NCBI RefSeq assembly: GCF_015554145.1
Contig: NZ_JADNHZ010000002.1
Location: 1-64,000 of the forward strand
Direction: 5' to 3'
Source of the DNA: Collinsella aerofaciens
Lineage (GTDB): Bacteria; Actinomycetota; Coriobacteriia; Coriobacteriales; Coriobacteriaceae
DNA length: 64,000 nt
This document shows, piece after piece, positions 1-64,000 of the stretch (the first letter of the stretch is position 1; the number at the start of each line of letters is the position of its first letter). A program made the translations under genes and the position numbers. The notes below the pieces were generated by a model that was not told the origin of the DNA, made no database searches, and saw nothing but the letters and a program-made list of their open reading frames with translations.

Positions 1-1
1 G

Positions 2-421
2 GGGCCCGCCCAGGCGTGGCTGCTCGCGGACCCCGCGATCCCCCGCACGGTCGACGACGGCCCCTACCGCCTCGCGACCGCCCTCGACGACCGGATGGCC
101 GTGTCGGCCTCCGCATCGGGCTGCTCGCTGTCCTCGGACGCGGGCGCCCTCTACCTCGAGCGCGACGGGGCGACGGGCCTCTACAGGATCTCCTCGGGCG
201 GCCTCCTGCTGACCGAGTCGGGCAACCGGGCGGTGCTGGCCGAGGCGGACGGCTCCGCCTCGCAGCTGTGGCGCGTCTCGGCCCTGGGCGGAGGCCGCCA
301 CTCGTTCACGTCCGCCTCCGGGCTGGCGCTGGACGACCGGGGGCAGCGTACCTCGGAGGGCAACACGGTATGGCTCTACGAGCCCAACGGGGGGCCCGCC
401 CAGGCGTGGGTCCTTACCTAG
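2..421 (+). CDS. C-terminal part of a ricin-type beta-trefoil lectin protein (5' end outside window)
   Basis: The reading frame is open from base 2 to the TAG at 419-421, so only the last 139 residues are present. The sequence shows beta-trefoil features: repeated aromatic/hydroxyl strands (LYLERDG, LYRISSGG, LWRVSALGGG) and two copies of GPAQAW, one at each end, fitting the QxW motif of ricin-B repeats. The two copies are identical over about 19 bases (1-19 and 391-409). Such modules usually form the sugar-binding tail of a secreted or cell-wall protein; the catalytic part is not visible. The stop codon overlaps the stop codon of the converging minus-strand gene (CTAG at 418-421), and there is no terminator between them. 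The domain call is reasonable but rests on motif reading only. Confidence 0.55.
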   Translation, partial: GPAQAWLLADPAIPRTVDDGPYRLATALDDRMAVSASASGCSLSSDAGALYLERDGATGLYRISSGGLLLTESGNRAVLAEADGSASQLWRVSALGGGRHSFTSASGLALDDRGQRTSEGNTVWLYEPNGGPAQAWVLT

Positions 422-1659
422 CCTACAAGACCCTTTAAATACATTTTGACAATCTCCCGACATGATTCAGGGAGAAGCCTTCTTACTAATTTCTTGGTAT
501 AGAAAATTATTCCACGCTCTCGCCTTTTATACATACACTCAACGGAATGCCAACCACCTTCGACAAATGCGTCAATATAGAGCTGTCTGTCTTTTGGAAG
601 AGCGCTCGGGTGGCGGAGCTGATCGTTGCCCTTAGCGATATCGTCAAATTCGACAGGGTACAAGTCCAGAGCGTTGCTGGATTCAATAAACTCCCTGCCG
701 CGGTCGTTATTCACCAGCAGGCAGGAAACGCCCTTCATTTGATTGAACTTCTCGGCATCCTTCAGGACGTCGGGCCTGTTTACATCGACGCCCCAAAAAT
801 CGCCGATAGTAAGATCGCCGGCGCGAAATCTCCCTGCATAGGGACACCTATAGCAGCTATCGCGAAGCGTCTTAAGGTTCAGGAACATGTCGTAGTAGGG
901 GGATTTCGCCGCAGGAATGGTGACCTCTCTTCCGTCCTCAAGAAGAAGAAAAAGAAGGAGAGAGTTACCCCACCCCTCGCGCTTGCACCTAAACCGGAAA
1001 TCAACCACGGGAGACCCAAGCTGTTTGCCATAGCCCTCAACGCAGTCCGCGAACATGCGGCCGGAAGGGACACCGTGACAGACCAGGTCAATAATTGTAA
1101 GGCCCTCATAATCGCGCCCGAGGAAACCCCTAAGGCCGGCGACCTGGCAAGGCGTTCCACAGAACAAGACCCGCCTTCCATCACGAAGGTCCGCCTTCAC
1201 GTCGGCAAAGCAAGCTCCAGCGTCGCTCTGGACATATTTTGAGTTGAGAAGCGGGCGAAGCTCATCAACACTCACAGCACGACGATGCAACACTCGAAGA
1301 GTATTCCCCTCGCGCTCATAGGCAGCACCGTATACGACCCCGCCAGAAGAAATATGCTCACGCGCAACGGAGCCGAAAACTCCGCCGGAAGCGGACTCCG
1401 AGACATCGTCCCTACCGGCAGCGGCAAAGAACGGTCCAGCGGAATTAGAGCCTATCCCCCGGTTGAGGCCGCACGCCCTCGTGCACGCGCCGCAGCCGAT
1501 GCAGAGATCGCTATCAATTGCGGGAAGAACAAACCCATCCTTACCCTCAGACATGGTGATGGCGCTTTTTGGGCAACCAGCGGCACAGGCCCCGCATCCG
1601 CAGCAATGCGATGGCGACTCAAACAGTGTGGGAACTTCGCCCCTTTTCACGGTAGACAT
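418..1659 (-). CDS. Coenzyme F420 hydrogenase/dehydrogenase beta-subunit-like Fe-S protein of a polysaccharide locus
   Basis: This 413-residue protein begins with two 4Fe-4S ferredoxin motifs, CCGCGACAAGCP (about residues 19-30) and CIGCGACTRAC (about 53-63). An FrhB-like C-terminal domain follows, with motifs such as LFCGTPCQVAGLRGFL and CHGVPSG, and a Cys-rich SCYRCPYAGRFR stretch near residue 268. FrhB-family proteins transfer electrons between a flavin/Fe-S centre and a partner. Homologues without F420 metabolism are common beside polysaccharide pyruvyl transferases, as here, and are thought to serve a redox step in glycan modification; the substrate is unknown. It is the last gene of the exopolysaccharide operon, 12 bp after the flippase. 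The ATG is preceded by a GGGGGG-type ribosome site. Family assignment is firm, function is not. Confidence 0.8.
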   Translation of the reverse strand: MSTVKRGEVPTLFESPSHCCGCGACAAGCPKSAITMSEGKDGFVLPAIDSDLCIGCGACTRACGLNRGIGSNSAGPFFAAAGRDDVSESASGGVFGSVAREHISSGGVVYGAAYEREGNTLRVLHRRAVSVDELRPLLNSKYVQSDAGACFADVKADLRDGRRVLFCGTPCQVAGLRGFLGRDYEGLTIIDLVCHGVPSGRMFADCVEGYGKQLGSPVVDFRFRCKREGWGNSLLLFLLLEDGREVTIPAAKSPYYDMFLNLKTLRDSCYRCPYAGRFRAGDLTIGDFWGVDVNRPDVLKDAEKFNQMKGVSCLLVNNDRGREFIESSNALDLYPVEFDDIAKGNDQLRHPSALPKDRQLYIDAFVEGGWHSVECMYKRRERGIIFYTKKLVRRLLPESCREIVKMYLKGLVG

Positions 1660-1671
1660 GCAGTTATCCCC

Positions 1672-3075
1672 CTATTTGCGAGCCGAAACAATCTTACGCA
1701 GGATATCGGCATTCATATAAACGGAAAAAACCAGCGCAATTGCCAGGCAGGCGATCGAGCTTAAGATGCCCGCACCGTAAGCGGACAGATAATAGAAAAC
1801 GAATACGCCGACAATTGAAACTAAAGTTAAAACCTGCTCAACCCGGTCTTCGACAAGCTTCGTAAACTTAGCGACCTTAATCCTGCGGTACTCATTCACG
1901 ACGATCATCGCCAAGAGCGTTGCAACAGATGCACCATAAAGACCGAAGTGCGGAATCAACACAACACACAGAACGGCGCAAAGGGCCGCAGACACCGCAG
2001 TGGTAGTACCCATAATTCCGGTTTCCTTATGTGCGGTAAAGATGCCACCGTAAAAGCCGGAGATGTTGCTGAAGTACGTCGCCAGGAGCAATATCGGCAC
2101 ATACAGCAGGCCCTCACCGAATGAACCCTTAATCAGGATGCCGTACACGAGGGGCATAAGCGCAGACATAAGCAGAACGACGCTCATCATGAAACGCCTT
2201 AGCGCACGATACACAGAGTTATAGAAAGTCGACTCGTCCTCATCGGAGTTGAGGACGCGCGCCGAGCTCTCCTTCCAAGATTGATAGAAGAAGCCATACA
2301 CCTGGTCCATGACACCGGGGAACTTGTAAGAGACGGCGTACACGCCGGCGGCAGAAGCACCGAGCGTATTCATGATAATTAGCCTGTCTAGCAGGTTGTT
2401 AATAGTCCAGGAAACCTTGTTGGGAATGAGCGGAAAGGAATACCGCAGGAGCTCTCGAGCATAGGAAATGGAGAAAGCCGACGGATCGATATAGCGCCAG
2501 AGCTTCCGCATGACCATGAACACGAGGGCAACACCGCCCTGCGCAATAACCGTGGCGGAAAGCATGCCCACAACGCCCCAACGCAGAACAGCGATAAACA
2601 AAACGTTTAGCACGATGGTAAGAGCGCTCGCAGTGAAATTCATGACGGAGTAACCCACGGTATCCCCGAAACCACGTAGGACCGCAGAAGCCATCTGCAG
2701 AAGCGCGCCAGCGACAACAAGGCCCACGACCCAGCCAAGATTTTCTGGCATAAATAGCAACCAGACCAGAATCGCCAAGACCGCAAAGCACGCGCAGCCA
2801 GCAAGAAGAACAGCGCAAGACGCGGTCACGGCCTTAGACCGATCACCATCGGTGCGACAATCGATGAGGAACCGAAACAGTGCTTCATCCATAAGTAGGG
2901 AGACAGCAGGAACGCAGAACAGGGCGATAGTGTTGATGTAGTCGACGGTACCATAGTCGCCAGTGGAAAGAACTGAGGTATAGAGCGGCAGCAGAAGAAA
3001 CGAAACAAGCTTGGTTGCCATTCCGCCCACCGCAATAATGCCAGTGTTCTTAATAAGTCGACGCGTCTCCCCCAT
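1672..3075 (-). CDS. Polysaccharide flippase (Wzx-like, MOP superfamily)
   Basis: This 467-residue protein is almost entirely hydrophobic, with about 12-14 predicted membrane segments. It starts with the RRLIKNTGIIAVGGMATKL stretch typical of MATE/PST-type oligosaccharide exporters. Members flip undecaprenyl-diphosphate-linked repeat units across the cytoplasmic membrane. It sits in the exopolysaccharide operon between the pyruvyl transferase and the FrhB-like gene. Its ATG overlaps the TAA of the upstream gene by one base (TAATG), which suggests translational coupling. Length and topology fit a complete flippase. With an EpsG-type polymerase in the same operon, it points to a Wzx/Wzy-dependent route rather than an ABC-transporter route. 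Confidence 0.85.
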   Translation of the reverse strand: MGETRRLIKNTGIIAVGGMATKLVSFLLLPLYTSVLSTGDYGTVDYINTIALFCVPAVSLLMDEALFRFLIDCRTDGDRSKAVTASCAVLLAGCACFAVLAILVWLLFMPENLGWVVGLVVAGALLQMASAVLRGFGDTVGYSVMNFTASALTIVLNVLFIAVLRWGVVGMLSATVIAQGGVALVFMVMRKLWRYIDPSAFSISYARELLRYSFPLIPNKVSWTINNLLDRLIIMNTLGASAAGVYAVSYKFPGVMDQVYGFFYQSWKESSARVLNSDEDESTFYNSVYRALRRFMMSVVLLMSALMPLVYGILIKGSFGEGLLYVPILLLATYFSNISGFYGGIFTAHKETGIMGTTTAVSAALCAVLCVVLIPHFGLYGASVATLLAMIVVNEYRRIKVAKFTKLVEDRVEQVLTLVSIVGVFVFYYLSAYGAGILSSIACLAIALVFSVYMNADILRKIVSARK

Positions 3076-4151
3076 TACGAAAGCGCCTTTCTAAGATAAG
3101 CGCAGGAATGCTCCCGCAGAGAATCCAGGCGAGAGTCCACGTCACTCCACTCACAAGGGGCAATATCGTCGGCGCACATAACATCGACGCAACGGTCAGA
3201 CAGCCCGATATTACTCAGCAAGTCGCGCATACGCGCACCAGACTTATCAGTCGCATATACGCGGAAGGGCCTATGAAAGAGAACTGAGAATACAGTTGCA
3301 TGAAAGGAATTGGTAAGAATAAGGCTTGCGTGCGCAATAAGCGAGACGAACTCCTCAGGGCCAACACCAAACAGGTTAATAGAATTTGGGATATCTAGGT
3401 TTTTATCAGATATGTAAGCAACCTTCATGCCCGTTGCTTCCGTCATCGCGACGGTGCTCTCAATAAGTTCGGGGCACTCGCGTAGTAGATACATAAATAT
3501 ATATTCACCCTGCAAAACATCTTTAGATGCCATATCTGCGTAGTCGTCAGAATCCAACAAAAGTGTGGGATCTAAGACAACATCTATAGGCGCATCGACA
3601 AGGGTCTGAAATAACGGAACCGTCTCCTCCTCGCGAACAGACAGGAAATCAAACCTTGAGAGCAACTCGGATACAAGCTGTTCATCAAAATTCTCAGGTC
3701 TAAAGTTAGTGTGCGCAAGACTGGGAGCGTAAGCGACTCGACGTCTATCTCCAGCGAATGAAAGGAAATAGGGGCCAACAACACCTTGTGTACAATCGAG
3801 ATTCCATATTTGATCGCTACCACAAATAAAGCAATCAAACTGATCCGCAAGCTCGCACATCTCCTCTTCATTTTGCCAGCGATAAGACTTCTTCGTCATG
3901 ACGAAATATTTATTTGAAAAATCCTCGAATGCAGTCTTTCTTGACAAATACCTATTTAAACAGCGCAATGTTCGCAGCGTTGCCTTTGGATGCCGGAGCT
4001 GAAGCAGCTTATACTGTTCATAATCGTGAGAACGGTAGTCGATAATTTGCACTTCATGTCCCATATTTTCCAAAACCACTTGAAGCGCATGAGACTGAAG
4101 CGCAGACCCGAAGTTCAATGCGCCGTGAAAAGTAATCGTTCCGATTTTCAT
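3075..4151 (-). CDS. Polysaccharide pyruvyl transferase family protein
   Basis: This 358-residue protein opens with MKIGTITFHGALNFGSALQ, the usual start of polysaccharide pyruvyl transferases, and has the mid-protein signature CFICGSDQIWN and the C-terminal LILTNSFHATVFSVLF block. The family transfers pyruvate from phosphoenolpyruvate to a sugar to make acidic ketal-pyruvylated glycans. In gut anaerobes it is often followed by an FrhB-like Fe-S protein, as in this operon. It is cytoplasmic, with no signal peptide or membrane segment. The ATG lies 3 bp after the stop of the upstream glycosyltransferase. The acceptor sugar cannot be told from sequence. Confidence 0.85.
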   Translation of the reverse strand: MKIGTITFHGALNFGSALQSHALQVVLENMGHEVQIIDYRSHDYEQYKLLQLRHPKATLRTLRCLNRYLSRKTAFEDFSNKYFVMTKKSYRWQNEEEMCELADQFDCFICGSDQIWNLDCTQGVVGPYFLSFAGDRRRVAYAPSLAHTNFRPENFDEQLVSELLSRFDFLSVREEETVPLFQTLVDAPIDVVLDPTLLLDSDDYADMASKDVLQGEYIFMYLLRECPELIESTVAMTEATGMKVAYISDKNLDIPNSINLFGVGPEEFVSLIAHASLILTNSFHATVFSVLFHRPFRVYATDKSGARMRDLLSNIGLSDRCVDVMCADDIAPCEWSDVDSRLDSLREHSCAYLRKALS

Positions 4152-4154
4152 TAT

Positions 4155-5318
4155 TTATCTGTTCCTGTTCACCCAAATATTAATTGCATCTGAAACACTA
4201 AGCCCAGAACCCCCCTGCGCCGCAAGGGCAAGAGAAGCGAGAAGATAACGGTTATAATCCGAAGAACGAAGAGATCTCTCGATATCCCTCCATCTGCCGT
4301 TTAACGATGTGTTCTTCGTCTTAAAATCATCAATTGAATTAAACGTGTCGCAACAACAAGCAAACATTGTTTTACGCGCGCTGTTGTCCAAGGTAACGGT
4401 TCTCCCAAGCAAAAGCGGCCCGAACAGAGGAAGAATACGATCGAAGTCTTCCTGAGAGTAAGAAATTCCAAGCTCCGAACGATAAGAAATCAATTCATCG
4501 AGAACCCAATACGAATCAAGGCCCTTAACATTAGTAGGGGTAGACTGCATAATGGATCCAGGACGGATTCGGTAATAATAGCCGCTCAAATCATAACAAG
4601 GCTCATCCTTGAAGAAAGAATCAATCCATAACGGATGAATCAGATCTTCATACCATGCGCCTACGGGAAAACCTAGTCGATTCCAGACTTCACGACGATA
4701 TAGTCTGCCCCACGGCACCATCCAACTAGCTCTATCGTTCTCTATCTCGCCAATCAAACCATCATCAGACATATATCTAAAAGTCGATGTAACGAAATCC
4801 GCAGATGTTTGAACGAGCCTGCTCCACATAGCCTCAAGATACCCTGGCCCGATCATGTCATCAGAATCCACGAACATGATGTACTTACCGCGAGAAACCC
4901 TAAGACCCGCATTGCGCGCTGCGGAAAGACCGCCGTTTACCTGGTGAATTACAAGAACATTGGGCATTAATCCATACGAATCGGCTATAGCACCAGAATC
5001 GTCTTTAGACCCATCATCGACAATAATAACCTCAAACTTGCCAGAAAACTCCTGAGTCACAATGGAGCCTAGACAGGGTTTGAGGTATTTCTCAACGTTA
5101 TACACAGGCACAATAATAGAAATGTCGTAAGATACGCTTTCCTTAAAAACAATCGGCATGAACATATTGGACGGTCTCTGGGAAACCATACTCAGCTTCG
5201 CCTTAGACGCATAGGTTATAGCATCGGAACGACGACTTAACCTGAGTAAACCATCATAAATAGGGCTTGAAAGTAAAAGTTTTATGACTTTCTTAATTGA
5301 ATTAAGAATCTGCAACAA
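4155..5318 (-). CDS. Family 2 glycosyltransferase (exopolysaccharide)
   Basis: This 387-residue protein has a GT-A fold starting near residue 65: ISIIVPVYNVEKYL, then EVIIVDDGSKDDSG (nucleotide-sugar binding), GGLSAARNAG, and the metal-binding YIMFVDSDDM. The N-terminal 60 residues are an extra, basic and hydrophobic region that may contact the membrane. It probably adds one sugar to the lipid-linked repeat unit on the cytoplasmic face. The start is a TTG preceded by GGAGGAG at seven bases, a better ribosome site than any nearby ATG has. A 397-bp non-coding stretch separates it from the preceding operon gene. Donor and acceptor sugars are unknown. Confidence 0.85.
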   Translation of the reverse strand: MLQILNSIKKVIKLLLSSPIYDGLLRLSRRSDAITYASKAKLSMVSQRPSNMFMPIVFKESVSYDISIIVPVYNVEKYLKPCLGSIVTQEFSGKFEVIIVDDGSKDDSGAIADSYGLMPNVLVIHQVNGGLSAARNAGLRVSRGKYIMFVDSDDMIGPGYLEAMWSRLVQTSADFVTSTFRYMSDDGLIGEIENDRASWMVPWGRLYRREVWNRLGFPVGAWYEDLIHPLWIDSFFKDEPCYDLSGYYYRIRPGSIMQSTPTNVKGLDSYWVLDELISYRSELGISYSQEDFDRILPLFGPLLLGRTVTLDNSARKTMFACCCDTFNSIDDFKTKNTSLNGRWRDIERSLRSSDYNRYLLASLALAAQGGSGLSVSDAINIWVNRNR

Positions 5319-5715
5319 TTGACTCCTCCCATCTTTAAAGTCGAATAAAGATGCGTTTCCATCGATTCGGACATTTTAGTCATGATGCCCTATCATGCAA
5401 TCAACAAGACCAATCGCAGACAGCACCCCATAGAGGAATAGGCTACAAACAATAAATCACAAACGTAAGCGTCTATGGCCTCACCCAGAACATGGGGACG
5501 TTGGAGATCTTCTTTGAAAAAGTGCAAAGACCAGCTTCTAAGCATCAACCGAAATAACTAAAGCCCTAGGAATGAATACACTGCACGACAGAACCAAGTC
5601 CTCTATGTCGGTTCAATCGTAAATGCTCGCTCTTAGTCGAAAGCTAAGGACAGGCTTGGTCAAGCATAATAATGCTCCATCTAAAGATATTAGTAAAAAG
5701 CAATAATGACCTGCA
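5319..5715 (-). other. AT-rich non-coding gap inside the exopolysaccharide operon
   Basis: About 400 bases lie between two glycosyltransferase genes that read the same way. I see no reading frame with a ribosome site and no clear hairpin with a U tract. The stretch is AT-rich like its neighbours. It may hold an internal promoter or the remains of a lost gene; neither can be shown from the sequence alone. Confidence 0.4.
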
Positions 5716-6711
5716 TTATAGAAAGAGACGACGGAGGTATTTAAAGCTGCTTAGTATGTGCCGAGCAGCAAAAGAAACGATACTGCAATTTGACAAAACA
5801 AGACTATGAATATAGTCCGGACAATTGCTGATTCGCCTCTGATACTCGCTTTTAATTGTTTTATCAAATTGTCTTTTCACCTCTTTATCCACTTCACAAT
5901 GCCAAAGAACTTCATCAAGATCACAATAGTGTCGACAGATACCCCTATTGGCATTTTTGACTGAATCGCTCGACCATTCACTCGCATAGCGAATCAATTC
6001 GTCGCTTACAAAGCTCCAATCAGTTATCTGATCTTCTTTAAACTGCTTCGTACTATTAGCGTCATGCTGACGATAGTAGTAAAGCGGTTCGTCAATGTGA
6101 AATAAACTCTTTGCAATATCGAAAACAGGAAGAAGTTGGCAAAGATCCTCACCGTGCATAAGGCCAACTCGTTTCGAGTACCACTCGTCACTGGCAAATA
6201 AATCTCTCCGAATGACCTTATTCCAAACACTATTGAAATCGCATCCGCACAACAGGCTTTTAACAGCATTAAATGATTCACCCGTATGCATACCAGAACA
6301 GATATCAACTTTTAACGAGGGTTTTATAGGCATCAATCCCATAGTGAAATCAAATGAAATGATATCAGCACCAGTCGAGGCAATTACATCGCATACCTTT
6401 TTAATGCAACCTTCAAGAAGAGCGTCATCGGAGTCGAGCGAAAGAATATAACGCCCACTTGCCTCGCGAAGACCGTCTCGTCGTGCAGCGAGAAGACCTT
6501 CGTTGTCCTTGTGAATAACGAAAGCTCTCTCGCGCTTGTTGCAATAAGCATCGCAGATCTCAGGAGATCCATCGGTGGAACCATCATCCACAAGAATCAC
6601 CTCAAAAGAGCCGGTTCCTTGAATATCAATAGATTCCAGACAAGCGGGGAGAAAACGCTCGGTGTTATATACCGGTACAACAATACTGATGTCAGGCGTT
6701 TCGTCATGCAT
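5716..6711 (-). CDS. Family 2 glycosyltransferase (exopolysaccharide)
   Basis: This 331-residue protein has the GT-A core at its very start: ISIVVPVYNTERFLPACL, EVILVDDGSTDGSPEI, NEGLLAARRDGL and RYILSLDSDDALLEG. The rest contains the usual acceptor-side region with conserved Tyr/Arg (LYYYRQHDANS). The substrate is unknown; it probably extends the repeat unit. The ATG follows GGAGTTATTT, and its first eight bases overlap the 3' end of the EpsG-like polymerase gene, implying coupled translation. GC content is low, as in the rest of this operon. Confidence 0.85.
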   Translation of the reverse strand: MHDETPDISIVVPVYNTERFLPACLESIDIQGTGSFEVILVDDGSTDGSPEICDAYCNKRERAFVIHKDNEGLLAARRDGLREASGRYILSLDSDDALLEGCIKKVCDVIASTGADIISFDFTMGLMPIKPSLKVDICSGMHTGESFNAVKSLLCGCDFNSVWNKVIRRDLFASDEWYSKRVGLMHGEDLCQLLPVFDIAKSLFHIDEPLYYYRQHDANSTKQFKEDQITDWSFVSDELIRYASEWSSDSVKNANRGICRHYCDLDEVLWHCEVDKEVKRQFDKTIKSEYQRRISNCPDYIHSLVLSNCSIVSFAARHILSSFKYLRRLFL

Positions 6712-7819
6712 AAATAACTCCTAATAGTGCCGACGAATACGGAAAAAGATCGCAACTGCCGCCATATACAAACGTAATGACAAAATAAAACACGAAAAAT
6801 AAAACACCCAGTGCCCCAGTTAGAAACCGCTCTCTGCCAAGGTTTTCAGACAAAAAGGGGTAAACAAAACCTGAAATGAAAAGAAAAGGGAAACTCAGTC
6901 GAATTAGCTCAGGACTGATGCTCGCAAGTTGAGCGAATAGGGAAGAAATTATGCCGCTGCTCGTATAGAAATTAAGCGTCCATCGATCGAAGCTCGTGAT
7001 CAAACCCTTGCTGCCTAACATCCATATAGCAAGGCAAAATAGAAAATAAATAAGCATTGTGGTATTAAATGAGCCCATTCCAGCGTGTTTGATCTGAAAG
7101 CTATATGACGACGTAAATAGAGATACGAGCTCCATTACATCCGGGCCAATCATAATCACACAAATAGAAAAAATGATAACGCCAACGCATGCAAGAAGTG
7201 CAACGGTCTTATACGAACGTTCGCGCCCGCGGTTGAAGCATGAAATATAAATAATCCAAATAAAAAGTCCCATGATAGACATCTTGTGAAAGCCAACTGC
7301 AAGAAACAAAAAAACAATAGCGGGGCCGCGTTTCTCGCGGAACAGCTCATAGACCATCATGACGAGCATACTAGTAGCAATACATTGCCTAATTATGTTT
7401 AACGTATAACCAAACACAACGAAACAAAGAAAGAAACCTACGATAGGATACCCGCGAGGATACAACTTTCTAACAACTAAAATATAGGGAAGGAGAACGA
7501 TGGCTTCACAAAGAAAAAGAACAGCGTGGAAATCACCAGTCAGTCTTCCCAGAATCCAGAAGAGAATCACGAATAGCGGCTCTTGATCTGAGCAAGCACC
7601 CATAGCACCTGTGAGCGAATAATACTGCGAGGCATAAAAACACCTGAGGGGATATGCCGAGGTATCGGTACCGACAGATGCATCACGCAACCCCGCCACC
7701 AAGGAAAGGGGGAGAACCGAAATAACCGCAAGAAGAAAACTGACGTGCTTATTAGTTATCTTTACCGAAAAATATAGCAATACAATATGGGACACAAAGG
7801 CAATGAAGTAGATTGGCAT
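6704..7819 (-). CDS. EpsG-family polysaccharide polymerase (Wzy-like)
   Basis: This 371-residue protein is very hydrophobic, with roughly ten membrane segments and a conserved early loop GLRDASVGTDTSAYPLRCF (about residues 63-81). The GTD.Y pattern is characteristic of the EpsG family. EpsG/Wzy proteins polymerise undecaprenyl-linked repeat units on the outer face of the membrane. It stands between two GT2 genes and overlaps the next one by eight bases. Together with the flippase at 1672-3075 it completes a Wzx/Wzy pathway. The call comes from topology plus the GTD motif. Confidence 0.8.
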   Translation of the reverse strand: MPIYFIAFVSHIVLLYFSVKITNKHVSFLLAVISVLPLSLVAGLRDASVGTDTSAYPLRCFYASQYYSLTGAMGACSDQEPLFVILFWILGRLTGDFHAVLFLCEAIVLLPYILVVRKLYPRGYPIVGFFLCFVVFGYTLNIIRQCIATSMLVMMVYELFREKRGPAIVFLFLAVGFHKMSIMGLFIWIIYISCFNRGRERSYKTVALLACVGVIIFSICVIMIGPDVMELVSLFTSSYSFQIKHAGMGSFNTTMLIYFLFCLAIWMLGSKGLITSFDRWTLNFYTSSGIISSLFAQLASISPELIRLSFPFLFISGFVYPFLSENLGRERFLTGALGVLFFVFYFVITFVYGGSCDLFPYSSALLGVIYA

Positions 7820-8013
7820 CTCTACACCTGCTTTGTATATCGTTTGTAAACTGTTGATTTTCCTCCGGTTGAAACCGTGTCGAAAACACCAACATAACAG
7901 TTAAAACCATCTTGAAAGTAAATGTTATACAAAAAGCCGCCGTGGCATTCAGTAACGTTAAACAAATGCGCGCTAGTCGAAAAAATCATCTTATCAACCT
8001 TTGATTATAGGAG

Positions 8014-9006
8014 TTACCCGATTGCCTTACCAGAAATTGCAGCATATAACGCATAGAAAGCGTTATGAACCCTAGGAGAGATAGAAAAGAGAGCACAACG
8101 CAGTCTCCATTTTGAACAAGCATATGGGTTCTTCGATGCCCTCCAAGCAAGCCCTCGAGCATTCCTCAAATAATTCTGGGCCTCAGCCTTATCATCAAAT
8201 CCGTCCGGATCAACCCTCATTGCAACGCGGAGCGTACAGAATGACTGGAAGCACTCAAACTCGCCCTGAAATTCAGGCTCGGCAAATTGTCGAACGGTCT
8301 CAATAGCCCTGTCCATGTCTTTAGCATGCTTGGAACCCTGGTTCTTGAGCGTCGTAATGGAGCCAGGTCTCGTCACGTATGCATAGAAGCACGCATCAGA
8401 GAATGCAACCTTTTGAACTTTGGAACAAATGTTAGCAATTACACCCATGTCTTCGAAGAGCTGCCCCTCAGGAAAGACAAGGTCGCTAATAAGAGATCGT
8501 TCAAAGAGCTTTCCGCAAGCAGAACCACTCTCACCGGTTAATAAAAGAAGTTTTCGAAAATGCTCAATTCCAGATTCAACATGGAATTCTACATTCTGAC
8601 CTATCTTATAGTTATCAAGGACAGGCGTCTTCGCAAAGGAGCCGATAACGAGCGGAACTTGATACTTGTCAGCCGCTTCGACCATCAACTCAACAGTTCG
8701 CGAATCGATCAAATCGTCCCCATCAACATACATGACATAATCACCGTGGCACCTTTGAGTACCAAAGTTACGCGCAGAAGAAAGACCGCCGTTCTCCTTA
8801 TGCAAAATCTTAAATCGCGTGTCTGACCCAACGGCATCTTCAATAAGGTCGATAGTATTATCAGTACATCCATCATCTACGATAATATATTCGATATTCG
8901 AATAAGTCTGACCAAGCAATGAGTTTACGCAAGGAAGCGCGAACATACCCACGTTGTACACGGGGACAATGACACTAACCAGAGGCTTATCAATATCAGA
9001 AGCCAT
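8014..9006 (-). CDS. Family 2 glycosyltransferase (exopolysaccharide)
   Basis: This 330-residue protein has the GT-A motifs VSVIVPVYNVG, IEYIIVDDGCTDNT, GGLSSARNFG and YVMYVDGDDLID, followed by the GSACGKLFERSL and LFEDMGVIANI blocks found in many EpsJ-like enzymes. It is likely cytoplasmic and membrane-associated. The ATG is preceded by AGGAGGTCC about nine bases upstream. It starts four bases after the previous operon gene. A 194-bp AT-rich gap without a visible gene follows before the polymerase (7820-8013). Sugar specificity is unknown. Confidence 0.85.
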   Translation of the reverse strand: MASDIDKPLVSVIVPVYNVGMFALPCVNSLLGQTYSNIEYIIVDDGCTDNTIDLIEDAVGSDTRFKILHKENGGLSSARNFGTQRCHGDYVMYVDGDDLIDSRTVELMVEAADKYQVPLVIGSFAKTPVLDNYKIGQNVEFHVESGIEHFRKLLLLTGESGSACGKLFERSLISDLVFPEGQLFEDMGVIANICSKVQKVAFSDACFYAYVTRPGSITTLKNQGSKHAKDMDRAIETVRQFAEPEFQGEFECFQSFCTLRVAMRVDPDGFDDKAEAQNYLRNARGLAWRASKNPYACSKWRLRCALFSISPRVHNAFYALYAAISGKAIG

Positions 9007-9010
9007 ATAT

Positions 9011-9844
9011 CTAGGACCTCCTGAGAAAATGACGATATATCAACGCTCTAACGGAATTTGGCATCAGACAGACAACGGCATGCGGCAAATAAGAACAGAT
9101 ATAATCACGTTTTGTGAAATAGCCACGCTCAACTTGAGCCTGCTTAAATGCTTTAGCGTACTTAAGATACTGCGAGCCGCCCCTACGAGCATAGAAATCC
9201 TCACTAACGCGCATCGCAACAAGCGGTTCCTTCAGGTTATCCGCCTTGCAGCCACATGCGAGCATCCTGTTAAAAAGATCCCAATCCTCAAAGTAGAGAA
9301 AGTCGGAACTGTAGTTACCAGCCTCCATAACTTTCGACTTTTTAAACGTCATGGGAGGATGACGGAAGGGATTTCGCCTTTTGGAATAAGAACGTATAGC
9401 ATCGATGCCCTTGGGAAGGTCCGTGGCCGCAACAGGTTCATTGGGAGACGTGACGAATTCGATAACATCGCTTCCGACCATATCGAGCCCGCCATCAATA
9501 GCGGCAAGCTGTTTCTCCATACGATCCGGACGAGCTATATCATCAGTGTCCATGCGTGCAACAATTTCGTTAGAGCAAGCAAGCATGCCTTGGCGCAATG
9601 CATACCCAAGTCCATGGTTTTTTTCATACGAAACAAAATTGAACAGTCCAGGATGCAGGGAGTCATAATCTTGGAGCACATCTTCAAGCTCATGCGTAAG
9701 CGGACCATCCTTGACCATGACGATCTCAGCAGGAGAAACCGTTTGATTCAGCACGCTGTCTAAAGCCTGAATTAAATAGGCAGGATTTTCTTTTTTGTAA
9801 ATGCTCATCAACACACTATAAGAAGAAGTAAGGTTTGTCTGCAT
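9011..9844 (-). CDS. Family 2 glycosyltransferase (amylovoran-type)
   Basis: This 277-residue protein has motifs YSVLMSIYKKENPAYLIQAL, EIVMVKDGPL, HGLGYALRQGM and ARMDTDDIARPDRM. This is the variant of the GT2 core seen in AmsE/WcaA-like polymerising transferases, where MSVYxxE replaces VPVYN. It probably makes the second transfer of the repeat unit, since it directly follows the priming sugar transferase (one base between stop and start). It is cytoplasmic. The donor sugar cannot be stated. Confidence 0.85.
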   Translation of the reverse strand: MQTNLTSSYSVLMSIYKKENPAYLIQALDSVLNQTVSPAEIVMVKDGPLTHELEDVLQDYDSLHPGLFNFVSYEKNHGLGYALRQGMLACSNEIVARMDTDDIARPDRMEKQLAAIDGGLDMVGSDVIEFVTSPNEPVAATDLPKGIDAIRSYSKRRNPFRHPPMTFKKSKVMEAGNYSSDFLYFEDWDLFNRMLACGCKADNLKEPLVAMRVSEDFYARRGGSQYLKYAKAFKQAQVERGYFTKRDYICSYLPHAVVCLMPNSVRALIYRHFLRRS

Positions 9845-10552
9845 CTATCGCCCCGTTCTCTTCTTGCCGAACATGGCACCGAAGGTGCCGGTAAAGCACT
9901 TCAAATCCATGCGGAAGCAGCGGTTCTGAACGTAGCGAAGTTCTATCTTTTGCCTCAGACCACTCTCAAAGGTCGCTTCATTACGATCAGTCGCTTGCCA
10001 AAGTCCAGTAATTCCAGGCTGAACTGAGAGCAGCTCAGCCTTTTCTTCATCCGAAAAATGCTGTTCAAGCTCATCCCTTGTAATGGGACGGGGACCAATG
10101 ACTGAAAGATCGCCGTTCAGCACATTGAGAAACTGAGGCATCTCATCGATGGAGCATTTACGAATGAATTGACCAATCTTGGTAATGCGGGGATCATCGT
10201 TGACTTTGCGTTCGACTTCCCACTGATGTAGCTGCTCAGGACTTAAATACTTCTGCACATCACCCGCATCGGCAACCATGCTACGAAGCTTTAAAATCTT
10301 GATTGTTTTTCCGCCCTTGCCAACGCGCTCTTGCGTATACATAGGGTTGCCAGGCGACTCAAGGCAAATGAGCGCGCACACGATGGCGATGGGGATAAGC
10401 AGCAATACACTCATCAAAAGACTGAATACAAGGTCAAACAGCCTCTTAAATAAGCGGTAGCCAAGCGTACCGCTCGGTTTAATCTCTTTAATAGCCAGTG
10501 CATCCTCCACAGATACACAGCTCTCTGTTACTTCTTTAGCAGCCACAGTCAA
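9845..10552 (-). CDS. Undecaprenyl-phosphate sugar phosphotransferase (priming enzyme)
   Basis: This 235-residue bacterial sugar transferase has a basic amphipathic entry (YRLFKRLFDLVFSLL), one hydrophobic reentrant helix (about residues 38-60), then the conserved core: PMYTQERVGKGGK, IKILKLRSMV, DPRITKIGQFIRKCSIDEMPQ, NVLNGDLSVIGPRP and QPGITGLWQ. These enzymes transfer a sugar-1-phosphate to undecaprenyl phosphate to begin each repeat unit. The start codon is a TTG with an AGGAA ribosome site that lies inside the 3' arm of a hairpin (10559-10576), so its translation may be controlled. It is the first structural gene after the antiterminator. Confidence 0.9.
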   Translation of the reverse strand: MTVAAKEVTESCVSVEDALAIKEIKPSGTLGYRLFKRLFDLVFSLLMSVLLLIPIAIVCALICLESPGNPMYTQERVGKGGKTIKILKLRSMVADAGDVQKYLSPEQLHQWEVERKVNDDPRITKIGQFIRKCSIDEMPQFLNVLNGDLSVIGPRPITRDELEQHFSDEEKAELLSVQPGITGLWQATDRNEATFESGLRQKIELRYVQNRCFRMDLKCFTGTFGAMFGKKRTGR

Positions 10553-10558
10553 ACTTAC

Positions 10559-10576
10559 GTTCCTGTCCCCAGGAAC
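10559..10576 (-). promoter_or_regulatory. GNRA-type hairpin over the ribosome site of the priming transferase
   Basis: On the minus strand GTTCCTG pairs perfectly with CAGGAAC around a four-base GGGA loop. The 3' arm contains AGGAA, the likely ribosome site for the TTG start at 10552. The hairpin lies between the LoaP-like gene and the first structural gene. LoaP proteins are known to recognise RNA hairpins in operon leaders, so this is a candidate target, by inference. Confidence 0.5.
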
Positions 10577-10585
10577 CCCCCCCCC
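10576..10585. repeat. Homopolymer of ten C (G10 on the transcribed strand)
   Basis: A run of ten C lies directly upstream (in the minus direction) of the leader hairpin, in the 78-bp gap between loaP and the priming transferase gene. Runs of this length are prone to slippage. Confidence 0.8.
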
Positions 10586-10630
10586 ATCTATGAATCCAAA
10601 ATCAAGTAATTTGCCGGCGCAACGTCTCCC

Positions 10631-11221
10631 TTACGTTTTGCTGGGCACGTCTAGCGGAAGCAGCTCCCTAAATGTGGAGTCACCCTCGCCCACGTCTACC
10701 AGGCACCAGCGCTTATGACGGTCTATCTTCTTTACACGGGTCTCTTGCCCCACCAAGGGCCCCTGTTCTATGTGCAACACGCCGTCTTCTATGCGCGCGA
10801 CACTGTTGCGCACCACGCCGTCGTCGTCCAGCACGCTGCGATACCAGTCCTGCGCATCGTCCGGCATGGGCATGTACGCCCGCTCCCTACTGCCGGCGAT
10901 ACGGCAGCCAAAGCTCAACTGGGCCAGGGCCCTATCGAGCGCAGCGGCATCGTGCGTGGCGACGAAGAAGTATTCCTTGTACATAGGTTTGGTTTGGAGC
11001 GACCATGCGCCGTCCCGCTTAAACCAGAACTCCTTTTGCATCACAAAAGCGTCCTGCATAAGCTCGTGTGGGATAATGCAACGGACCTTTTCGCAGGTCT
11101 CACGCTCTTTACCGTTGGGGGTGTGGACCAGATACCAGCGGACGCGGCCGTGCTGGCTGTTGGTGGTGGCGCCGTTAAATGCGCCAGGCAGCTGCTCTTG
11201 GCGCCGCATTGTCTGTTCCAT
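10631..11221 (-). CDS. loaP: NusG-family operon-specific antiterminator (LoaP/RfaH type)
   Basis: The protein is about 196 residues. It has an N-terminal NGN domain beginning RVRWYLVHTPNGKERETCEKVR, with MQKEFWFKRDGAWSLQTKPMYKEYFFV as the middle strands, and a C-terminal KOW-like stretch (VLHIEQGPLVGQETRVKKIDRHKRWCLVDV). Paralogues of NusG at the head of long surface-glycan operons let RNA polymerase read through terminators. I chose the ATG at 11221 because AGGGGGCGAGAG precedes it; a TTG 36 bases upstream has no such site. It is the first gene of a 10.8-kb minus-strand operon, just inside a promoter-bearing inverted repeat. The symbol marks the paralogue type, not proven orthology. Confidence 0.8.
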   Translation of the reverse strand: MEQTMRRQEQLPGAFNGATTNSQHGRVRWYLVHTPNGKERETCEKVRCIIPHELMQDAFVMQKEFWFKRDGAWSLQTKPMYKEYFFVATHDAAALDRALAQLSFGCRIAGSRERAYMPMPDDAQDWYRSVLDDDGVVRNSVARIEDGVLHIEQGPLVGQETRVKKIDRHKRWCLVDVGEGDSTFRELLPLDVPSKT

Positions 11222-11311
11222 CTCTCGCCCCCTCTTTTTGCTTTGCGATGCACGCAAATGCAGGGGCGTTTAGAACAGGCTTCTCGCTCGCAGCTAGGCG
11301 CAGTCGCAAAA

Positions 11312-11433
11312 GTACAGGTTTTTGTATCTTTCGACATAGGCAATTATAGGAGCAATTAATCAAAGATTGCCCAGATTACGCAAAATGTCCTGCCGGTAGA
11401 TACATCTCCATACCCCTCTACAAAAACCTGTAC
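11312..11433. repeat. Perfect 15-bp inverted repeat flanking a promoter-like spacer (candidate invertible promoter)
   Basis: GTACAGGTTTTTGTA at 11312-11326 is repeated exactly in inverse orientation at 11419-11433, with a 92-bp spacer. In its present orientation the spacer holds a perfect TATAAT on the minus strand (11343-11348), pointing at the antiterminator gene. The -35 match at 17 bp is poor. This arrangement is that of phase-variable promoters of surface polysaccharides. No dedicated invertase gene is adjacent. Confidence 0.55.
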
Positions 11434-11452
11434 CTTTTTGTGCAACAAAAAA

Positions 11453-11471
11453 AGCCGCTCAACCAGCGGCT
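11453..11471. terminator. Bidirectional hairpin between thrS and the glycan operon
   Basis: AGCCGC pairs with GCGGCT around a short loop. There are seven A before it and TTTTCTT after it, so it can act on either strand. It lies downstream of the first thrS terminator. Confidence 0.7.
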
Positions 11472-11493
11472 TTTCTTATTTCGTCATGAAAAA

Positions 11494-11520
11494 GGCGACC
11501 GCCCTCTGTGGACGGTCGCC
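11494..11520 (-). terminator. Rho-independent terminator of thrS
   Basis: GGCGACCG pairs with CGGTCGCC. Read on the minus strand the stem is followed by TTTTTC, about 25 bases after the thrS stop. Confidence 0.85.
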
Positions 11521-11545
11521 TTTGTTAATTGTTGTGAAGTTTGCC

Positions 11546-13309
11546 TTAGGCGCGAGTCTTGATCTCCTCGGTCACCTTCGCAACAAACTCATCAACGCTC
11601 ATCTGAACGGTCTCGTTGGAGCGATCGCGGACGGAGATGTTGCCGGCCTCGACCTCCTTCTCGCCCAGGATGAGCATGTAGGGCACGCGGTCGATACTGC
11701 GGGCCTCGCGGATCTTGTAGCCGATCTTCTCGTCGCGGTCGTCGCAGACCACGCGAATGCCGGCCTCCTCCAGCTTGGCGCACACCTCGTGGGCGTAGTC
11801 GCGGCTCTTCTCAGAGACGGGAAGCGCCTTGACCTGCACCGGAGCCAGCCAGGTGGGGAACTTGCCCGCAAAGTGCTCAATCAGAATACCAATGAAGCGC
11901 TCGATGGAGCCAAAGCACACGCGATGCAGCATGATGGGGCGCTTCTTGGAACCGTCGGCGTCCACATACTCCAGGTCAAAGTTGAGCGGCATCTGGAAGT
12001 CGAGCTGCACGGTACCGCACTGCCAGGTACGGCCGAGCGAGTCCTCCAGGTGGAAGTCGATCTTGGGGCCGTAGAAGGCACCGTCGCCCTCGTTGACTTC
12101 GTAGTCCATGCCCAGCTTCTCCAGAGCGGTACGCAGGCCCTCCTCGGCGCGCGCCCAGTCCTCGTCGGAACCCATGGAGTCCTCGGGGCGGGTGGAAAGC
12201 TCAACGTGGTACTTAAAGCCAAACTTCTGGTACACGGAGTCGATGAGGTTGACCACGCCCACGATCTCGTCGGTCAGCTGGTCGGGACGCACAAACAGGT
12301 GGGCATCGTCCTGGTTAAAGCAGCGCACGCGGAACAGACCGTGCAGGGCGCCGCGCAGCTCGTGGCGGTGCACCAGGCCAATCTCGCCGGCGCGAATGGG
12401 CAGCTCGCGGTAGGAGTGCGGCTTGGAGGCGTACACCAGCACGCCGCCCGGGCAGTTCATGGGCTTAATGCAGTACTCTTCGTCGTCGATGACGGTGGAG
12501 TACATGTTGTCCTTGTAGTGGTCCCAGTGGCCCGAGGTCTTCCACAGCTGCTTGTTCATGATGATTGGCGTGGAGATCTCCACGTAGCCGGCCTTGTGGT
12601 GAATCTCGCGCCAGTAGTCCAGCAGCGTATTCTTAAGGATCATGCCGTTAGGCAGGAAGAACGGGAAGCCGGGGGCCTCGTCGCGCATCATAAAGAGGTC
12701 CATCTCGCGGCCGATCTTGCGGTGGTCGCGCTTCTTGGCCTCCTCCAGCATGTGCATGTGCTCGTCGAGCTCTTCCTTGGTGGCAAAGGCGACGCCGTTG
12801 ATGCGGGTGAGCATCTTGTTGTCCTTATCGCCCTTCCAGTAGGCGCCCGAGACGCCGGTGAGCTTAAAGGCCTTAAGGGCCTTGGTGTAGCAGATGTGGG
12901 GGCCGACGCACATGTCGATGTAGTCGCCCTGCTGGTAGAAGGTGATACGGGCGTCGTCGTCCAGGTCGCCGATGTGCTCGACCTTGTACTTCTCGCCGCG
13001 CTCCTCCATAAGGGCGATGGCCTCGGCGCGGGGCTTCTCGTACACGGAGAACTTGAGGTTCTCCTTGACGATCTTCTTCATCTCGGCCTCGATCGCGGGG
13101 AAGTCGTCCTCGCTGATCTTGACGCCCTCGGGCAGGTCGACGTCGTAGTAGAAGCCGTTGTCGGTCGCGGGACCGTAGGCAAAGTCGGCCTCGGGGTACA
13201 GGCGCTTGATGGCCTGCGCCATGATGTGCGCGGCGGAGTGGCGGATGACGTGCGTGACCTCGTCCTGCGGGAGCTCGGCCACCGAACCGTCATTGTAGAG
13301 TGCCTTCAT
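11546..13309 (-). CDS. thrS: Threonyl-tRNA synthetase
   Basis: This 587-residue cytoplasmic enzyme charges tRNA-Thr. The editing domain is near the start: VTHVIRHSAAHIMAQAIK carries the HxxxH zinc-site pattern, with YVDMC-type IDMCVGPHI near residue 150. The class II catalytic core follows: HRHELRGALHGLFRVRCFNQDDAH (motif 2 region), CIKPMNCPGGVLVY, and motif 3 at LHRVCFGSIERFIGILIEH. The C-terminal anticodon-binding domain starts near WLAPVQVKALPV. The protein has only about 20 residues before the editing domain, so the N-terminal TGS domain of the 640-residue E. coli enzyme is missing. GAGGAG precedes the ATG. No T-box leader is recognisable upstream. Confidence 0.95.
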   Translation of the reverse strand: MKALYNDGSVAELPQDEVTHVIRHSAAHIMAQAIKRLYPEADFAYGPATDNGFYYDVDLPEGVKISEDDFPAIEAEMKKIVKENLKFSVYEKPRAEAIALMEERGEKYKVEHIGDLDDDARITFYQQGDYIDMCVGPHICYTKALKAFKLTGVSGAYWKGDKDNKMLTRINGVAFATKEELDEHMHMLEEAKKRDHRKIGREMDLFMMRDEAPGFPFFLPNGMILKNTLLDYWREIHHKAGYVEISTPIIMNKQLWKTSGHWDHYKDNMYSTVIDDEEYCIKPMNCPGGVLVYASKPHSYRELPIRAGEIGLVHRHELRGALHGLFRVRCFNQDDAHLFVRPDQLTDEIVGVVNLIDSVYQKFGFKYHVELSTRPEDSMGSDEDWARAEEGLRTALEKLGMDYEVNEGDGAFYGPKIDFHLEDSLGRTWQCGTVQLDFQMPLNFDLEYVDADGSKKRPIMLHRVCFGSIERFIGILIEHFAGKFPTWLAPVQVKALPVSEKSRDYAHEVCAKLEEAGIRVVCDDRDEKIGYKIREARSIDRVPYMLILGEKEVEAGNISVRDRSNETVQMSVDEFVAKVTEEIKTRA

Positions 13310-13407
13310 GGGTATGTTTTCTCCTCTCGGATGCCTGATGCAAGTGCGTGCGATGCGCTCGGCGTTTTAACTTGCATCATTATAGGCAGGTTGCCTTGGT
13401 ATACAAG

Positions 13408-13438
13408 CGCCCGCCGCACCTTAATGGCACGGCGGGCG
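13408..13438 (+). terminator. Strong hairpin followed by a short T tract on the plus strand
   Basis: CGCCCGCCG pairs perfectly with CGGCGGGCG, then ATTTTC follows on the plus strand. No plus-strand gene ends here. On the minus strand, where the zinc-ribbon gene ends 95 bp earlier, the stem is not followed by a T tract, so its role is unclear. Confidence 0.4.
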
Positions 13439-13532
13439 ATTTTCTACGCATGCTTCATCGTGTGGGGGCGGAGTGTGGGGCGCGCGTGGCTTGCGGCGCC
13501 CGTGGCTTGCGGCCGACCCGACGATGGATGCG

Positions 13533-13964
13533 TTACTGGATGCGAGTTCGGCAGTAGGGGCAGACCTTCCAGTGCGCATCGAGCGGGCGATGGCAGCTGG
13601 GGCATACGTTGCGAACCTGGGTGTCGCACACCGGGCAGACAACGAAGTCCTTCTCGATGGGCGCGCCGCACTGCGGGCAGGTGCCATACTGGGCAAGCTG
13701 GCGCTCACGCAGGGCCATGTCCAGCTCCTGCTCCTCGCGGTCGGACGCGTAGGAGTGCGGGCGCAGGACCAGGTAGGCAATGAGGCCCACAAACGGGATG
13801 AGGGCGATGATGCCCCATGCCACGTAGGCGCTGGCGCCGCGGCGGCGGGCATCGATGAACACATAGACGACCGACAGCACATACAGGGCGATGATAAAGC
13901 CAACGAAGGCATAGACGACGCCCATAAGCTGCGGCGACATGAGCTCGGAGATGTACTTGGACAT
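13533..13964 (-). CDS. Small membrane protein with PLDc_N-like helices and double zinc ribbon
   Basis: The protein is 143 residues. Two hydrophobic helices (about 12-36 and 50-67) resemble the PLDc_N/YqaE-type membrane anchor. A short charged linker and two zinc-ribbon knuckle pairs follow: CPQCGAP.CPVCD and CPSCHRP.CPYCR. It is probably a membrane-anchored protein with a cytoplasmic zinc domain; the function is unknown. I chose the ATG at 13964 because GAAAGGT precedes it; an in-frame start 45 bases upstream has no ribosome site. It stands alone, upstream of thrS on the same strand. Confidence 0.75.
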   Translation of the reverse strand: MSKYISELMSPQLMGVVYAFVGFIIALYVLSVVYVFIDARRRGASAYVAWGIIALIPFVGLIAYLVLRPHSYASDREEQELDMALRERQLAQYGTCPQCGAPIEKDFVVCPVCDTQVRNVCPSCHRPLDAHWKVCPYCRTRIQ

Positions 13965-14055
13965 TACGGGTACCTTTCGGGATATTAACAGTCCGGTCAA
14001 GTTTACCACGGGGTTTAACGATTTGGCAGGTCGCAGGCATGGGCGGATAGAAACA

Positions 14056-14110
14056 TCTCAATCTGTAACAGGTGGAGGCGAAATCCGGGCCTAGATGTTA
14101 CAGATCGAGA
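14056..14110. repeat. 55-bp palindromic intergenic repeat, copy 1
   Basis: The ends TCTCAATCTGTAACA and TGTTACAGATCGAGA are near-perfect inverse complements, with a 25-bp centre. The same architecture and the same 55-bp length occur at 14136-14190 and, degenerate on the left, at 18553-18607. Confidence 0.75.
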
Positions 14111-14135
14111 CATAGGGGTCCCTCCCCGACTTCAA

Positions 14136-14190
14136 TCTCGATCTGTAACATCTTGGGCCCCAAAACCCCTCTTACTGTTACAGATCGAGA
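14136..14190. repeat. 55-bp palindromic intergenic repeat, copy 2
   Basis: TCTCGATCTGTAACA and TGTTACAGATCGAGA are perfect inverse complements over 15 bases. The 25-bp centre differs from copy 1. The repeat lies just outside the integrated element. Confidence 0.8.
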
Positions 14191-14246
14191 CATTCAAAAT
14201 CCGCCGGAGGGTTTGTCTTGATCTGCCACTATTAACTGCGCCCGTT

Positions 14247-15407
14247 TTACCTGCTGGTTTGTTGGGAAATATCCCAATTTATCCCAAGCGCGTCGCAAAC
14301 GGAACGCGCTACCTGCTCACGGGAGGAGCGAATATAGTGTCGCCCCGACACACCCGGCAGGGAGTGGCCCATGAGCATCTCCATGAGGTCCCAGGGCATG
14401 TGCAGCTCCATCACGCAGATGGTTCGCCACGAGTTGCGGAGATTCGACCATGGGATGTGCTCGATGCCCTCGGCCTCGCACCATTTCTTCCATCTATGAT
14501 TGCACATCCCTCGGTTCATGGGCAGCCCGTCCCCGCAATCTGCTAGCCACTCGGAGCCTGCCGCGCGGCGCTCGCCTGCAATTTCGAGCAGGCGCCCGGC
14601 GGCATCCGGCAGCACCACGACGGTGCGTATGGACTTCCGCGTCTTGAGTACGCCGTCCGCCGTGGACTCGATGCCCGCTTGCTCCATCTGGCGCACGAGG
14701 TCGACCGTTGCGAGCGTTGTTGATCCTGCCGCGAATGGCAAGACCTCATCGGTACGGATGCCCAGCGACTCGCCCGAGCGACACGATCCAAAGCACGCCA
14801 TGATGAACGGCGCCTCGAGCGAGGTCCCGTGTAGCCGCCCCAGAATGCCCTTTGCCTCGGCGAGCGCGTACAGGCGCTTGGAGCGCTCGCGCGTCTTGCG
14901 CGTGGGCATGGTGTATTTCACGGTGGCGGCAAACGGGTCGATGGGCAGCACGACAAAGCCCGACACGGTGCCGTAAATCTTGCGCAAGGTGAGTAGGGCA
15001 GTGTCTGCCGTTGCTGCGGGGAGAGTCAGGAGCCATTCCTGCAGGTGCATGGGGCGCAGTTGGTCGACCGGCATCGAGCCCCACGCGGGGCCGACATAGT
15101 TTGTCCACGACCTTGAGACGAGGCTGCGGGTGTTCAGCGTGAGCTTGCCCACGGCGACCTGCGCCGCCATGGTCGGCTCGAGCCATGTGCCGTATGCCTG
15201 GGCGATGGTCGGCACCGGCTTGTCATCGGCACGCTCGACGTGGATGCGGTCGAGTTCGGCGCATGCCTCGCGATAGGTGCCGTACACCGTCTTGGTCTTA
15301 CGTTTGCGTCCGCACGGCGTGTTCTACTGCCATCGGAGGATGTATTTCTTGCCACGCTTGGCCTCGGTGATTGAGCCCCACGCGCGGCGCCTCTGCTTGC
15401 GTGTCAT
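14247..15407 (-). pseudogene. int: Tyrosine recombinase (phage-type integrase) interrupted by an amber codon
   Basis: The frame reads MTRKQRRRAWGSITEAKRG (arm-binding domain), reaches a TAG at 15321-15323 after LRWQ, and continues without frame change as NTPCGRKRKTKTVYGTYRE. It then runs through the SAM-like core-binding region and the catalytic domain, with SCRSGESLGIRTDEV carrying the first catalytic Arg, then WSNLRNSWRTICVMELHMPWDL and LMGHSLPGVSGRHYIRSS carrying the HxxR and the Tyr. Reading through the stop gives a normal-length integrase of about 386 residues. As it stands the gene is broken by one nonsense codon, unless the codon is read through or translation restarts at 15287. It lies at the left edge of the element with a putative att site in its 3' end. 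Confidence 0.8.
14269..14292. other. Putative left attachment site
   Basis: ATATCCC, a variable centre and TTATCCCAAG plus GCG inside the 3' end of the integrase gene resemble 18439-18463 in direct orientation, with a ten-base identical core. The inverse complement of 14268-14282 is also found exactly at 18399-18413. Exact core and boundaries are uncertain. Confidence 0.35.
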
Positions 15408-15544
15408 ATAATGTTCCAAGGTTGCCCGGAGGTATCTCCGTGTTACTCCGGCATCCTTGCTATCACCCCAACGCGCCAAGGTTCCAGCCGTGCGCGGTGG
15501 GGTTTCTTTTCGTTTAAGGTCTCCAATCTCCATAACGTGTTCGG

Positions 15545-15574
15545 TTTACATTTTGTTGCAATGCGGCATAATAT
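15545..15574 (+). promoter_or_regulatory. Plus-strand promoter upstream of a candidate small RNA
   Basis: TTTACA at 15545-15550 and TAATAT at 15569-15574 are separated by 18 bp. A hairpin with six T follows about 60 bases downstream. Confidence 0.45.
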
Positions 15575-15580
15575 GGGTAG

Positions 15581-15639
15581 CCCTTTGCTTAAAGCTCAGG
15601 ACGTGGCCAGCCTCGGAGCCGAAATCCGGGGCCTTTTTT
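15581..15639 (+). ncRNA. Candidate small RNA within the integrated element
   Basis: A promoter-like sequence just upstream and a GC-rich hairpin ending in TTTTTT at 15634-15639 bracket about 60 bases with no reading frame. The segment lies between the integrase and the cargo gene ending at 15638. It matches no RNA family that I recognise, so this is a structural inference. Confidence 0.35.
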
Positions 15640-16138
15640 ATGGGCGGATTTTCTCCACCAGCTCTCCTCTTTCGCTAATCTTGCAGGAATATTTTTTGTC
15701 CCCTGGATAGGCTGTTCTGAGGACATAGCCCTTTTTCGTTACGCCGAGGATAACGACATAGTCTTGATCGATTCCGGATGCGACAACTTGAACTTTGTCT
15801 TCGCGGCCCCTTTGCCTTTGAAGGTAAACGTTGGCGGGCACCCTGCCCTCCACTGTTGCTTTTAGGACCGGAAGCCTCACAACCCTGTTGAGATCAAGAT
15901 TGACCAATGGGTTGAATTGCTCTCTGCTCTTCCCGTGCTTTGAGACGAGATGTAGCCATGTCGACTCGTATTGCATGTTTGTCACGGGGAACCCATCCCA
16001 TGCAACAAGGTCCAGCAGATTGTCGTCATAGTATTCTCTTGAGAGATGTGACGCGCGCAGCATATCGCATGTAAGGCCTTGGTAGCAGGGCCCAAGGTCG
16101 AGATGCCCGTCGCGGTCGAGTGAGTATCCTGTTCGCAT
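15638..16138 (-). CDS. Unknown element-encoded protein with nuclease-like C-terminus
   Basis: The protein is 166 residues and unrecognised. The start ATG at 16138 shares one base with the stop of the upstream DUF3800 gene (TGATG), so the two are probably translated as a unit. The C-terminal half, LKATVEGRVPANVYLQRQRG then DYVVILGVTKKGYVLRTAYP, has a basic strand followed by a VVILG-x-KKG-x-LRTAYP hairpin. This resembles the last strands of Barnase/EndoU/RelE-like (BECR) RNases of toxins and phages. That is a weak pattern match, not an assignment. No membrane segment or signal peptide is seen. It is the last cargo gene before the integrase. Confidence 0.6.
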   Translation of the reverse strand: MRTGYSLDRDGHLDLGPCYQGLTCDMLRASHLSREYYDDNLLDLVAWDGFPVTNMQYESTWLHLVSKHGKSREQFNPLVNLDLNRVVRLPVLKATVEGRVPANVYLQRQRGREDKVQVVASGIDQDYVVILGVTKKGYVLRTAYPGDKKYSCKISERGELVEKIRP

Positions 16139-16905
16139 CACATATTCCTTCGTCCACGAAAGTGGAACACGTTGAACTTCTGCTCGGAAGGCCATGTCTC
16201 ATAGCTCGCGAGGGTACTTGTATTTAAATTTCGACAGATGTCTCGGCATATTTGCAATTTTGCGGCACTTGACCCTTCGAGCTGCAGGTGTCCATTCCTT
16301 GAGGCGGCAAGGGCTCCGATGAATAAGTCTGCGAGCTGTATGAGGTCGTTCTCATGTGACTCGACTTCTTCGACAAATTTTACCGAGTTGCCAAATTGGA
16401 ATGTGTCGATCAGGCACCTCCTCAATGTGTCCACTCGGTCACGTTCGTCAATGCGGCGATCGATAAATAGGCGGTATGAGTCTCTCCTGTCAAGCCAGTT
16501 GTTAAATACCTGGTAGTAGACCTTCTGAAACATTTCCTCAGTATCATCGAAGTTTGTCTCGCGCCTACTGACAACGACTGCGCGGAATCTCAGCTCGGAG
16601 TTTGAGAAGAACAGGTCAACCAAAGCCTGAAAGAAGGAAAGTCTGGACGGGCACACCGTTTTCCACCCGAATTCTCCCTGCACGTTGTAATAGGCCCTGA
16701 GTCGGTCAACCGTCCTTACAATCTCTCTCTTTTGGTCCAAGGGGCACATGATGCCTCCTATGGCCATAAAATCGTCTGCAAGAGAAGATGTGACGCAGCT
16801 TTCGTCACAATAAACGTTGTAGGTCGTGCGCTCCTCGTTTATATGCGCGGCATCACTTCCTGCTTCGCAGTTCGCCCGGACATCATTCGTGTTTAGCGGT
16901 CTCAT
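16138..16905 (-). CDS. DUF3800 domain protein
   Basis: The protein is about 255 residues. The N-terminal YNVYCDESCV strand carries the conserved Asp-Glu of DUF3800, AIGGIMC is the next strand, and the C-terminal ESHENDLIQLADLFIGALAA is the family's (D/N)xxxQLADxxxG signature. DUF3800 proteins have an RNase H-like pattern of acidic residues and are frequent on prophages and defence islands; their activity is not established here. I prefer the ATG at 16905 (after GAAGAAGGG); a GTG at 16977, five bases after the upstream stop, is possible. It overlaps the next gene by one base. It is probably cargo of the element. Confidence 0.75.
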   Translation of the reverse strand: MRPLNTNDVRANCEAGSDAAHINEERTTYNVYCDESCVTSSLADDFMAIGGIMCPLDQKREIVRTVDRLRAYYNVQGEFGWKTVCPSRLSFFQALVDLFFSNSELRFRAVVVSRRETNFDDTEEMFQKVYYQVFNNWLDRRDSYRLFIDRRIDERDRVDTLRRCLIDTFQFGNSVKFVEEVESHENDLIQLADLFIGALAASRNGHLQLEGSSAAKLQICRDICRNLNTSTLASYETWPSEQKFNVFHFRGRRNM

Positions 16906-16982
16906 GTGATCGCGCCCTTCTTCGGATTGCCAAATTTGTATCAGATATCGCGGTGCTAACGATTTGATTCGCGGCACCGCAC

Positions 16983-17522
16983 CTAGGCGCCGAAGAGCTT
17001 CGCGAGCACACCGAGGGCCACCAACGCCTTGGGTACGAGATCCACGCTCTTCGTTGCAAGGTCGATGACCCTTACAGCGTGTTCGGCGAACCCTGCCCTG
17101 TTCTTCGCCTCGGCTGCCATGCGTGCCCGCGACAGCGCCAGCTCGAGTGCCTCTTTCGTCTCGTTGTCGAGAACGGGGTCGTTGCCGATTTCGGTCACCG
17201 CCTGGCTTACCTCTACCGAAACGTCTGCCGTCGCCGTGGCCTGCGAGACGCTGCTGGAGCTAACCGTCGTGCCGTTTCCGCTGTTCGTGAGCGTGGCCAT
17301 GTTTGCCACGAGCCATCCCTTTGCGCGCTTTACGCCATCCAGAGTCTTGTCTCTGGGAATTGTTAGCGATCCGGTGCACCTGAGCGGGAAGGAAAACCCT
17401 TCCATCTGCAGCATGAGGTCGTCGATGTGTTCCTGGGTGCTCTCACCATAATCTCCCGCAGTGATGCAGTCACACTCGTAGATGAGATCCTCCACGTGCG
17501 TCTCCGCTAATGATTGAGACAT
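16983..17522 (-). CDS. Unknown element-encoded protein with hydrophobic C-terminal tail
   Basis: The protein is 179 residues and unrecognised. The N-terminal 75 residues are acidic and globular (VEDLIYECDCITAGDY, SFPLRCTGSLTIPRD). The middle is a Ser/Thr-rich low-complexity linker (NSGNGTTVSSSSVSQATATA). The C-terminus is a helical stretch with an amphipathic start (ETKEALELALSRARMAAEAK) and a hydrophobic end (PKALVALGVLAKLFGA). GGAAGGAG precedes the ATG. It lies 40 bp downstream of the XRE repressor and directly upstream of the DUF3800 gene, within one minus-strand run. A membrane-acting effector would fit the tail but is only a guess. Confidence 0.6.
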   Translation of the reverse strand: MSQSLAETHVEDLIYECDCITAGDYGESTQEHIDDLMLQMEGFSFPLRCTGSLTIPRDKTLDGVKRAKGWLVANMATLTNSGNGTTVSSSSVSQATATADVSVEVSQAVTEIGNDPVLDNETKEALELALSRARMAAEAKNRAGFAEHAVRVIDLATKSVDLVPKALVALGVLAKLFGA

Positions 17523-17562
17523 TGTTATTACTCCTTCCCATAAATGAATTGAATAACGCGGC

Positions 17563-17946
17563 CTACGCGGACCTTACTTGATCCGCCTCCAGCCCTTCGC
17601 CTTCAGGCGCTGCAGCCTGAGCTTGGGACAGCTCGGCCTGGTCGCGTGCCGTCTCCAGGATCTTCGAGCACCTCTTCTCGGTGCTCTGCCGGTAGCAGGT
17701 GATCAGCTCGCCCTCCGCGCCCGCCGGCGCCGTCGGCTTGTCCTCGGGATGCTCCTCGTACCAGCCGAGCAGGTCGTTGGGATCGGTGTTGAATACTTCG
17801 CAGAGCGCACCTACGAGCTCTGCATTCGGATACCTCTCCTCGCGCTCCCAAGACTGAATAGTTCGGAATGACTTGCCGACATTTTGTGCAAGCTCCTTTT
17901 GGTTTAGCCCCAGGGCCTCTCGGCGCTCTCTTAGACGAAGGTTCAT
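17563..17946 (-). CDS. XRE-family transcriptional repressor of the element
   Basis: The protein is 127 residues, with a Cro/C1 helix-turn-helix at the start: LRERREALGLNQKELAQNVGKSFRTIQSWEREERYPN, then the usual LVGALCEVFNTDPNDLLGW closing helix. The C-terminal 65 residues are polar and Ala/Glu-rich, with no known domain. AAAGGAG precedes the ATG. It is divergent from a second small HTH gene at 18089, the CI/Cro layout of a lysogeny switch. It probably represses both directions and heads the minus-strand cargo run. Confidence 0.85.
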   Translation of the reverse strand: MNLRLRERREALGLNQKELAQNVGKSFRTIQSWEREERYPNAELVGALCEVFNTDPNDLLGWYEEHPEDKPTAPAGAEGELITCYRQSTEKRCSKILETARDQAELSQAQAAAPEGEGLEADQVRSA

Positions 17947-18088
17947 CCTCGCTCCTTTCTTTACGTTAAGCGAATAGTAAACAAAAAATGTCTTTACGCA
18001 AAAAAATGTTGCTTATTCGATTGATAGGGACATAAGACTGTTCGTCATTTAATTCAACATACAGAAAAACATCTCTAAGGAGAAACGA
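17947..18088. promoter_or_regulatory. Divergent operator/promoter region of the element
   Basis: This is AT-rich DNA between the two divergent HTH genes. The inverse pair CGAATA (17970-17975) and TATTCG (18014-18019), each within related GCGAATA/GCTTATTCG words, are candidate operators. An AAGGAG ribosome site for the plus-strand gene lies at 18077-18082. Confidence 0.5.
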
Positions 18089-18313
18089 ACGGATTTCAGT
18101 AAGGAGCTGGCGGGGAATATCCGCGCCGTACGCGCCCGAGCTGACCTTTCTCAGGCTGAGGTCGCTTCCAAGCTCGGAGTGAGCGTCAGCATTTTCGCGA
18201 AGTACGAGAGCGGCGATTACATTCCTGGAGCCGACAAACTCTTGGCCATCTCGCAGGTTCTTGGTTGTCCGCCCAACGACCTGATGGGCTGGAACACAGA
18301 TGAGACCGCATAG
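18089..18313 (+). CDS. Small Cro-like HTH protein with an apparent ACG start
   Basis: The frame encodes about 74 residues: FSKELAGNIRAVRARADL, then SQAEVASKLGVSVSIFAKYE and DKLLAISQVLGCPPNDLMGW, a complete XRE-type helix-turn-helix. The ribosome site AAGGAG (18077-18082) is followed at the correct six-base spacing by ACG rather than ATG, and there is no ATG, GTG or TTG nearby in frame. Either ACG is used as a weak start or an ATG-to-ACG change has reduced or killed the gene. Its position divergent from the repressor suggests a Cro-like or excision-control role. The C-terminal NDLMGWNTD matches the NDLLGWYEE of the opposite repressor, so the two are paralogues. Confidence 0.65.
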   Translation, partial: TDFSKELAGNIRAVRARADLSQAEVASKLGVSVSIFAKYESGDYIPGADKLLAISQVLGCPPNDLMGWNTDETA

Positions 18314-18438
18314 GAATGGAGGAAGAGGGATGACCGGGAGGAACTACGAGCTGCCCGACGACATCACGAACCTGGGCGGCATGGTGATCTTTGAGTTAAT
18401 AAATTGGGATATTCGGGGTGCACGCCCGCGTGGCTTTC

Positions 18439-18463
18439 ATATCCCCAAATTATCCCAAGTGCG
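18439..18463. other. Putative right attachment site
   Basis: Near-direct copy of the 14269-14292 segment (ATATCCC, variable centre, TTATCCCAAG, then GTGCG). It lies inside an imperfect palindrome from 18399 to 18456. The 18464-18777 stretch beyond it holds only the third copy of the 55-bp palindrome and the promoter area of the next operon. Confidence 0.35.
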
Positions 18464-18552
18464 AGTGCTAACCCGTTTTTACGCGCTTGTGCCGTTGTTG
18501 CCGTACTTAAACCCGCAGGTAAGCAGTGTGTTCGTTTTTGTCGTTCTTTCGA

Positions 18553-18607
18553 GTCAGTACTGTAACATCTGGAATCCAAATCCTCGTCTAACTGTTACAG
18601 GTCGAGA
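18553..18607. repeat. 55-bp palindromic intergenic repeat, copy 3 (degenerate)
   Basis: The right end TGTTACAGGTCGAGA and the left CTGTAACA match the two copies at 14056-14190. The outer left seven bases have decayed. The copies flank the integrated element on both sides. Confidence 0.65.
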
Positions 18608-18745
18608 CGAACGGTTGCCGTAGCTGTCGGCAGACGAGGCCAACATCCGTGCCGGGTCTCCCCTCGCCTGCCGTTGGCGGGTGTTGCAGGGCTGTTCACC
18701 GCATTGCCGCCGCACTAGGGGCGCGCAGACCGTAGGATGGTTTTA

Positions 18746-18760
18746 TTGACAGCCTGTCAA
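18746..18760. promoter_or_regulatory. Perfect palindrome TTGACAG-C-CTGTCAA, probable operator
   Basis: Seven-base arms around one C lie 17 bp before the GTG start of the oxidoreductase operon. The left arm contains a consensus-like TTGACA, but it lies too close to the start codon to be its -35 box, so a repressor or activator site is more likely. Confidence 0.5.
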
Positions 18761-18777
18761 CTCGTCTGGGAGGCACT

Positions 18778-20232
18778 GTGACAGAAACGTTTGATATTGC
18801 GATCGTGGGCGCGGGCATCACCGGATGCGCCATCGCGAGGCAGCTCGCGCGGTTTGACCTGTCCATTTGCGTAGTCGAGGCGGCTAACGATATTGCGCTG
18901 GGCGCGTCGAAGGCCAACGGCGGCCTGGTGCACGCCGGCTACGATCCGACACCGGGCACGGTTAAGGCGCAGGTCAACGCCCGTGGCTGCGAGCTATATG
19001 GCACGTGGGCCCAGGAGCTGGGCTTTTTGTTTTGCCGCACTGGGTCGATGGTACTGGGCTTTAACGACGAGGACCGCGCGCATCTGGAGCAGCTGCGGCG
19101 CAACGGCTATGTCAACGGTGTGCCCGAGCAGTCAATCGTCGGACCCGACCGCATCCACGAATTAGAGCCACGCGCCAGTGCCGACGCAACGTGCGCGTTG
19201 TGGTGCCCCTCGACTGGGTTTGTCGACCCGTTTGAGGTTGCCATCGCCGCGCTGGAGAACGCTATCGCCAACGGGGCGACGTTTATGCGGTCCGCTACGG
19301 TGGAAGCGATTGAAGTCGCGAGCTCGGGCGACGACGCGCGCTTTACGCTGGCGACCCCCGCTGGCAACGTGCGCTGCCGCTACCTGATCAACGCCGCGGG
19401 CAACGGCGCCGCCGACATCTCGCATATGGCGGGCGCCGAGGAGTTCCAGATGGTCTGGCGCCAGGGCAACATCGTGGTGCTGGACAAGGAACCGCGCACG
19501 CTCATGCCGCTCTACCCCGTGCCGACGCCGGTGTCGAAGGGCGTTATCGTGACAGGCACCGTGCACGGCAACACCGTGATCACCGCGACGGCCGCCGTGC
19601 GCGAGCCGGGTGACACGCAGACCTATGCAAGCGATGTGAACGCGCTGCTGACCGGCGCGCACAAGCTAGTACCCGATCTGGATACGCGACGTGTGGTGCG
19701 CGCATTTGCCGGCGGGCGTCCGGTCATTCAGGGAACGAACGACTTCTTTATTGGGCAGTCGGCCGTGGTGCCGGGGCTGTTCCAGGCGGCGGGCATCCAG
19801 TCGCCGGGCGTGGCGAGCGCACCGGCCATTGCCGAGCGCATGGAGCTTGTGATGCGTGAGGCGGGCGTGGAGCTGCACGAGCGGGCGGACTGGAACCCAA
19901 TTCGCCGCGAGCCGGACGACTTTGACCGCGCACCGCTGGCGCGCAAGGAGGAGCTGATCGAGTCCGATCCCGCGTGGGGACAGATTGTTTGCCGCTGCGA
20001 GACGGTGCCCGAGGCCGAGATTGTGGCCGCGATTCGACGCCAACCGGGCGCGGTTTCGGTCGAGGGCGTCAAGCGCCGCTGTCGTGCCGGCATGGGTCGG
20101 TGCCAGAGCGGCTTTTGCCAGAGCCGTTTGGTGACGATTCTTGCCCGCGAGCTGGGCTGCGACCCCAGCGAGGTATTACTGGAGGACGCCGGCTCCTGGC
20201 TGGTCGAGGGGCCTTTGAAGGGGGTGCGCTAG
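18778..20232 (+). CDS. FAD-dependent oxidoreductase with C-terminal BFD-like [2Fe-2S] domain (GlpA-like)
   Basis: This 484-residue protein has an N-terminal dinucleotide fold [35 protein letters not shown] typical of the glycerol-3-phosphate dehydrogenase/DAO family, and a C-terminal BFD-type region with VCRCE and [20 protein letters not shown], which supplies the four Cys of a [2Fe-2S] site. The likely reaction is oxidation of sn-glycerol-3-phosphate or a related 2-hydroxy acid in anaerobic metabolism, passing electrons to the next two proteins. The start is a GTG with GGGAGG eight bases upstream. It is the first gene of a three-gene plus-strand operon (1-bp and 3-bp gaps). Substrate identity is inferred. 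Confidence 0.85.
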
Positions 20233-20233
20233 G

Positions 20234-21580
20234 ATGGCGGAATTCAAATCGAACGCGATTGATTGCGGCGTCGTGGAAGCCGTACAAACGCGAGCCTTCG
20301 ACGTGGCCGTTATCGGCGGCGGACCTGCCGGCATGGCTGCCGCGCTGGCCGCGCATAAGGCCGGAGCGCGCGTGGCCATCGTGGAGCGCGAGCAGCACCT
20401 GGGTGGAATCCTCCGCCAGTGCATCCACCCCGGCTTTGGCCTGTCGCACTTTAAACAGGAGCTCACCGGTCCCGAGTACGCGCAGCGCTTTATCGACAAG
20501 GTGCACGCAACCGACATTGCGCTGTTCCTAAACAGCATGGTGCTTGGGATTGATTCAGGCGAGCCTGCGGAAGACACCGCGGTCCATACCGTCACGCTCA
20601 TGAGCCCCGCCGGCATGCTGCAGCTCACCGGACGGGCGGTCGTCCTTGCCATGGGGTGCCGCGAGCGCACCCGCAGCGAGATCAAGATCCCCGGCAGCCG
20701 TCCCGCCGGTGTGTTTACGGCAGGCCTGGCGCAGCGATACATCAATATCGAGAACCTCAAACCCGGCTCGCGCGCCGTCATTTTGGGTTCGGGCGATATC
20801 GGGCTGATCATGGCACGTCGCTGCACGCTCGAGGGGATTTCGGTCGAGGGCGTGTACGAGCTCATGCCGTACGCCAACGGTCTGCGCCGCAACGTCAAGA
20901 ACTGCCTGGACGACTTTGGCGTTCCGCTACATCTGTCCACCACGGTAACGCGCGTGATCGGGCATGACCGCCTGGAAGCCGTGGAGGTGAGCCAAGTCGA
21001 CGAACGCCTAGCGCCCATTCCGGGGACCGAGCGCATTATTCCGTGCGACACGCTGCTGCTTTCGGTGGGCTTGATTCCCGAGAACGAGCTTTCGGTTGCC
21101 GCGGGCGTAGAGCTTGACCCGCGCACGCGCGGCGCCGTGGTGGACCAGAGTCTGCAGACGGGCGTACCAGGCATCTTTGCCTGCGGCAACGTGCTGCACG
21201 TGCACGACCTGGCCGACAACGTAACGACCGAGTCCGAGAGAGCTGGCGCAGCTGCGGCGGCGTACGCGCTGGGAACCGGCGCGGGCGCCGTTCCGGACTG
21301 CGAGCTCACCGTCTCCCCTGCCGGCATTGCGGGATACGCACTGCCGGGACGCATTACGGCTGTGGCGCTCACCAAACTCAACTTCCGTGTGCGCCGACCA
21401 GTCGATGCCGCCCGCGTGCGCATTCTTGCTGGCGGCGTGGAGCTGTTTGCAGGCAAGGTCCGCCCGTTTAAACCGAGTGTAATGGAAAGCTTCCCACTGC
21501 CGGCAAAGGTCATCAAGCAGGCGCTCGACCTGGGTGCCAGCAAGATTGTCTTGTCCGTCGATCCCATTGAGGAGGCATAG
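20234..21580 (+). CDS. NAD(P)/FAD-dependent oxidoreductase (partner of the GlpA-like enzyme)
   Basis: This 448-residue pyridine-nucleotide-disulfide-type flavoprotein has [20 protein letters not shown] for FAD, then [15 protein letters not shown] and a second Rossmann motif [17 protein letters not shown], with the C-terminal FAD-site [18 protein letters not shown]. Such proteins always accompany a GlpA-like subunit and a DUF1667 protein in Firmicutes and Coriobacteria and replace the GlpB/GlpC subunits of enterics. It probably links the dehydrogenase to NAD or a quinone/ferredoxin. It starts one base after the stop of the upstream gene, on the AGG of its 3' end. Confidence 0.85.
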
Positions 21581-21583
21581 CTC

Positions 21584-21976
21584 ATGAGCACGAATGCGAC
21601 CGAAACGTTGCAGTTCAACTGTACGACCTGCCCATCCGAATGCCTTCTGACCGTAGAGGTGGAGCGCGACGCCAATGGCGCCGTGGTGGAAGTGCGCTCC
21701 GTAACCGGTAACAACTGCCCGCGCGGCGATAAGTTCGCACATCAGGAGCTCACCTGCCCCATGCGCGTGCTCACGACGACCGTGGCCGTCTCCGGCGGCG
21801 ACGAAGCCCTGCTCCCCGTGCGCACGGCCGAAGCCATCCCGCTAGAACTCCACGCCCAAGCCATGGCCCTCATCCGAGGCCTAGTCGTCAACGCCCCCAT
21901 CCGCATGGGCGACGTCGTGCTGAAGGACCTCCTCAACACCAATATCAACCTAATCGCCAGCATGGACATCGAGTAG
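21584..21976 (+). CDS. DUF1667 domain protein
   Basis: This 130-residue protein begins FNCTTCPSECLLTVEVE and has NNCPRGDKFAHQELTCPMRVL: four or five conserved Cys (CxxC.xxxC and CPRG) that could bind a metal or Fe-S cluster. It is known only as the third member of GlpA-like/FAD oxidoreductase operons. It may be an electron-transfer subunit in the place of GlpC. It is complete by family length (about 120-130) and lies 3 bp after the oxidoreductase gene. Confidence 0.85.
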   Translation: MSTNATETLQFNCTTCPSECLLTVEVERDANGAVVEVRSVTGNNCPRGDKFAHQELTCPMRVLTTTVAVSGGDEALLPVRTAEAIPLELHAQAMALIRGLVVNAPIRMGDVVLKDLLNTNINLIASMDIE

Positions 21977-21979
21977 CTA

Positions 21980-21994
21980 AATTGGGACGGGGCT
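21980..21994. repeat. Arm of a GGGACGGGGCT inverted repeat (left copy)
   Basis: AATTGGGACGGGGCT lies just after the DUF1667 stop. Its inverse, AGCCCCGTCCCAAATT, is at 23431-23446 with one extra base. The pair encloses the M24 peptidase gene. The same core forms the large palindrome at 38754-38863. Confidence 0.6.
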
Positions 21995-22101
21995 CTTTTA
22001 GCTGCTTTTGCAAGGAGTGTCCCCCGGTGCCGTCATAAAAGGAACGTCCCTATGTGCCGGGCTTGGGATACCATGGTGGCAGCCTAGCGAAAGGACGATG
22101 T

Positions 22102-23190
22102 ATGGCACATATCGATGACCAGCGTGTGGTGCGCGTGCTCGATGCGCTCGAGGCTCAGCACCCCGGCGCGCAGCTGCTCGTAAACGACCCGTGGTCGATT
22201 TATTACCTGACCGGCTTTTATGCCGATATGTTCGAGCGTTTTTGCGGCGTGCTGCTCGCGCGCGATGACGAGCCCGTGATCTTGGTCAATGCCCTGCATC
22301 AGCTGCCCGAGTACGACAATGCCCGCGTCGCCTACCACACCGATACCGATGTCGTGACCGACGCCATCGCGAGTGAGATCGACCCAGCCAAGCCGCTTGG
22401 CATCGACACTGTCATGCGTTCCGGCTTTTTGATGCCGCTCATGGAGCGCCACGCCGCGAGCGAGTTTTTCCTGGGCGACTTTGCCGTCACCGCCGCGCGC
22501 ACCTACAAAGACGCCGCCGAGCAGGAGCTCATGCGCGTGTCCTCGGCAGTCAACGACGCCGTGATGGCCGACGCGATCAAACTCGTCCACGAGGGCGTGA
22601 CGGAGCGCGAAATCGCCGACCAAATGCTCGGCCTGTATCGCAAGCACGGCTGCGAGGGCTTTAGCTTTCCGCCCATCGTGAGCTTTGGCGCCAACGCCGG
22701 CGACCCGCATCACGAACCCGACGACACCGTGCTCAAGCGCGGCGACGTGGTGCTGTTCGACATTGGCGGACGCCGCTGCAACTATTGCTCGGACATGACG
22801 CGCACGTTCTTTTGGGGCGAGCCGGACGAGGAGACGGCACGCATCTACGACATCGTGCGCCGCGCCAACGAGGCCGCCGAAGCGCTCATCGCACCGGGCG
22901 TGCGCATGTGCGACCTGGACCGCGCCGCACGCGATGTGATCGAGGACGCAGGCTATGGGCAGTACTTTACGCACCGCTTGGGACACTCGATCGGCCTGCA
23001 GGACCACGAGCCGGGCGACGTCTCGCTGGTCAACGAGCAAGTCGTAGAGCCAGGCATGACGTTCTCCATCGAACCGGGTATATACCTCCCCGGTCACACC
23101 GGCGTCCGCATCGAGGACCTAGCCCTGGTGACCGAGAACGGCGTCGAGATTCTCAACGCCTACCCCCACGATCCGGTCCGCTTAGACTAG
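22102..23190 (+). CDS. M24-family metallopeptidase (Xaa-Pro aminopeptidase-like)
   Basis: The protein is 362 residues, with an N-terminal creatinase-type domain (LLVNDPWSIYYLTGFYADMF) and a C-terminal pita-bread fold carrying the dinuclear metal ligands: LFDIGGRRCNYCSDMTRTFF (two Asp), HRLGHSIGLQDHE (His), TFSIEPGIY (Glu) and GVRIEDLALV (Glu). It removes an N-terminal residue ahead of proline or acts on related dipeptides in the cytosol. I chose the ATG at 22102, preceded by AAAGGACGATGT; an in-frame ATG 48 bases upstream has no ribosome site. It is monocistronic. Confidence 0.9.
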   Translation: MAHIDDQRVVRVLDALEAQHPGAQLLVNDPWSIYYLTGFYADMFERFCGVLLARDDEPVILVNALHQLPEYDNARVAYHTDTDVVTDAIASEIDPAKPLGIDTVMRSGFLMPLMERHAASEFFLGDFAVTAARTYKDAAEQELMRVSSAVNDAVMADAIKLVHEGVTEREIADQMLGLYRKHGCEGFSFPPIVSFGANAGDPHHEPDDTVLKRGDVVLFDIGGRRCNYCSDMTRTFFWGEPDEETARIYDIVRRANEAAEALIAPGVRMCDLDRAARDVIEDAGYGQYFTHRLGHSIGLQDHEPGDVSLVNEQVVEPGMTFSIEPGIYLPGHTGVRIEDLALVTENGVEILNAYPHDPVRLD

Positions 23191-23193
23191 GCA

Positions 23194-23224
23194 ATGCGGC
23201 AAAGGGGCTGTCCCTTTGCCGCAT
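23194..23224 (+). terminator. Hairpin downstream of the M24 peptidase
   Basis: ATGCGGCAAAGGG pairs perfectly with CCCTTTGCCGCAT around five bases, starting three bases after the stop. There is no clear T tract, so termination strength is uncertain. Confidence 0.55.
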
Positions 23225-23236
23225 CACATGAATGCC

Positions 23237-23396
23237 GCCACAAAAACGGCCTATCTACTACGTTTAGCCCGCGTGGGTCGACCATACCCGTGTTTTCGCA
23301 AAACTGGCAAGCCCTTTACCTGCGGTTTTGATTTCGCAATTCTCGGTATGGTTGAGGGTTACCGGTCAAACGTAGTAAATAGGCCCATTTCGTGGC
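23237..23396. repeat. 160-bp element A, copy 1 (MITE-like palindromic repeat)
   Basis: Thirty-base terminal inverted repeats contain CTACTACGTTTA on the left and its near-inverse on the right. Inside lies a second inverted pair (GACCATACC and GGTATGGT). The element at 38874-39033 has the same ends, the same inner pair and exactly the same length. It encodes nothing. Confidence 0.8.
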
Positions 23397-23457
23397 AAGC
23401 GAGTCAACTCGGGGCACAGGGCAGCCAAAAAGCCCCGTCCCAAATTGACTGCTTTTG

Positions 23458-23523
23458 AGTTGCGGTGATATACGGACTGTTTGAGGCTTCTTGCTTGTAA
23501 AACAGTCCGTTTTCACCGCAACT
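23458..23523. repeat. Element B, copy 1 (nested hairpin)
   Basis: Outer arms AGTTGCGGTGA and TCACCGCAACT, and inner arms ACGGACTGTTT (23472-23482) and AAACAGTCCGT (23500-23510), are both perfect. It follows element A at a similar distance as in the second copy at 39086-39152. Confidence 0.8.
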
Positions 23524-23537
23524 GATGTGGGGATGGG

Positions 23538-24878
23538 TTAACGGAGCAGGCCCGCTACTTCGCCGGCCAGGGTGATGGTGCCGGCGGCAACGAAAGCCTC
23601 GCCCGCGGCATCGAGGGCCGCGAGGGCCTCGGGCACGCTGGGATACACACCCGCGAGCTTGTCGGCGTCCACTAGGGCGGCGAGCTCCTGTGCGGGCAAG
23701 GCGCGATCGGAATCGGTCTGGGTTACGACCACGCGGGGGAACGCCGGAACCAGAACGTCAACGATACCCGCCACGTCCTTATCGGCCAGCGCGGCGCACA
23801 GCAGCGTGGGGCGATTCTCTACGCACGAATCGATCTCGTCCAGTGCGCTCACAAAGTTCTCGCAGCTCTGGGGGTTATGGCAGGCGTCGATCAATTTGAG
23901 CGGATCGGTTCCCAGCACATCAAAGCGACCCGGCGTGGGGCAGCCCATAAGAGAAGCGTCGAGCGCCTCATGGTCGAGCTCGCGACCCAGATAGCCCTCG
24001 CACAGCATAATCGCGCACGCGGCATTCTGCGGCTGATACGCCGGCTTGACCATAGTCGACGTATAGATCGCGCGCGGCGTGGTGCAGCTAAACTCCACCG
24101 TATCGCCCACGTGAGCCGGCACCTTAGTCGTGGCGTGGCTCACCACGAGCGGCACGACGCCGCACTCGCGGCAACGGGCATCCATTACGCGCTGAACACT
24201 CGCCTCATGCGTGCCCTCGCCCAAAACAACCAGGCGCCCAGGCTTAATAACCGCAGCCTTCTCCCCCGCAATGGCCTCGAGCGTGTCGCCAAGGACCTTC
24301 GTATGGTCGAGTCCAATGCCCGTAATGGCGACGGCCACGGGATCGGTCGCACTCGTAGCATCCCATCGTCCGCCCATGCCAACCTCAAGCACGGCCACGT
24401 CCACGCAAGCCTCGGCAAACATAGTCAAACCAGCCACGGACAAAAGATCGAAGGGCGTAATAGAACGAAGCTCCTGGCCCGCCGCCTCACGACGTGCGTT
24501 GAGACGACGACCTGCCTCATACGCCGCAGAGACACCATGGGCAAAGACCTCGTCTGAGACAACCTTTCCATCAATCTCCATACGCTCGGGATAGCGCACC
24601 AGATGAGGCGACGTAAAGAGTGCCGTCATAAGGCCCTCACCATGAAGAATTGCAGCCGAGAATCGCGTCGTCGAGGTCTTTCCATTGGTACCGGCTATCT
24701 GGACGCAATCATAGAACTCGTCAGGACGACCAAGCTCATCGAGCATCTCGACGACGGTCTCGAGCAGCGGCGTGGAATAACGCGCAATCTTGCCCGTATC
24801 GGCCGCAAGTGCAACAGCCTCATCAAAAGAAAGCTCCGGAACCTCAAACGGCACCGAATACAACCCAGAGCGCTTCGC
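23538..24878 (-). CDS. folC: Bifunctional folylpolyglutamate synthase/dihydrofolate synthase
   Basis: The protein is 446 residues. The Mur-ligase ATP site is IAGTNGKTSTTRF (about residue 65). LFTSPHLVRYPERMEIDG, VLEVGMGGRWDAT and AITGIGLDHTKVLG are the FolC signatures, and the C-terminal domain has LIDACHNPQSCENF. It adds glutamate to (dihydro)folate in the cytosol. I use the ATG at 24878, with GGGAG nine bases upstream. It is transcribed towards valS's downstream side as a single gene between two repeat clusters. Confidence 0.92.
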   Translation of the reverse strand, partial: AKRSGLYSVPFEVPELSFDEAVALAADTGKIARYSTPLLETVVEMLDELGRPDEFYDCVQIAGTNGKTSTTRFSAAILHGEGLMTALFTSPHLVRYPERMEIDGKVVSDEVFAHGVSAAYEAGRRLNARREAAGQELRSITPFDLLSVAGLTMFAEACVDVAVLEVGMGGRWDATSATDPVAVAITGIGLDHTKVLGDTLEAIAGEKAAVIKPGRLVVLGEGTHEASVQRVMDARCRECGVVPLVVSHATTKVPAHVGDTVEFSCTTPRAIYTSTMVKPAYQPQNAACAIMLCEGYLGRELDHEALDASLMGCPTPGRFDVLGTDPLKLIDACHNPQSCENFVSALDEIDSCVENRPTLLCAALADKDVAGIVDVLVPAFPRVVVTQTDSDRALPAQELAALVDADKLAGVYPSVPEALAALDAAGEAFVAAGTITLAGEVAGLLR

Positions 24879-25037
24879 CATAACCCAAAGTCTCCCATAA
24901 CAGAAAAAGAGGCCCACCAATAAGAATGAGCCCCTCGCGTTGACAATATCAGCCTTTACCCGATTGCAGCGAGATCAAGGCCACAACCAAGTGACCCTAA
25001 CCGTCGGGCAGCGGACGCCCCCGTAAACGCTATGGGA

Positions 25038-25145
25038 GCGGTTTGGGGCTTTGCTCGATACAAGTTCCGCACGAGCCGAAGGCCACTTAATGTGGCCTTC
25101 GTGCGAGCAGGACTGTCCGCAGTAGCGAGCAAAGCCCCAAACCGC
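25038..25145. repeat. Element D, copy 1: conserved hairpin core inside a 20-bp perfect inverted repeat
   Basis: Arms GCGGTTTGGGGCTTTGCTCG (25038-25057) and its exact inverse (25126-25145) enclose a core with CGAAGGCCAC / GTGGCCTTCG (25077-25101) preceded by TTCCGCACGAGC. The core recurs inverted at 27878-27993, but with unrelated outer arms. It fills most of the folC-valS gap (24879-25160). Confidence 0.8.
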
Positions 25146-25160
25146 GCCCCCCAGTAACGC

Positions 25161-27857
25161 CTACGAGAAGTCGGCAACCTGTGCAGTCAGCGCCACCAGG
25201 ATCTCCTTGAGCTCAGCTGCACGGTCCCTCTTCTTCTGGACCACGGCAGGCGCGGCCTTAGCCACAAAGCCCTCGTTGGCAAGGGTCTTCTCGCAGCCGG
25301 CGAGCTCCTTCTGGGCCGCGGCAATCTCCTTCTCCAGGCGCGCCTTCTCGGCCGAAAGGTCAACCTTGCCCTCGAGCACCACAAAGACCTCGACGCCGCT
25401 GTCGACCACGGCGATGCTCGCAGCCGGCTTCTCGACATCGGTACCCATGACCAGCGAGGCAGTGTTTGCCAGCGGCTCGATGGTCGAGCGCAGGCTCTCA
25501 AGCTTCTCGATATCCTCGGCACCGGCACGCACGACCACGTCGAGCTCGGCCTTGGGGCTCAAGCGATAACGCGAACGCGTGGCGCGGGCGGCGGAAACGA
25601 CGGTGCGGCACAGCTCAAACGCGCGCTCGGCGTCCTCGTCAATATACTTGGCGTAGTCGGCGGGCTCGGGCCACTTGGCGATCATGAGTGCCTCGGCGCG
25701 GTCCACGTTGCCCTCGGCGTCCAGGTCGAGCACGCTCGCCGGCATGTTGTCCCAGATCTCCTCGGTGACAAACGGCATGAGCGGGTGCATCAGGCGAATG
25801 GAGGTATCGAGCACAAAGATCAGGTTGCGCTGCGCCTGCAGACGGCCCTCGCCCTTCAGGCGGGCCTTGGTGACCTCGACGTACCAGTCGCAGACCTCGT
25901 TCCAGAAGAACTGCTGCACGCCGCGGGCCATGTCGCCAAAGGTGTAGTTCTCGATGCCCTCGGTGACCATTTTGACGGCCTTGGCCAGGCGGCTGAACAT
26001 CCAGGCGTCTGCCGGTGTCTCCACGACGGGCTCGCCAGGCGTGTAACCCTCCATGTTCATAAGCAGGAAGCGGCTGGCGTTCCAGATCTTAGTCACAAAC
26101 GACTTAGCCTGCTCGGTGCGCGGGCTGTCGATGAGCTTCTTGGTCTTCTTATCGATGTTCGCGTCGAACTTAACATCCTGGTTGTTGGTGCACAGCGTGA
26201 GCAGGTTGAAGCGCATGGCGTCGGCGCCGTACATGCCAATGAGATCCATGGGGTCAACGCCGTTGCCCTTGGACTTGGACATGCGGCTGCCGTCCTTGGC
26301 AAGAATTGTCGGGTAGATGACGACGTCCTTAAACGGCACCTCGTCCAGGAAGTACAGCGAGCTCATGACCATGCGGGCGACCCACAGCGCGATGATGTCG
26401 CGCGCGGTGACGAGCGCCGTCGTGGGGTGATGGCCCTCGAGCAGCTCCGGCTTTTGCGGCCAGCCCTGCGTGGCGAAGGTCCACAGCTGCGAGCTGAACC
26501 AGGTGTCCAACACGTTCTCGTCCTGGTGCACATGATGGCCGCCGCACTTGGGGCACACGTCGGTGTCCTCGGTAAGGGCGTCCTCCCAGCCACAGTCCTC
26601 GCAATAGAACACGGGGATGCGGTGGCCCCACCACAGCTGGCGGCTGATGCACCAGTCCTTGAGGTTCTCCATCCAGGTGGTGTAGGTCTGCGTCCAGCGC
26701 GCGGGGTGGAAAGTGACCTTGCCGGAGTTGACGGCGTCGAGCGCCGGCCCCTTGAGCTTGTCGACGGCGACGAACCACTGCTCGGACAGCCACGGCTCCA
26801 GGGCGGCGTCGCAGCGGTAGCAGTGCATGACGGAGTGGTCGTGGTCCTCGACGTGATCGAGCAGGCCGTGCTCCTCAAACCACTTGACAACGGCCTCGCG
26901 GCACTCGTCGCGGTTCATGCCGGTAAACTCGCCATAGCCCTCGACGACCACCGCGTGCTCGTCGAAAATGTTGATCTGCGGCAGGTCGTGGGCCTGACCC
27001 ATGGCGTAGTCGTTGGGGTCGTGAGCCGGGGTGACCTTAACGAAGCCGGAGCCAAAGTTGGCATCAACGTGCCAATCCTCAAAGATGGGGATCTCGCGGT
27101 TGACGATCGGCAGCATGACGGTCTTGCCCACGAAGGCGGCCTTCTCGGGATCCTTCGGGGAGACGGCGACGCCCGTGTCACCGAGCATGGTCTCGGGGCG
27201 CGTGGTGGCGACGACGATGTAGTCCTGGCCGTTGACCGGCTCGGTCAGCGGGTAGCGCAGGTGCCACAGGTGGCCCTTCTCGTCCTTGTACTCGGCCTCG
27301 TCGTCCGAGATGGCGGTGGTGCAGTTGGGGCACCAGTTGACGATGCGCTTGCCACGGTAGATCAGGCCGTCGTGGTACCAGTCGCAGAAGACCTTACGCA
27401 CGGCCTGGGCGTAATCCTCGTCCATGGTGAAGCGCTCGTTGTCAAAGTCGACGGAGCAGCCCATGCGCTTGATTTGCTCGACGATGATGCCGCCATACTC
27501 GTGGGTCCAGTCCCAGCAAGCGTCGACAAACTTATCGCGGCCAATCTCCAGGCGGCTGATGCCCTCGCTCTTGAGCTTCTTGTCGACCTTGGTCTGTGTG
27601 GCGATACCGGCGTGGTCGGTGCCCAGCACCCAGCGCGTGGAATTGCCGCGCATGCGGGCCATACGGATGATGGCGTCCTGGATGGAGTCGTCGGTGGCGT
27701 GACCCATGTGGAGCTTGCCGGTCACGTTGGGAGGCGGAATGGTGACGGTGCAGTCGCCCACGCCCTCACGGCGCTTGTAGTAGCCGCCGTCAAGCCACTT
27801 CTGCAGGATCGCCGGCTCGTTGGTCGACGGATCGTAGTTCTTGGGCATTTCTTCCAT
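25161..27857 (-). CDS. valS: Valyl-tRNA synthetase
   Basis: This 898-residue class Ia synthetase has the HIGH-type motif PPPNVTGKLHMGHA near residue 41, the class zinc/editing domain with WCPNCTTAISDDE and an inserted CEDCGW.CPKCGG zinc knuckle, the KMSKS-type DGSRMSKSKGNGVDP near residue 525, the anticodon domain from about 600, and a C-terminal coiled coil (KARLEKEIAAAQKELAG). It charges tRNA-Val and deacylates Thr-tRNA-Val. The ATG follows AGGGAG; a second in-frame ATG lies three codons later. Two inverted copies of element D flank it. No T-box features are seen in the leader. Confidence 0.95.
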   Translation of the reverse strand: MEEMPKNYDPSTNEPAILQKWLDGGYYKRREGVGDCTVTIPPPNVTGKLHMGHATDDSIQDAIIRMARMRGNSTRWVLGTDHAGIATQTKVDKKLKSEGISRLEIGRDKFVDACWDWTHEYGGIIVEQIKRMGCSVDFDNERFTMDEDYAQAVRKVFCDWYHDGLIYRGKRIVNWCPNCTTAISDDEAEYKDEKGHLWHLRYPLTEPVNGQDYIVVATTRPETMLGDTGVAVSPKDPEKAAFVGKTVMLPIVNREIPIFEDWHVDANFGSGFVKVTPAHDPNDYAMGQAHDLPQINIFDEHAVVVEGYGEFTGMNRDECREAVVKWFEEHGLLDHVEDHDHSVMHCYRCDAALEPWLSEQWFVAVDKLKGPALDAVNSGKVTFHPARWTQTYTTWMENLKDWCISRQLWWGHRIPVFYCEDCGWEDALTEDTDVCPKCGGHHVHQDENVLDTWFSSQLWTFATQGWPQKPELLEGHHPTTALVTARDIIALWVARMVMSSLYFLDEVPFKDVVIYPTILAKDGSRMSKSKGNGVDPMDLIGMYGADAMRFNLLTLCTNNQDVKFDANIDKKTKKLIDSPRTEQAKSFVTKIWNASRFLLMNMEGYTPGEPVVETPADAWMFSRLAKAVKMVTEGIENYTFGDMARGVQQFFWNEVCDWYVEVTKARLKGEGRLQAQRNLIFVLDTSIRLMHPLMPFVTEEIWDNMPASVLDLDAEGNVDRAEALMIAKWPEPADYAKYIDEDAERAFELCRTVVSAARATRSRYRLSPKAELDVVVRAGAEDIEKLESLRSTIEPLANTASLVMGTDVEKPAASIAVVDSGVEVFVVLEGKVDLSAEKARLEKEIAAAQKELAGCEKTLANEGFVAKAAPAVVQKKRDRAAELKEILVALTAQVADFS

Positions 27858-27877
27858 ATATCTCTCCCTGTCCCATC

Positions 27878-27993
27878 GGGGAGGAATGTAGGTCCGATTT
27901 TCGCTCGGTCAAGTCCTGGGCTCGCTCGAAGACCACATTAAGTGGTCTTCGGCTCGTGCGGAATCTACGAAAATCGGGCCTACATTCCTCCCC
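27878..27993. repeat. Element D, copy 2 (inverted orientation) upstream of valS
   Basis: Arms at 27878-27903 and 27968-27993 are inverse complements over 26 bases with one mismatch. The core contains CGAAGACCAC / GTGGTCTTCG and, read on the minus strand, TTCCGCACGAGCCGAAG as in copy 1. The outer arms share no sequence with copy 1. Confidence 0.8.
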
Positions 27994-28086
27994 TTAGGTA
28001 TCGATTACTTCAGTCTGAATGACTTCGCTGAGGCTTAAACAAACACACAGAATAACACAGGTAGTTGGGGTTATTGCGTATATATA

Positions 28087-28122
28087 AAATAGCCTCCGAC
28101 CGCAGGTGGTCAGAGGCTATTT
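28087..28122 (-). terminator. Terminator of the clpP-clpX operon
   Basis: AAATAGCCTC pairs with GAGGCTATTT, with GACC/GGTC continuing the stem. On the minus strand it is followed by TTATATAT, 20 bases after the clpX stop. Confidence 0.8.
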
Positions 28123-28143
28123 GCAAACACGTTTTAGGCAGGT

Positions 28144-29556
28144 CTAGCCGTAGATGCGCTGGGGCTGCTCTTCGCCCTTGACGGCGGCTTCGGTTACGAC
28201 GACCTTGGCTACGCCCTCCTCGCTGGGGAGGTCGAACATCGTCTGCTGCAGCACGTCCTCGCAGATGGCGCGCAGGCCGCGGGCGCCGGTCTTGCGGGCA
28301 AGCGCCATGCGGGCGATCTCGTGCAGGGCAGCGTCCTCAAACTCAAGATCGACATCCTCGAGCTGGAACATCTTGCGGTACTGGCGCACCACGGCGTTCT
28401 TGGGCTCGGTCAGGATCGACACCAGGTCGTCCTCGTCGAGTGCCTGCGTCTGGGTGACGACGGGCGTACGGCCCACGAACTCGGGGATCATGCCAAAGGC
28501 GTTGAGGTCCTGCGGGAGCACCTGGCGCAGCAGGTCATTCTCGTCGACCGAGGTGGGGCCGGCGATCTCGGAGTTAAAGCCCACGCCCTTGTTGCCCACG
28601 CGATCGGCAATGATCTTATCCAGACCCACAAAGGCACCGCCGCAGATAAACAGGATGTTGGTCGTGTCGATCTGCAGCAGCTCCTGCTGGGGATGCTTGC
28701 GGCCGCCGGTGGGCGGAACGCTTGCCACCGTGCCCTCAAGAATCTTAAGCAGCGCCTGCTGAACGCCCTCGCCCGAAACATCGCGGGTAATGGAGAGATT
28801 CTCTGCCTTGCGGGCGATCTTATCGATCTCGTCCACGTAGATGATGCCCACCTGTGCGCGCTCAATGTCACCATCGGCGGCGTTGATGAGCTTGAGCAGG
28901 ATGTTCTCAACGTCCTCGCCAACGTAGCCAGCCTCGGTGAGCGCGGTGGCGTCGGCGATGGCAAACGGCACCTCGAGGATGCGTGCGAGCGTCTGGGCCA
29001 GCAGCGTCTTACCGGTACCGGTGGGGCCGAGCAGCAGAATATTGGACTTGGCGAGCTCCACCTCGTCCATATCGTCGTCAAACTGGCCGCCCATACCCGA
29101 GGCCTCGTCAAAGGCGGACACCGCGGCACCGCCCTCGATCACGCGGCGATAGTGGTTGTACACGGCAACCGACATGGCGCGCTTGGCGTCTTCCTGGCCC
29201 ATGACATAGGCCGAAAGCTCGTCATAGATCTCGTGCGGCGTCGGCACGTGCGTGATGACCTGACGGTCGTCCTCGAGCTCAAAGCCCTCGGTCTCGGGGT
29301 CAACGGCGGGCTGGGACGCAGCTTGGCCGTGGTCGTTGAGGAAGCCCGGCAGATTGCCGTTGCGGGCGGCGTCCATAAAGTCCGAAGCCAGCGACTCCTC
29401 AAGGATCTCGGAGCAGGCGGCGACGCACTCGTCGCAGATAAAGATGTTGGTCGGGCCCTTTACGAGACGACGGACCTGGCCCTGCTCTTTTCCGCAGAAG
29501 GAACAGCGGATGGGGTTGCCGTTCTCGTCAAAGTTGTCCTGCATGTTACCTGCCAT
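28144..29556 (-). CDS. clpX: ATP-dependent Clp protease ATP-binding subunit ClpX
   Basis: This 470-residue AAA+ unfoldase has an N-terminal four-Cys zinc domain ([10 protein letters not shown] and [10 protein letters not shown]), Walker [16 protein letters not shown], Walker [13 protein letters not shown], the pore loop [15 protein letters not shown], sensor and arginine-finger regions ([12 protein letters not shown]), and the IGF-like ClpP loop region in the second half. It unfolds tagged proteins and feeds them to ClpP. There is an acidic insert between the zinc domain and the AAA core (about residues 70-105). The ATG at 29556 begins one base after the clpP stop, with AAGGAC in the clpP 3' end as ribosome site. 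Confidence 0.95.
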
Positions 29557-29557
29557 C

Positions 29558-30178
29558 TTAGGCGTCCTTCGCGGCAAGATCGCGCGAGGTGACGATACGG
29601 TCGATCAGGCCGTAGTCGAGGGCCTCGGCAGCGGTCAGGTAGTTGTCGCGCTCGGTATCGGCCTGGACCTTCTCGATGGGCTGGCCCGAGGCGTCGGACA
29701 GGATCTGGTTGAGCTCGCGGCGGGTCTTCTTGATCTCCTCGGCCACAATCTCGATCTCGGTCTGCTGGCCCTGGGCACCGCCGCTGGGCTGGTGAATCAT
29801 GACCTTGGAGTGCGGCAGGCAGAAGCGCTTGCCCTTGGCGCCGGCCGAAAGCAGCACGGCGGCCATAGACGCGGCCATACCGACGCAAATGGTGGAAACC
29901 TGCGGCTTGATAAAGTTCATGGTGTCAAGAATCGCCAGGCCGGAGTAGACCTCGCCACCGGGCGAATTGATGTAGAGCGAGATATCCTTCTCGGCATCCT
30001 GGCTCTCAAGATGCAGCAGCTGGGCAACGACCAGGTTGGCGCTGACGGAGTTGATCTCCTCGCCCAAGAAGATGATGCGGTCGTTGAGCAGGCGCGAATA
30101 GATATCGTAGCTGCGCTCGCCGCGCGGCGTCTGCTCGATAACGTATGGCACGAGGGCGGAATCGAACTTAGCGATCAT
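29558..30178 (-). CDS. clpP: ATP-dependent Clp protease proteolytic subunit
   Basis: This 206-residue serine protease of the tetradecameric ClpP barrel has catalytic Ser in [17 protein letters not shown], His in [14 protein letters not shown], and Asp in the [19 protein letters not shown] region. It is paired with clpX in one operon. Three in-frame ATGs lie at 30190, 30184 and 30178; the last has GGAG at six bases and gives the usual family start, so I prefer it. A perfect 11-bp hairpin lies upstream between tig and clpP. Confidence 0.94.
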
Positions 30179-30223
30179 ACGCATCTCCATTTCTCTTACG
30201 GACCAATAGTGGTTCTAGACAAA

Positions 30224-30264
30224 CGTACGGTGCCCGCATGCTATGCATTGGCTGGCACCGTACG
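30224..30264. terminator. Perfect hairpin between tig and clpP
   Basis: CGTACGGTGCC and GGCACCGTACG form an 11-bp stem around 19 bases. It may terminate tig or attenuate read-through into clpP. Only TTTG follows on the minus strand. Confidence 0.55.
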
Positions 30265-30340
30265 AAGCAACCGGATAACCGGTGTATAACTTTACCCCAT
30301 CACGGGCGCACGCAAGCGCTCGTGGGCAAGGTGGCGAGAA

Positions 30341-31639
30341 TTACTCGGCGTCCTTGGCGGTCTCGTCGACCTCGGTCACCTTGGCGTTCTCGACCAGGTG
30401 GTCGACGGCCTTGGAGCGACGGATGGACTCGCGGACGGCAGGCATGCGGCCATCGGCGATGAACTCGGCCTTGGAAGCCTCGACGTCCTTGACGCCGGCC
30501 TTCTCGAACTCGGCGTTGATGTCGTCCTCGGTGACCTCGATCTTGAGCTCGCGGGCGAGGGCGTCGAGCGCCAGGGACTCACGGGCAACGTCGTTGGCCT
30601 GCTTGTGCAGGTCGCCGATGAACTGCTCCATGGTCAGGCCAGAAGCGGGCAGCCAGGTGTCCAGGGTCATGCCGCGGGCAGCGAGGTTGGACAGGAAGTT
30701 CTGGCCAAGCTCCTCAAAGACGGACTGCTCGTAGTCGGCGTCCATCTCGTCGAGCTGCAGGCGCTCGGCGAGAGCGGAGACACAACGGTTCTCCTTCTCG
30801 GCCGGGAGGCGGGAAGCCTTGTCCTGCTCGATCTCGATCTTGATGGCGTCGCGCATGGCGTCGATGCTGTCGAAGCCAAAGTCGGACTTGACGAGCTCGT
30901 CGGTGAGCTCGGGGGTGTTGCGGACCTTGATGCCCTTGACGGTGACCTCGACGGTGTGGGTCTCGGCCTCCTCGCCCTCCTCGACCTCGTCGGTCCAGGT
31001 GACGGTCTTGACGTCGTCGACGTTAGCGCCGATCAGGGCCTCGTTGAACTCGGCGGGGTTGCTGTCGCTGCCGGCGATGAGCATGCGGCCCTCGGCAGCG
31101 AAGTTGTCGGCGTTCTCGACGGCCTTGAGGTCGACGGTCACGTAGTCGTCAGCCTCGACGGCACGACCCTCAACGTCCTCGAAGGTGGCACGGTAGTTGA
31201 GGAGCATCTCGACCTGGTTGTTGATCTCGGACTCGGTGACCTCCGCGGGAGGCATCTCGATCTCGACGGCGTCGAAGGAGGAGAGCTCGGCAGCAGGACG
31301 CAGGGAGAACTCGACGGTGTAGGTGTAGTCCTCGTGATCCTTGGCGAGGTCGAGCTCCTTGTAGTCACCGTTCTTGGTGGGGACGATGTCCAGCTCGTTG
31401 AGGACAGCGGGCTCGTTGGCGGCGATCAGGTCGTTGGTAGCCTGGGCGAGGGTAGCCTCGGCGCCCAGGGCGGAATCGATGACCGGACGGGGAGCCTTGC
31501 CGGCGCGGAAGCCCGGGAAACGGTACTTCTTGGCGGTGTCCTTGTAGGCCTTCTTGATCGCGGCGTCGACGTCGGCGGCCGGGATGGTGACCGTAGCGGT
31601 GAGCTTGGCGTCCTTGACGTCAGAAGCGGTGATGTTCAA
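30341..31639 (-). CDS. tig: Trigger factor, ribosome-associated chaperone/peptidyl-prolyl isomerase
   Basis: The protein is about 432 residues. The N-terminal ribosome-binding domain has the signature YRFPGFRAGKAPRPVID (GFRxGKxP). The PPIase (FKBP-like) domain is at about residues 150-230 (ADDYVTVDLKAVEN), and a helical C-terminal chaperone domain follows. It catches nascent chains at the ribosome exit. AGGAGG lies six bases before a TTG at 31639 and three before a GTG, so I place the start at the TTG. An ATG at 31654 overlaps the ribosome site itself. It lies upstream of clpP-clpX, the common bacterial order. Confidence 0.93.
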   Translation of the reverse strand: MNITASDVKDAKLTATVTIPAADVDAAIKKAYKDTAKKYRFPGFRAGKAPRPVIDSALGAEATLAQATNDLIAANEPAVLNELDIVPTKNGDYKELDLAKDHEDYTYTVEFSLRPAAELSSFDAVEIEMPPAEVTESEINNQVEMLLNYRATFEDVEGRAVEADDYVTVDLKAVENADNFAAEGRMLIAGSDSNPAEFNEALIGANVDDVKTVTWTDEVEEGEEAETHTVEVTVKGIKVRNTPELTDELVKSDFGFDSIDAMRDAIKIEIEQDKASRLPAEKENRCVSALAERLQLDEMDADYEQSVFEELGQNFLSNLAARGMTLDTWLPASGLTMEQFIGDLHKQANDVARESLALDALARELKIEVTEDDINAEFEKAGVKDVEASKAEFIADGRMPAVRESIRRSKAVDHLVENAKVTEVDETAKDAE

Positions 31640-31730
31640 CACGTTCCTCCTCATACTGCCCAGCTTATCTGAGGTGCTGGTACCTTTATGCAACAAAGAG
31701 TCGCGACGGCCGAAGCCGACGCAGATGCGT

Positions 31731-31814
31731 TGGTGCGGGCGAAAGGACTCGAACCTTCACGGGAATCCCACCAGAACCTAAATCTGGCGCGTCTACCAAT
31801 TCCGCCACGCCCGC
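31731..31814 (-). tRNA. tRNA-Leu (anticodon UAG)
   Basis: Acceptor GCGGGCG pairs with CGCCCGC. The anticodon arm CCAGA-TTTAGGT-TCTGG gives UAG. There is a class II variable arm, T loop GGTTCGAGTCC and an encoded CCA. It lies between tig and the molybdenum hydroxylase. Confidence 0.95.
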
Positions 31815-31900
31815 ATGAGCGCACAGACTAGGAATGATAGCAGATACGAACGGCAAGCGCACGCACACCTTTTACAGGCTCACGACCTCACCACGAGTGC

Positions 31901-31925
31901 AAAAGGCGGGACGAGTTGCCCCGCC
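31901..31925 (-). terminator. Terminator of the molybdenum hydroxylase operon
   Basis: GGCGGG pairs with CCCGCC. On the minus strand the stem ends in TTTT, 30 bases after the stop of the Mo subunit gene. Confidence 0.65.
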
Positions 31926-31954
31926 CCGCCAATTACGACTTGTTCGCTGACCCG

Positions 31955-34786
31955 CTACTCCCCCAGCAGAGCCTTCTCGGGCGTGATGGGCAGCGAGCGG
32001 ACCTGGTGGCCGGTGGCGTGTGCGACGGCCGAGGCCACGGCGGCGAGCGGCGTGTTGATGACGACCTCGCCGATCGACTTGGCACCAAACGGGCCCGTCG
32101 GCTCGTAGCTCGGCTCAAAGGCCACGCGAATGCTGCCGATATCCAGGCGCGTGGGCAGCTTGTAGCTCATAAAGTTGCCGGTGCGCAGGCGGCCGCGATC
32201 GTCATGCTCGACAATCTCATAGAGCGCATGGCCGATACCCTGGGCAATGCCGCCCTCGGCCTGGACGCGCGCGAGTGCCTCGTTGATCACGGTACCGCAG
32301 TCGACGGCAGCCGCGTAGTCCACAACAGTCACCCTGCCGGTGGCCTTGTCGACCTCGACCTCGGCAATGCCGGCCATAAACGGCGGAGGCGAAACGGGCA
32401 GGCAGGCAGAGGCATGCGAGGTCAGCGCGTCGCCGCCCTCGATGTTCTTAACGCACAGGTTGGCAAAGTCGCGCAGCGTGAGGTAACGGCCGCGCTCGCG
32501 GGCGGCGCGCTCGTCGGACAGGCGCACGTACTGACCGTCGAAGACCACGTCGGCGGCGTCAACGTCCCACATCTGGGCGGCCTTGGCGCAGATCTTCTCG
32601 CGCAGCTCGGCCGCGGCGTTCTTGGCTGCCAGACCCGTCACGTACGTGCCCGAGCTCGCATACGAGCCGGCGTCGAACGGCGACACGTCGGTATCCACGC
32701 CGCGCACCACGATCAGCGAGCTCTCCACGCCCAACTCCTCGGCGGCAATCTGCGCCAGAATCGTGTCGACGCCCATGCCGTTATCGGTGGCGCCGGTGCC
32801 GATGGTAATGAAGCCGTCCTCTTCCAGGCGCATGTCGATGCCGGCGATGTCCACGTTGGAGATACCCGAGCCCTGCATGGTGAGCGCGCAGCCCAGAGCG
32901 CGCACGCGGTCGCCCAGGTCCACGGCCAGCGGCTTGTCGCGCCAACCGATCATGTCCATCGCGCGCAGCAGGCAGCGGTCGAGCGCGCAGGCGTTGAGCT
33001 TCTCGTTGTAGTACTGCGGCATGACCTCGCCCTCGCGCACGATGTTCTTAAGGCGCAGGTCGGCGGGGTCCATGTGCAGCATGTCGGCGAGCTCGTTGAC
33101 GGCGCTCTCCACGGCAAACTGGCCCTGGGTGGCACCGTAGCCGCGATACGCGCCGCCGCGGTTGGTGTTGGTGTAGACGGCGTCCCACCTAAAGCGGCTC
33201 GCCTTCACATGGTTGTAGATGGGCAGGCTCTTATGGCCCGAAAGCCCGATCGTCGTGGTGGCGTGCTCGCCGTACGCGCCCGCGTTGGACAGCGTGTGCA
33301 AGTCGATGGCCGTGATGGTGCCGTCGTTCATGGCGCCCAGCTTAACGGTCATCTGCATCTGGTGGCGCGAGTTACCCGCGGTGATAGTCTCCTCGCGGGT
33401 GTAGCAGCAGTAGCTCGGACGGCCAGTCTGCTGGGTCACGAACGCAACGAAGATCTCGCAGCAGCCCGTCTGCTTGGAGCCAAAGCCGCCGCCGATGCGC
33501 GGCTTGATAACCTGCACCTGCGACTGCGGAATGTCGAGCGACTGCGCGACCATGCGGCGCACGTGGAAGGGCACCTGCGTGGAGGAGGTCACCGAAATGC
33601 GGCCGAACGCGTCGGTCGTCGCGAAGGCGCGGAAGGTCTCCATGGGCGCGGTCTGCGTGGCCTGGCTGGTGTAGGTGCGCTCAAAGACGATGTCGCTCTG
33701 GGCGAACGCCTCGTCCAGATCGCCATAATCGCTGGTACCGCTGCACACCAGGTTGCGAGCAACGTCGCCGCCCTGCGGGAACATAAAGGTCACGTCGCCC
33801 TCGGGGTGGACCACGATGTCGTTATCGAGTGCCTGGGTAAAGTCGATCAAGGGCTCGAGCACCTCATAGTCGACCTTGATGAGCTTGAGCGCCTTGTCGG
33901 CGGCCTCCTCGGTCTCGGCGGCGACAATCGCCACCTCCTCGTTTTGGTAACGGACGAGGTTCTCGAGAATCAGGCGGTCGTAGGGACTCGGCTGCGGATA
34001 GCTCTGACCGGCGATGGTAAAGCGGCGCTTGGGCACGTCCTCGTAGGTGTAAACGCCCACCACGCCGGGCACCTTCAGGGCGCGCGACGTATCGATGGAG
34101 CGGATCTTGGCGCGCGCATACGGGCTGCGCTTGAGCTTAACGATGAGCGCACCGGCGGGCACCATATCGCCCGTGTAGACGGGACGGCCCTCGAGCAGGG
34201 CCTTCGAGTCCTTCTTGGGCTGCTTGTGGGTAATCTGCTTGTAGGAGACGCCGTCGCAGCTGGTGTCGTTGACCGGCAGCTCGGGCATCTCGAAGCCCAC
34301 CTGCACGCCGGACTCGTTGAGAAAGCGCACGATGGCGCGCAGCTGGCTCTCGTAGCCACTGCAGCGGCACAGGTTGCCGGCGAGCTGGCGCGAGAGTTCC
34401 TCGCGCGTGGCGACGAGGCTCGGGTCCTCCTTGGCGGCGCGGGCGAGCGCCAGCACGTTCATGATGAGGCCGGGGGCGCAAAAACCGCACTGCTCAGCGC
34501 CTTCGGCAGCCATCGCGCGGGCGAGTGCCTCAGATTCGGCCTTAAGGCCCTCAAGCGTGGTGATGGTGTGGCCCTCGACACGCGCAGCGGGAACCGAGCA
34601 GCTCAGCACCGGGTCGCCGTCGAGCCACACCGTGCACAGACCGCAGTTGGTGGTCTCGCAGGCGCAGCGCACCGACGCGCAGCCCTGCTCACGCAAAAGC
34701 GAAAAGAGCATGGTGTCGGGGGCAATCTGAACCTTAACCTTGCGGCCGTTGAGCGTAAAGGAAAGATCGATGAGTTTGGCAGCCAT
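31955..34786 (-). CDS. XdhD-like fused molybdenum hydroxylase (2Fe-2S plus molybdopterin domains)
   Basis: The protein is 943 residues. Residues 1-165 form the two-cluster 2Fe-2S part: VRCACETTNCGLC (plant-type) and QCGFCAPGLIMN with GNLCRCSGY (C-terminal cluster). The rest is the xanthine dehydrogenase Mo domain: PQPSPYDRLILENLVRYQNE, RIGGGFGSKQTGCCEI, GGAYRGYGATQGQFAVES, VSPFDAGSYASSGTYVTG and the catalytic Glu region FGAKSIGEV. The single-chain fusion and these motifs match the E. coli XdhD/selenium-dependent molybdenum hydroxylase group. Substrate is probably a purine or other N-heterocycle. The ATG overlaps the stop of the FAD-subunit gene. A labile selenium ligand is inferred from family and neighbours, not from a UGA codon. 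Confidence 0.85.
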   Translation of the reverse strand: MAAKLIDLSFTLNGRKVKVQIAPDTMLFSLLREQGCASVRCACETTNCGLCTVWLDGDPVLSCSVPAARVEGHTITTLEGLKAESEALARAMAAEGAEQCGFCAPGLIMNVLALARAAKEDPSLVATREELSRQLAGNLCRCSGYESQLRAIVRFLNESGVQVGFEMPELPVNDTSCDGVSYKQITHKQPKKDSKALLEGRPVYTGDMVPAGALIVKLKRSPYARAKIRSIDTSRALKVPGVVGVYTYEDVPKRRFTIAGQSYPQPSPYDRLILENLVRYQNEEVAIVAAETEEAADKALKLIKVDYEVLEPLIDFTQALDNDIVVHPEGDVTFMFPQGGDVARNLVCSGTSDYGDLDEAFAQSDIVFERTYTSQATQTAPMETFRAFATTDAFGRISVTSSTQVPFHVRRMVAQSLDIPQSQVQVIKPRIGGGFGSKQTGCCEIFVAFVTQQTGRPSYCCYTREETITAGNSRHQMQMTVKLGAMNDGTITAIDLHTLSNAGAYGEHATTTIGLSGHKSLPIYNHVKASRFRWDAVYTNTNRGGAYRGYGATQGQFAVESAVNELADMLHMDPADLRLKNIVREGEVMPQYYNEKLNACALDRCLLRAMDMIGWRDKPLAVDLGDRVRALGCALTMQGSGISNVDIAGIDMRLEEDGFITIGTGATDNGMGVDTILAQIAAEELGVESSLIVVRGVDTDVSPFDAGSYASSGTYVTGLAAKNAAAELREKICAKAAQMWDVDAADVVFDGQYVRLSDERAARERGRYLTLRDFANLCVKNIEGGDALTSHASACLPVSPPPFMAGIAEVEVDKATGRVTVVDYAAAVDCGTVINEALARVQAEGGIAQGIGHALYEIVEHDDRGRLRTGNFMSYKLPTRLDIGSIRVAFEPSYEPTGPFGAKSIGEVVINTPLAAVASAVAHATGHQVRSLPITPEKALLGE

Positions 34787-35700
34787 TAGCGCACCTCGCT
34801 AGAATCGACGCCGGGCACGCGGCGGCAGGAATACTCGTCCGTGGCAAACTTAGGGATCCGCACGCCCTCGAGCTCGCGGGCAAGCGCGGCCGAAAGCTCG
34901 ATGCCGGCGGCGCGGCGCACGGCCTGGACGGCAAGCGGTGCCGAGATGCGACGGCGGTACTCGGCCGAGCCCCACAAGTTGGTGCCATAGCTCAGCGCGC
35001 GCACGGACGCGGCCAGGGCGTGCAGCTCGTCCTCGGAGGGCTGCTCGCCGACAAGGCCGCACGCCTCGCCCTGCAGCAGGGTCGCGCGCAGCGGACGGGC
35101 GCCCACGGCAACATGCCAGCTGTTGTCCCACCAGGCGGCGGTAACGTTTAAGGAGGGGAAGTCGGTCGCGGCCTTGCGCACGGCCTCGTAGCTTGCGCGG
35201 CAATCGTGCTTAACGACCACGACGTGCTCGATCACGTCGCGCACGTAGCCCATGTCCACGAACTCGGCGAGCGACACGCGACCGGCGCCCGTCAGCTCAA
35301 CATAGGAATCGAGCGCGAGAAAAGCCGAGAGCACGTCCGAAAAACCAAAGCGGCCGTAGATGCTGCCGCCCACCGTGGCGGTATTGCGCAGCTGCACGCC
35401 CACGATATCGTGGACGGCGAACTCAAAGACGTGGTTGACAAGCGCGTTGAGCCCGGCATGGCGCTCGAGCTGGCGCAGGGGGCACATGGCACCGATGCGA
35501 AACTCGGTCTCGGTCTCCTCGATCTGATCAAGTCCACAGGCCGAAAGGTCAATCGCCGTCGCCACACGACGCGAACCCAGGCGCATCCAGATGCCGCCGC
35601 CCACAATCTTGTTGTTGCGGTTCTTCTGTAAGAGCTCATAGGCTTCGGCCGCGTTTCCAACACGGACGTAGGTACCGAACTTGAGCACGTTCTCCCCCAT
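34786..35700 (-). CDS. Molybdenum hydroxylase FAD-binding subunit
   Basis: The protein is 304 residues. The N-terminal FAD domain has NKIVGGGIWMRLGSRRVATAIDLS, and NTATVGGSIYGRFGFSDVLSAFLAL is the typical TxGGxx(A/Y) loop. A CO-dehydrogenase-flavoprotein C-terminal domain follows. It passes electrons from the Fe-S/Mo protein downstream to NAD or another acceptor. It is short relative to some FAD subunits (about 290 is normal for the YgfM type) and complete. It is the first gene of a two-gene operon and overlaps the Mo subunit by one base. Confidence 0.85.
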   Translation of the reverse strand: MGENVLKFGTYVRVGNAAEAYELLQKNRNNKIVGGGIWMRLGSRRVATAIDLSACGLDQIEETETEFRIGAMCPLRQLERHAGLNALVNHVFEFAVHDIVGVQLRNTATVGGSIYGRFGFSDVLSAFLALDSYVELTGAGRVSLAEFVDMGYVRDVIEHVVVVKHDCRASYEAVRKAATDFPSLNVTAAWWDNSWHVAVGARPLRATLLQGEACGLVGEQPSEDELHALAASVRALSYGTNLWGSAEYRRRISAPLAVQAVRRAAGIELSAALARELEGVRIPKFATDEYSCRRVPGVDSSEVR

Positions 35701-35763
35701 CTCTTCACTTGTCCAGTACTTCTAAGTGTACCAAAGGAGGGCGCACAGCCCTCGCCACCATAG

Positions 35764-35794
35764 AAAAAGGCTCCCAGCTGGATAGCTGGGAGCC
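35764..35794 (-). terminator. Rho-independent terminator of gdhA
   Basis: GGCTCCCAGCT and AGCTGGGAGCC form a perfect 11-bp stem with a four-base loop. It is followed on the minus strand by TTTTTC, 28 bases after the gdhA stop. Confidence 0.9.
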
Positions 35795-35821
35795 TCATCA
35801 CATGCTATGTCGAGCGAAGAT

Positions 35822-37177
35822 TTAGCAGACGCCCTGGGCGAGCATGGCGTCGGCGACCTTCAGGAAGCCGGCGATGTTGGCGCCCATGACGAAGTTGCCC
35901 TCCTGGCCATACTCCTTGGCGGTGTCGTCCACGTTGTGGAACATGCCGCGCATGAGCTGCTCGAGCTTGCCGTCGACCTCCTCGAAGGTCCAGGACAGGT
36001 GCTCGGCGTTCTGGCTCATCTCCAGGCCGGACACGAGCACGCCGCCGGCGTTGGCAGCCTTACCGGGCATAAAGGCGACGCCGTTCTCCTGGAAGTAGGT
36101 CGTGGCCTCGATGGTCGTGGGCATGTTCGCGCCCTCGCCGACCACCTTGCAGCCGTTGGCGACGAGCGCCTGGGCATCCTCGAGCAGCAGCGTGTTCTCG
36201 CGAGCGCAGGGCAGCGCGATGTCGCAGGGAAGCTGCCACACGCCACGGCCGTCGCCCTCGTGCCACACGGCGTTGGGCTTCTCGTCGACATACATAGCGA
36301 GCGTGACGCCCTTGTCGTGGCCGGAACGCTTCTTGTTGTAGACGTGCTCGAGCACGGTGTAGTCGATGCCGTCGGGATCCTCGACCCAGCCGTGGGTGTC
36401 GGAGCAGGCCAGCACTTTGCCGCCGAGCTGGGAGACCTTCTGGACCGCGTAGATAGCGACGTTACCGGAGCCATGAACGACGACGTTCTTGCCCTCGAAG
36501 GAGTCGCCGCGGCTCTTGAGGTACTCGTCCACAAAGTAGACCAGGCCGTAGCCGGTGGCCTCGGTACGGGCGAGCGAGCCGCCAAAGGAGAGGCCCTTGC
36601 CGGTGAGGACGCCAGTCCACTCGTTGGTCAGGCGCTTGTACTGACCGAACAGGTAGGCAACCTCGCGGCCGCCAACGCCCAGGTCGCCGGCAGGAACGTC
36701 GGTATTGGGGCCGATGTGGCGATAGAGCTCGGTCATGAAGGACTGGCAGAAGTGCATGATCTCGTTGTTGGACTTGCCCTTGGGGTCAAAGTCGGAGCCG
36801 CCCTTGCCGCCGCCCATGGGAAGGGTGGTCAGGCTGTTCTTGAGGATCTGCTCCAGGCCCAGGAACTTGAGCATGCCCAGGGTGACCGTCGGGTTAAAGC
36901 GCAGGCCGCCCTTGTAGGGTCCAATGGCAGAGTTGAACTCGACGCGGTAGCCGCGGTTGACCTGGACCTTGCCTTGGTCATCGACCCAGGGAACACGGAA
37001 CATGACGATGCGCTCGGGCTCGACGAGACGCTCCAGCAGGGCGGCCTCCTCGTACTCGGGGTGGGCGTCGAGCGCCGGCTGGATGGTGCCGAGAATCTCG
37101 GTCGCGGCCTGGATGAACTCAGGCTGCTCGGGATAGCGGGCCTTGAGCTCTTCGAGAACTTTCTGCGTGTAGCTCAT
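35822..37177 (-). CDS. gdhA: Glutamate dehydrogenase (hexameric, NADP-type)
   Basis: The 451 residues match the usual 445-450. The substrate and catalytic region has GPYKGGLRFNPTVTLGMLKFL and PMGGGKGGSDFDPKGKS, which contains the catalytic Lys; DVPAGDLGVGGREVAYLFGQ has the catalytic Asp. The Rossmann motif VVVHGSGNVAIYAVQK binds the cofactor, and GEGANMPTT is the glutamate site. It assimilates ammonium by reductive amination of 2-oxoglutarate. The ATG at 37177 is preceded by GGAGGAAGC, which decides it over an upstream in-frame start. It is monocistronic. Confidence 0.95.
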   Translation of the reverse strand: MSYTQKVLEELKARYPEQPEFIQAATEILGTIQPALDAHPEYEEAALLERLVEPERIVMFRVPWVDDQGKVQVNRGYRVEFNSAIGPYKGGLRFNPTVTLGMLKFLGLEQILKNSLTTLPMGGGKGGSDFDPKGKSNNEIMHFCQSFMTELYRHIGPNTDVPAGDLGVGGREVAYLFGQYKRLTNEWTGVLTGKGLSFGGSLARTEATGYGLVYFVDEYLKSRGDSFEGKNVVVHGSGNVAIYAVQKVSQLGGKVLACSDTHGWVEDPDGIDYTVLEHVYNKKRSGHDKGVTLAMYVDEKPNAVWHEGDGRGVWQLPCDIALPCARENTLLLEDAQALVANGCKVVGEGANMPTTIEATTYFQENGVAFMPGKAANAGGVLVSGLEMSQNAEHLSWTFEEVDGKLEQLMRGMFHNVDDTAKEYGQEGNFVMGANIAGFLKVADAMLAQGVC

Positions 37178-37428
37178 GCTTCCTCCAATTGATGGAAAAG
37201 AAAGGTGTCGTTCGCGGCGCCCCATGCGCCGTGAGCTTTATCGACTATGGATAATATCGCACCGTTGCAGCAAAGTTTCGCATAAGCCGACGGGCGGATG
37301 TTTCGTTTTGATTACGATGCAGGTAGAAGCGTTTTTGAGCACCCGACGTACAAATCGCGTGTTTCGAAGCTGTTTCGTCCATATGGTCCATACCACCACA
37401 ATGGGCACCTTTGTGGTGGTTTTGGTGG

Positions 37429-37824
37429 TTAGAGGACGAGCTGGTGGTAGTCGGCGGGGGTTACGCGGCCTTCGGTGGCAGCGCGGAAGGCAGCGAGCGC
37501 ATCGCCGGAGAACGGCATGACCCAGCACAGCCCGCAGCCGGCGGTAATGGAGCCCGGTAATGGCATGATGCGCCCGGGCACACCGGCGGCAAGGCACAGC
37601 TGCTCGCATTCCATCACATCAAAGGTGCTGTCAAACGATACGATGATCTTGCGTTCGTGGTCGAGGGCATCACCGGACGGGTCTTCGCGGTGTGCCTCGC
37701 GATACGCCGCGGCGGCCGCTTCCTCTTCCGCAGTATGTCCACAGCCACCGCAGCCGCAAGTACAAGGCTCGGACCCATCGCAAGTGCAAGGTTCCCCGGT
37801 ATCGGGACAGATATCGTGAGGCAT
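37429..37824 (-). CDS. DUF3343 putative Se/S carrier protein with Cys-rich N-terminus
   Basis: The protein is 131 residues. The C-terminal 80 residues (IIVSFDSTFDVMECEQLCLA, GVPGRIMPLPGSITAGCGLC) match DUF3343, a small thiol-containing domain found with selenium-utilisation genes and proposed to carry Se or S. The N-terminal 30 residues are extraordinarily Cys-rich (CPDTGEPCTCDGSEPCTCGC, then GGCGH), a likely metal or chalcogen site not typical of the domain. The start at 37824 has GGGAG five bases upstream. It is 15 bp downstream of mobA and in the same run as selC. Confidence 0.7.
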   Translation of the reverse strand: MPHDICPDTGEPCTCDGSEPCTCGCGGCGHTAEEEAAAAAYREAHREDPSGDALDHERKIIVSFDSTFDVMECEQLCLAAGVPGRIMPLPGSITAGCGLCWVMPFSGDALAAFRAATEGRVTPADYHQLVL

Positions 37825-37839
37825 GGCATCTCCCATCGT

Positions 37840-38472
37840 CTAGGCGAGCAGCTCGGCTGCCGCAAACTCCTCGGGTGTATTGACGTTTTCGAAGCAGAGC
37901 GTGGAGCCGGCAATCTCGACAATCTGGGGCTCATCCAGATAGCCGGCATGGACCCGGTCAATCAAACGGCGGATGCGTTGGCGGTCCTGGTCGAGCAACT
38001 CACGGGCAACCGGCGCGCAAGCCTGGCGGCGCCACACGGCGCACAGCGGCTCAATCCCCCGCTCCTCGCGCGGGACGCACACGTCGAGCGCCTCGGCCTC
38101 AACACGATCGGTAAGCACGCCGATGAGTTCCGGCGAGACAAATGGCATATCACAGGCGACGATCGCCACGAGCGGCAATCGGGCCGCGGCCAACGAGCTC
38201 GCGATGCCGCGCATGGCACCGGCGGGGCCTTCGACGTCCATGACTACGCGGGGGCGCAGGCCATCAAACATAAGCTCCTCAAGGTAGACCAGCTCACTGG
38301 GTCGCGACGTGGTCACGACCAACTCGTCGGCAACCTGAGCCAGGCGCCCCAGCACGCGCTCGATGAGCGGCTCGCCGCAAAACAACATCCGCGCCTTGTC
38401 GCAACCCATGCGCGACGACAACCCGCCCGCCTGGACGACACAAGAAAGATCGGCTCGTCTTACGGTAGTCAT
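37840..38472 (-). CDS. mobA: Molybdenum cofactor guanylyltransferase (MobA-like)
   Basis: The protein is 210 residues. LSCVVQAGGLSSRMGCDKARMLFCGEPLIERVL is the nucleotidyltransferase GTP loop (QAGGxSxRMGxDK); LVAIVACDMPFVSPELI is the metal-binding Asp motif, and GIEPLCAVW is the C-terminal family block. It attaches GMP to Mo-molybdopterin to form the bis-MGD cofactor needed by FdhF and the protein at 42652-44769. I use the ATG at 38472 with GGAGG eleven bases upstream. Longer in-frame extensions run back into the selC tRNA and are artefacts. Confidence 0.85.
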   Translation of the reverse strand: MTTVRRADLSCVVQAGGLSSRMGCDKARMLFCGEPLIERVLGRLAQVADELVVTTSRPSELVYLEELMFDGLRPRVVMDVEGPAGAMRGIASSLAAARLPLVAIVACDMPFVSPELIGVLTDRVEAEALDVCVPREERGIEPLCAVWRRQACAPVARELLDQDRQRIRRLIDRVHAGYLDEPQIVEIAGSTLCFENVNTPEEFAAAELLA

Positions 38473-38626
38473 ACGGCAAAACACCTCCATCGGCACGTTC
38501 AAAACCCAGCGTACGAAGCTAAATACCGCCGCCGAAATAGCGGCGCTACGAAAAGCTCGTGCAAAAACAGAACAGCGCCTTTGCGGCACGCAGTAAGACC
38601 GCGAGCACAAAAGCGCTGGTAGCGTA

Positions 38627-38723
38627 TGGCGGGAACGTATGTGAATCGAACACATCCAAGACGTTTTGCACGCCTCGCAACGGTTTTGAGGACCGCGGAG
38701 CCCACCGGAGCCCATCCGTTCCC
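38627..38723 (-). tRNA. selC: tRNA-Sec (anticodon UCA)
   Basis: The RNA is 97 nt. Acceptor GGGAACG pairs with CGTTCCC, followed by G and an encoded CCA. The D stem of six pairs (GGGCTC with GGGCTC, including two G-U) and its four-base CGGT loop are hallmarks of tRNA-Sec. The anticodon loop CCTCAAA contains UCA. The extra arm has eight pairs (CGAGGCGT / ACGTCTTG) with loop GCAAA. The T arm ATGTG-TTCGATT-CACAT is normal. The eighth acceptor pair expected in bacteria is a G-A mismatch here. It decodes UGA as selenocysteine with SelA and SelB, whose genes begin 2.4 kb away. Confidence 0.93.
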
Positions 38724-38753
38724 AAGTGCGGCGGTATTTTACCAAACTAGCAG

Positions 38754-38863
38754 GGTAGTCTTTTTGGGACGGGGCTTTTTAGCTGCCCCATCCGGAGCCC
38801 TCAAAGCTTAAGACATATTTGACATAAGGTAGCTAAAAAAAGCCCCGTCCCAAAAAGACTACC
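38754..38863. repeat. Large palindrome (element C) with 31-33 base arms
   Basis: The left arm at 38754-38784 (GGTAGTC, TTTTTGGGACGGGGC, TTTTTAGCT) and the right arm at 38831-38863 are inverse complements apart from a two-base A-run difference. The AT-rich centre is 46 bases. It lies between selC and element A copy 2. The 38473-39177 gap holds selC plus elements C, A and B only. Confidence 0.8.
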
Positions 38864-38873
38864 CCGGTGTCGT

Positions 38874-39033
38874 GCCATGAAAACGGCCCATCTACTACGT
38901 TTAACCTGCAGGGATTGACCATACCCGCTTTTTCATATAAACGGCAAGTCGTCTACCTGCGGTTTTACTTTTGCTGATTTTGGCATGGTCGAGGGTGGTC
39001 ACTTAAACGTAGTAGATAGGCCCCTTTCGTGGC
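38874..39033. repeat. 160-bp element A, copy 2
   Basis: Same terminal inverted repeats (CTACTACGTTTA type) and inner GACCATACC / GGCATGGTC pair as 23237-23396, with identical total length. The interior is diverged. Confidence 0.8.
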
Positions 39034-39085
39034 GACCGACCCGATTCAAGGCTCAAGGTGGCCAACTTCAGCTGGCCATCCTCAA

Positions 39086-39152
39086 AGTTGCGGTGGAATA
39101 GTTCCTGGAAGAGGCATCTAAACCGGAAAACAGGGACTATTTCACCGCAACT
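39086..39152. repeat. Element B, copy 2
   Basis: Outer arms AGTTGCGGTG and CACCGCAACT are as in copy 1. The inner arms (AATAGTTCC / GGGACTATT, one G-U) differ from copy 1 but still pair. A lone left arm (AGTTGCGGTG) also occurs at 61523-61532. Confidence 0.75.
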
Positions 39153-39177
39153 GAGGAGGCGGGGGCAGGTGACCGGC

Positions 39178-41145
39178 CTAGCGTAGGGACCTCAGGCCGC
39201 CGGCTTCCTTGTCGAGCACCGTAAAGCGCACGGCATCCAGGTGCTCCAAGATGCTGATGGCACGCTTACGCGACACACCCAGGGCCTCGCGCAACACACT
39301 CGTGGTGGCAGCACCGCCGGCAGCCTCGATAGCGGCGGCAACGAGCTCGCGCGCATGGGCCTCGGCGGCAGCGGACAGGGCAACGTCGCGCTCGACCTTC
39401 ACGATAAAACGGTTGAGCGAAAGCTCGCGCAGGGCACGCGTCATGGTGTCGCGATCGAGCTGCAACTGCTCGCCAACCTCGGGAAGCGCCGGTGCATCGA
39501 GGCCGGCTTCGTCCAGCAAGGCAACGATACGTTCGCAGGCCTCGCGCACCACACGCGCCGCGGCGGCAGCGGAGTGCGGGTCGAACACCTCGGCGCCCTC
39601 GGAGGCACACACGCCGCGCGAGCAGCCCTCGTAAATCAGGGCCGCGGCAACGCCTTCATCAGCGGCAGGCCACGCAGCATGGGCAACGGCGCCGGGCGTA
39701 AAGCCTGTCTCCTTGGGAGCCGCCGCGTGCATGGCTGACAGGGTCGCCGCCAGTGCATCCATCGCGGCGTCGAGCACCACGGCGTCCGCCAAAAGGCCCG
39801 CATCACCCACGGCAAGCTTTCGAACGGAGCCCTGCGCCACCAACCCGCGCAGTGCGGCATCGACCTCGCCGACACCAAGATCCAAAGCCTCGGCAACATC
39901 AACCGGCGTAACCGGCAGCGTCTGCAGCGCCAGCCAAGCGCCCACACCGCCCGCGATATCGCCGGACTCGAGCGCCGCAAACAGCGCGCGCTCGCCGGCC
40001 GAAAGCTCGCGCGAGCGACGGCAGCGCGAAAGCAGCGCGCGCCCGCCGCCAATAAGCATCACGGGCGAATAGGACAGCACCACAACATGGTCCCCGGCTC
40101 GCAGCGGCAGCGGCTCCTCCAAGCGCACCTGTAGGGTACGGGTCTCGCCCACCGCCATGGGGGCCTCGCCCTCCAAAAGCATGATGCGGCCGACGACCTC
40201 GGCCGTGCCGGCCATCACATGCACACGCGCGCCCGACTCGAGCACGCGCGGCTTGGCGCCCTCGCGGCCCAAATACGTAAACGTCATCATAAAACGCATC
40301 GTCTGGCCAAAGCGGCCCGCCACACCGAGCATCTCACCGCGATCGAGCGCGGTGACGGCATCGCCCACCAAGTTGAGTGCCACGCGCTGTCCAGGCAGTG
40401 CTCGCGGCGTATCGCCATGCACCTGAATCCCGCGCACGCGACAGACCGTGCGCGACGGCAAAGCCATCAGCTCGTCGCCCACCGCAACCGGCGCATCGTG
40501 CAGTGTTCCCGTCACGACGGTGCCGACGCCCTTGATCGTAAAGCAGCGGTCAATCGGCAGGCGCGGCGCGGCATCGCTCCGCTCGGCACGCTCGCGACAG
40601 GCATCCCAGCAGGCACCCACCTGCTCGTCGAGCACGGCGAGCAGTCGTTCGATCCCCTCGCCTGTCTTGGACGACACAGGCACGATCGGCGCGTCCGCAA
40701 ACACGGTGTCCGACAAAAAGTCATCAACATCAAGCTCGGCAAGCTCGGTCATCTCGGCATCAGCCAGGTCGCACATCGTCAGCGCGACCACCATGTGTGT
40801 GATGCCCAGCAGCTCCAGCACATGCACGTGCTCTCGGGTCTGCGGCATCACGCCCTCGACGGCCGAAACCACCAGCACGGCCACGTCGATACCCGTGGCG
40901 CCCTGCACCATAGCGCGCAGGTAATGCGCGTGGCCCGGCACGTCGACCAGGCCGACGATCTTGCCACTCGGCAGCGCCAGCTCGCCAAAGCCAAGCTCCA
41001 CGGTCATGCCGCGACGACGTTCAACTTCCAGGCGGTCGGGGTTTTTACCCGTCAGCGCCTCGATGAGCGCCGACTTACCGTGGTCAACGTGGCCCGCCGT
41101 GCCAACGATAACGGGACACTCCACCAGCGCCTGAACCTCACTCAT
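39178..41145 (-). CDS. selB: Selenocysteine-specific elongation factor SelB
   Basis: This 655-residue translational GTPase has G1 GTAGHVDHGKSALIEALTG, G2 RRRGMTVELGFGEL, G3 DVPGHAHYLRAMVQGATG, and G4 ALTMCDLAD in place of the common NKxD. EF-Tu-like domains 2 and 3 follow, then winged-helix repeats in the last 200 residues, ending in SRKRAISILEHLDAVRFTVL, which bind the SECIS hairpin. It delivers Sec-tRNA to UGA codons such as codon 140 of fdhF. Its ATG overlaps the selA stop by four bases (ATGA), so the two are coupled. It is slightly longer than E. coli SelB (614). Confidence 0.95.
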   Translation of the reverse strand: MSEVQALVECPVIVGTAGHVDHGKSALIEALTGKNPDRLEVERRRGMTVELGFGELALPSGKIVGLVDVPGHAHYLRAMVQGATGIDVAVLVVSAVEGVMPQTREHVHVLELLGITHMVVALTMCDLADAEMTELAELDVDDFLSDTVFADAPIVPVSSKTGEGIERLLAVLDEQVGACWDACRERAERSDAAPRLPIDRCFTIKGVGTVVTGTLHDAPVAVGDELMALPSRTVCRVRGIQVHGDTPRALPGQRVALNLVGDAVTALDRGEMLGVAGRFGQTMRFMMTFTYLGREGAKPRVLESGARVHVMAGTAEVVGRIMLLEGEAPMAVGETRTLQVRLEEPLPLRAGDHVVVLSYSPVMLIGGGRALLSRCRRSRELSAGERALFAALESGDIAGGVGAWLALQTLPVTPVDVAEALDLGVGEVDAALRGLVAQGSVRKLAVGDAGLLADAVVLDAAMDALAATLSAMHAAAPKETGFTPGAVAHAAWPAADEGVAAALIYEGCSRGVCASEGAEVFDPHSAAAAARVVREACERIVALLDEAGLDAPALPEVGEQLQLDRDTMTRALRELSLNRFIVKVERDVALSAAAEAHARELVAAAIEAAGGAATTSVLREALGVSRKRAISILEHLDAVRFTVLDKEAGGLRSLR

Positions 41146-42599
41146 CGAACAATCGCCTTCTCAACGCACGCGACGAGCGTCGATGCCGCCGTCTCGATAT
41201 CGCGGTCGCCCACGAGCGTGCGCACATCAAACAGAATGCGGTCGTGCGAGGCGCGCGTGACGACCGGCGTATCGAAGTCTTGAACGAGCGAGCGTTTGAG
41301 CGCGTCGACCGTCAGGCGCTCGTCAACAAGACACACGGCAACGCACATCGTGGGCAGCTCCACGGTAGGCAGCGAGCCGCCACCGGGGGTCGACGATTCC
41401 TCGACAATCTCCAACTCAACGGCACAAGGGCAACCGGCCTTATCGAGCCCGGCGACCATACGATCGCGAAGCTTGCGGGCACGTCGCTCCAAATGGGCCT
41501 GCGGCAGCGTAAGCATGCTGAGTACCGGAATATCGCGATGGGCAACATCGGCGCCGTCCATGTAGATACGCAGCGTGGCCTCGAGCGCCGACAGAGCCAG
41601 CTTGCCAGGACGCAGGGCACGCATAAGCGGATGCGACCCGCAGGCCTGGACCAGCTCGCGGCGGCCCATGATAATGCCCGCCTGTGCGGCACCGAGCAGC
41701 TTATCGCCCGAGCATGATACGATATCGAGCCCCGCCGCGACCGAAGCCGGCGTGGGCTCCTCACCGCCGCGCACCAGGATGTCGTCGGGCAACAGCGCGC
41801 CCGAGCCCTGGTCCTCGTAGAACAGCAGACCATGCTTGTGGGCCAGGGCGGCAAGCTCCCGAGAGCCCACCTCCTCGTGAAAGCCCTCGATGCGATAGTT
41901 GGAAGGATGGACCTTGAGGATCATGGCCGTATCGGGCGTGATGGCGCGCTCGTAGTCCGACAGGTGCGTGCGGTTGGTGGCCCCGACCTCGACGAGTTTG
42001 GCGCCCGAAGCCGCCATGACATCGGGGATGCGGAAGCTGCCGCCGATCTCGACAAGCTCGCCGCGACTGACGATGACCTCCCTGCCTGCGGCATGGGTCG
42101 CCAGCACCAGCAGCACAGCGGCGGCGTTGTTATTAACGACCAGCGCGTCCTCGGCACCGATAAGCGAGCGGATCAGCTGCGCGGCATGTTCCTTGCGCGA
42201 CCCACGCGAGCAGGTGTCCACACTGTACTCGAGCGTGCTGTACCCACGCGCGACCTCGGCCACGGCCTTTGCCGCCGACTCCGCGAGCGGGGCGCGACCC
42301 AAGTTGGTATGGATGACCACACCCGTGGCGTTGACGGCAGGACGCAGGCTCGGCAGTGCGGATCGATGCGCACGCCACTCGATGGCCGAGGCCAGGTCGC
42401 GCTTAGAGCGCGGGGCGGCACCGGCGCGAATGGCGGCGCGCTCCTCGTCGAGCTCGGCCGTCACGGCAGCATGCACCACCGCGTCGCAGGTCTCCCCCGC
42501 CGCCTTCACAACCGGCCACTCTGCGAGCATCTCGTTGACGGAAGGAATAGCGCGAAGGCGGGCGCGTACCTCATCGGACATGTTCTGGCTATCGCTCAT
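41142..42599 (-). CDS. selA: L-seryl-tRNA(Sec) selenium transferase
   Basis: This 485-residue PLP enzyme converts Ser-tRNA-Sec to Sec-tRNA-Sec using selenophosphate. Visible features are the N-terminal domain ending RLRAIPSVNEML, ATGVVIHTNLGRAPLAESA, LIGAEDALVVNNNAAAVLLVL, and the PLP-lysine segment SCSGDKLLGAAQAGIIMG. The length fits the bacterial SelA decamer subunit (about 460). The ATG at 42599 is preceded by AAAGG; a second in-frame ATG is six codons later. It forms an operon with selB. selD, which makes selenophosphate, is not in the window. Confidence 0.95.
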   Translation of the reverse strand: MSDSQNMSDEVRARLRAIPSVNEMLAEWPVVKAAGETCDAVVHAAVTAELDEERAAIRAGAAPRSKRDLASAIEWRAHRSALPSLRPAVNATGVVIHTNLGRAPLAESAAKAVAEVARGYSTLEYSVDTCSRGSRKEHAAQLIRSLIGAEDALVVNNNAAAVLLVLATHAAGREVIVSRGELVEIGGSFRIPDVMAASGAKLVEVGATNRTHLSDYERAITPDTAMILKVHPSNYRIEGFHEEVGSRELAALAHKHGLLFYEDQGSGALLPDDILVRGGEEPTPASVAAGLDIVSCSGDKLLGAAQAGIIMGRRELVQACGSHPLMRALRPGKLALSALEATLRIYMDGADVAHRDIPVLSMLTLPQAHLERRARKLRDRMVAGLDKAGCPCAVELEIVEESSTPGGGSLPTVELPTMCVAVCLVDERLTVDALKRSLVQDFDTPVVTRASHDRILFDVRTLVGDRDIETAASTLVACVEKAIVR

Positions 42600-42651
42600 G
42601 TGCGGCCTTTCAAAAGAAACGTGGATCAGTCGAATACATCAGCTGAGTCAA

Positions 42652-44769
42652 TTACTCGTCATTATCCCCGCACGCGACGATCTTTTCCACGCGAACGGCG
42701 TTTTCCTGGGTGAGCGCGGCACCCGTCAACGGGTCCCAACGCAACGGCGTATGGTCGAGCGGGCCCACGCCCAAGCCTTGAGCGCCACCGGCATCGGCGT
42801 CAAACGAACGCCCACCGGGGGCGGCCGAGGTGAAGATGCACGCCGGATGCAGATACGGCGTCGTCTCCACACGCGCGCGGTCGCGGCCCATATCGCTCAC
42901 GAGTTCGACGATCTCGCCGTCGGCGATGCCCATGTGCGCAGCAGTATCGGCATTCATCTGCACGGCATCCAGGTCCGACCCAGCCTCAGCGGCACCTTGG
43001 GCTGCAAGCCTTCGCGAGGTATGCGACTCAAAGGGACGGTTGCCGCTAATGAGGCGAAACATCCCCGGGCCAGGCTCCACCATGGGAGCGATCCAGTTGG
43101 GCACACGACCCAGACCGGCTCGTTCCCATACGTCGCTTGCCAGCGCAATTTTGCCGCCATCCAAGGGAATCGCCGGCTCGCCCGTACGCGACGGCAACGC
43201 AACACCCGTGTCGGCCCAGCCGCGCTCCTTGAGCTCGTCCAGATTGATCCCAAAAGGCGCCACCTGGGCAGCCGCCAGATCGTCAGACGTAAACTGGAAG
43301 TACTCGCCCGCGCCACACGCCTGCGCCAGACCGGCAAAAATCTCCCGACCGGGACGTGTGTCGTCATGCTGCACAGGCAGCACGGCGTTGCGGTAGAACA
43401 CCCGCGAATCGTTGGCGCCCACGACCGTGCCCACGCCGCGGTCGGCTTCCAGATACGTCACGTCGGGCAGCACGAAGTCAGAAGCACGCGCCGTCTCGGA
43501 CCAGCGAATATCAATCGTCACGAGCAAGTCGAGCTGCTGCAAAATACCCAACCAAGCTTGTGCATTACCATAGCCCGCACCGGGGTTACTGGCATAGACG
43601 ATGAGCCCACGCAAATCGCCGGCAAGAATCGACTGACCGATGGTCGTACACAGGCCGCGCACCGGATCGACCAGTGGATAGCGCTCGGATCCCAGCTTGG
43701 ACATGTGCGACACCGGCGGCGTCGCAAAGCGTGCGGGATCAAGGTCGCCCAGCGCAAGCGGTGTGGGTGGATTGAGCGCGCCGCCCACATGTCCAATACA
43801 GCCCAGCAGCACATCGACCAAGCAGATAGCGCGCGCGGTCTGGGTGCTATTGGCATACGCGATGCCAATGCCGCCATGAAAGCCGGCGTCCACCACGGCA
43901 GCAGGCGCGGCCGCAGCTAGATCGCGCGCCGTGGCGGCGATCTCTGCGGCCGGCACGTCGCACATCGACTCGGCCCACTCGGGCGTCCAAGCACGGGCCG
44001 CCTGCGCCAGCTCGTCAAAACCCGTGGTATAGCGGGTCACGAACTCGTGGTCATACAGGTCCTCGGCAATCAAGACATGCGCAATACCCAACAGCAGCGC
44101 CAAGTCGCAGCCCGGGCGCACGCGCAACCAGCGGTCGGCAAGTGCAGCCGAGCCGCTGCGCCGGGGGTCAACCACGATAATCTTCGCCCCACGGCGACGG
44201 GCATCGTTGAGCGCGTCAACGGCCCCCATCGTCGACGAATCGACAATGGAACGCCCCAGGTACATAATGCAATCGGTATGCGCCAGGTCGGAGGCGGGAC
44301 TGTAGCCCAGGCTGTGCTCCCAGCCGGTAAGTCGGCTTACCTCGCAGGCACCGTCGGCACCGTACACGTTGGGCGAACCCAGCGCGTGCATAAGACGATA
44401 GCCCCAGTAGCGGTCGAACGAGGGCACGCCGAGCGTCATGCCCAGCGCACGGGGCCCGCGCGCGTCAACAATCCCCAAAAGACACTCGGCAATCTGGGCA
44501 AACGCCTCATCCCAGGAAATCGCATCAAACCCCGAGCCATCAGCTCGGCGGCGCATGGGATGCAAAATCCGATCGCGCTCATCAAACGGCATGGACAGGC
44601 GATGCCGCCCGCGGGCGCACAGGGCACGCGCCGCGCATGGATGCCCCGGCACCGGCAACTCGGCCACCACACGACCGTCCTCAACGCGTGCCGCAAAGGC
44701 GCAATCGGCATAGCATCCCCCGCATGCGGTCACCACGGCGCGACCGTCACGCTTCACAGCAGATGCCAT
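42652..44769 (-). CDS. Molybdopterin oxidoreductase, cysteine-type relative of formate dehydrogenase
   Basis: This 705-residue DMSO-reductase family protein has an N-terminal 4Fe-4S site with C16, C19, C23 and C51 (CGGCYADC and CARGRHRL), then bis-MGD domains. Where FdhF has CARTUHGP, this protein has DGACEVSRLTG, so Cys142 would ligate molybdenum. Other motifs are SWDEAFAQIAECL, MYLGRS, IIVVDPRRSGSAALAD and the C-terminal MGDV-like HMGIADGEIVELV. No signal peptide or Fe-S partner gene is adjacent, so it is cytoplasmic with unknown substrate and partner. It lies directly upstream of selA (about 50 bp). AAAGGGG precedes the ATG at 44769. Confidence 0.8.
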   Translation of the reverse strand: MASAVKRDGRAVVTACGGCYADCAFAARVEDGRVVAELPVPGHPCAARALCARGRHRLSMPFDERDRILHPMRRRADGSGFDAISWDEAFAQIAECLLGIVDARGPRALGMTLGVPSFDRYWGYRLMHALGSPNVYGADGACEVSRLTGWEHSLGYSPASDLAHTDCIMYLGRSIVDSSTMGAVDALNDARRRGAKIIVVDPRRSGSAALADRWLRVRPGCDLALLLGIAHVLIAEDLYDHEFVTRYTTGFDELAQAARAWTPEWAESMCDVPAAEIAATARDLAAAAPAAVVDAGFHGGIGIAYANSTQTARAICLVDVLLGCIGHVGGALNPPTPLALGDLDPARFATPPVSHMSKLGSERYPLVDPVRGLCTTIGQSILAGDLRGLIVYASNPGAGYGNAQAWLGILQQLDLLVTIDIRWSETARASDFVLPDVTYLEADRGVGTVVGANDSRVFYRNAVLPVQHDDTRPGREIFAGLAQACGAGEYFQFTSDDLAAAQVAPFGINLDELKERGWADTGVALPSRTGEPAIPLDGGKIALASDVWERAGLGRVPNWIAPMVEPGPGMFRLISGNRPFESHTSRRLAAQGAAEAGSDLDAVQMNADTAAHMGIADGEIVELVSDMGRDRARVETTPYLHPACIFTSAAPGGRSFDADAGGAQGLGVGPLDHTPLRWDPLTGAALTQENAVRVEKIVACGDNDE

Positions 44770-44832
44770 CTCGATTACCCCTTTCACCAGCCATGCACAA
44801 CAGGCCAAAAGCCCGGCAACGAGCCCCAGACC

Positions 44833-44869
44833 AAAAAAGCCTCCCGCACGGCAACGCCCCGCGGGAGGC
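44833..44869 (-). terminator. Terminator of the formate hydrogenlyase operon
   Basis: GCCTCCCGC and GCGGGAGGC form the stem, followed on the minus strand by TTTTTT, 22 bases after the focA stop. It separates the operon from the 42652-44769 gene. Confidence 0.9.
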
Positions 44870-44891
44870 CCGACGTCAAACAGACGGTACC

Positions 44892-45731
44892 TTACGCCTC
44901 GGACTTCTTGGCGTAGATAAACCAGTAGCCGAGCGCAACCAGAACCGCGCCGCCCACGATGTTGCCCAGCGTGGCGGCGGACAGGTTAAACGCAATGCCC
45001 GCGGCGTTGAGTGCATCGGCGCCGGCGACGTCGGCACCGTAGCCGCATGCATGCATCACGGCACCCATGGGCAAAAAGTACATGTTGGCAACGCAGTGCT
45101 CAAAACCGCAGGCCACAAACGCGGCAATGGGCAGCAGAATACCCACGACCTTATCGACCACGGTCTTGCCGGCGGTACCGATCCACACGGCCAGGCACAC
45201 AAAAATGTTGCACAGGATGCCGCGGAAGAAGATCGTCACCCAGTCGATCGTCACCTTGCCGGCGGCGACGCTCACCATGGAATTGGCGACCGCCCCGCCG
45301 TTGAGCTTGTAAATGCCGGCCATGTACACCAAAAAGACGATGAACAGGGCACCGACAAAGTTGCCGACCCATACGACGACCCAGGCCTTGAGCATCTGAG
45401 CCGGGGTGATCTTTTTGCTCTTGAGCGCGCAGACCATAAGCGAATTGCCGGTGAACAACTCGGCGCCGCACACCAACACGAGCACCAGACCCAGGCAAAA
45501 GCACAGGCCACCCACGACGCGCTGAGCGCCCCAGCCGAGTGTGCTATCGCTCAAGAAAACCGTAAAGAACAGGCCGCCGAAGGCGATGAACGCACCGTCG
45601 AACATTGCCAACAGAAAGGCCTTAGCGACCGGCAGGTTGGCCTTGGTCACGCCGGCGGCCTCGGTCTTGGCCTCGATCGCGGCGGGCGCCAGGCAATCGG
45701 GAGCGGGGTAATCCACCTTGGAATCTGCCAT
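44892..45731 (-). CDS. focA: Formate/nitrite transporter family channel (FocA/FocB-like)
   Basis: The protein is 279 residues, with six hydrophobic segments and family patterns: KAFLLAMFDGAFIAFGGLFF, FCLGLVLVLVCGAELFTGNS, VWVGNFVGALFIVFLVYMAG, GILCNIFVCLAVWIG and GFEHCVANMYFLPMG (the conserved central His region). It is a pentameric formate channel of the cytoplasmic membrane, exporting or importing formate for hydrogenlyase. As the last gene after the protease it parallels focB after hyfJ in E. coli. The ATG at 45731 follows AAAGAAGTG. Confidence 0.9.
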   Translation of the reverse strand: MADSKVDYPAPDCLAPAAIEAKTEAAGVTKANLPVAKAFLLAMFDGAFIAFGGLFFTVFLSDSTLGWGAQRVVGGLCFCLGLVLVLVCGAELFTGNSLMVCALKSKKITPAQMLKAWVVVWVGNFVGALFIVFLVYMAGIYKLNGGAVANSMVSVAAGKVTIDWVTIFFRGILCNIFVCLAVWIGTAGKTVVDKVVGILLPIAAFVACGFEHCVANMYFLPMGAVMHACGYGADVAGADALNAAGIAFNLSAATLGNIVGGAVLVALGYWFIYAKKSEA

Positions 45732-45770
45732 GTCAATCACTTCTTTCCTAACAAAATGGAACAAGTGCTC

Positions 45771-46274
45771 CTACTGCTCTTGCCCCAAGCGGACAAAGTG
45801 GGAAAAGTCGTTGGCGGCCACGGCGTCGTACACGGCGTCGACGGCGTCAAAGACTTCCGGGGACATGGGGTTGTAGAACTCCGTGTCGCCCGGCTGAATC
45901 CCGACGAAGACGATATCATCGCACGATTGCTCAATCTCTTCGATCAGAATCGACAAGGGAAGCGAATGCGTGGTGAACATCGACTTGCGGGCCACATCGC
46001 GTTTGTCGAGCAAACGGATGGACCCGACGGGCAGCGCCATGTCGGCGGCATCGACCAAGACCAGGCGCGGCGGACGCTCGCGCTTGACCTCGATGATGTC
46101 GTCCTCGGGCGTTTGGCCGCCGTCGATGGTGTACCAACCGGCGATGGGTGCGTCTTCCATCTTTTTGGAGAGCACGGGGCCGGCGGCATCGTCGGCACGC
46201 AGCACGCTTCCCGCCGTGAGCACGATACCCGCAAACGGGGCGCCGTTCACACGTCCATCCACAACGCGACCCAT
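45771..46274 (-). CDS. hycI: Hydrogenase 3/4 maturation protease
   Basis: This 167-residue endopeptidase cleaves the C-terminal extension of the large hydrogenase subunit after nickel insertion. It has RADDAAGPVL (first metal Asp), LVLVDAADMALPVGSIRL (second Asp), MFTTHSLPLSILIEEIE (His) and VFVGIQPGDTEFYNPMS, closely following E. coli HycI. The N-terminus is a little longer and replaces the usual CVGNxxMGDD with LTAGSVLRADD. Its start overlaps the hycH-like gene's end by one base. Its substrate is encoded 2 kb upstream in the same operon. Confidence 0.88.
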   Translation of the reverse strand: MGRVVDGRVNGAPFAGIVLTAGSVLRADDAAGPVLSKKMEDAPIAGWYTIDGGQTPEDDIIEVKRERPPRLVLVDAADMALPVGSIRLLDKRDVARKSMFTTHSLPLSILIEEIEQSCDDIVFVGIQPGDTEFYNPMSPEVFDAVDAVYDAVAANDFSHFVRLGQEQ

Positions 46275-46855
46275 TACTGCAACCTTCCCGTCAGATACAC
46301 GCCCGACACATCGCGCACGCGCTCAACCAGATCGCGGAACTTCATCAAAAACGCGACCTGCTGGGCATGCAGGCCAAAGTCGTCGTCGAACACCGAGATG
46401 CCGGCCTTGGCCGAGCCGCGAAAACCGCGCTCGTCGAGCAACGCATCGCAGGCCTCGAGCAGCGACGGCACCGCCGCCTTGTCGAGCTGGCACTCGCCAA
46501 AGGAGCGGATGGCCTCAAACTTGGTTTTGGTCTCCCCCTCCGGCAGCGCGTCGACGAGCGAATAGAAGACGTTCACCGGCACCGACAGGCGCGGCTCAAA
46601 GCAGTCGAGCACGCCGGTGTGGTGGCCCACGGCGAGCGTGTAGTACAGCACGTCGCAGGCCTCCTGGGGAACGTCTTCCTCGGTCTCCACAAACTTACGC
46701 GTGAGCTCGTAAAAGACCACCTGACCGGGCGCATGGCCCAGACAGGGGTCGGCGACGCCCTCGGCAGCCTCGTCGCTTGCGCGCGAGGCATCGCCAAAAG
46801 AGCCGCCGAGCATGCCGGGGCCCGCAAAGTAACCAGAGCGGTCCGTGAGCTCCAT
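46274..46855 (-). CDS. hyfJ: Formate hydrogenlyase maturation protein HycH/HyfJ-like
   Basis: This 193-residue soluble protein carries the HycH blocks VVFYELTRKFVETEEDVPQE, VLYYTLAVGHHTGVLDCFEP and PEGETKTKFEAIRSFGECQL, and the C-terminal DDDFGLHAQQVAFLMKFRDL. HycH is required for maturation or assembly of the hydrogenase-3/4 large subunit; it is not in the final complex. It begins immediately after the hyfI stop and overlaps hycI by one base. A longer N-terminus than E. coli HycH (136 residues) may be real or lineage-specific. Confidence 0.8.
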   Translation of the reverse strand: MELTDRSGYFAGPGMLGGSFGDASRASDEAAEGVADPCLGHAPGQVVFYELTRKFVETEEDVPQEACDVLYYTLAVGHHTGVLDCFEPRLSVPVNVFYSLVDALPEGETKTKFEAIRSFGECQLDKAAVPSLLEACDALLDERGFRGSAKAGISVFDDDFGLHAQQVAFLMKFRDLVERVRDVSGVYLTGRLQ

Positions 46856-47638
46856 CTAGCGACCTCCGGCCAGCACCAGATCCTGCAGCGCCGAGTAGAC
46901 CTCAACGCGGCGCGGATCGTCCTGCTTGTCGATGAGCAGCGCCATGGCACCGCGAATATCGCCCTTGGGTGCGCCCTCGAGCGTATCCATAAACTCGTTG
47001 GCCAGGTCGCGGCCGTAACGGTAGCCGCTCATGGCGCGAGCCTCGCGCTCAATGGCAACACGCAGCTTGTACGGCACGCCGGGGTGCAGGATATCGGCCT
47101 GCTCGCCGGTAGCCTCCACCGTGGTCTCGGCATGGAGCTTTTGGTCCAGCAGGCCAAGTGCCATGGCAAAGCCGTAGACGGTCTGCGCGGGGCTGGGCGG
47201 GCAGCCGGGGATGTAGACATCGACCGGCAGAATCTTGTCCGTGCCGCCCCAGACGCAGTAGTTGTCGTAGAAGATGCCACCGGTGCAGCCGCACGCGCCA
47301 TAGGACACCACGATCTTGGGATCGGGTGCGGCCTCAAAGGCGCGCAGGGCCGGCATGCGCATGGCACGCGTCACGGCGCCGGTGTACAGCAGCACATCGG
47401 CGTAACGGGGCGAGGGCACGACCTTGATGCCAAAGCGCTCGACGTCGAAGACGGGCGTGATGGAACCAAAGATCTCGATCTCGCAGCCGTTGCAGCCGCC
47501 GCAGTCAACACGGTAGACGTACACCGAGCGCTTGATCTTCTTAAGAAGGGTCGCCTTGGCCTTCTCGATGCTCTCGTCGAGCTCGATTTTGGTCGGGCGG
47601 TACTGAAGCCGCTCGGGCAAAAGCGTGGGTTCGGCCAT
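46856..47638 (-). CDS. hyfI: Hydrogenase-4 small (NuoB-like) subunit
   Basis: This 260-residue NuoB/HycG-type subunit holds the proximal 4Fe-4S cluster. VDCGGCNGCEIEIFGSITP supplies the first Cys pair, YGACGCTGGIFYDNYCVW and DVYIPGCPPSPAQTVYGFAM the others. It relays electrons from the HyfH ferredoxin to the NiFe site in HyfG. No Tat signal is present, as expected for an inward-facing group 4 hydrogenase. The gene lies between hyfH and hyfJ with two-base gaps. Confidence 0.93.
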   Translation of the reverse strand: MAEPTLLPERLQYRPTKIELDESIEKAKATLLKKIKRSVYVYRVDCGGCNGCEIEIFGSITPVFDVERFGIKVVPSPRYADVLLYTGAVTRAMRMPALRAFEAAPDPKIVVSYGACGCTGGIFYDNYCVWGGTDKILPVDVYIPGCPPSPAQTVYGFAMALGLLDQKLHAETTVEATGEQADILHPGVPYKLRVAIEREARAMSGYRYGRDLANEFMDTLEGAPKGDIRGAMALLIDKQDDPRRVEVYSALQDLVLAGGR

Positions 47639-47640
47639 GG

Positions 47641-48357
47641 TTACTCCTCCTTCGTATCAAAATCCATGATGATGCCCTCGACCGGTGCAGGACCGGCGGG
47701 AATCTCGGGCGCATCGGGGTTGAGCTCGCGGTCGATATACTCCGGGTTCACGCCGTGGCCGCCCAGATACTCCATGCCGGGGCCCTGGGGCTCACCGGAC
47801 GCAAGCGTCTCGTTGGCAGCCATGCCGCGCGCGTTGCCGGTCTTGACGGCCGAGGCGGCGCGCAGAGCGTCGAGCTCGCGCTTGCACTCCTGGCACATGC
47901 CGACGGTACGGGCGGCCTGCTCGGCCTCCATGCCGCCGGCCTTTTGCAGCAGGCGCTTGGCGTAGTCGATCTCCTTGTGCGGGGCAAACGGCTTGCCGCA
48001 ACGCGAGCAGTGCTCGAGCGTGTAGACGCTCTTGCTGGTGAGGTCGTCCTTACTCATGACGGCCAGCTCAAACTCCTCGGTGAGCTTGATGGCCTCCATG
48101 GGGCAGGCTTCCTCGCAGCGGCCGCAAAAGATGCAGCGACCGTAGTCGATCGACCAGGTGATGGTATCGGCCGCAAGGTCGGTGTCCATGCGAATGGCAT
48201 CGGCCGGGCACGCCACGCCGCAGGCACCGCAGGCGATGCAGAGCTCGGCATTGTGCTCGGGCTTGCCGCGCATGTCCTTGTTGGTGGGGAACGGCGCAAA
48301 CGGGTACTTGACCGTCGCGTCGCCGGCCTTGGCGTTAATCTTCCAAAGCTTCAGCAT
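47641..48357 (-). CDS. hyfH: Hydrogenase-4 ferredoxin-like subunit
   Basis: The 238 residues have two 4Fe-4S motifs, ELCIACGACGVACPADAIRM and GRCIFCGRCEEACPMEAIKL (NuoI/HycF type), and a C-terminal extension with HCSRCGKPFAPH and GMCQECKRELD that could bind zinc or iron. It passes electrons from the formate dehydrogenase arm to HyfI. The ATG at 48357 follows the hyfG stop by one base and uses GAGGAGG in the hyfG 3' end as ribosome site; upstream in-frame codons belong to hyfG out of frame. Confidence 0.92.
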   Translation of the reverse strand: MLKLWKINAKAGDATVKYPFAPFPTNKDMRGKPEHNAELCIACGACGVACPADAIRMDTDLAADTITWSIDYGRCIFCGRCEEACPMEAIKLTEEFELAVMSKDDLTSKSVYTLEHCSRCGKPFAPHKEIDYAKRLLQKAGGMEAEQAARTVGMCQECKRELDALRAASAVKTGNARGMAANETLASGEPQGPGMEYLGGHGVNPEYIDRELNPDAPEIPAGPAPVEGIIMDFDTKEE

Positions 48358-48358
48358 A

Positions 48359-50131
48359 TTAGAGCGCCTCCTCATCGAGCGGGGCGGCCATGGTGCCCTC
48401 GCCCGCAAGCGGCGACTTGTCGCGCCAGACGTTCTCGAACTGCTCCTTGTCGAGCACATGGTCGCGCTTGGCGGCGACGTCGGTCACCGTCACGCGGTCG
48501 GTGCAGGAGTAGCACGGGTCGAGCGAGCCGACGATCAGCGCCGCATCGCCCACGGTGTTGCCGCGGAACATGTAGCGCAGGACCGGCCAGTTGCTGTACG
48601 TAGCTGCCTTGGCGCGCCAGCGGTAGCACTTCTGGTTGTTGCCGAGCATGGCCCAGTGTACGTCCTCGCCGCGCGGCGCCTCGGTGGCACCAATGGCGTA
48701 CTTGTGCGGGGTGTACTCCCAATCCGTGGTGAGGATGGGGCCCGACGGGCAGTTCTCGAGCATGGTCTCGATCATGTCGATCGAATCGTAGACCTCCTGA
48801 ATGCGGACGGCGGTACGGCCGAAGGCATCGCAGGTGTCGGCCGTGGCGGCATGCATCTTTTGGATGTCCGGATCGGCGTAGCCGTCGAAGGGATGGTCAA
48901 AGCGCACGTCGCGAGCATAACCCGAGCCACGCATGAGCGGGCCAACCGGCGAGAAGTCGCGTGCGATCTTGCGATCCAAGATGCCGATGCCACTCGTACG
49001 CTCAATAAAGTTGGGCGTGGAGAGCAAGACGTCGACGAGCTCGGTGACCTCGGAGCGCAGCTGGTGGATGGTCGTGAGCGTGGAAAGCTTCTGCTCGGCC
49101 AGGATATCGCGACGCACGCCACCGATCACATTGAGACCGTAGGTCTTGCGGTGACCGGAGAGCTTCTCGGCCAGGTCCATGGACTTCTCGCGGACGCGGA
49201 AGAACTGTTGGAAGCCGGAGTCGAAGCCCGTGTAGTGCGATGCGAGGCCAATATTGAGCAGATGCGAGTGCAGACGCTCGACCTCGAGCATGATGGCGCG
49301 GATGTATTGGGCGCGCGGCGGAACATGAATGCCCTGGGCGCGCTCGACGGCCTCGGCATAGGCCACCGAGTGGGCGCAGCCGCAGATGCCGCAGATGCGG
49401 TCGGCGAGGAACGTCACGGCGTCATAGTTCAGGCGCGTCTCGGCAACCTTCTCCATGCCGCGGTGCACGTAGAACAGACGGTAGTCGGCGTCGACGATCG
49501 TCTCGCCCTCAACGAACAGGCGGAAGTGGCCGGGCTCGTCAGAGGTGATGTGCAACGGGCCCATGGGGACGAGTGTGGTCTCCTTGCCCTTGGTATCGGC
49601 CAAGAACTCGTAGTTTTCCATGTCGCTCGCGGGAGCGGGACGGAAGCGGTAGTCCATGGAGTCCTTGCGCAGCGGGTACAGGCCGCTGGGCCAATCATCG
49701 GGCAGCACCAGGCGGCGACGGTCGGGCAGGCCCTCGGGAATCAGGCCGAACATGTCGCGAAGCTCGCGCTCGCCCCACACGCAGGCGGGGACGAACGGCG
49801 TCACGGACGGGAACGTCATCTTGGCGGGATCGACCTCGGTGCGCACGGTCACCCAGCCGGGGTCCTCCCCCTCCATGGAGATGACGTAGTACACGGCGTA
49901 ACGGCCGCACAGGCTGCGCTCATCGTTGCCGACGATCACGGGGATCCAGCCGTAGCGCTCGTAGTACAGGTAGTGGACGGCCTCGGGTAGCTTGTCCTGC
50001 TTGACGGTAATCGTCAGCTGGTCCTCGCACTGCCACTCGACCTTCTCGATGCAGCCCGGAACGGCGCGGCGCAGGGCCTCGACATGGCTCTCGCAGCGAC
50101 GGGCATACACCTTGTTCTCAGTTTCAATCAT
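48359..50131 (-). CDS. hyfG: Hydrogenase-4 large (NuoCD-like, NiFe) subunit
   Basis: The 590 residues comprise an N-terminal NuoC-like domain (to about 170, including ERYGWIPVIVGNDERSLCGR and WGERELRDMFG) and a NuoD-like catalytic domain. The NiFe ligands are RICGICGCAHS and DPCYSCTDR. The 45 residues after TDRV match the HycE pattern of a C-terminal tail removed by HycI; the protease gene is in the operon. It reduces protons to H2 at the inner face of the membrane. The Q-site-like HRGMEKV and the SGFASHYTGFDSG-type segments fit group 4 enzymes. Confidence 0.95.
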   Translation of the reverse strand: MIETENKVYARRCESHVEALRRAVPGCIEKVEWQCEDQLTITVKQDKLPEAVHYLYYERYGWIPVIVGNDERSLCGRYAVYYVISMEGEDPGWVTVRTEVDPAKMTFPSVTPFVPACVWGERELRDMFGLIPEGLPDRRRLVLPDDWPSGLYPLRKDSMDYRFRPAPASDMENYEFLADTKGKETTLVPMGPLHITSDEPGHFRLFVEGETIVDADYRLFYVHRGMEKVAETRLNYDAVTFLADRICGICGCAHSVAYAEAVERAQGIHVPPRAQYIRAIMLEVERLHSHLLNIGLASHYTGFDSGFQQFFRVREKSMDLAEKLSGHRKTYGLNVIGGVRRDILAEQKLSTLTTIHQLRSEVTELVDVLLSTPNFIERTSGIGILDRKIARDFSPVGPLMRGSGYARDVRFDHPFDGYADPDIQKMHAATADTCDAFGRTAVRIQEVYDSIDMIETMLENCPSGPILTTDWEYTPHKYAIGATEAPRGEDVHWAMLGNNQKCYRWRAKAATYSNWPVLRYMFRGNTVGDAALIVGSLDPCYSCTDRVTVTDVAAKRDHVLDKEQFENVWRDKSPLAGEGTMAAPLDEEAL

Positions 50132-50134
50132 TCG

Positions 50135-51700
50135 TTACTCCACCTCGCTCTGAGCGGTCTCGGTACCGAACACAGCGCGGTACATCGGCGTCGCGTGAAG
50201 TTCCTCGGTGCTCTGCTCGAGCACGATGCCGGTCGCGGTCTCCACACCGTGCACGAGAGGCAGCGGGGTGGCGATGCCAAACCACAAGATCATGACAGCC
50301 AGGATGATTTCGGGGATAAGCATGAGCGCCGGGGCCTCATGCTTGCCCATGCCCTGGGGCGCATGGCCGAATACCGACTTGAGTGCGATGCGGGTGAGCG
50401 CGGAGATGGCCACGGTAAGACCGAGGGCGACCACGACGACCAGCCACATGGGACCGGCGGTAACACCGGCGACAAAAGTCAGGAACTCGGAGATAAACAT
50501 GCCAAAGGGCGGGAAGGCTGCAAGACCGAGCAGCGCCAGGATGGCGAGCGCGGCGGTTGCGGGAGCAACCTCGACGACGCCCTGGATCTTGGCCAGGCTA
50601 CGCGTGCCAAAGGCGTGCTGGATGTTGCCGGACACGCAGAAGGCAAGCGTCTTGGTAAAGCCGTGGAACACGCAGTGCAGCAGGGCCGCGGCGATACCCA
50701 GCGGGCCACCGATACCCAGGCACAGGGCGATAACGCCCACGTTCTCCACAGACGAGTACGCAAAGCGGCGCTTGAGGTCGTCCTGGCGAAACATCGAAAG
50801 TGCCGCCACCAAAATGGACAGCGTGCCGACGATCAGCAGCAAAAGTTGCGGATACTCGGCGCCAACGGCTTGGATAGTAAAGCCGTAGAAGCGCATGATC
50901 ACAAGCATGGCGCACTTAAGCAGCACGCCCGAGAGCAGGGCCGAGACAGGGCTCGGGGCCTGGGAGTGGGCATCGGGCAGCCAAGTGTGCATGGGGAACA
51001 GGCCCGCCTTGGTGCCGAAGCCGATGACAATGAACGCGAACGCGAGGCGCACGAGCATCGGGTCGAACTGGTCGGCGTAGGGCATGATGGAGGTGAGGAA
51101 GGCGGCCTCATGCGCGTTGGGCATGATATCGGCGGCGTTCGCGTAGATGAGCAGCGTGCCGAACAGGCCGAAGGCCACACCGGCGGTGCAGACCATCGCG
51201 TACTTCCAAGACGCCTCGAGCGCCTGCTTGTTCTTGTAGATGCCCACGAGGAACACGGTCGACAGCGTAGTGGCCTCGACCGCCGCCCAGGTGAGGATGA
51301 TGTTGTTGGACAGGCAGGCGAGCAGCATCGTGAAGACGAACAGGCTGAACAGCGCGTAGTACTGCTTGGTGCGCTCGGCCGGCATGGTCTTCTCCTCGAT
51401 ATCGATCTTGATATAGGAGATGGAGTACACGCCGGTGATGAACCCGATGATGCCTACCAGAAGGACGAAGATCGACGAGAGCGAATCGAGATGGAGCCAC
51501 AGGCCCAAAGCGTCGATATTCTGCCCGCTCGAGAGCATGGTTCCCGCGGTGACGACCGAAAGGACAAGGGTCGCCGCGACGGAGATGGTGTTGAGCCCCG
51601 CGAAGACGTTGTAGGACGTCGTCTTGGGGAGCGCAGCCATAATCAGGGAGAACACGAGAGGACAAGCGAGCAGGGCGACCGTCAGCATTGAAACATCCAT
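50135..51700 (-). CDS. hyfF: Hydrogenase-4 membrane subunit F (NuoN/M-like)
   Basis: This 521-residue antiporter-like membrane protein has about 14 helices. It shows WAAVEATTLSTVFLVGIYKN (the conserved Glu helix), GTKAGLFPMHTWLPDAHSQA (Lys helix), LLKCAMLVIMRFYGF and SVENVGVIALCLGIGG. It is one of three Mrp-type subunits of this complex (with HyfB and HyfD) and may take part in ion translocation. It starts four bases after hyfE. Confidence 0.92.
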   Translation of the reverse strand: MDVSMLTVALLACPLVFSLIMAALPKTTSYNVFAGLNTISVAATLVLSVVTAGTMLSSGQNIDALGLWLHLDSLSSIFVLLVGIIGFITGVYSISYIKIDIEEKTMPAERTKQYYALFSLFVFTMLLACLSNNIILTWAAVEATTLSTVFLVGIYKNKQALEASWKYAMVCTAGVAFGLFGTLLIYANAADIMPNAHEAAFLTSIMPYADQFDPMLVRLAFAFIVIGFGTKAGLFPMHTWLPDAHSQAPSPVSALLSGVLLKCAMLVIMRFYGFTIQAVGAEYPQLLLLIVGTLSILVAALSMFRQDDLKRRFAYSSVENVGVIALCLGIGGPLGIAAALLHCVFHGFTKTLAFCVSGNIQHAFGTRSLAKIQGVVEVAPATAALAILALLGLAAFPPFGMFISEFLTFVAGVTAGPMWLVVVVALGLTVAISALTRIALKSVFGHAPQGMGKHEAPALMLIPEIILAVMILWFGIATPLPLVHGVETATGIVLEQSTEELHATPMYRAVFGTETAQSEVE

Positions 51701-51703
51701 GGC

Positions 51704-52357
51704 CTACCCTTTCAATTCGGTCAGGTCGTGGGAGTCGAGCGACTTGGTGTCGTTCCAAATCCTCACGACGACGGCGGACATGATGATGACGGCGAAGATG
51801 GCGTCGGTGGCGATGCCGATCTCGATGATCTCGGGGGCCGTGGGCGCGAGCAGAGCGAGCGTCACGTGGCTACCGTTCTCCATAAGGCAGTACCCGAAGA
51901 TCTGCTTGAGGATGTTGCGCTGGGAGATGATGCACGTGAGGCCGACGAAGAAGTGCGCGAAGCTGATGGCGAGGGCCGGAGTGGCCACCTCGGCGGTGGG
52001 CAGGCTCAGGCGCGTGACCACCGCGAAGCAGACGGCCACCTCCAGACCGGTGAGGATGATGGTCCAGGCCGGCTTGATGGAGGAGGTCAGCGTGCTATCG
52101 GCAGGCGAACCCATCTTCTTGTAGGCACGGTTGAGAATGAACGGAACGAGGATCACCTTGGTGACGAAGGCCGACGCGGCCCACATGAGAAGCTCGGTGG
52201 CACCGGTGGTGAGGCCCAGGGTGAGCAGCACGCCCACCAGGACAACCGACTGGATCGCGTACCACTTGATGGCGGACGGGATGGTCTTCGAGACGACCAC
52301 CATGGTGGAGGTCACGATCAGAAGACCGGCCAGGATATTGACTAACGAATAACCCAT
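51704..52357 (-). CDS. hyfE: Hydrogenase-4 membrane subunit E (NuoK-like)
   Basis: This 217-residue, six- to seven-helix protein of the HyfE family combines NuoK-like helices with extra N-terminal segments. Patterns include NILAGLLIVTSTMVVVSKTI, PALAISFAHFFVGLTCIISQ and GYCLMENGSHVTLALLAPTA, with the conserved Glu in a helix. It forms part of the membrane arm next to HyfD and HyfF. It is present in hydrogenase-4 and absent from hydrogenase-3, so it marks this operon as the hyf type. Confidence 0.9.
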   Translation of the reverse strand: MGYSLVNILAGLLIVTSTMVVVSKTIPSAIKWYAIQSVVLVGVLLTLGLTTGATELLMWAASAFVTKVILVPFILNRAYKKMGSPADSTLTSSIKPAWTIILTGLEVAVCFAVVTRLSLPTAEVATPALAISFAHFFVGLTCIISQRNILKQIFGYCLMENGSHVTLALLAPTAPEIIEIGIATDAIFAVIIMSAVVVRIWNDTKSLDSHDLTELKG

Positions 52358-52367
52358 GTCCTACCTC

Positions 52368-53825
52368 CTAACCCATCCAACTAGAGGACAGAGGACCGGC
52401 GACGACGACCATGATCATGAGGACGACGAACACGAACGCCATGGCGCGCGGAAGGGGCTGGCCGGCGGCCACGGTCTCGCTCGGCTCACCGGGCAGGACC
52501 TTACCCATCCAACGCAGGAACCATGCGAAGGTGGCGACGGTCTCGACGACCATGACGCACACGAGGACAAAGATGACCGTGTTGGTAGCACCAACCGCGA
52601 AGCCACCGGAAATGATCTGGAACTTGGAAAAGAACGTGCTCATGGGGGGCACGCCGGCGATAGCGGTCGCGGCGACCGCAAAGCCCACGCCCGTGACCGG
52701 GTACTTCTTCATGAGGCCCTGGATCTTGGGCAGCATACGGGTTCCCAGCGTGAAGCTGAGAGAGCCAGCGATGAGGAAGAACAGGGTCTTGGTGAACGCG
52801 TGGTTGAAGATGTGCTCGACGGCGCCGTTAAACGCCATCTGGCTTCCGAACACGGAGAGGCCCAGGCCAAAGAACACGTAGGCGAGCTGCGCGATCGTCG
52901 AGAAGGCGAGCAGGCGCTTCATATCCTTCTGGGGCAGGTACATGAGGAAGCCGAAGAGCATGGTCACGACGGCGTCGATGATGGCGACCCAACCGACGAT
53001 CTCGGGGATATCGCCGGCGCTCGCAAGAGCGCGGGCGAACACGCACACGCCGACCTTAACCATGGACGCGCCATGAAGGTAGGCGGAAACGGGCGTGGGG
53101 GCCTCCATTGCGGAGGGCAGCCACATGTAGAGCGGGAACTGGGCGGACTTGGCCCAAGCAGCGAACAGGATGAGCAGCAGCACGACGGTCTTCATACCGG
53201 AATCGAGCTGGGAGATCGCGCTCAGCGCGAACGTGCCGGTTCCGGCGAACAGGAAGGCCGCGCCGATGTAGAGTCCCAGAGCGCCGATATGGGTGATGAT
53301 GAGCGCCTTCATACCGGCCTTCTTGGCCGTGGGCGTCATGTAGTAGCTGATGAGGCCCCAGGAGCACACACCGGTGATCTCGAAGAAAACGAGCTGGCCG
53401 ACGATGGTGGAGCTGTAGGCGAGACCGGCCATGGCGCCGATGAACGTGGAGAAGTACACGTAGAAGCGACGACGGGGCGCGTCGGGATGCTCCTTATTCT
53501 TATCGCTCATGTACGGGAACGAATAGATGACGACGAGCAGGCCGATAGCGACGAACGCGGGTGCGAGCAGCGTGCTCATCCGGTCGAATATGAAGCCCAT
53601 GACCAAGGTCTGGCCCATACTCGCCCAGGTTACATCGACCGCGTTCATGCCGTTTCCGGCAAACGTCGCGGCCAAGCCAACGGAAGCGACCGTGGCGATG
53701 CCGCCGGCAAAGGCGCAGATCCATTTAGCGTAGGGACGCGGCAGCATGACGATGAGCAGGGAGCCCAGCATGGGGACGGCGATCGCCACCATGGCAAAGA
53801 GGGACAAGCTCGATTCGATTGACAT
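52368..53825 (-). CDS. hyfD: Hydrogenase-4 membrane subunit D (NuoL/M-like)
   Basis: This 485-residue antiporter-like protein has about 14 helices, with FFEITGVCSWGLISYYM (Glu), WAKSAQFPLYMWLPSAMEAPTPVSAYLHGASMV (Lys/His) and RLLAFSTIAQLAYVFFGLG. With HyfB and HyfF it gives the complex three such modules, against one in hydrogenase-3. It lies ten bases upstream of hyfE; GTAGGAGGT-like bases precede that gene. No truncation is seen. Confidence 0.92.
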   Translation of the reverse strand: MSIESSLSLFAMVAIAVPMLGSLLIVMLPRPYAKWICAFAGGIATVASVGLAATFAGNGMNAVDVTWASMGQTLVMGFIFDRMSTLLAPAFVAIGLLVVIYSFPYMSDKNKEHPDAPRRRFYVYFSTFIGAMAGLAYSSTIVGQLVFFEITGVCSWGLISYYMTPTAKKAGMKALIITHIGALGLYIGAAFLFAGTGTFALSAISQLDSGMKTVVLLLILFAAWAKSAQFPLYMWLPSAMEAPTPVSAYLHGASMVKVGVCVFARALASAGDIPEIVGWVAIIDAVVTMLFGFLMYLPQKDMKRLLAFSTIAQLAYVFFGLGLSVFGSQMAFNGAVEHIFNHAFTKTLFFLIAGSLSFTLGTRMLPKIQGLMKKYPVTGVGFAVAATAIAGVPPMSTFFSKFQIISGGFAVGATNTVIFVLVCVMVVETVATFAWFLRWMGKVLPGEPSETVAAGQPLPRAMAFVFVVLMIMVVVAGPLSSSWMG

Positions 53826-53841
53826 AGTTTCTCCCTTCTCC

Positions 53842-54765
53842 CTACACGCCTACGACGACGAAGACGAACGCGAGGACCGCGATGCCGACGACGGCCCAGG
53901 TCTGGTTACCGAGCACCTTGAAGCGCGAACGGGAAACGGAGTTCTCGAGCACGCCGCAGACGACGAAATCGACCAGGCACTTGACGAGGAAGACGACGGC
54001 GCCCACGAGAGCGGTGACGCCGATGGTCGCGGGCTCTCCCCAGGGGATGAAGATGGAGGTGAACCAAGCGACGACCACGACCTGCTTCATGCCCATGGCG
54101 AGCTTCATCATGGCCAGGGACGGGCCGGAGAGCTCGGCGAGCGGGCCCTCCTGGAGCTCCTGCTCGGCTTCGGCCTGATCGAACGGAAGCTTGCCGAGCT
54201 CCATGTAACAGGCGGCCGCGAAGGCGACGCCGGCGAGGATAACGGCGACGACGCTCGAGACGTTGCCCGTAACGATGTGCTGACCCATGGTCGCAATGTC
54301 CGTGGAGCCGCACACGATGGCGACGGTGAACAGCGCGATGAGCATGGACGGCTCGATGAGCACGCTCATGAGGAGCTCGCGGATACCGCCGAAGCCCGCG
54401 TAGGCGTTGGAGGAATCCACGCCGGACAGCGCGAAGAAGAAGCGGGACAGCGCGAGCGCGTACATGATGGTGATGGCGTCACCAAAGACGGGCATGGGGC
54501 TCTGGAGCGTGAACATGGGCAGGCCCATGGCGAGCATAAACGACACCGCGAGGAACAGCGGCGGCATGATGCGCAGCACGAAGCTCGAGTCGGAACTCAC
54601 GGACTCGGGACGCGCCATGAGCTTCGCGAGGTCCCGGTAATCCTGAAGGATGGACGGACCGCGGCGATTGTGCATCTTCGCGCGAATCACACGGGCGAGG
54701 CCGGAGAAGAAGGGCGCGACCAGCATGACCACGAGGCCCTGCGCCATCGCAAGAACGATGTTCAT
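53842..54765 (-). CDS. hyfC: Hydrogenase-4 membrane subunit C (NuoH-like)
   Basis: This 307-residue NuoH/HycD-family membrane anchor has RVIRAKMHNRRGPSILQDYRDLAKLMARPE (the loop that contacts the peripheral arm), ALSRFFFALSGVDSSNAYAGFGG and KLPFDQAEAEQELQEGPLAE, with the conserved acidic loop. It joins the hydrophilic HyfG-H-I part to the membrane arm. The ATG at 54765 follows AGGGGAGAGG. A longer in-frame reading upstream is the shadow of hyfB. Confidence 0.93.
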   Translation of the reverse strand: MNIVLAMAQGLVVMLVAPFFSGLARVIRAKMHNRRGPSILQDYRDLAKLMARPESVSSDSSFVLRIMPPLFLAVSFMLAMGLPMFTLQSPMPVFGDAITIMYALALSRFFFALSGVDSSNAYAGFGGIRELLMSVLIEPSMLIALFTVAIVCGSTDIATMGQHIVTGNVSSVVAVILAGVAFAAACYMELGKLPFDQAEAEQELQEGPLAELSGPSLAMMKLAMGMKQVVVVAWFTSIFIPWGEPATIGVTALVGAVVFLVKCLVDFVVCGVLENSVSRSRFKVLGNQTWAVVGIAVLAFVFVVVGV

Positions 54766-54782
54766 AATATCCTCTCCCCTCT

Positions 54783-56801
54783 CTAGACCATGACCACGGC
54801 GAGCACGAGGAAGACCACGAGCGCCGCGACGATGTAGCAGATGTATACGGAGTAGTTGCCGCCCTCGATCTTGGAGGCGAGGCCGGCCAGCTTGTCGGCA
54901 CCCTCGCTCGGTGCATCGACCAGGAAACGGTCGGGCAGGGGCTCGACGCCCTGGGCGACACCGGTGAGCTTCTGGAACACGTGCGCGATGGACCAGCAGA
55001 TCTTGGTGCATACCTCGCGCAGGGTGTAGAGCGGGCCCATGAAGAGTTCGACGTCGGACGCGAAGCTCGTGGCGACGACGGGCATGTGCTCGTTGGGCTC
55101 GTAGCCGCACGCCCAAGGGTCGGTCTTCTTAGCGGGGGCCTTGGCGCCGAGGCAGGACCTCAGCGCGAACGCGAGGTCGGTGAGGACCACGAGCGCGATG
55201 GCGATCGCGGGGGTGGAGGTGGCGGCACCGGAAATCTCGTTCACGAGAGACACGCCCGAGGTGGCTGTGACGGCGGAGCCGGCAAGCACGCTCTGGGCGA
55301 CGTCGCCCAGAACCGGGGCGATGACCGGGGAGCCGATTCCCAGTACCACGCAGATGGCCGCGAGGAGCATCTGCGAGAACAACATCGGAGCCGGGGACTC
55401 CTTGGCGTTCGCGGCCTCCTGGGAACGAGGGCTGCTCGCGAACGAGACGCCGTAGGCCTTCACGAAGCACGTGACGGCCAGGGCACCGGTGATGGCGAGG
55501 GCGGCCGCGGAGGCGACGGCGAACACCATGACGACCGGGTCGGAGAGCGTCGAGATGTTGAACAGGGACTGGTAGGTGAACCACTCGGAAACGAAGCCGT
55601 TGAGCGGCGGGATGGCCGAGATGGCAAGGGCACCGATGAGGAAGCAGACGGCCGTGACCGGCATGCGGCGGAACAGACCGCCCATCTTCTCCATGTTGCG
55701 CGTACCCGTGGCATAGAGCAGGGAGCCCGCGCCGAGGAACAGCTCGCCCTTGAACATGGCGTGGTTGAGCGTGTGGTAGAGGGCGGCCATGAGCGCGATC
55801 GTCGCGATGACGTCGTTGCCCAGGGCGTGCGCCGTCATGGACGCGCCGACACCGAGCAAGATGATGCCGATGTTCTCGACGGAGTGATAGGCAAGCAGGC
55901 GCTTGATGTCGTGCTCGTGGAGGGCGTAGACGACACCCAGGACCGACGAGATGGATCCGAAGACCAGGACCATGAGGCCCCACCAGAGCTGGACGCCCGA
56001 ACCCGCGAGCAGGTCGAGACCGACCTTGAGGATTCCCAGGATGCCGATCTTGATCATGCCGCCGGACATGAGGGCGGACACGTTGGACGGCGCCTCGGGG
56101 TGCGCCTGGGGCAGCCAGGAGTGCAGCGGGATGATACCGGCCTTCGCGCCAAATCCGAAGAACGCGAGGACGAAGCACGCGGAGGAGACGGCGGGTCCAA
56201 AGTCATGCGTACGGAAATCACTGAAGCTGAAGGAACCGCCCACGCCGTTGGTCATGAGCAGGAAGCTCGCCATGATGAGAACGAAGCCCACGTGCGCGAT
56301 GACGAAGTAGAGCCAACCGCCCCTAATGGAGTTCTTGTTCTCCTCGATAACGACAAGGAAGTAGCTCGTAAGGGACATGAGCTCAAAGGCGACCAGGAAC
56401 CAGAACACGTTGTCGGCGGTGATGACGAGCATCATCGAGGCGACGAAGGTGTTCATAAAGAAGCCGGCGCGCCCGACCTTGCCCGGGTACTCGTCGAAGT
56501 AGGACAGACCGTAGATGAAGCCCGCAAAGGCGAGAATCGAGATGAGGACCACGATCAGGCCCGCAAGGCCGTTGAGCAAGAGCTCGAGACGGGCGAACGG
56601 GAAGAAGAAGACCGTGTTGAGGGACGAAACGTCGCCAAGCACGGCCTCGAGGCCCGCGATGAACGAAAGCACCGCGGCGACGGCGCCGATAAGGCAGCCG
56701 GCGGTCTTGGCGGCGTTATCGGCCTTGATCAGCAGAACCGAGGCGAGCGCACCGATGCACGAGACGGCAAGCGATGCGATAAACAGCGTCATGCTATCCA
56801 T
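54783..56801 (-). CDS. hyfB: Hydrogenase-4 membrane subunit B (NuoL-like)
   Basis: This 672-residue largest antiporter-like subunit has about 16 helices. It includes VAFELMSLTSYFLVVIEENK, FGAKAGIIPLHSWLPQAHPEAPSNVSALMSG, RLLAYHSVENIGIILLGVG and KGELFLGAGSLLYATGTRNM. The soluble tail MPVVATSFASDVELFMGPLY and one final helix match HyfB/HycC. Its start overlaps the hyfA stop by eight bases. Possible proton or sodium translocation is inferred from the Mrp/Nuo relationship. Confidence 0.93.
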   Translation of the reverse strand: MDSMTLFIASLAVSCIGALASVLLIKADNAAKTAGCLIGAVAAVLSFIAGLEAVLGDVSSLNTVFFFPFARLELLLNGLAGLIVVLISILAFAGFIYGLSYFDEYPGKVGRAGFFMNTFVASMMLVITADNVFWFLVAFELMSLTSYFLVVIEENKNSIRGGWLYFVIAHVGFVLIMASFLLMTNGVGGSFSFSDFRTHDFGPAVSSACFVLAFFGFGAKAGIIPLHSWLPQAHPEAPSNVSALMSGGMIKIGILGILKVGLDLLAGSGVQLWWGLMVLVFGSISSVLGVVYALHEHDIKRLLAYHSVENIGIILLGVGASMTAHALGNDVIATIALMAALYHTLNHAMFKGELFLGAGSLLYATGTRNMEKMGGLFRRMPVTAVCFLIGALAISAIPPLNGFVSEWFTYQSLFNISTLSDPVVMVFAVASAAALAITGALAVTCFVKAYGVSFASSPRSQEAANAKESPAPMLFSQMLLAAICVVLGIGSPVIAPVLGDVAQSVLAGSAVTATSGVSLVNEISGAATSTPAIAIALVVLTDLAFALRSCLGAKAPAKKTDPWACGYEPNEHMPVVATSFASDVELFMGPLYTLREVCTKICWSIAHVFQKLTGVAQGVEPLPDRFLVDAPSEGADKLAGLASKIEGGNYSVYICYIVAALVVFLVLAVVMV

Positions 56802-57411
56802 TGTTTACGCTCCCTTCTGCTTTCTCGGACAGGCCCTGGGCCACAGCGGTAACGTCGACGACCGGACCGTTTTCGATCGAGCGCAGGCGCTTGGCCTCGT
56901 CGAGCTCGCGATCGGCCGCGCCGCCCATGACGGTCAGCGCCTTGGTGGGGCACGCCGCCACACAATGCGGGCCGTCCGGATCGAAGGCGCACAGGTCGCA
57001 CTTGACAGCGCAGGTGTACTGGCCGGGAGCCCACGTAAGAAGGCTGCTCAGGGACTTAGGATACGAAGGCGTCGGGTCGCACATGCCTGCGACACCGGCG
57101 ATAGACGTGCCATCGGGGTGGATGGCTCCGAAGGGGCACGCGATGGCGCACAGCCTGCACCCGATGCACTCCTGCTCCTTGACGTGGATGCGATCGCCAT
57201 CGTGCTCGATGGCATTCACCGGGCAGACCTCGGCGCAGGGGGCACCCTCGCAATGGTGGCAGGCAAGGGCGGCCGAAATACCGCCGGTCTTCACGAGCGC
57301 CAGGCGCGGCGTATCCTGAAGACCCTGCATCCGGTGGGCGTCGGCACAGGCGGACTGACATGTTCCGCAGCCGATGCACCTCTCCGGGTTGATGTCGATG
57401 AAGCGGTTCAT
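56794..57411 (-). CDS. hyfA: Hydrogenase-4 Fe-S subunit A (HycB-like, four 4Fe-4S)
   Basis: The 205 residues have four cluster motifs in order: CIGCGTCQSACADAH, CHHCEGAPCAEVCPVNAI, CIGCRLCAIACPFGAI and CDLCAFDPDGPHCVAACPTKAL. It is the electron carrier between FdhF and HyfH. The ATG at 57411 follows GGAAGTGGGG. It starts the hydrogenase part of the operon, 78 bp after fdhF with a GC-rich hairpin in between, and is a paralogue of the HydN-like protein at 59789-60307. Confidence 0.93.
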   Translation of the reverse strand: MNRFIDINPERCIGCGTCQSACADAHRMQGLQDTPRLALVKTGGISAALACHHCEGAPCAEVCPVNAIEHDGDRIHVKEQECIGCRLCAIACPFGAIHPDGTSIAGVAGMCDPTPSYPKSLSSLLTWAPGQYTCAVKCDLCAFDPDGPHCVAACPTKALTVMGGAADRELDEAKRLRSIENGPVVDVTAVAQGLSEKAEGSVNNG

Positions 57412-57433
57412 CCCCACTTCCTTTCAAAATAAC

Positions 57434-57468
57434 GGGCCGGGCTCCCGAACGTACGGGACGCCCGGCCC
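57434..57468. terminator. GC-rich hairpin between fdhF and hyfA
   Basis: GGGCCGGGC plus TCCCG pairs with CGGGA plus GCCCGGCCC with a one-base bulge. On the minus strand it is followed by GTTATTTTG. It may be a partial terminator that sets the ratio of fdhF to hyf transcripts, or an mRNA-stability hairpin. Confidence 0.5.
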
Positions 57469-57489
57469 AAAAAGCCAACGAGAACGGGA

Positions 57490-59712
57490 CTACACGATTT
57501 GGTTCACGTGCGTCTCGTCGTCGAACTTGGCGGCGCCAGGCTCAACGTCCTGGGGAGCGGCGGCGTCGACCAGAGCCTGCTTGAGCTCGGTGTACTGGCG
57601 CTCGACTTCGCCCTCGGCCCAAACCTGGTCGGCAATGGCGTCGACCTGGCAGGCGGAGAACTTGTCCTCGGGCGTGTGCGAGACCGGGTCGACCTTGTGC
57701 ATGGTCAGCTCGTTGCACTTGCCGATCCACCACTGGTAGGTCATATAGACCGTGCCCTTGTTGATACGGTCGCTCACGTCGGCGCGGCTGTATACCTGGC
57801 CGCGGCGGCTGTGAATCGAGACGATGTCGCCGTTCTTGATGCCGCGCGCCTGGGCGTCCGCGGGATTCATGCGGACAAAGCCGGGCTCGTCGGCAAGCAG
57901 CGCCAGCGTCTTGCAGTTGCCGGTCATCGAGCGGCAGCTGTAGTGGCCGACCTCGCGGACGGTGCACAGGATGAGCGGGTACTCATCGTCGGGAAGCTCG
58001 GAGGGCGCCTCCCAGTCGTGCGCCATCAGGTTGGCGCGGCCGTCCTTGGTGGTGAACTTGCCACCAGCGAACATGTCGGGCGTACCGTGGTCGTTGACAT
58101 CAGTGCTCTTGACGGGCCACTGGGCGTAGCCGCCCTCGGGAGCCATCTTCTCGTAGGTCGCGCCCACAAAGTTGGGGCACAGGCTAATGCACTCGTTCCA
58201 GATCTGCTCGGTGTTGTCGTAGTGCATGGGATAGCCCATACGCGTGGACAGGTCCGCGAAGATCTCCCAGTCGTGACGGCACTCGCCCTTGGGCGGAACG
58301 GCTGCGTCAAAGTGCTGGAAGCTACGGTCGGATGCGGTAAAGACACCCTCGTGCTCGCCCCAAGAGGTGGCGGGCAGGATGACGTCGGCGAGCATGGTCG
58401 TCTGCGTCATAAAGATGTCCTGGCAAATGAACAGATCCAGCTCGGAGAGCGTCTTGCGCATACCGGCCGAATCGGGCTCGGTCTGCACCGGGTCCTCGCC
58501 GTAGTTGTAGAAGCAGTGCACCTTGCCCTCGTCGACCAGGTGGCCCAGGTCGGTGAGCTTGTAGCCCTCCTCGAGCGGGAGCTTTTCCTCGGGCACGCCC
58601 CAAGCCTTGGCAAACTTGGCACGCACTGCGGAGTCGGTGACTTTCTGGTAGCCAGGGTACAGGTTGGGCAGCATGCCCATATCGCAGGAGCCCTGGACGT
58701 TATTCTGGCCACGCACGGGCGCGAGGCCGGAGTTGGGTTTGCCGATCTGGCCGGCAACGCAGGCGATGGAGGCGATGGTGTGCACCGTCTTCAGGTTCTG
58801 CTTCTGCTGGCATACGCCCATGCCCCAGCCAATGATGGCAGAGGGCTTCGCCGTGGCGTACATCTCGGCAGCTTGGTGGATCAACGCGGGCTCGACACCC
58901 GTGATGTCCTGTACGGATTCGGGAGTGTAGTTCTTGATGGTCTCCCACCACTCGTCAAAGCCGTTCGTGTGCTCGGCGACGAATTCCTTGTCGTAGAGGC
59001 CATCGTTGACCAGACAGTTGGCAAAGGCGTTGAGGAACGCAACGTTGCAACCGTTCTTGATCGGAAGGTAGAGATCGGCGATACGCGCGGTTTCGATATG
59101 GCGCGGGTCGGCGACGATGATCTTGCAACCCTTTTCTTTGGCTCGCACGATACGCCTTGCGACGATGGGGTGCGAATCGGCAGGGTTATAGCCGAAGAGG
59201 AAAATGCAGCCCGCATCCTCCATACCGGGGATGGAGCATGACATGCAACCTGAACCAACCGTGTCCATCAGACCGAGGACAGTAGGGCCGTGTCAAGTAC
59301 GGGCGCAGTTGTCCACGCTGTGGGTGCCGATGCACGCACGCGTAAACTTCTGCATGACGTAGTTCGCCTCATTGCCGCCGCCTCGCGAAGAGCCGGTGGT
59401 CATGACAGCGTTAGGACCATATTCGTCAATTATGGCCTGCATCTTAGATGCGGTGAAATCCAGTGCCTCGTCCCAGCTTACGCGCTCAAGATCCGCGCCC
59501 TTGGTGCGGCGGATCATCGGGTGCAGTACGCGAGGAGTCAAGATCTTGGTGTCGTTGATGAAGTCGTAGCCGCTCATGCCCTTAAGGCACAGCTCGCCCT
59601 GATTGGTGATGCCGTTGAGCGGTTCGGTACCCACGACCTGGCCGTTTTGGACCAGGAGGTTAAACTGGCAACCGGCGCCGCAGTACGGGCAGATCACTTT
59701 ATGCTTCTCCAT
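57490..59712 (-). CDS. fdhF: Formate dehydrogenase H, selenoprotein (UGA codon 140 = Sec)
   Basis: The protein is 740 residues including selenocysteine. The TGA at 59293-59295 lies in NCART-U-HGPTV, the FdhF active site; codon number 140 is the same as in E. coli. Upstream are the 4Fe-4S Cys (CPYCGAGC and LCLKG) and TGSSRGGGNEANYVMQKF. Downstream are FGYNPADSHPIVARRIV, VRGQNNVQGSCDMG, TSWGEHEGVFTASDR and REVGHYSCRSMTGNC. It oxidises formate to CO2 at a bis-MGD molybdenum. GAAAGGAAGGG precedes the ATG at 59712. A standard gene finder would split it at the TGA. It is the second gene of the operon after hydN. Confidence 0.96.
59262..59281 (-). promoter_or_regulatory. SECIS-like hairpin of fdhF
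   Basis: Eleven bases after the UGA, TGTCC pairs with GGACA around a ten-base loop that contains GGTCTG, the same loop word as in the E. coli fdhF SECIS. It lies within the coding sequence, as bacterial SECIS elements do, and should bind SelB. Confidence 0.85.
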
Positions 59713-59788
59713 AACACCCTCCTTCCTTTCTCTGCTACCGATTAATCGGTACGTATTTGACAATCTTTGGGCCTGTATGGCCGCCCGC

Positions 59789-60307
59789 CTACGCCTCGTT
59801 TTCGATGGTGGCGCGGGCACGCTCGGCAGTCAGTTCTGCCAGGCGCTCCTCGTCTACCAGGGTGAGGCCCTTGGTCGGGCACGCCTCGGCACACGCCGGA
59901 CCGCCGGGACGGTCCACGCACAGGTCGCACTTGAGCACGAAGCTCTTAGTCTGCGAACCCACGCGCACGTCGCCCATCAAGACGGGGACCTGCGTGGTCG
60001 CCACGCTCACGGCACCAAAGGGGCAGGCCATGACGCAGCTCTTGCAGCCGATGCAGTTGTCCTCGTTGACGCCGATACGATGGTTCTTTGGATCAAAGAA
60101 CAAGGCGCCCGTGGGGCAGGCCTTGGCGCACGGAGCATCCTCGCAGTGATGGCACGCCACCGGTGCGGAGATCTCGTACGTACGCGTCACGCGCAGGCGC
60201 GGCGCGGCGATGTTGCCGGGGATGTCGTGTGCCTCGATGCACGCTGCCATGCAGGTTTGACACCCAATGCAGCGCGAGGAATCGGCTACGACTCGTTTAT
60301 TGCCCAT
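59789..60307 (-). CDS. hydN: HydN-like electron carrier with four 4Fe-4S motifs
   Basis: The 172 residues have four cluster motifs: CIGCQTCMAACIEAH, CHHCEDAPCAKACPTGAL, CIGCKSCVMACPFGAV and CDLCVDRPGGPACAEACPTKGL. It is a likely electron acceptor or assembly partner of FdhF, by analogy with hydN upstream of formate hydrogenlyase genes in enterics. The ATG at 60307 follows GGAGGGAG. It is the first gene of a 15.4-kb minus-strand operon that ends at focA. Confidence 0.9.
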   Translation of the reverse strand: MGNKRVVADSSRCIGCQTCMAACIEAHDIPGNIAAPRLRVTRTYEISAPVACHHCEDAPCAKACPTGALFFDPKNHRIGVNEDNCIGCKSCVMACPFGAVSVATTQVPVLMGDVRVGSQTKSFVLKCDLCVDRPGGPACAEACPTKGLTLVDEERLAELTAERARATIENEA

Positions 60308-60485
60308 GTTGTTCACTCCCTCCTGAATCCCATGCTGGAGAGATCCTGTCGACGTTGCCCCAAGCAGCCCGTGGCCTGGCATCGGCGTATCGAATGCATG
60401 CGGCGAAACAGGCACTCGGTAGAATTTCTCCAACGGTATACAAGTTGAATATACGCAGTTGCAGGGGGTAAGCTTGAGCATAGGC

Positions 60486-60509
60486 CCTGCAATACGGGTG
60501 TATTGCAGG
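60486..60509. promoter_or_regulatory. Perfect 10-bp palindrome in the divergent hydN / toxin-antitoxin region
   Basis: CCTGCAATAC and GTATTGCAGG with a GGGT spacer lie 179 bp upstream of hydN. The word TGTATTGCA recurs at 60707-60715 and as GTGTATTACAC at 60554-60564. These are candidate operators for the antitoxin or for an fdh regulator. Confidence 0.5.
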
Positions 60510-60639
60510 AGTTTGGGCTGGTTAGGATTATTCTCAATAGGATATAAAGGCGAGTGTATTACACGCGTACGCTGCAGAGATTTTTACGCGCTCTCGTTTT
60601 GGATGTACTACGCTTGTATTCGTGTTAATGGTTATCAAC

Positions 60640-60667
60640 TTGAGTGAAATAAAGTAATCGTTATAAT
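60640..60667 (+). promoter_or_regulatory. Promoter of the toxin-antitoxin operon
   Basis: TTGAGT at 60640-60645 and a perfect TATAAT at 60662-60667 are 16 bp apart. The expected start is near 60674, and the antitoxin ATG is at 60737. A TGTATTGCA word lies in the leader. Confidence 0.65.
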
Positions 60668-60736
60668 AAGATGCTCAAGTATCGGCACATGCCGCATTTG
60701 ACCGACTGTATTGCACGCTCATTAAGGGGGCCAGTG

Positions 60737-61060
60737 ATGTCATCGACTCAAAAACGAGCCATCCTGCAGGTGCGCATTCGCGAGGAAGACAAGCAGCATG
60801 CCGAACGTCTCTACGACGCCATGGGCACATCGCTCGCCGAGGCCGTACGTCTATTTGTCGCGCAGAGCATTTTGATGCGCAAGCTCCCCTTTCAGCCGGT
60901 CGCCGTGCGCTCAAAGGACGGCACCGCCGCCTATGGATCGCTCAAAGCATATGGGGACCCCAATCGCCGCTCCAAGGAGCGCAATGTCTGGATTGAATAC
61001 CTTGCTACAGAAAGCGACGATTCGATTTTGGGTCCCGAGGAAGTAGATATCCATGAGTAG
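60737..61060 (+). CDS. RelB/DinJ-like antitoxin
   Basis: The 107 residues have an N-terminal ribbon-helix-helix (KRAILQVRIREEDKQHAERL, then MGTSLAEAVRLFVAQSI) of the RelB/DinJ type, and a charged C-terminal tail likely to wrap the toxin. GGGGG precedes the ATG at 60737; an earlier in-frame ATG lies too close to the promoter and lacks a ribosome site. It overlaps the PIN toxin gene by eight bases. It probably autoregulates through the TGTATTGCA words. Confidence 0.75.
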   Translation: MSSTQKRAILQVRIREEDKQHAERLYDAMGTSLAEAVRLFVAQSILMRKLPFQPVAVRSKDGTAAYGSLKAYGDPNRRSKERNVWIEYLATESDDSILGPEEVDIHE

Positions 61061-61508
61061 CACCATCATCAACGAGACCGTCATCCTACGCTACCTGCTT
61101 GACGACGACGAAGTTCTGTCACCGCGCGCCGCCAAGGTCATCGCCACCCGCACCGCTCGTGTCTACCCCGAAATCATCACGCGCGTCGTGGTCACGCTGC
61201 GCGACGTCTATAAGGTTCCCCGCGTTGAGATTGCTGCGGCCATGAAAAGGCTGCTCGATGACGTCATGGTCGACGAGCCCACCGTTGTCGCCCTTGCCAT
61301 CAAACTCTTTGGCAAGACCCATATGGACTTTACCGACTGCCTCCTCGCAACCCGAACCGCCATCTACAACGATGATGTCGTGAGCTTTGGCAAGCCCATC
61401 ATCCAAGGCATGATCGATTACCGCCGCAAGCGCCAAACCGCAGCCGAAGCCCGCAGCCGCAGCATCGACTCCACCATCGACAAGCTCCGCCACCGCCCCC
61501 GCAGCTAA
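61053..61508 (+). CDS. PIN-domain toxin
   Basis: The 151 residues have a PIN fold: INETVILRYLLDDDE at the start, and the C-terminal HMDFTDCLLATRTAIYNDDVVSFG with acidic metal ligands. The position of the first Asp (normally DTNVLVRYLL) is occupied by Asn-Glu, so the metal site may be altered. PIN toxins cleave specific RNAs. The gene overlaps the antitoxin by eight bases. RelB-like antitoxins are usually paired with RelE-fold toxins, so this pairing is mixed. The C-terminal 30 residues are basic. Confidence 0.75.
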   Translation: MSSTIINETVILRYLLDDDEVLSPRAAKVIATRTARVYPEIITRVVVTLRDVYKVPRVEIAAAMKRLLDDVMVDEPTVVALAIKLFGKTHMDFTDCLLATRTAIYNDDVVSFGKPIIQGMIDYRRKRQTAAEARSRSIDSTIDKLRHRPRS

Positions 61509-61568
61509 CCCCATCCCCTCCTAAGTTGCGGTGCGGGATCGATTTCCGTCACCCGGCACACTTATGAA

Positions 61569-61602
61569 AATGGCTCTGTTCCCAAAAGGAAGCAGAGCCA
61601 TT
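61569..61602 (-). terminator. Terminator of the tRNA-Pro/tRNA-Gly transcript
   Basis: AATGGCTCTG and CAGAGCCATT form a perfect stem extended by TTCC/GGAA. On the minus strand TTCAT follows, 12 bases after tRNA-Gly. Confidence 0.75.
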
Positions 61603-61613
61603 CATCTATCTTG

Positions 61614-61687
<74 letters not shown>

Positions 61688-61693
61688 AAGATA

Positions 61694-61770
61694 TGGTCGG
61701 GACGACAGGATTTGAACCTGCGACATCCTGCTCCCAAAGCAGGCGCGCTACCAAACTGCGCCACGTCCCG
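61694..61770 (-). tRNA. tRNA-Pro (anticodon UGG)
   Basis: It is 77 nt with an encoded CCA. Acceptor CGGGACG pairs with CGTCCCG, the anticodon loop TTTGGGA gives UGG, and the T loop is GGTTCAAATCC. It is six bases upstream of tRNA-Gly on the same strand. Confidence 0.95.
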
Positions 61771-61861
61771 AAGGTGTTGAGCAGCTAAGGTCTAAACCTT
61801 GCGTGTCCCAAAGCGAAGGAAATTATAGGGGAGACTCCCCGCCCGTGCAAGCGCAGAAACC

Positions 61862-63220
61862 CTAGCTCCTCGAATGTGCGACAAACTTGCTGTGGAGCAG
61901 ACCGATCACAAAGGCAACTACGGCGACCGGCGCCCACGCGGCACCGATGTCTGCCAGCGGCAGCACATCAAACGGTAGCCACGCTCCAGCAAAGAACGCA
62001 TCGCGGACCGAGGTGATCACGCTCTGCACAGCGACTACGCCGCCGACCCAGACCCACACCTGCGGATGAGCGTCACAAAAGCCGTGCACCAGGCCCATAA
62101 GCACCAGCACAATGGCAACGGGGTACAAAGCGTTGAGCATGGGCACCGAGAACATAAGGATCACGTCGAGGCCCACGTTGGAGAGCACGCACGAAAACGC
62201 TGCGAACACAAAGGCGAGAACCGCAAAGGGACGGCGCATGGCCTCCTCAGAGGCCTCCGCTCCCCCTTCGACCACATACGTCTCGCAGAAGTAACGCGAG
62301 CAGCAGCTGATGAGGCCGATGCACACGTTCATGCAGGCGAGGAAAAAGATCGCAAAGACCACGACCGTGCCGGCAAGCCCAAAATGCATGGAGGCCGAAC
62401 GGGCGAGGATGGCGGCGCCGTTGGTAGCGTCGGGCATCACGGTGCCGAGCTGCATACCGGCAAGGCCCAAGCCGCAGTAGATGATGGCCATGAGCACGCC
62501 GGCGATAACACCGGAACGCGAGATCTCGAAGGCCACGCGCTTGTCATCGGTAACACCCAGCTCGTGGATGGTCTCGGCGATGATGATGCCGAAGGCAAGT
62601 GACGCGAGCAGGTCCATGGTCTGATAGCCAGTCAGAAAGCCCTGCACAGCGGCGCCTGCATCGTAAGGGGCCTGCGGCGCGGCAGCCGGTCCCAGCGGCG
62701 AGATCACGGCAGCACCCACGACCAGCACGATGAGCGCAATGAGCGCAGGGCCCGTAATGCGGCCGAGCACGCGCGTGATGACGCCTGGACGTAGCGTGAG
62801 CGCAAACGCGACGACGAAGAACCCGATGGCAAACACCAGACGTGCCGTGCCGAGCGAAACGCCCTCGGGTAGCAGCGGCACCAGCATTTCGAACGCCGTA
62901 GAGCTTGTGCGCGGAATGGCCAGGCACGGACCGATGGCCAGGTAGACCGCCGCAACGAAGAATTCGCCAAACTTAGGATGCACACGCCCGGCCAGCTCTC
63001 GGGCCGTGCCAGCGAGCGCGACGGCGATAAATCCCATAACGGGCAGACCGATAGCGGCAATCAAAAAGCCGATCATGGCAACCGGCGTGGCAGAACCTGC
63101 CTGCAGCGCCAGCAGCGGCGGAATAATGAGGTTACCGGCGCCAAAGAGCATCGAGAACAGCGCAATGCCGACGGTAACGACATGGTCGGAACGCAGACCG
63201 CGCGGGGCGGATGAAGCCAT
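61862..63220 (-). CDS. brnQ: Branched-chain amino acid:cation symporter (BrnQ)
   Basis: The 452 residues have twelve hydrophobic segments. The start HVVTVGIALFSMLFGAGNLI (FxMFFGAGNLI) is the LIVCS family signature; GYQTMDLLASLAFGIIIAET and NVGLDVILMFSVPMLNALYP are conserved later blocks. It takes up Leu, Ile and Val with Na+ or H+. The ATG at 63220 follows GAAAGG; a GTG two codons upstream lacks the spacing. It is transcribed towards the tRNAs and separated from the upstream gene by a terminator. Confidence 0.93.
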   Translation of the reverse strand: MASSAPRGLRSDHVVTVGIALFSMLFGAGNLIIPPLLALQAGSATPVAMIGFLIAAIGLPVMGFIAVALAGTARELAGRVHPKFGEFFVAAVYLAIGPCLAIPRTSSTAFEMLVPLLPEGVSLGTARLVFAIGFFVVAFALTLRPGVITRVLGRITGPALIALIVLVVGAAVISPLGPAAAPQAPYDAGAAVQGFLTGYQTMDLLASLAFGIIIAETIHELGVTDDKRVAFEISRSGVIAGVLMAIIYCGLGLAGMQLGTVMPDATNGAAILARSASMHFGLAGTVVVFAIFFLACMNVCIGLISCCSRYFCETYVVEGGAEASEEAMRRPFAVLAFVFAAFSCVLSNVGLDVILMFSVPMLNALYPVAIVLVLMGLVHGFCDAHPQVWVWVGGVVAVQSVITSVRDAFFAGAWLPFDVLPLADIGAAWAPVAVVAFVIGLLHSKFVAHSRS

Positions 63221-63243
63221 AGGCACACCTTTCGGGTCGAAAC

Positions 63244-63273
63244 AAAAACGGGACGGGCAAAATACCCGTCCCG
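63244..63273 (-). terminator. Rho-independent terminator of the cysteine desulfurase gene
   Basis: CGGGACGGG and CCCGTCCCG form the stem, followed on the minus strand by TTTTTGTTT, 24 bases after the stop. Confidence 0.9.
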
Positions 63274-63296
63274 CAAGTATAAACGGTCCAGCAGCT

Positions 63297-64000
63297 TTAG
63301 CAGGCTAAATTGCGCAGAGCATCGATAGCCGTGTCGACTTCTTCGGTCGTGTTGAAATACCCAAACGAGAAGCGGACGACACCCTGGCGCTCGGTATCTA
63401 ACGCACGGTGCATGAGCGGAGCGCAATGGGCACCGGGGCGCGTCGCAATCCCCCACCCTTGCATGAGCGCGTCCGAGATCTCGGCCGAGTCGATATCACC
63501 CACGTTGAGTGAGACGATCGCCGAGCGCACGGGCTGGTCAAACGCACCGTAGAGCGCAATGCCGGGGATTTCGCGAGCACCGGCGAGGAAGCGCTCTGCA
63601 AGCGAGCGCTCATGCGCCGTAATCGCCTCGACCCCGCCTTGCGCCTCGATAAAGTCGAGACCGGCAGAAAGTCCCGCGATGCCGTGGCCGTTGAGCGTGC
63701 CCGCCTCAAGACGCGTGGGCCACTCAAGTGGCTGCAGTGGGTCAAAGCTGTGCACGCCCGTGCCGCCCATGGCCCACGGAGACACGTCAATGCCCTCCGC
63801 CACGGCCAGGCCGCCGGTGCCTTGGGGTCCCATGAGCCCCTTGTGGCCGGTAAAGCACACAATGTCGAGCCCCATGGCATGCATATCGATACGCGCCGTG
63901 CCGGCAGACTGAGAGGCATCGACGATCACCAGCGCACCGGCCGCATGGGCCATGGCCGCCACGCGCGCAATGTCGACCGCGTTGCCGGTCACATTTGAGG
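63297..64000 (-). CDS. Cysteine desulfurase family PLP enzyme (5' end outside window)
   Basis: About 234 C-terminal residues are present; the frame is open to the right edge, where it reads SNVTGNAVDI. It has the PLP-lysine segment CFTGHKGLMGPQGTGG, RLEAGTLNGHGIAGLSAGLD, and the catalytic-Cys motif RPGAHCAPLMHRALDTERQG with VRFSFGYFNTTEEVDTAI. These motifs match the EF2568-type cysteine desulfurase family often found with selenium-dependent molybdenum hydroxylases, rather than SufS/IscS. It probably mobilises S or Se from (seleno)cysteine. It ends at a clear terminator. Confidence 0.85.
   Translation of the reverse strand, partial: SNVTGNAVDIARVAAMAHAAGALVIVDASQSAGTARIDMHAMGLDIVCFTGHKGLMGPQGTGGLAVAEGIDVSPWAMGGTGVHSFDPLQPLEWPTRLEAGTLNGHGIAGLSAGLDFIEAQGGVEAITAHERSLAERFLAGAREIPGIALYGAFDQPVRSAIVSLNVGDIDSAEISDALMQGWGIATRPGAHCAPLMHRALDTERQGVVRFSFGYFNTTEEVDTAIDALRNLAC

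Follow-up and report, generated by a model that had tools for sequence, protein, structure and literature searches.

In Bacteroides fragilis, capsular polysaccharide promoters upstream of UpxY antiterminators are inverted by Mpi (PMC4747536, PMC11892184). LoaP systems are known from dfn and mln of Bacillus velezensis, and no promoter inversion is described for them (PMC12691694). In Eggerthella lenta, reversible megabase inversions of capsule clusters involve loaP and the repeat GATAAGCGCGGTTATG, with no recombinase identified, and the authors contrast the megabase inversion with short promoter inversions (PMC13174815). According to the hCom2 survey, whose main text does not name Collinsella, Actinobacteriota contain many invertons; no description of Collinsella invertons was found in the literature search, and an uncommented catalogue entry in the hCom2 supplementary tables is possible.

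The locus described here lies in a 64,000-nt stretch of Collinsella DNA (the window; genome G000) and is in all likelihood a phase-variable promoter inverton, flipped in trans by a small serine recombinase and controlling loaP and the exopolysaccharide (EPS) genes (Table 1). The preliminary description had likened its layout to the phase-variable capsule promoters of Bacteroides, and it does match the Mpi/UpxY switches in layout and logic: a short promoter that can invert precedes a polysaccharide operon and its NusG-paralogue antiterminator, and a (here putative) serine recombinase is encoded in trans. Unlike those switches, it occurs in another phylum, has another repeat, and involves a LoaP-like protein rather than UpxY; the Collinsella genome contains one site versus 13, and the recombinase, with 39.1 and 52.7 bits against NCBIfam PRK13413, comes nowhere near the 272 bits required for the Mpi family. 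The combination of invertible promoter, NusG-paralogue antiterminator and polysaccharide operon known from Bacteroides thus recurs in a second phylum, where recombinase and site are different ones, suggesting either convergence or the exchange of a module. As in B. velezensis, a LoaP-type NusG paralogue with a structured leader is tied to a long biosynthetic operon. In contrast to that system, no UNCG-type hairpin is evident in the folded Collinsella leaders, and the product of the gene earlier called LoaP-type is LoaP-like with NF033641 as its best-scoring family, yet its 87.4 bits lie below the cut-off of 125. The E. lenta system shares the class Coriobacteriia, loaP and capsule genes, inverted repeats and surface variation, but its megabase inversion is a different mechanism from a 114-bp inverton. 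With Hin, Gin and resolvase-type recombinases, the candidate enzyme shares the PF00239 domain, the YARVS motif, a C-terminal helix-turn-helix and a 2-bp core in palindromic sites, whereas no enhancer is identified for Collinsella and the enzyme belongs to a lineage of its own tied to Coriobacteriia loaP loci.

Table 1. Features of the candidate inverton, its surroundings and the recombinase gene (positions refer to the window unless a contig is given)
Feature	Position	Strand	Remarks
Remaining EPS cluster: glycosyltransferases, EpsG-like polymerase, pyruvyl transferase, Wzx-like flippase, Fe-S/FrhB protein	418..9844	-	
Priming sugar transferase (Bac_transf), first EPS gene after loaP	9845..10552	-	
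LoaP-like NusG-paralogue antiterminator, 196 aa	10631..11221	-	NCBIfam NF033641, E 1.2e-24, 87.4 bits
loaP leader between inverton and gene	11225..11311	-	conserved; small hairpin
loaP-proximal arm GTACAGGTTTTTGTA	11312..11326	+	kept in relatives; proposed core dinucleotide AC at 11314-11315
Invertible segment, 114 bp (115 in G025)	11316..11429	.	ON here; two orientations among relatives
-10 box TATAAT of the putative invertible promoter	11343..11348	-	TATAA invariant in 17/17 spacers
thrS-proximal arm	11419..11433	-	proposed core GT at 11430-11431 (plus strand)
Two G+C-rich hairpins with T-tracts, thrS-inverton interval	11444..11523	.	inverted repeats; kept in relatives
thrS, conserved upstream neighbour, same direction	11546..13309	-	
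Serine recombinase, 201 aa	G000:C9:4735-5337		PF00239 resolvase domain, E 4.9e-30, 105 bits

The two 15-nt arms are perfect, stand 92 bp apart and lie exactly where they had been placed; when extended, they reach 19 nt at 95%. Inverted repeats of 15 bp at 50-300 bp spacing arose in 5 of 200 windows simulated by a first-order Markov model, and the real window contains a few more at such spacing, so that conservation is a stronger argument than the chance estimate. The repeat is kept downstream of thrS in one clade of the Collinsella aerofaciens group, and the exact pair occurs in 12 of the 45 genus genomes, with pairs bearing single mismatches in more. A genome-wide site search of G000 recovered the exact pair once, the two arms being the only exact matches, and its further near matches are single sites with one or two mismatches. 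A generic search for a degenerate two-site pattern found nothing. Further exact matches in G008 and G035 stand alone, within a palindrome upstream of a pgsA-like gene, and form no inverton. The other repeats in the window could invite the reading of a chance or terminator-like feature unlinked to inversion; its probability is close to nil, as the repeat is conserved in place with both orientations across relatives, and the reversed spacers described below already refute chance. Elsewhere in the window, two long inverted-repeat (MITE-like) elements (38753-38864 and 38890-39017) lie between a selenocysteine tRNA gene and a selB-like gene, and their 15-mer ATCTACTACGTTTAA is present in four relative loci as well.

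Along the minus strand, thrS is followed by the hairpins, the inverton, loaP, the priming transferase and the remaining EPS genes. The exopolysaccharide operon proposed earlier is borne out, and the host, then described as Coriobacteria-like, belongs to the C. aerofaciens group as judged by named close relatives. The loaP gene is 93-97% identical among relatives, while the EPS genes behind it differ: one locus (L060) carries the entire cluster at 85-99% identity, and others share just the priming transferase or distant relatives of the genes. The switch, loaP and leader thus appear to be kept while the sugar cassettes are exchanged. Upstream of thrS, the region 14247-17946 holds a weak tyrosine integrase with DUF3800-like and XRE-type genes nearby and is probably a small integrated element.

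Orthologues of loaP at 93% identity or more were found in 19 genus genomes, and the region upstream of each was extracted from the relatives to set the orientation. Seventeen intact invertons were obtained, 11 with the promoter toward loaP (ON: G000, G001, G006, G008, G009, G010, G011, G013, G027, G035, G036) and six reversed (OFF: G002, G004, G005, G019, G020, G025), so the inverted orientation, whose absence from related genomes would have spoken against a switch, is present in six relatives. In G002 and G005, both OFF, the mutated arm contains TATAAA. The closest opposite pair is G010 (ON) and G019 (OFF), whose flanks are 97.9% identical (1550/1583); their spacers agree at 113/114 positions only when one is reverse-complemented, versus 51/132 as they stand. 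OFF genomes are interspersed with ON genomes on the flank tree. The 114-bp promoter segment is very probably an on/off switch for the surface-sugar operon, a reading that rests on orientations compared between species-level genomes. Such comparison of sequences establishes the repeat, both orientations, the crossover position, the conserved -10 box and the co-occurrence with a recombinase, and flipping within one clone may be inferred from it. The C. aerofaciens group, abundant gut Actinomycetota, thereby gains a plausible DNA switch for surface polysaccharide, and since site, segment, candidate recombinase and target operon are all named, phase variation is testable by PCR.

All of these orientation comparisons being between genomes, the arms could also be a static regulatory palindrome or hairpin, with the opposite orientations left by rare historical inversions and no ongoing phase variation. 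Some lineages do appear locked. Downstream of thrS, G022 (L169) retains a decayed OFF relic with mutated arms and -10 and only the first codons of loaP, which is a fossil of a locked-off locus, and the recombinase gene of G013 is interrupted. The flank tree nevertheless shows several separate flips, one of them between the 97.9% identical flanks with a single spacer difference; the arms are identical in 12 genomes, and the recombinase is almost invariant. Moreover, the contigs of G003 and G032 end inside the spacer and that of G033 ends in an arm, as mixed orientations could cause. A static element is therefore very improbable, and an active switch is preferred. As a separate observation, the spacers of G007 (L125, with an apparent target duplication) and G003 (L121, L167) share one mobile-element end (GTTGATTTCCGATCTCAGCCGAACACATTGAGC), inserted at GGAGATG, and this end is also found inside the G013 recombinase gene (at the end of L165); these three insertions are candidates for natural locked switches.

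The position of the crossover can be read from natural variants. In some relatives, a G in the inner portion of one arm is replaced by A, and this variant, TTTTTATA, stands beside the GAGGGG end of the spacer, near thrS in G008 (ON) and near loaP in G002 and G005 (OFF). Immediately outside GTAC, the two sides have different bases, which stay in place. Since the inner-arm variant moves with the spacer and the outer flank base stays, the exchange lies within GTACAGGTTTTT. This stretch contains AC, the probable centre of the imperfect palindrome ACAAAAAGGT-AC-AGGTTTTTGT, as would be expected for a serine recombinase. At loci with an adjacent recombinase, the site pattern is AAAAGGT-AC-ACCTTTT, and its outer half AAAAGGT-AC is also present in this window. 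The inverting segment was given earlier as 11327-11418; its best definition is 11316-11429 (114 bp), with the AC/GT core dinucleotides as its bounds.

As noted before, no invertase gene adjoins the inverton; a serine recombinase is encoded on another contig. The genome profile search found exactly one PF00239 gene in G000, and a recombinase elsewhere in the genome, which the preliminary description had proposed to look for, is thus at hand and co-occurs with the locus. The protein has a YGYARVS motif, found throughout its aligned homologues save those with FGYARVS, and its nearest solved relatives are Sin and gamma-delta resolvase. The gene sits between RNB/S1 (RNase R-like) and VanZ-like genes, flanks that are conserved across the clade. 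Its orthologues are 99-100% identical in 18 genomes and 88-92% identical in G013, G022, G027, G033 and G035, the gene of G013 being split by an insertion. In each of the 23 orthologue carriers, the inverton or a truncated or relic form of it is linked to thrS; 19 of these genomes have loaP, and the other four are G003, G032, G033 and G022. The 22 other genus genomes revealed no recombinase orthologue, no site pair and no loaP orthologue at 90% identity or more, the region downstream of thrS having been read directly in two of them. The co-occurrence has a Fisher p of 7e-11 (conservative table 21/0/2/22, uncorrected for phylogeny) and is confined to one clade, so it partly reflects shared ancestry. 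We infer that this recombinase, acting in trans, flips the inverton.

The promoter could also be inverted by a tyrosine recombinase, XerC/XerD or another, instead. Core XerC and XerD occur in all genus genomes, the site contains a TACA-N6-TGTA symmetry readable as a tyrosine-recombinase site, and in this clade the serine recombinase is not adjacent to the inverton. However, the genus-wide list of tyrosine recombinases shows only XerC/XerD-like genes in all genomes, and none of the other tyrosine recombinases of G000 resembles a core, conserved invertase; the one at 14250-15287 was rejected as a weak integrase near a DUF3800-like element. In other genera, loaP invertons are adjoined by serine rather than tyrosine recombinase genes, and the sites at these recombinase-adjacent loci have the palindromic form around a 2-bp core that is typical of serine recombinases. 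Inversion by a tyrosine recombinase is thus considered quite improbable, and the trans-acting serine recombinase remains the preferred candidate. Besides, a tyrosine integrase gene (G000:C30:6688-7218, L052) with at least 12 relatives bears one in-frame TAG within a frame whose length of 328 aa is common to many species, and is either an old shared pseudogene or a case of read-through.

Similar arrangements extend to more distant LoaP genes in Collinsella, Adlercreutzia and Atopobiaceae. Fourteen of 15 such genes are preceded by a AAAAGTACAC-type inverted repeat, whose spacer of 105-131 bp holds a -10 box facing one way or the other. A recombinase homologue (about 61-64% identical) lies directly upstream of the inverton in eight loci, and a ninth, L084, is truncated; these arrangements occur in C. 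tanakaei, C. ihumii, Adlercreutzia and Atopobiaceae. The spacers of C. tanakaei L081 (OFF) and an Atopobiaceae MAG, L082 (ON), are identical at 112/119 positions only after reverse complementation, versus 39/172 as they stand. In the recombinase tree, the trans recombinase falls near the inverton-adjacent ones. In G042, a homologue adjoins an inverton (L153, G042:C11, 4170-4320) that precedes the gene for a large surface protein containing FctA-like and DUF7601 domains, possibly a phase-variable pilin or adhesin, which indicates that the recombinase family is not confined to polysaccharide loci. A second serine recombinase paralogue (about 62-64% identical) is carried by G019, G006, G001, G036, G035 and G032 (L147-L152); at L147 and L149, the two loci that were read, lipoprotein-like genes lie downstream of it, and no clear inverted repeat was found near it in C. 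aerofaciens.

The TATAAT box in the spacer points at the antiterminator gene, as previously proposed, whereas its distance from the gene start is about 121 bp and not about 90 bp. The conserved loaP start, ATG at 11221, has a Shine-Dalgarno-like stretch rich in purines; a distance of 90 bp fits a TTG at 11257. The -35 region is weak, as had been noted, and no sigma-70 site passes a consensus scan; the best candidate is a TGGGCA/TGGACA-like hexamer 19 nt upstream of the -10 box, and an activator may possibly act at this promoter. The spacers contain a second conserved block, CATTTTGYGYAATCTGGG, upstream of TATAA, and GGGGTATGGAGATG at their far end. In the proposed mechanism, the serine recombinase would bind the two inverted sites and cut at the central AC/GT dinucleotides, and the 114-bp segment between the cuts would be inverted. 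In the ON state, as in G000, the -10 box faces loaP, and a transcript beginning near the inner edge of the site would cross the leader into loaP, whose LoaP-like product may enable RNA polymerase to read through the long downstream EPS cluster. In the OFF state, the promoter would face the thrS terminators, leaving loaP and the EPS genes silent. Orientation would in this way set loaP-EPS expression. The two G+C-rich hairpins downstream of thrS are likely its terminators and would insulate the switch.

For ON transcripts of most genomes, folding predicts a hairpin that spans the inverton boundary; in G008 the prediction is weak. It would form in this orientation only, where the spacer end GTCGAAAGATACA pairs in RNA with the flank TGTACTTTTGCGAC at the 5' end of loaP mRNA. 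The recombination site might then double as an RNA element, for example a hairpin for LoaP loading or stability, and couple DNA orientation to antitermination, a speculation from modelled folding that we regard as unlikely. The leader itself is very conserved, and its overall folding is not unusually stable. Its small hairpin is paired in every sequence, and one subclade shows two compensatory base-pair changes in it.
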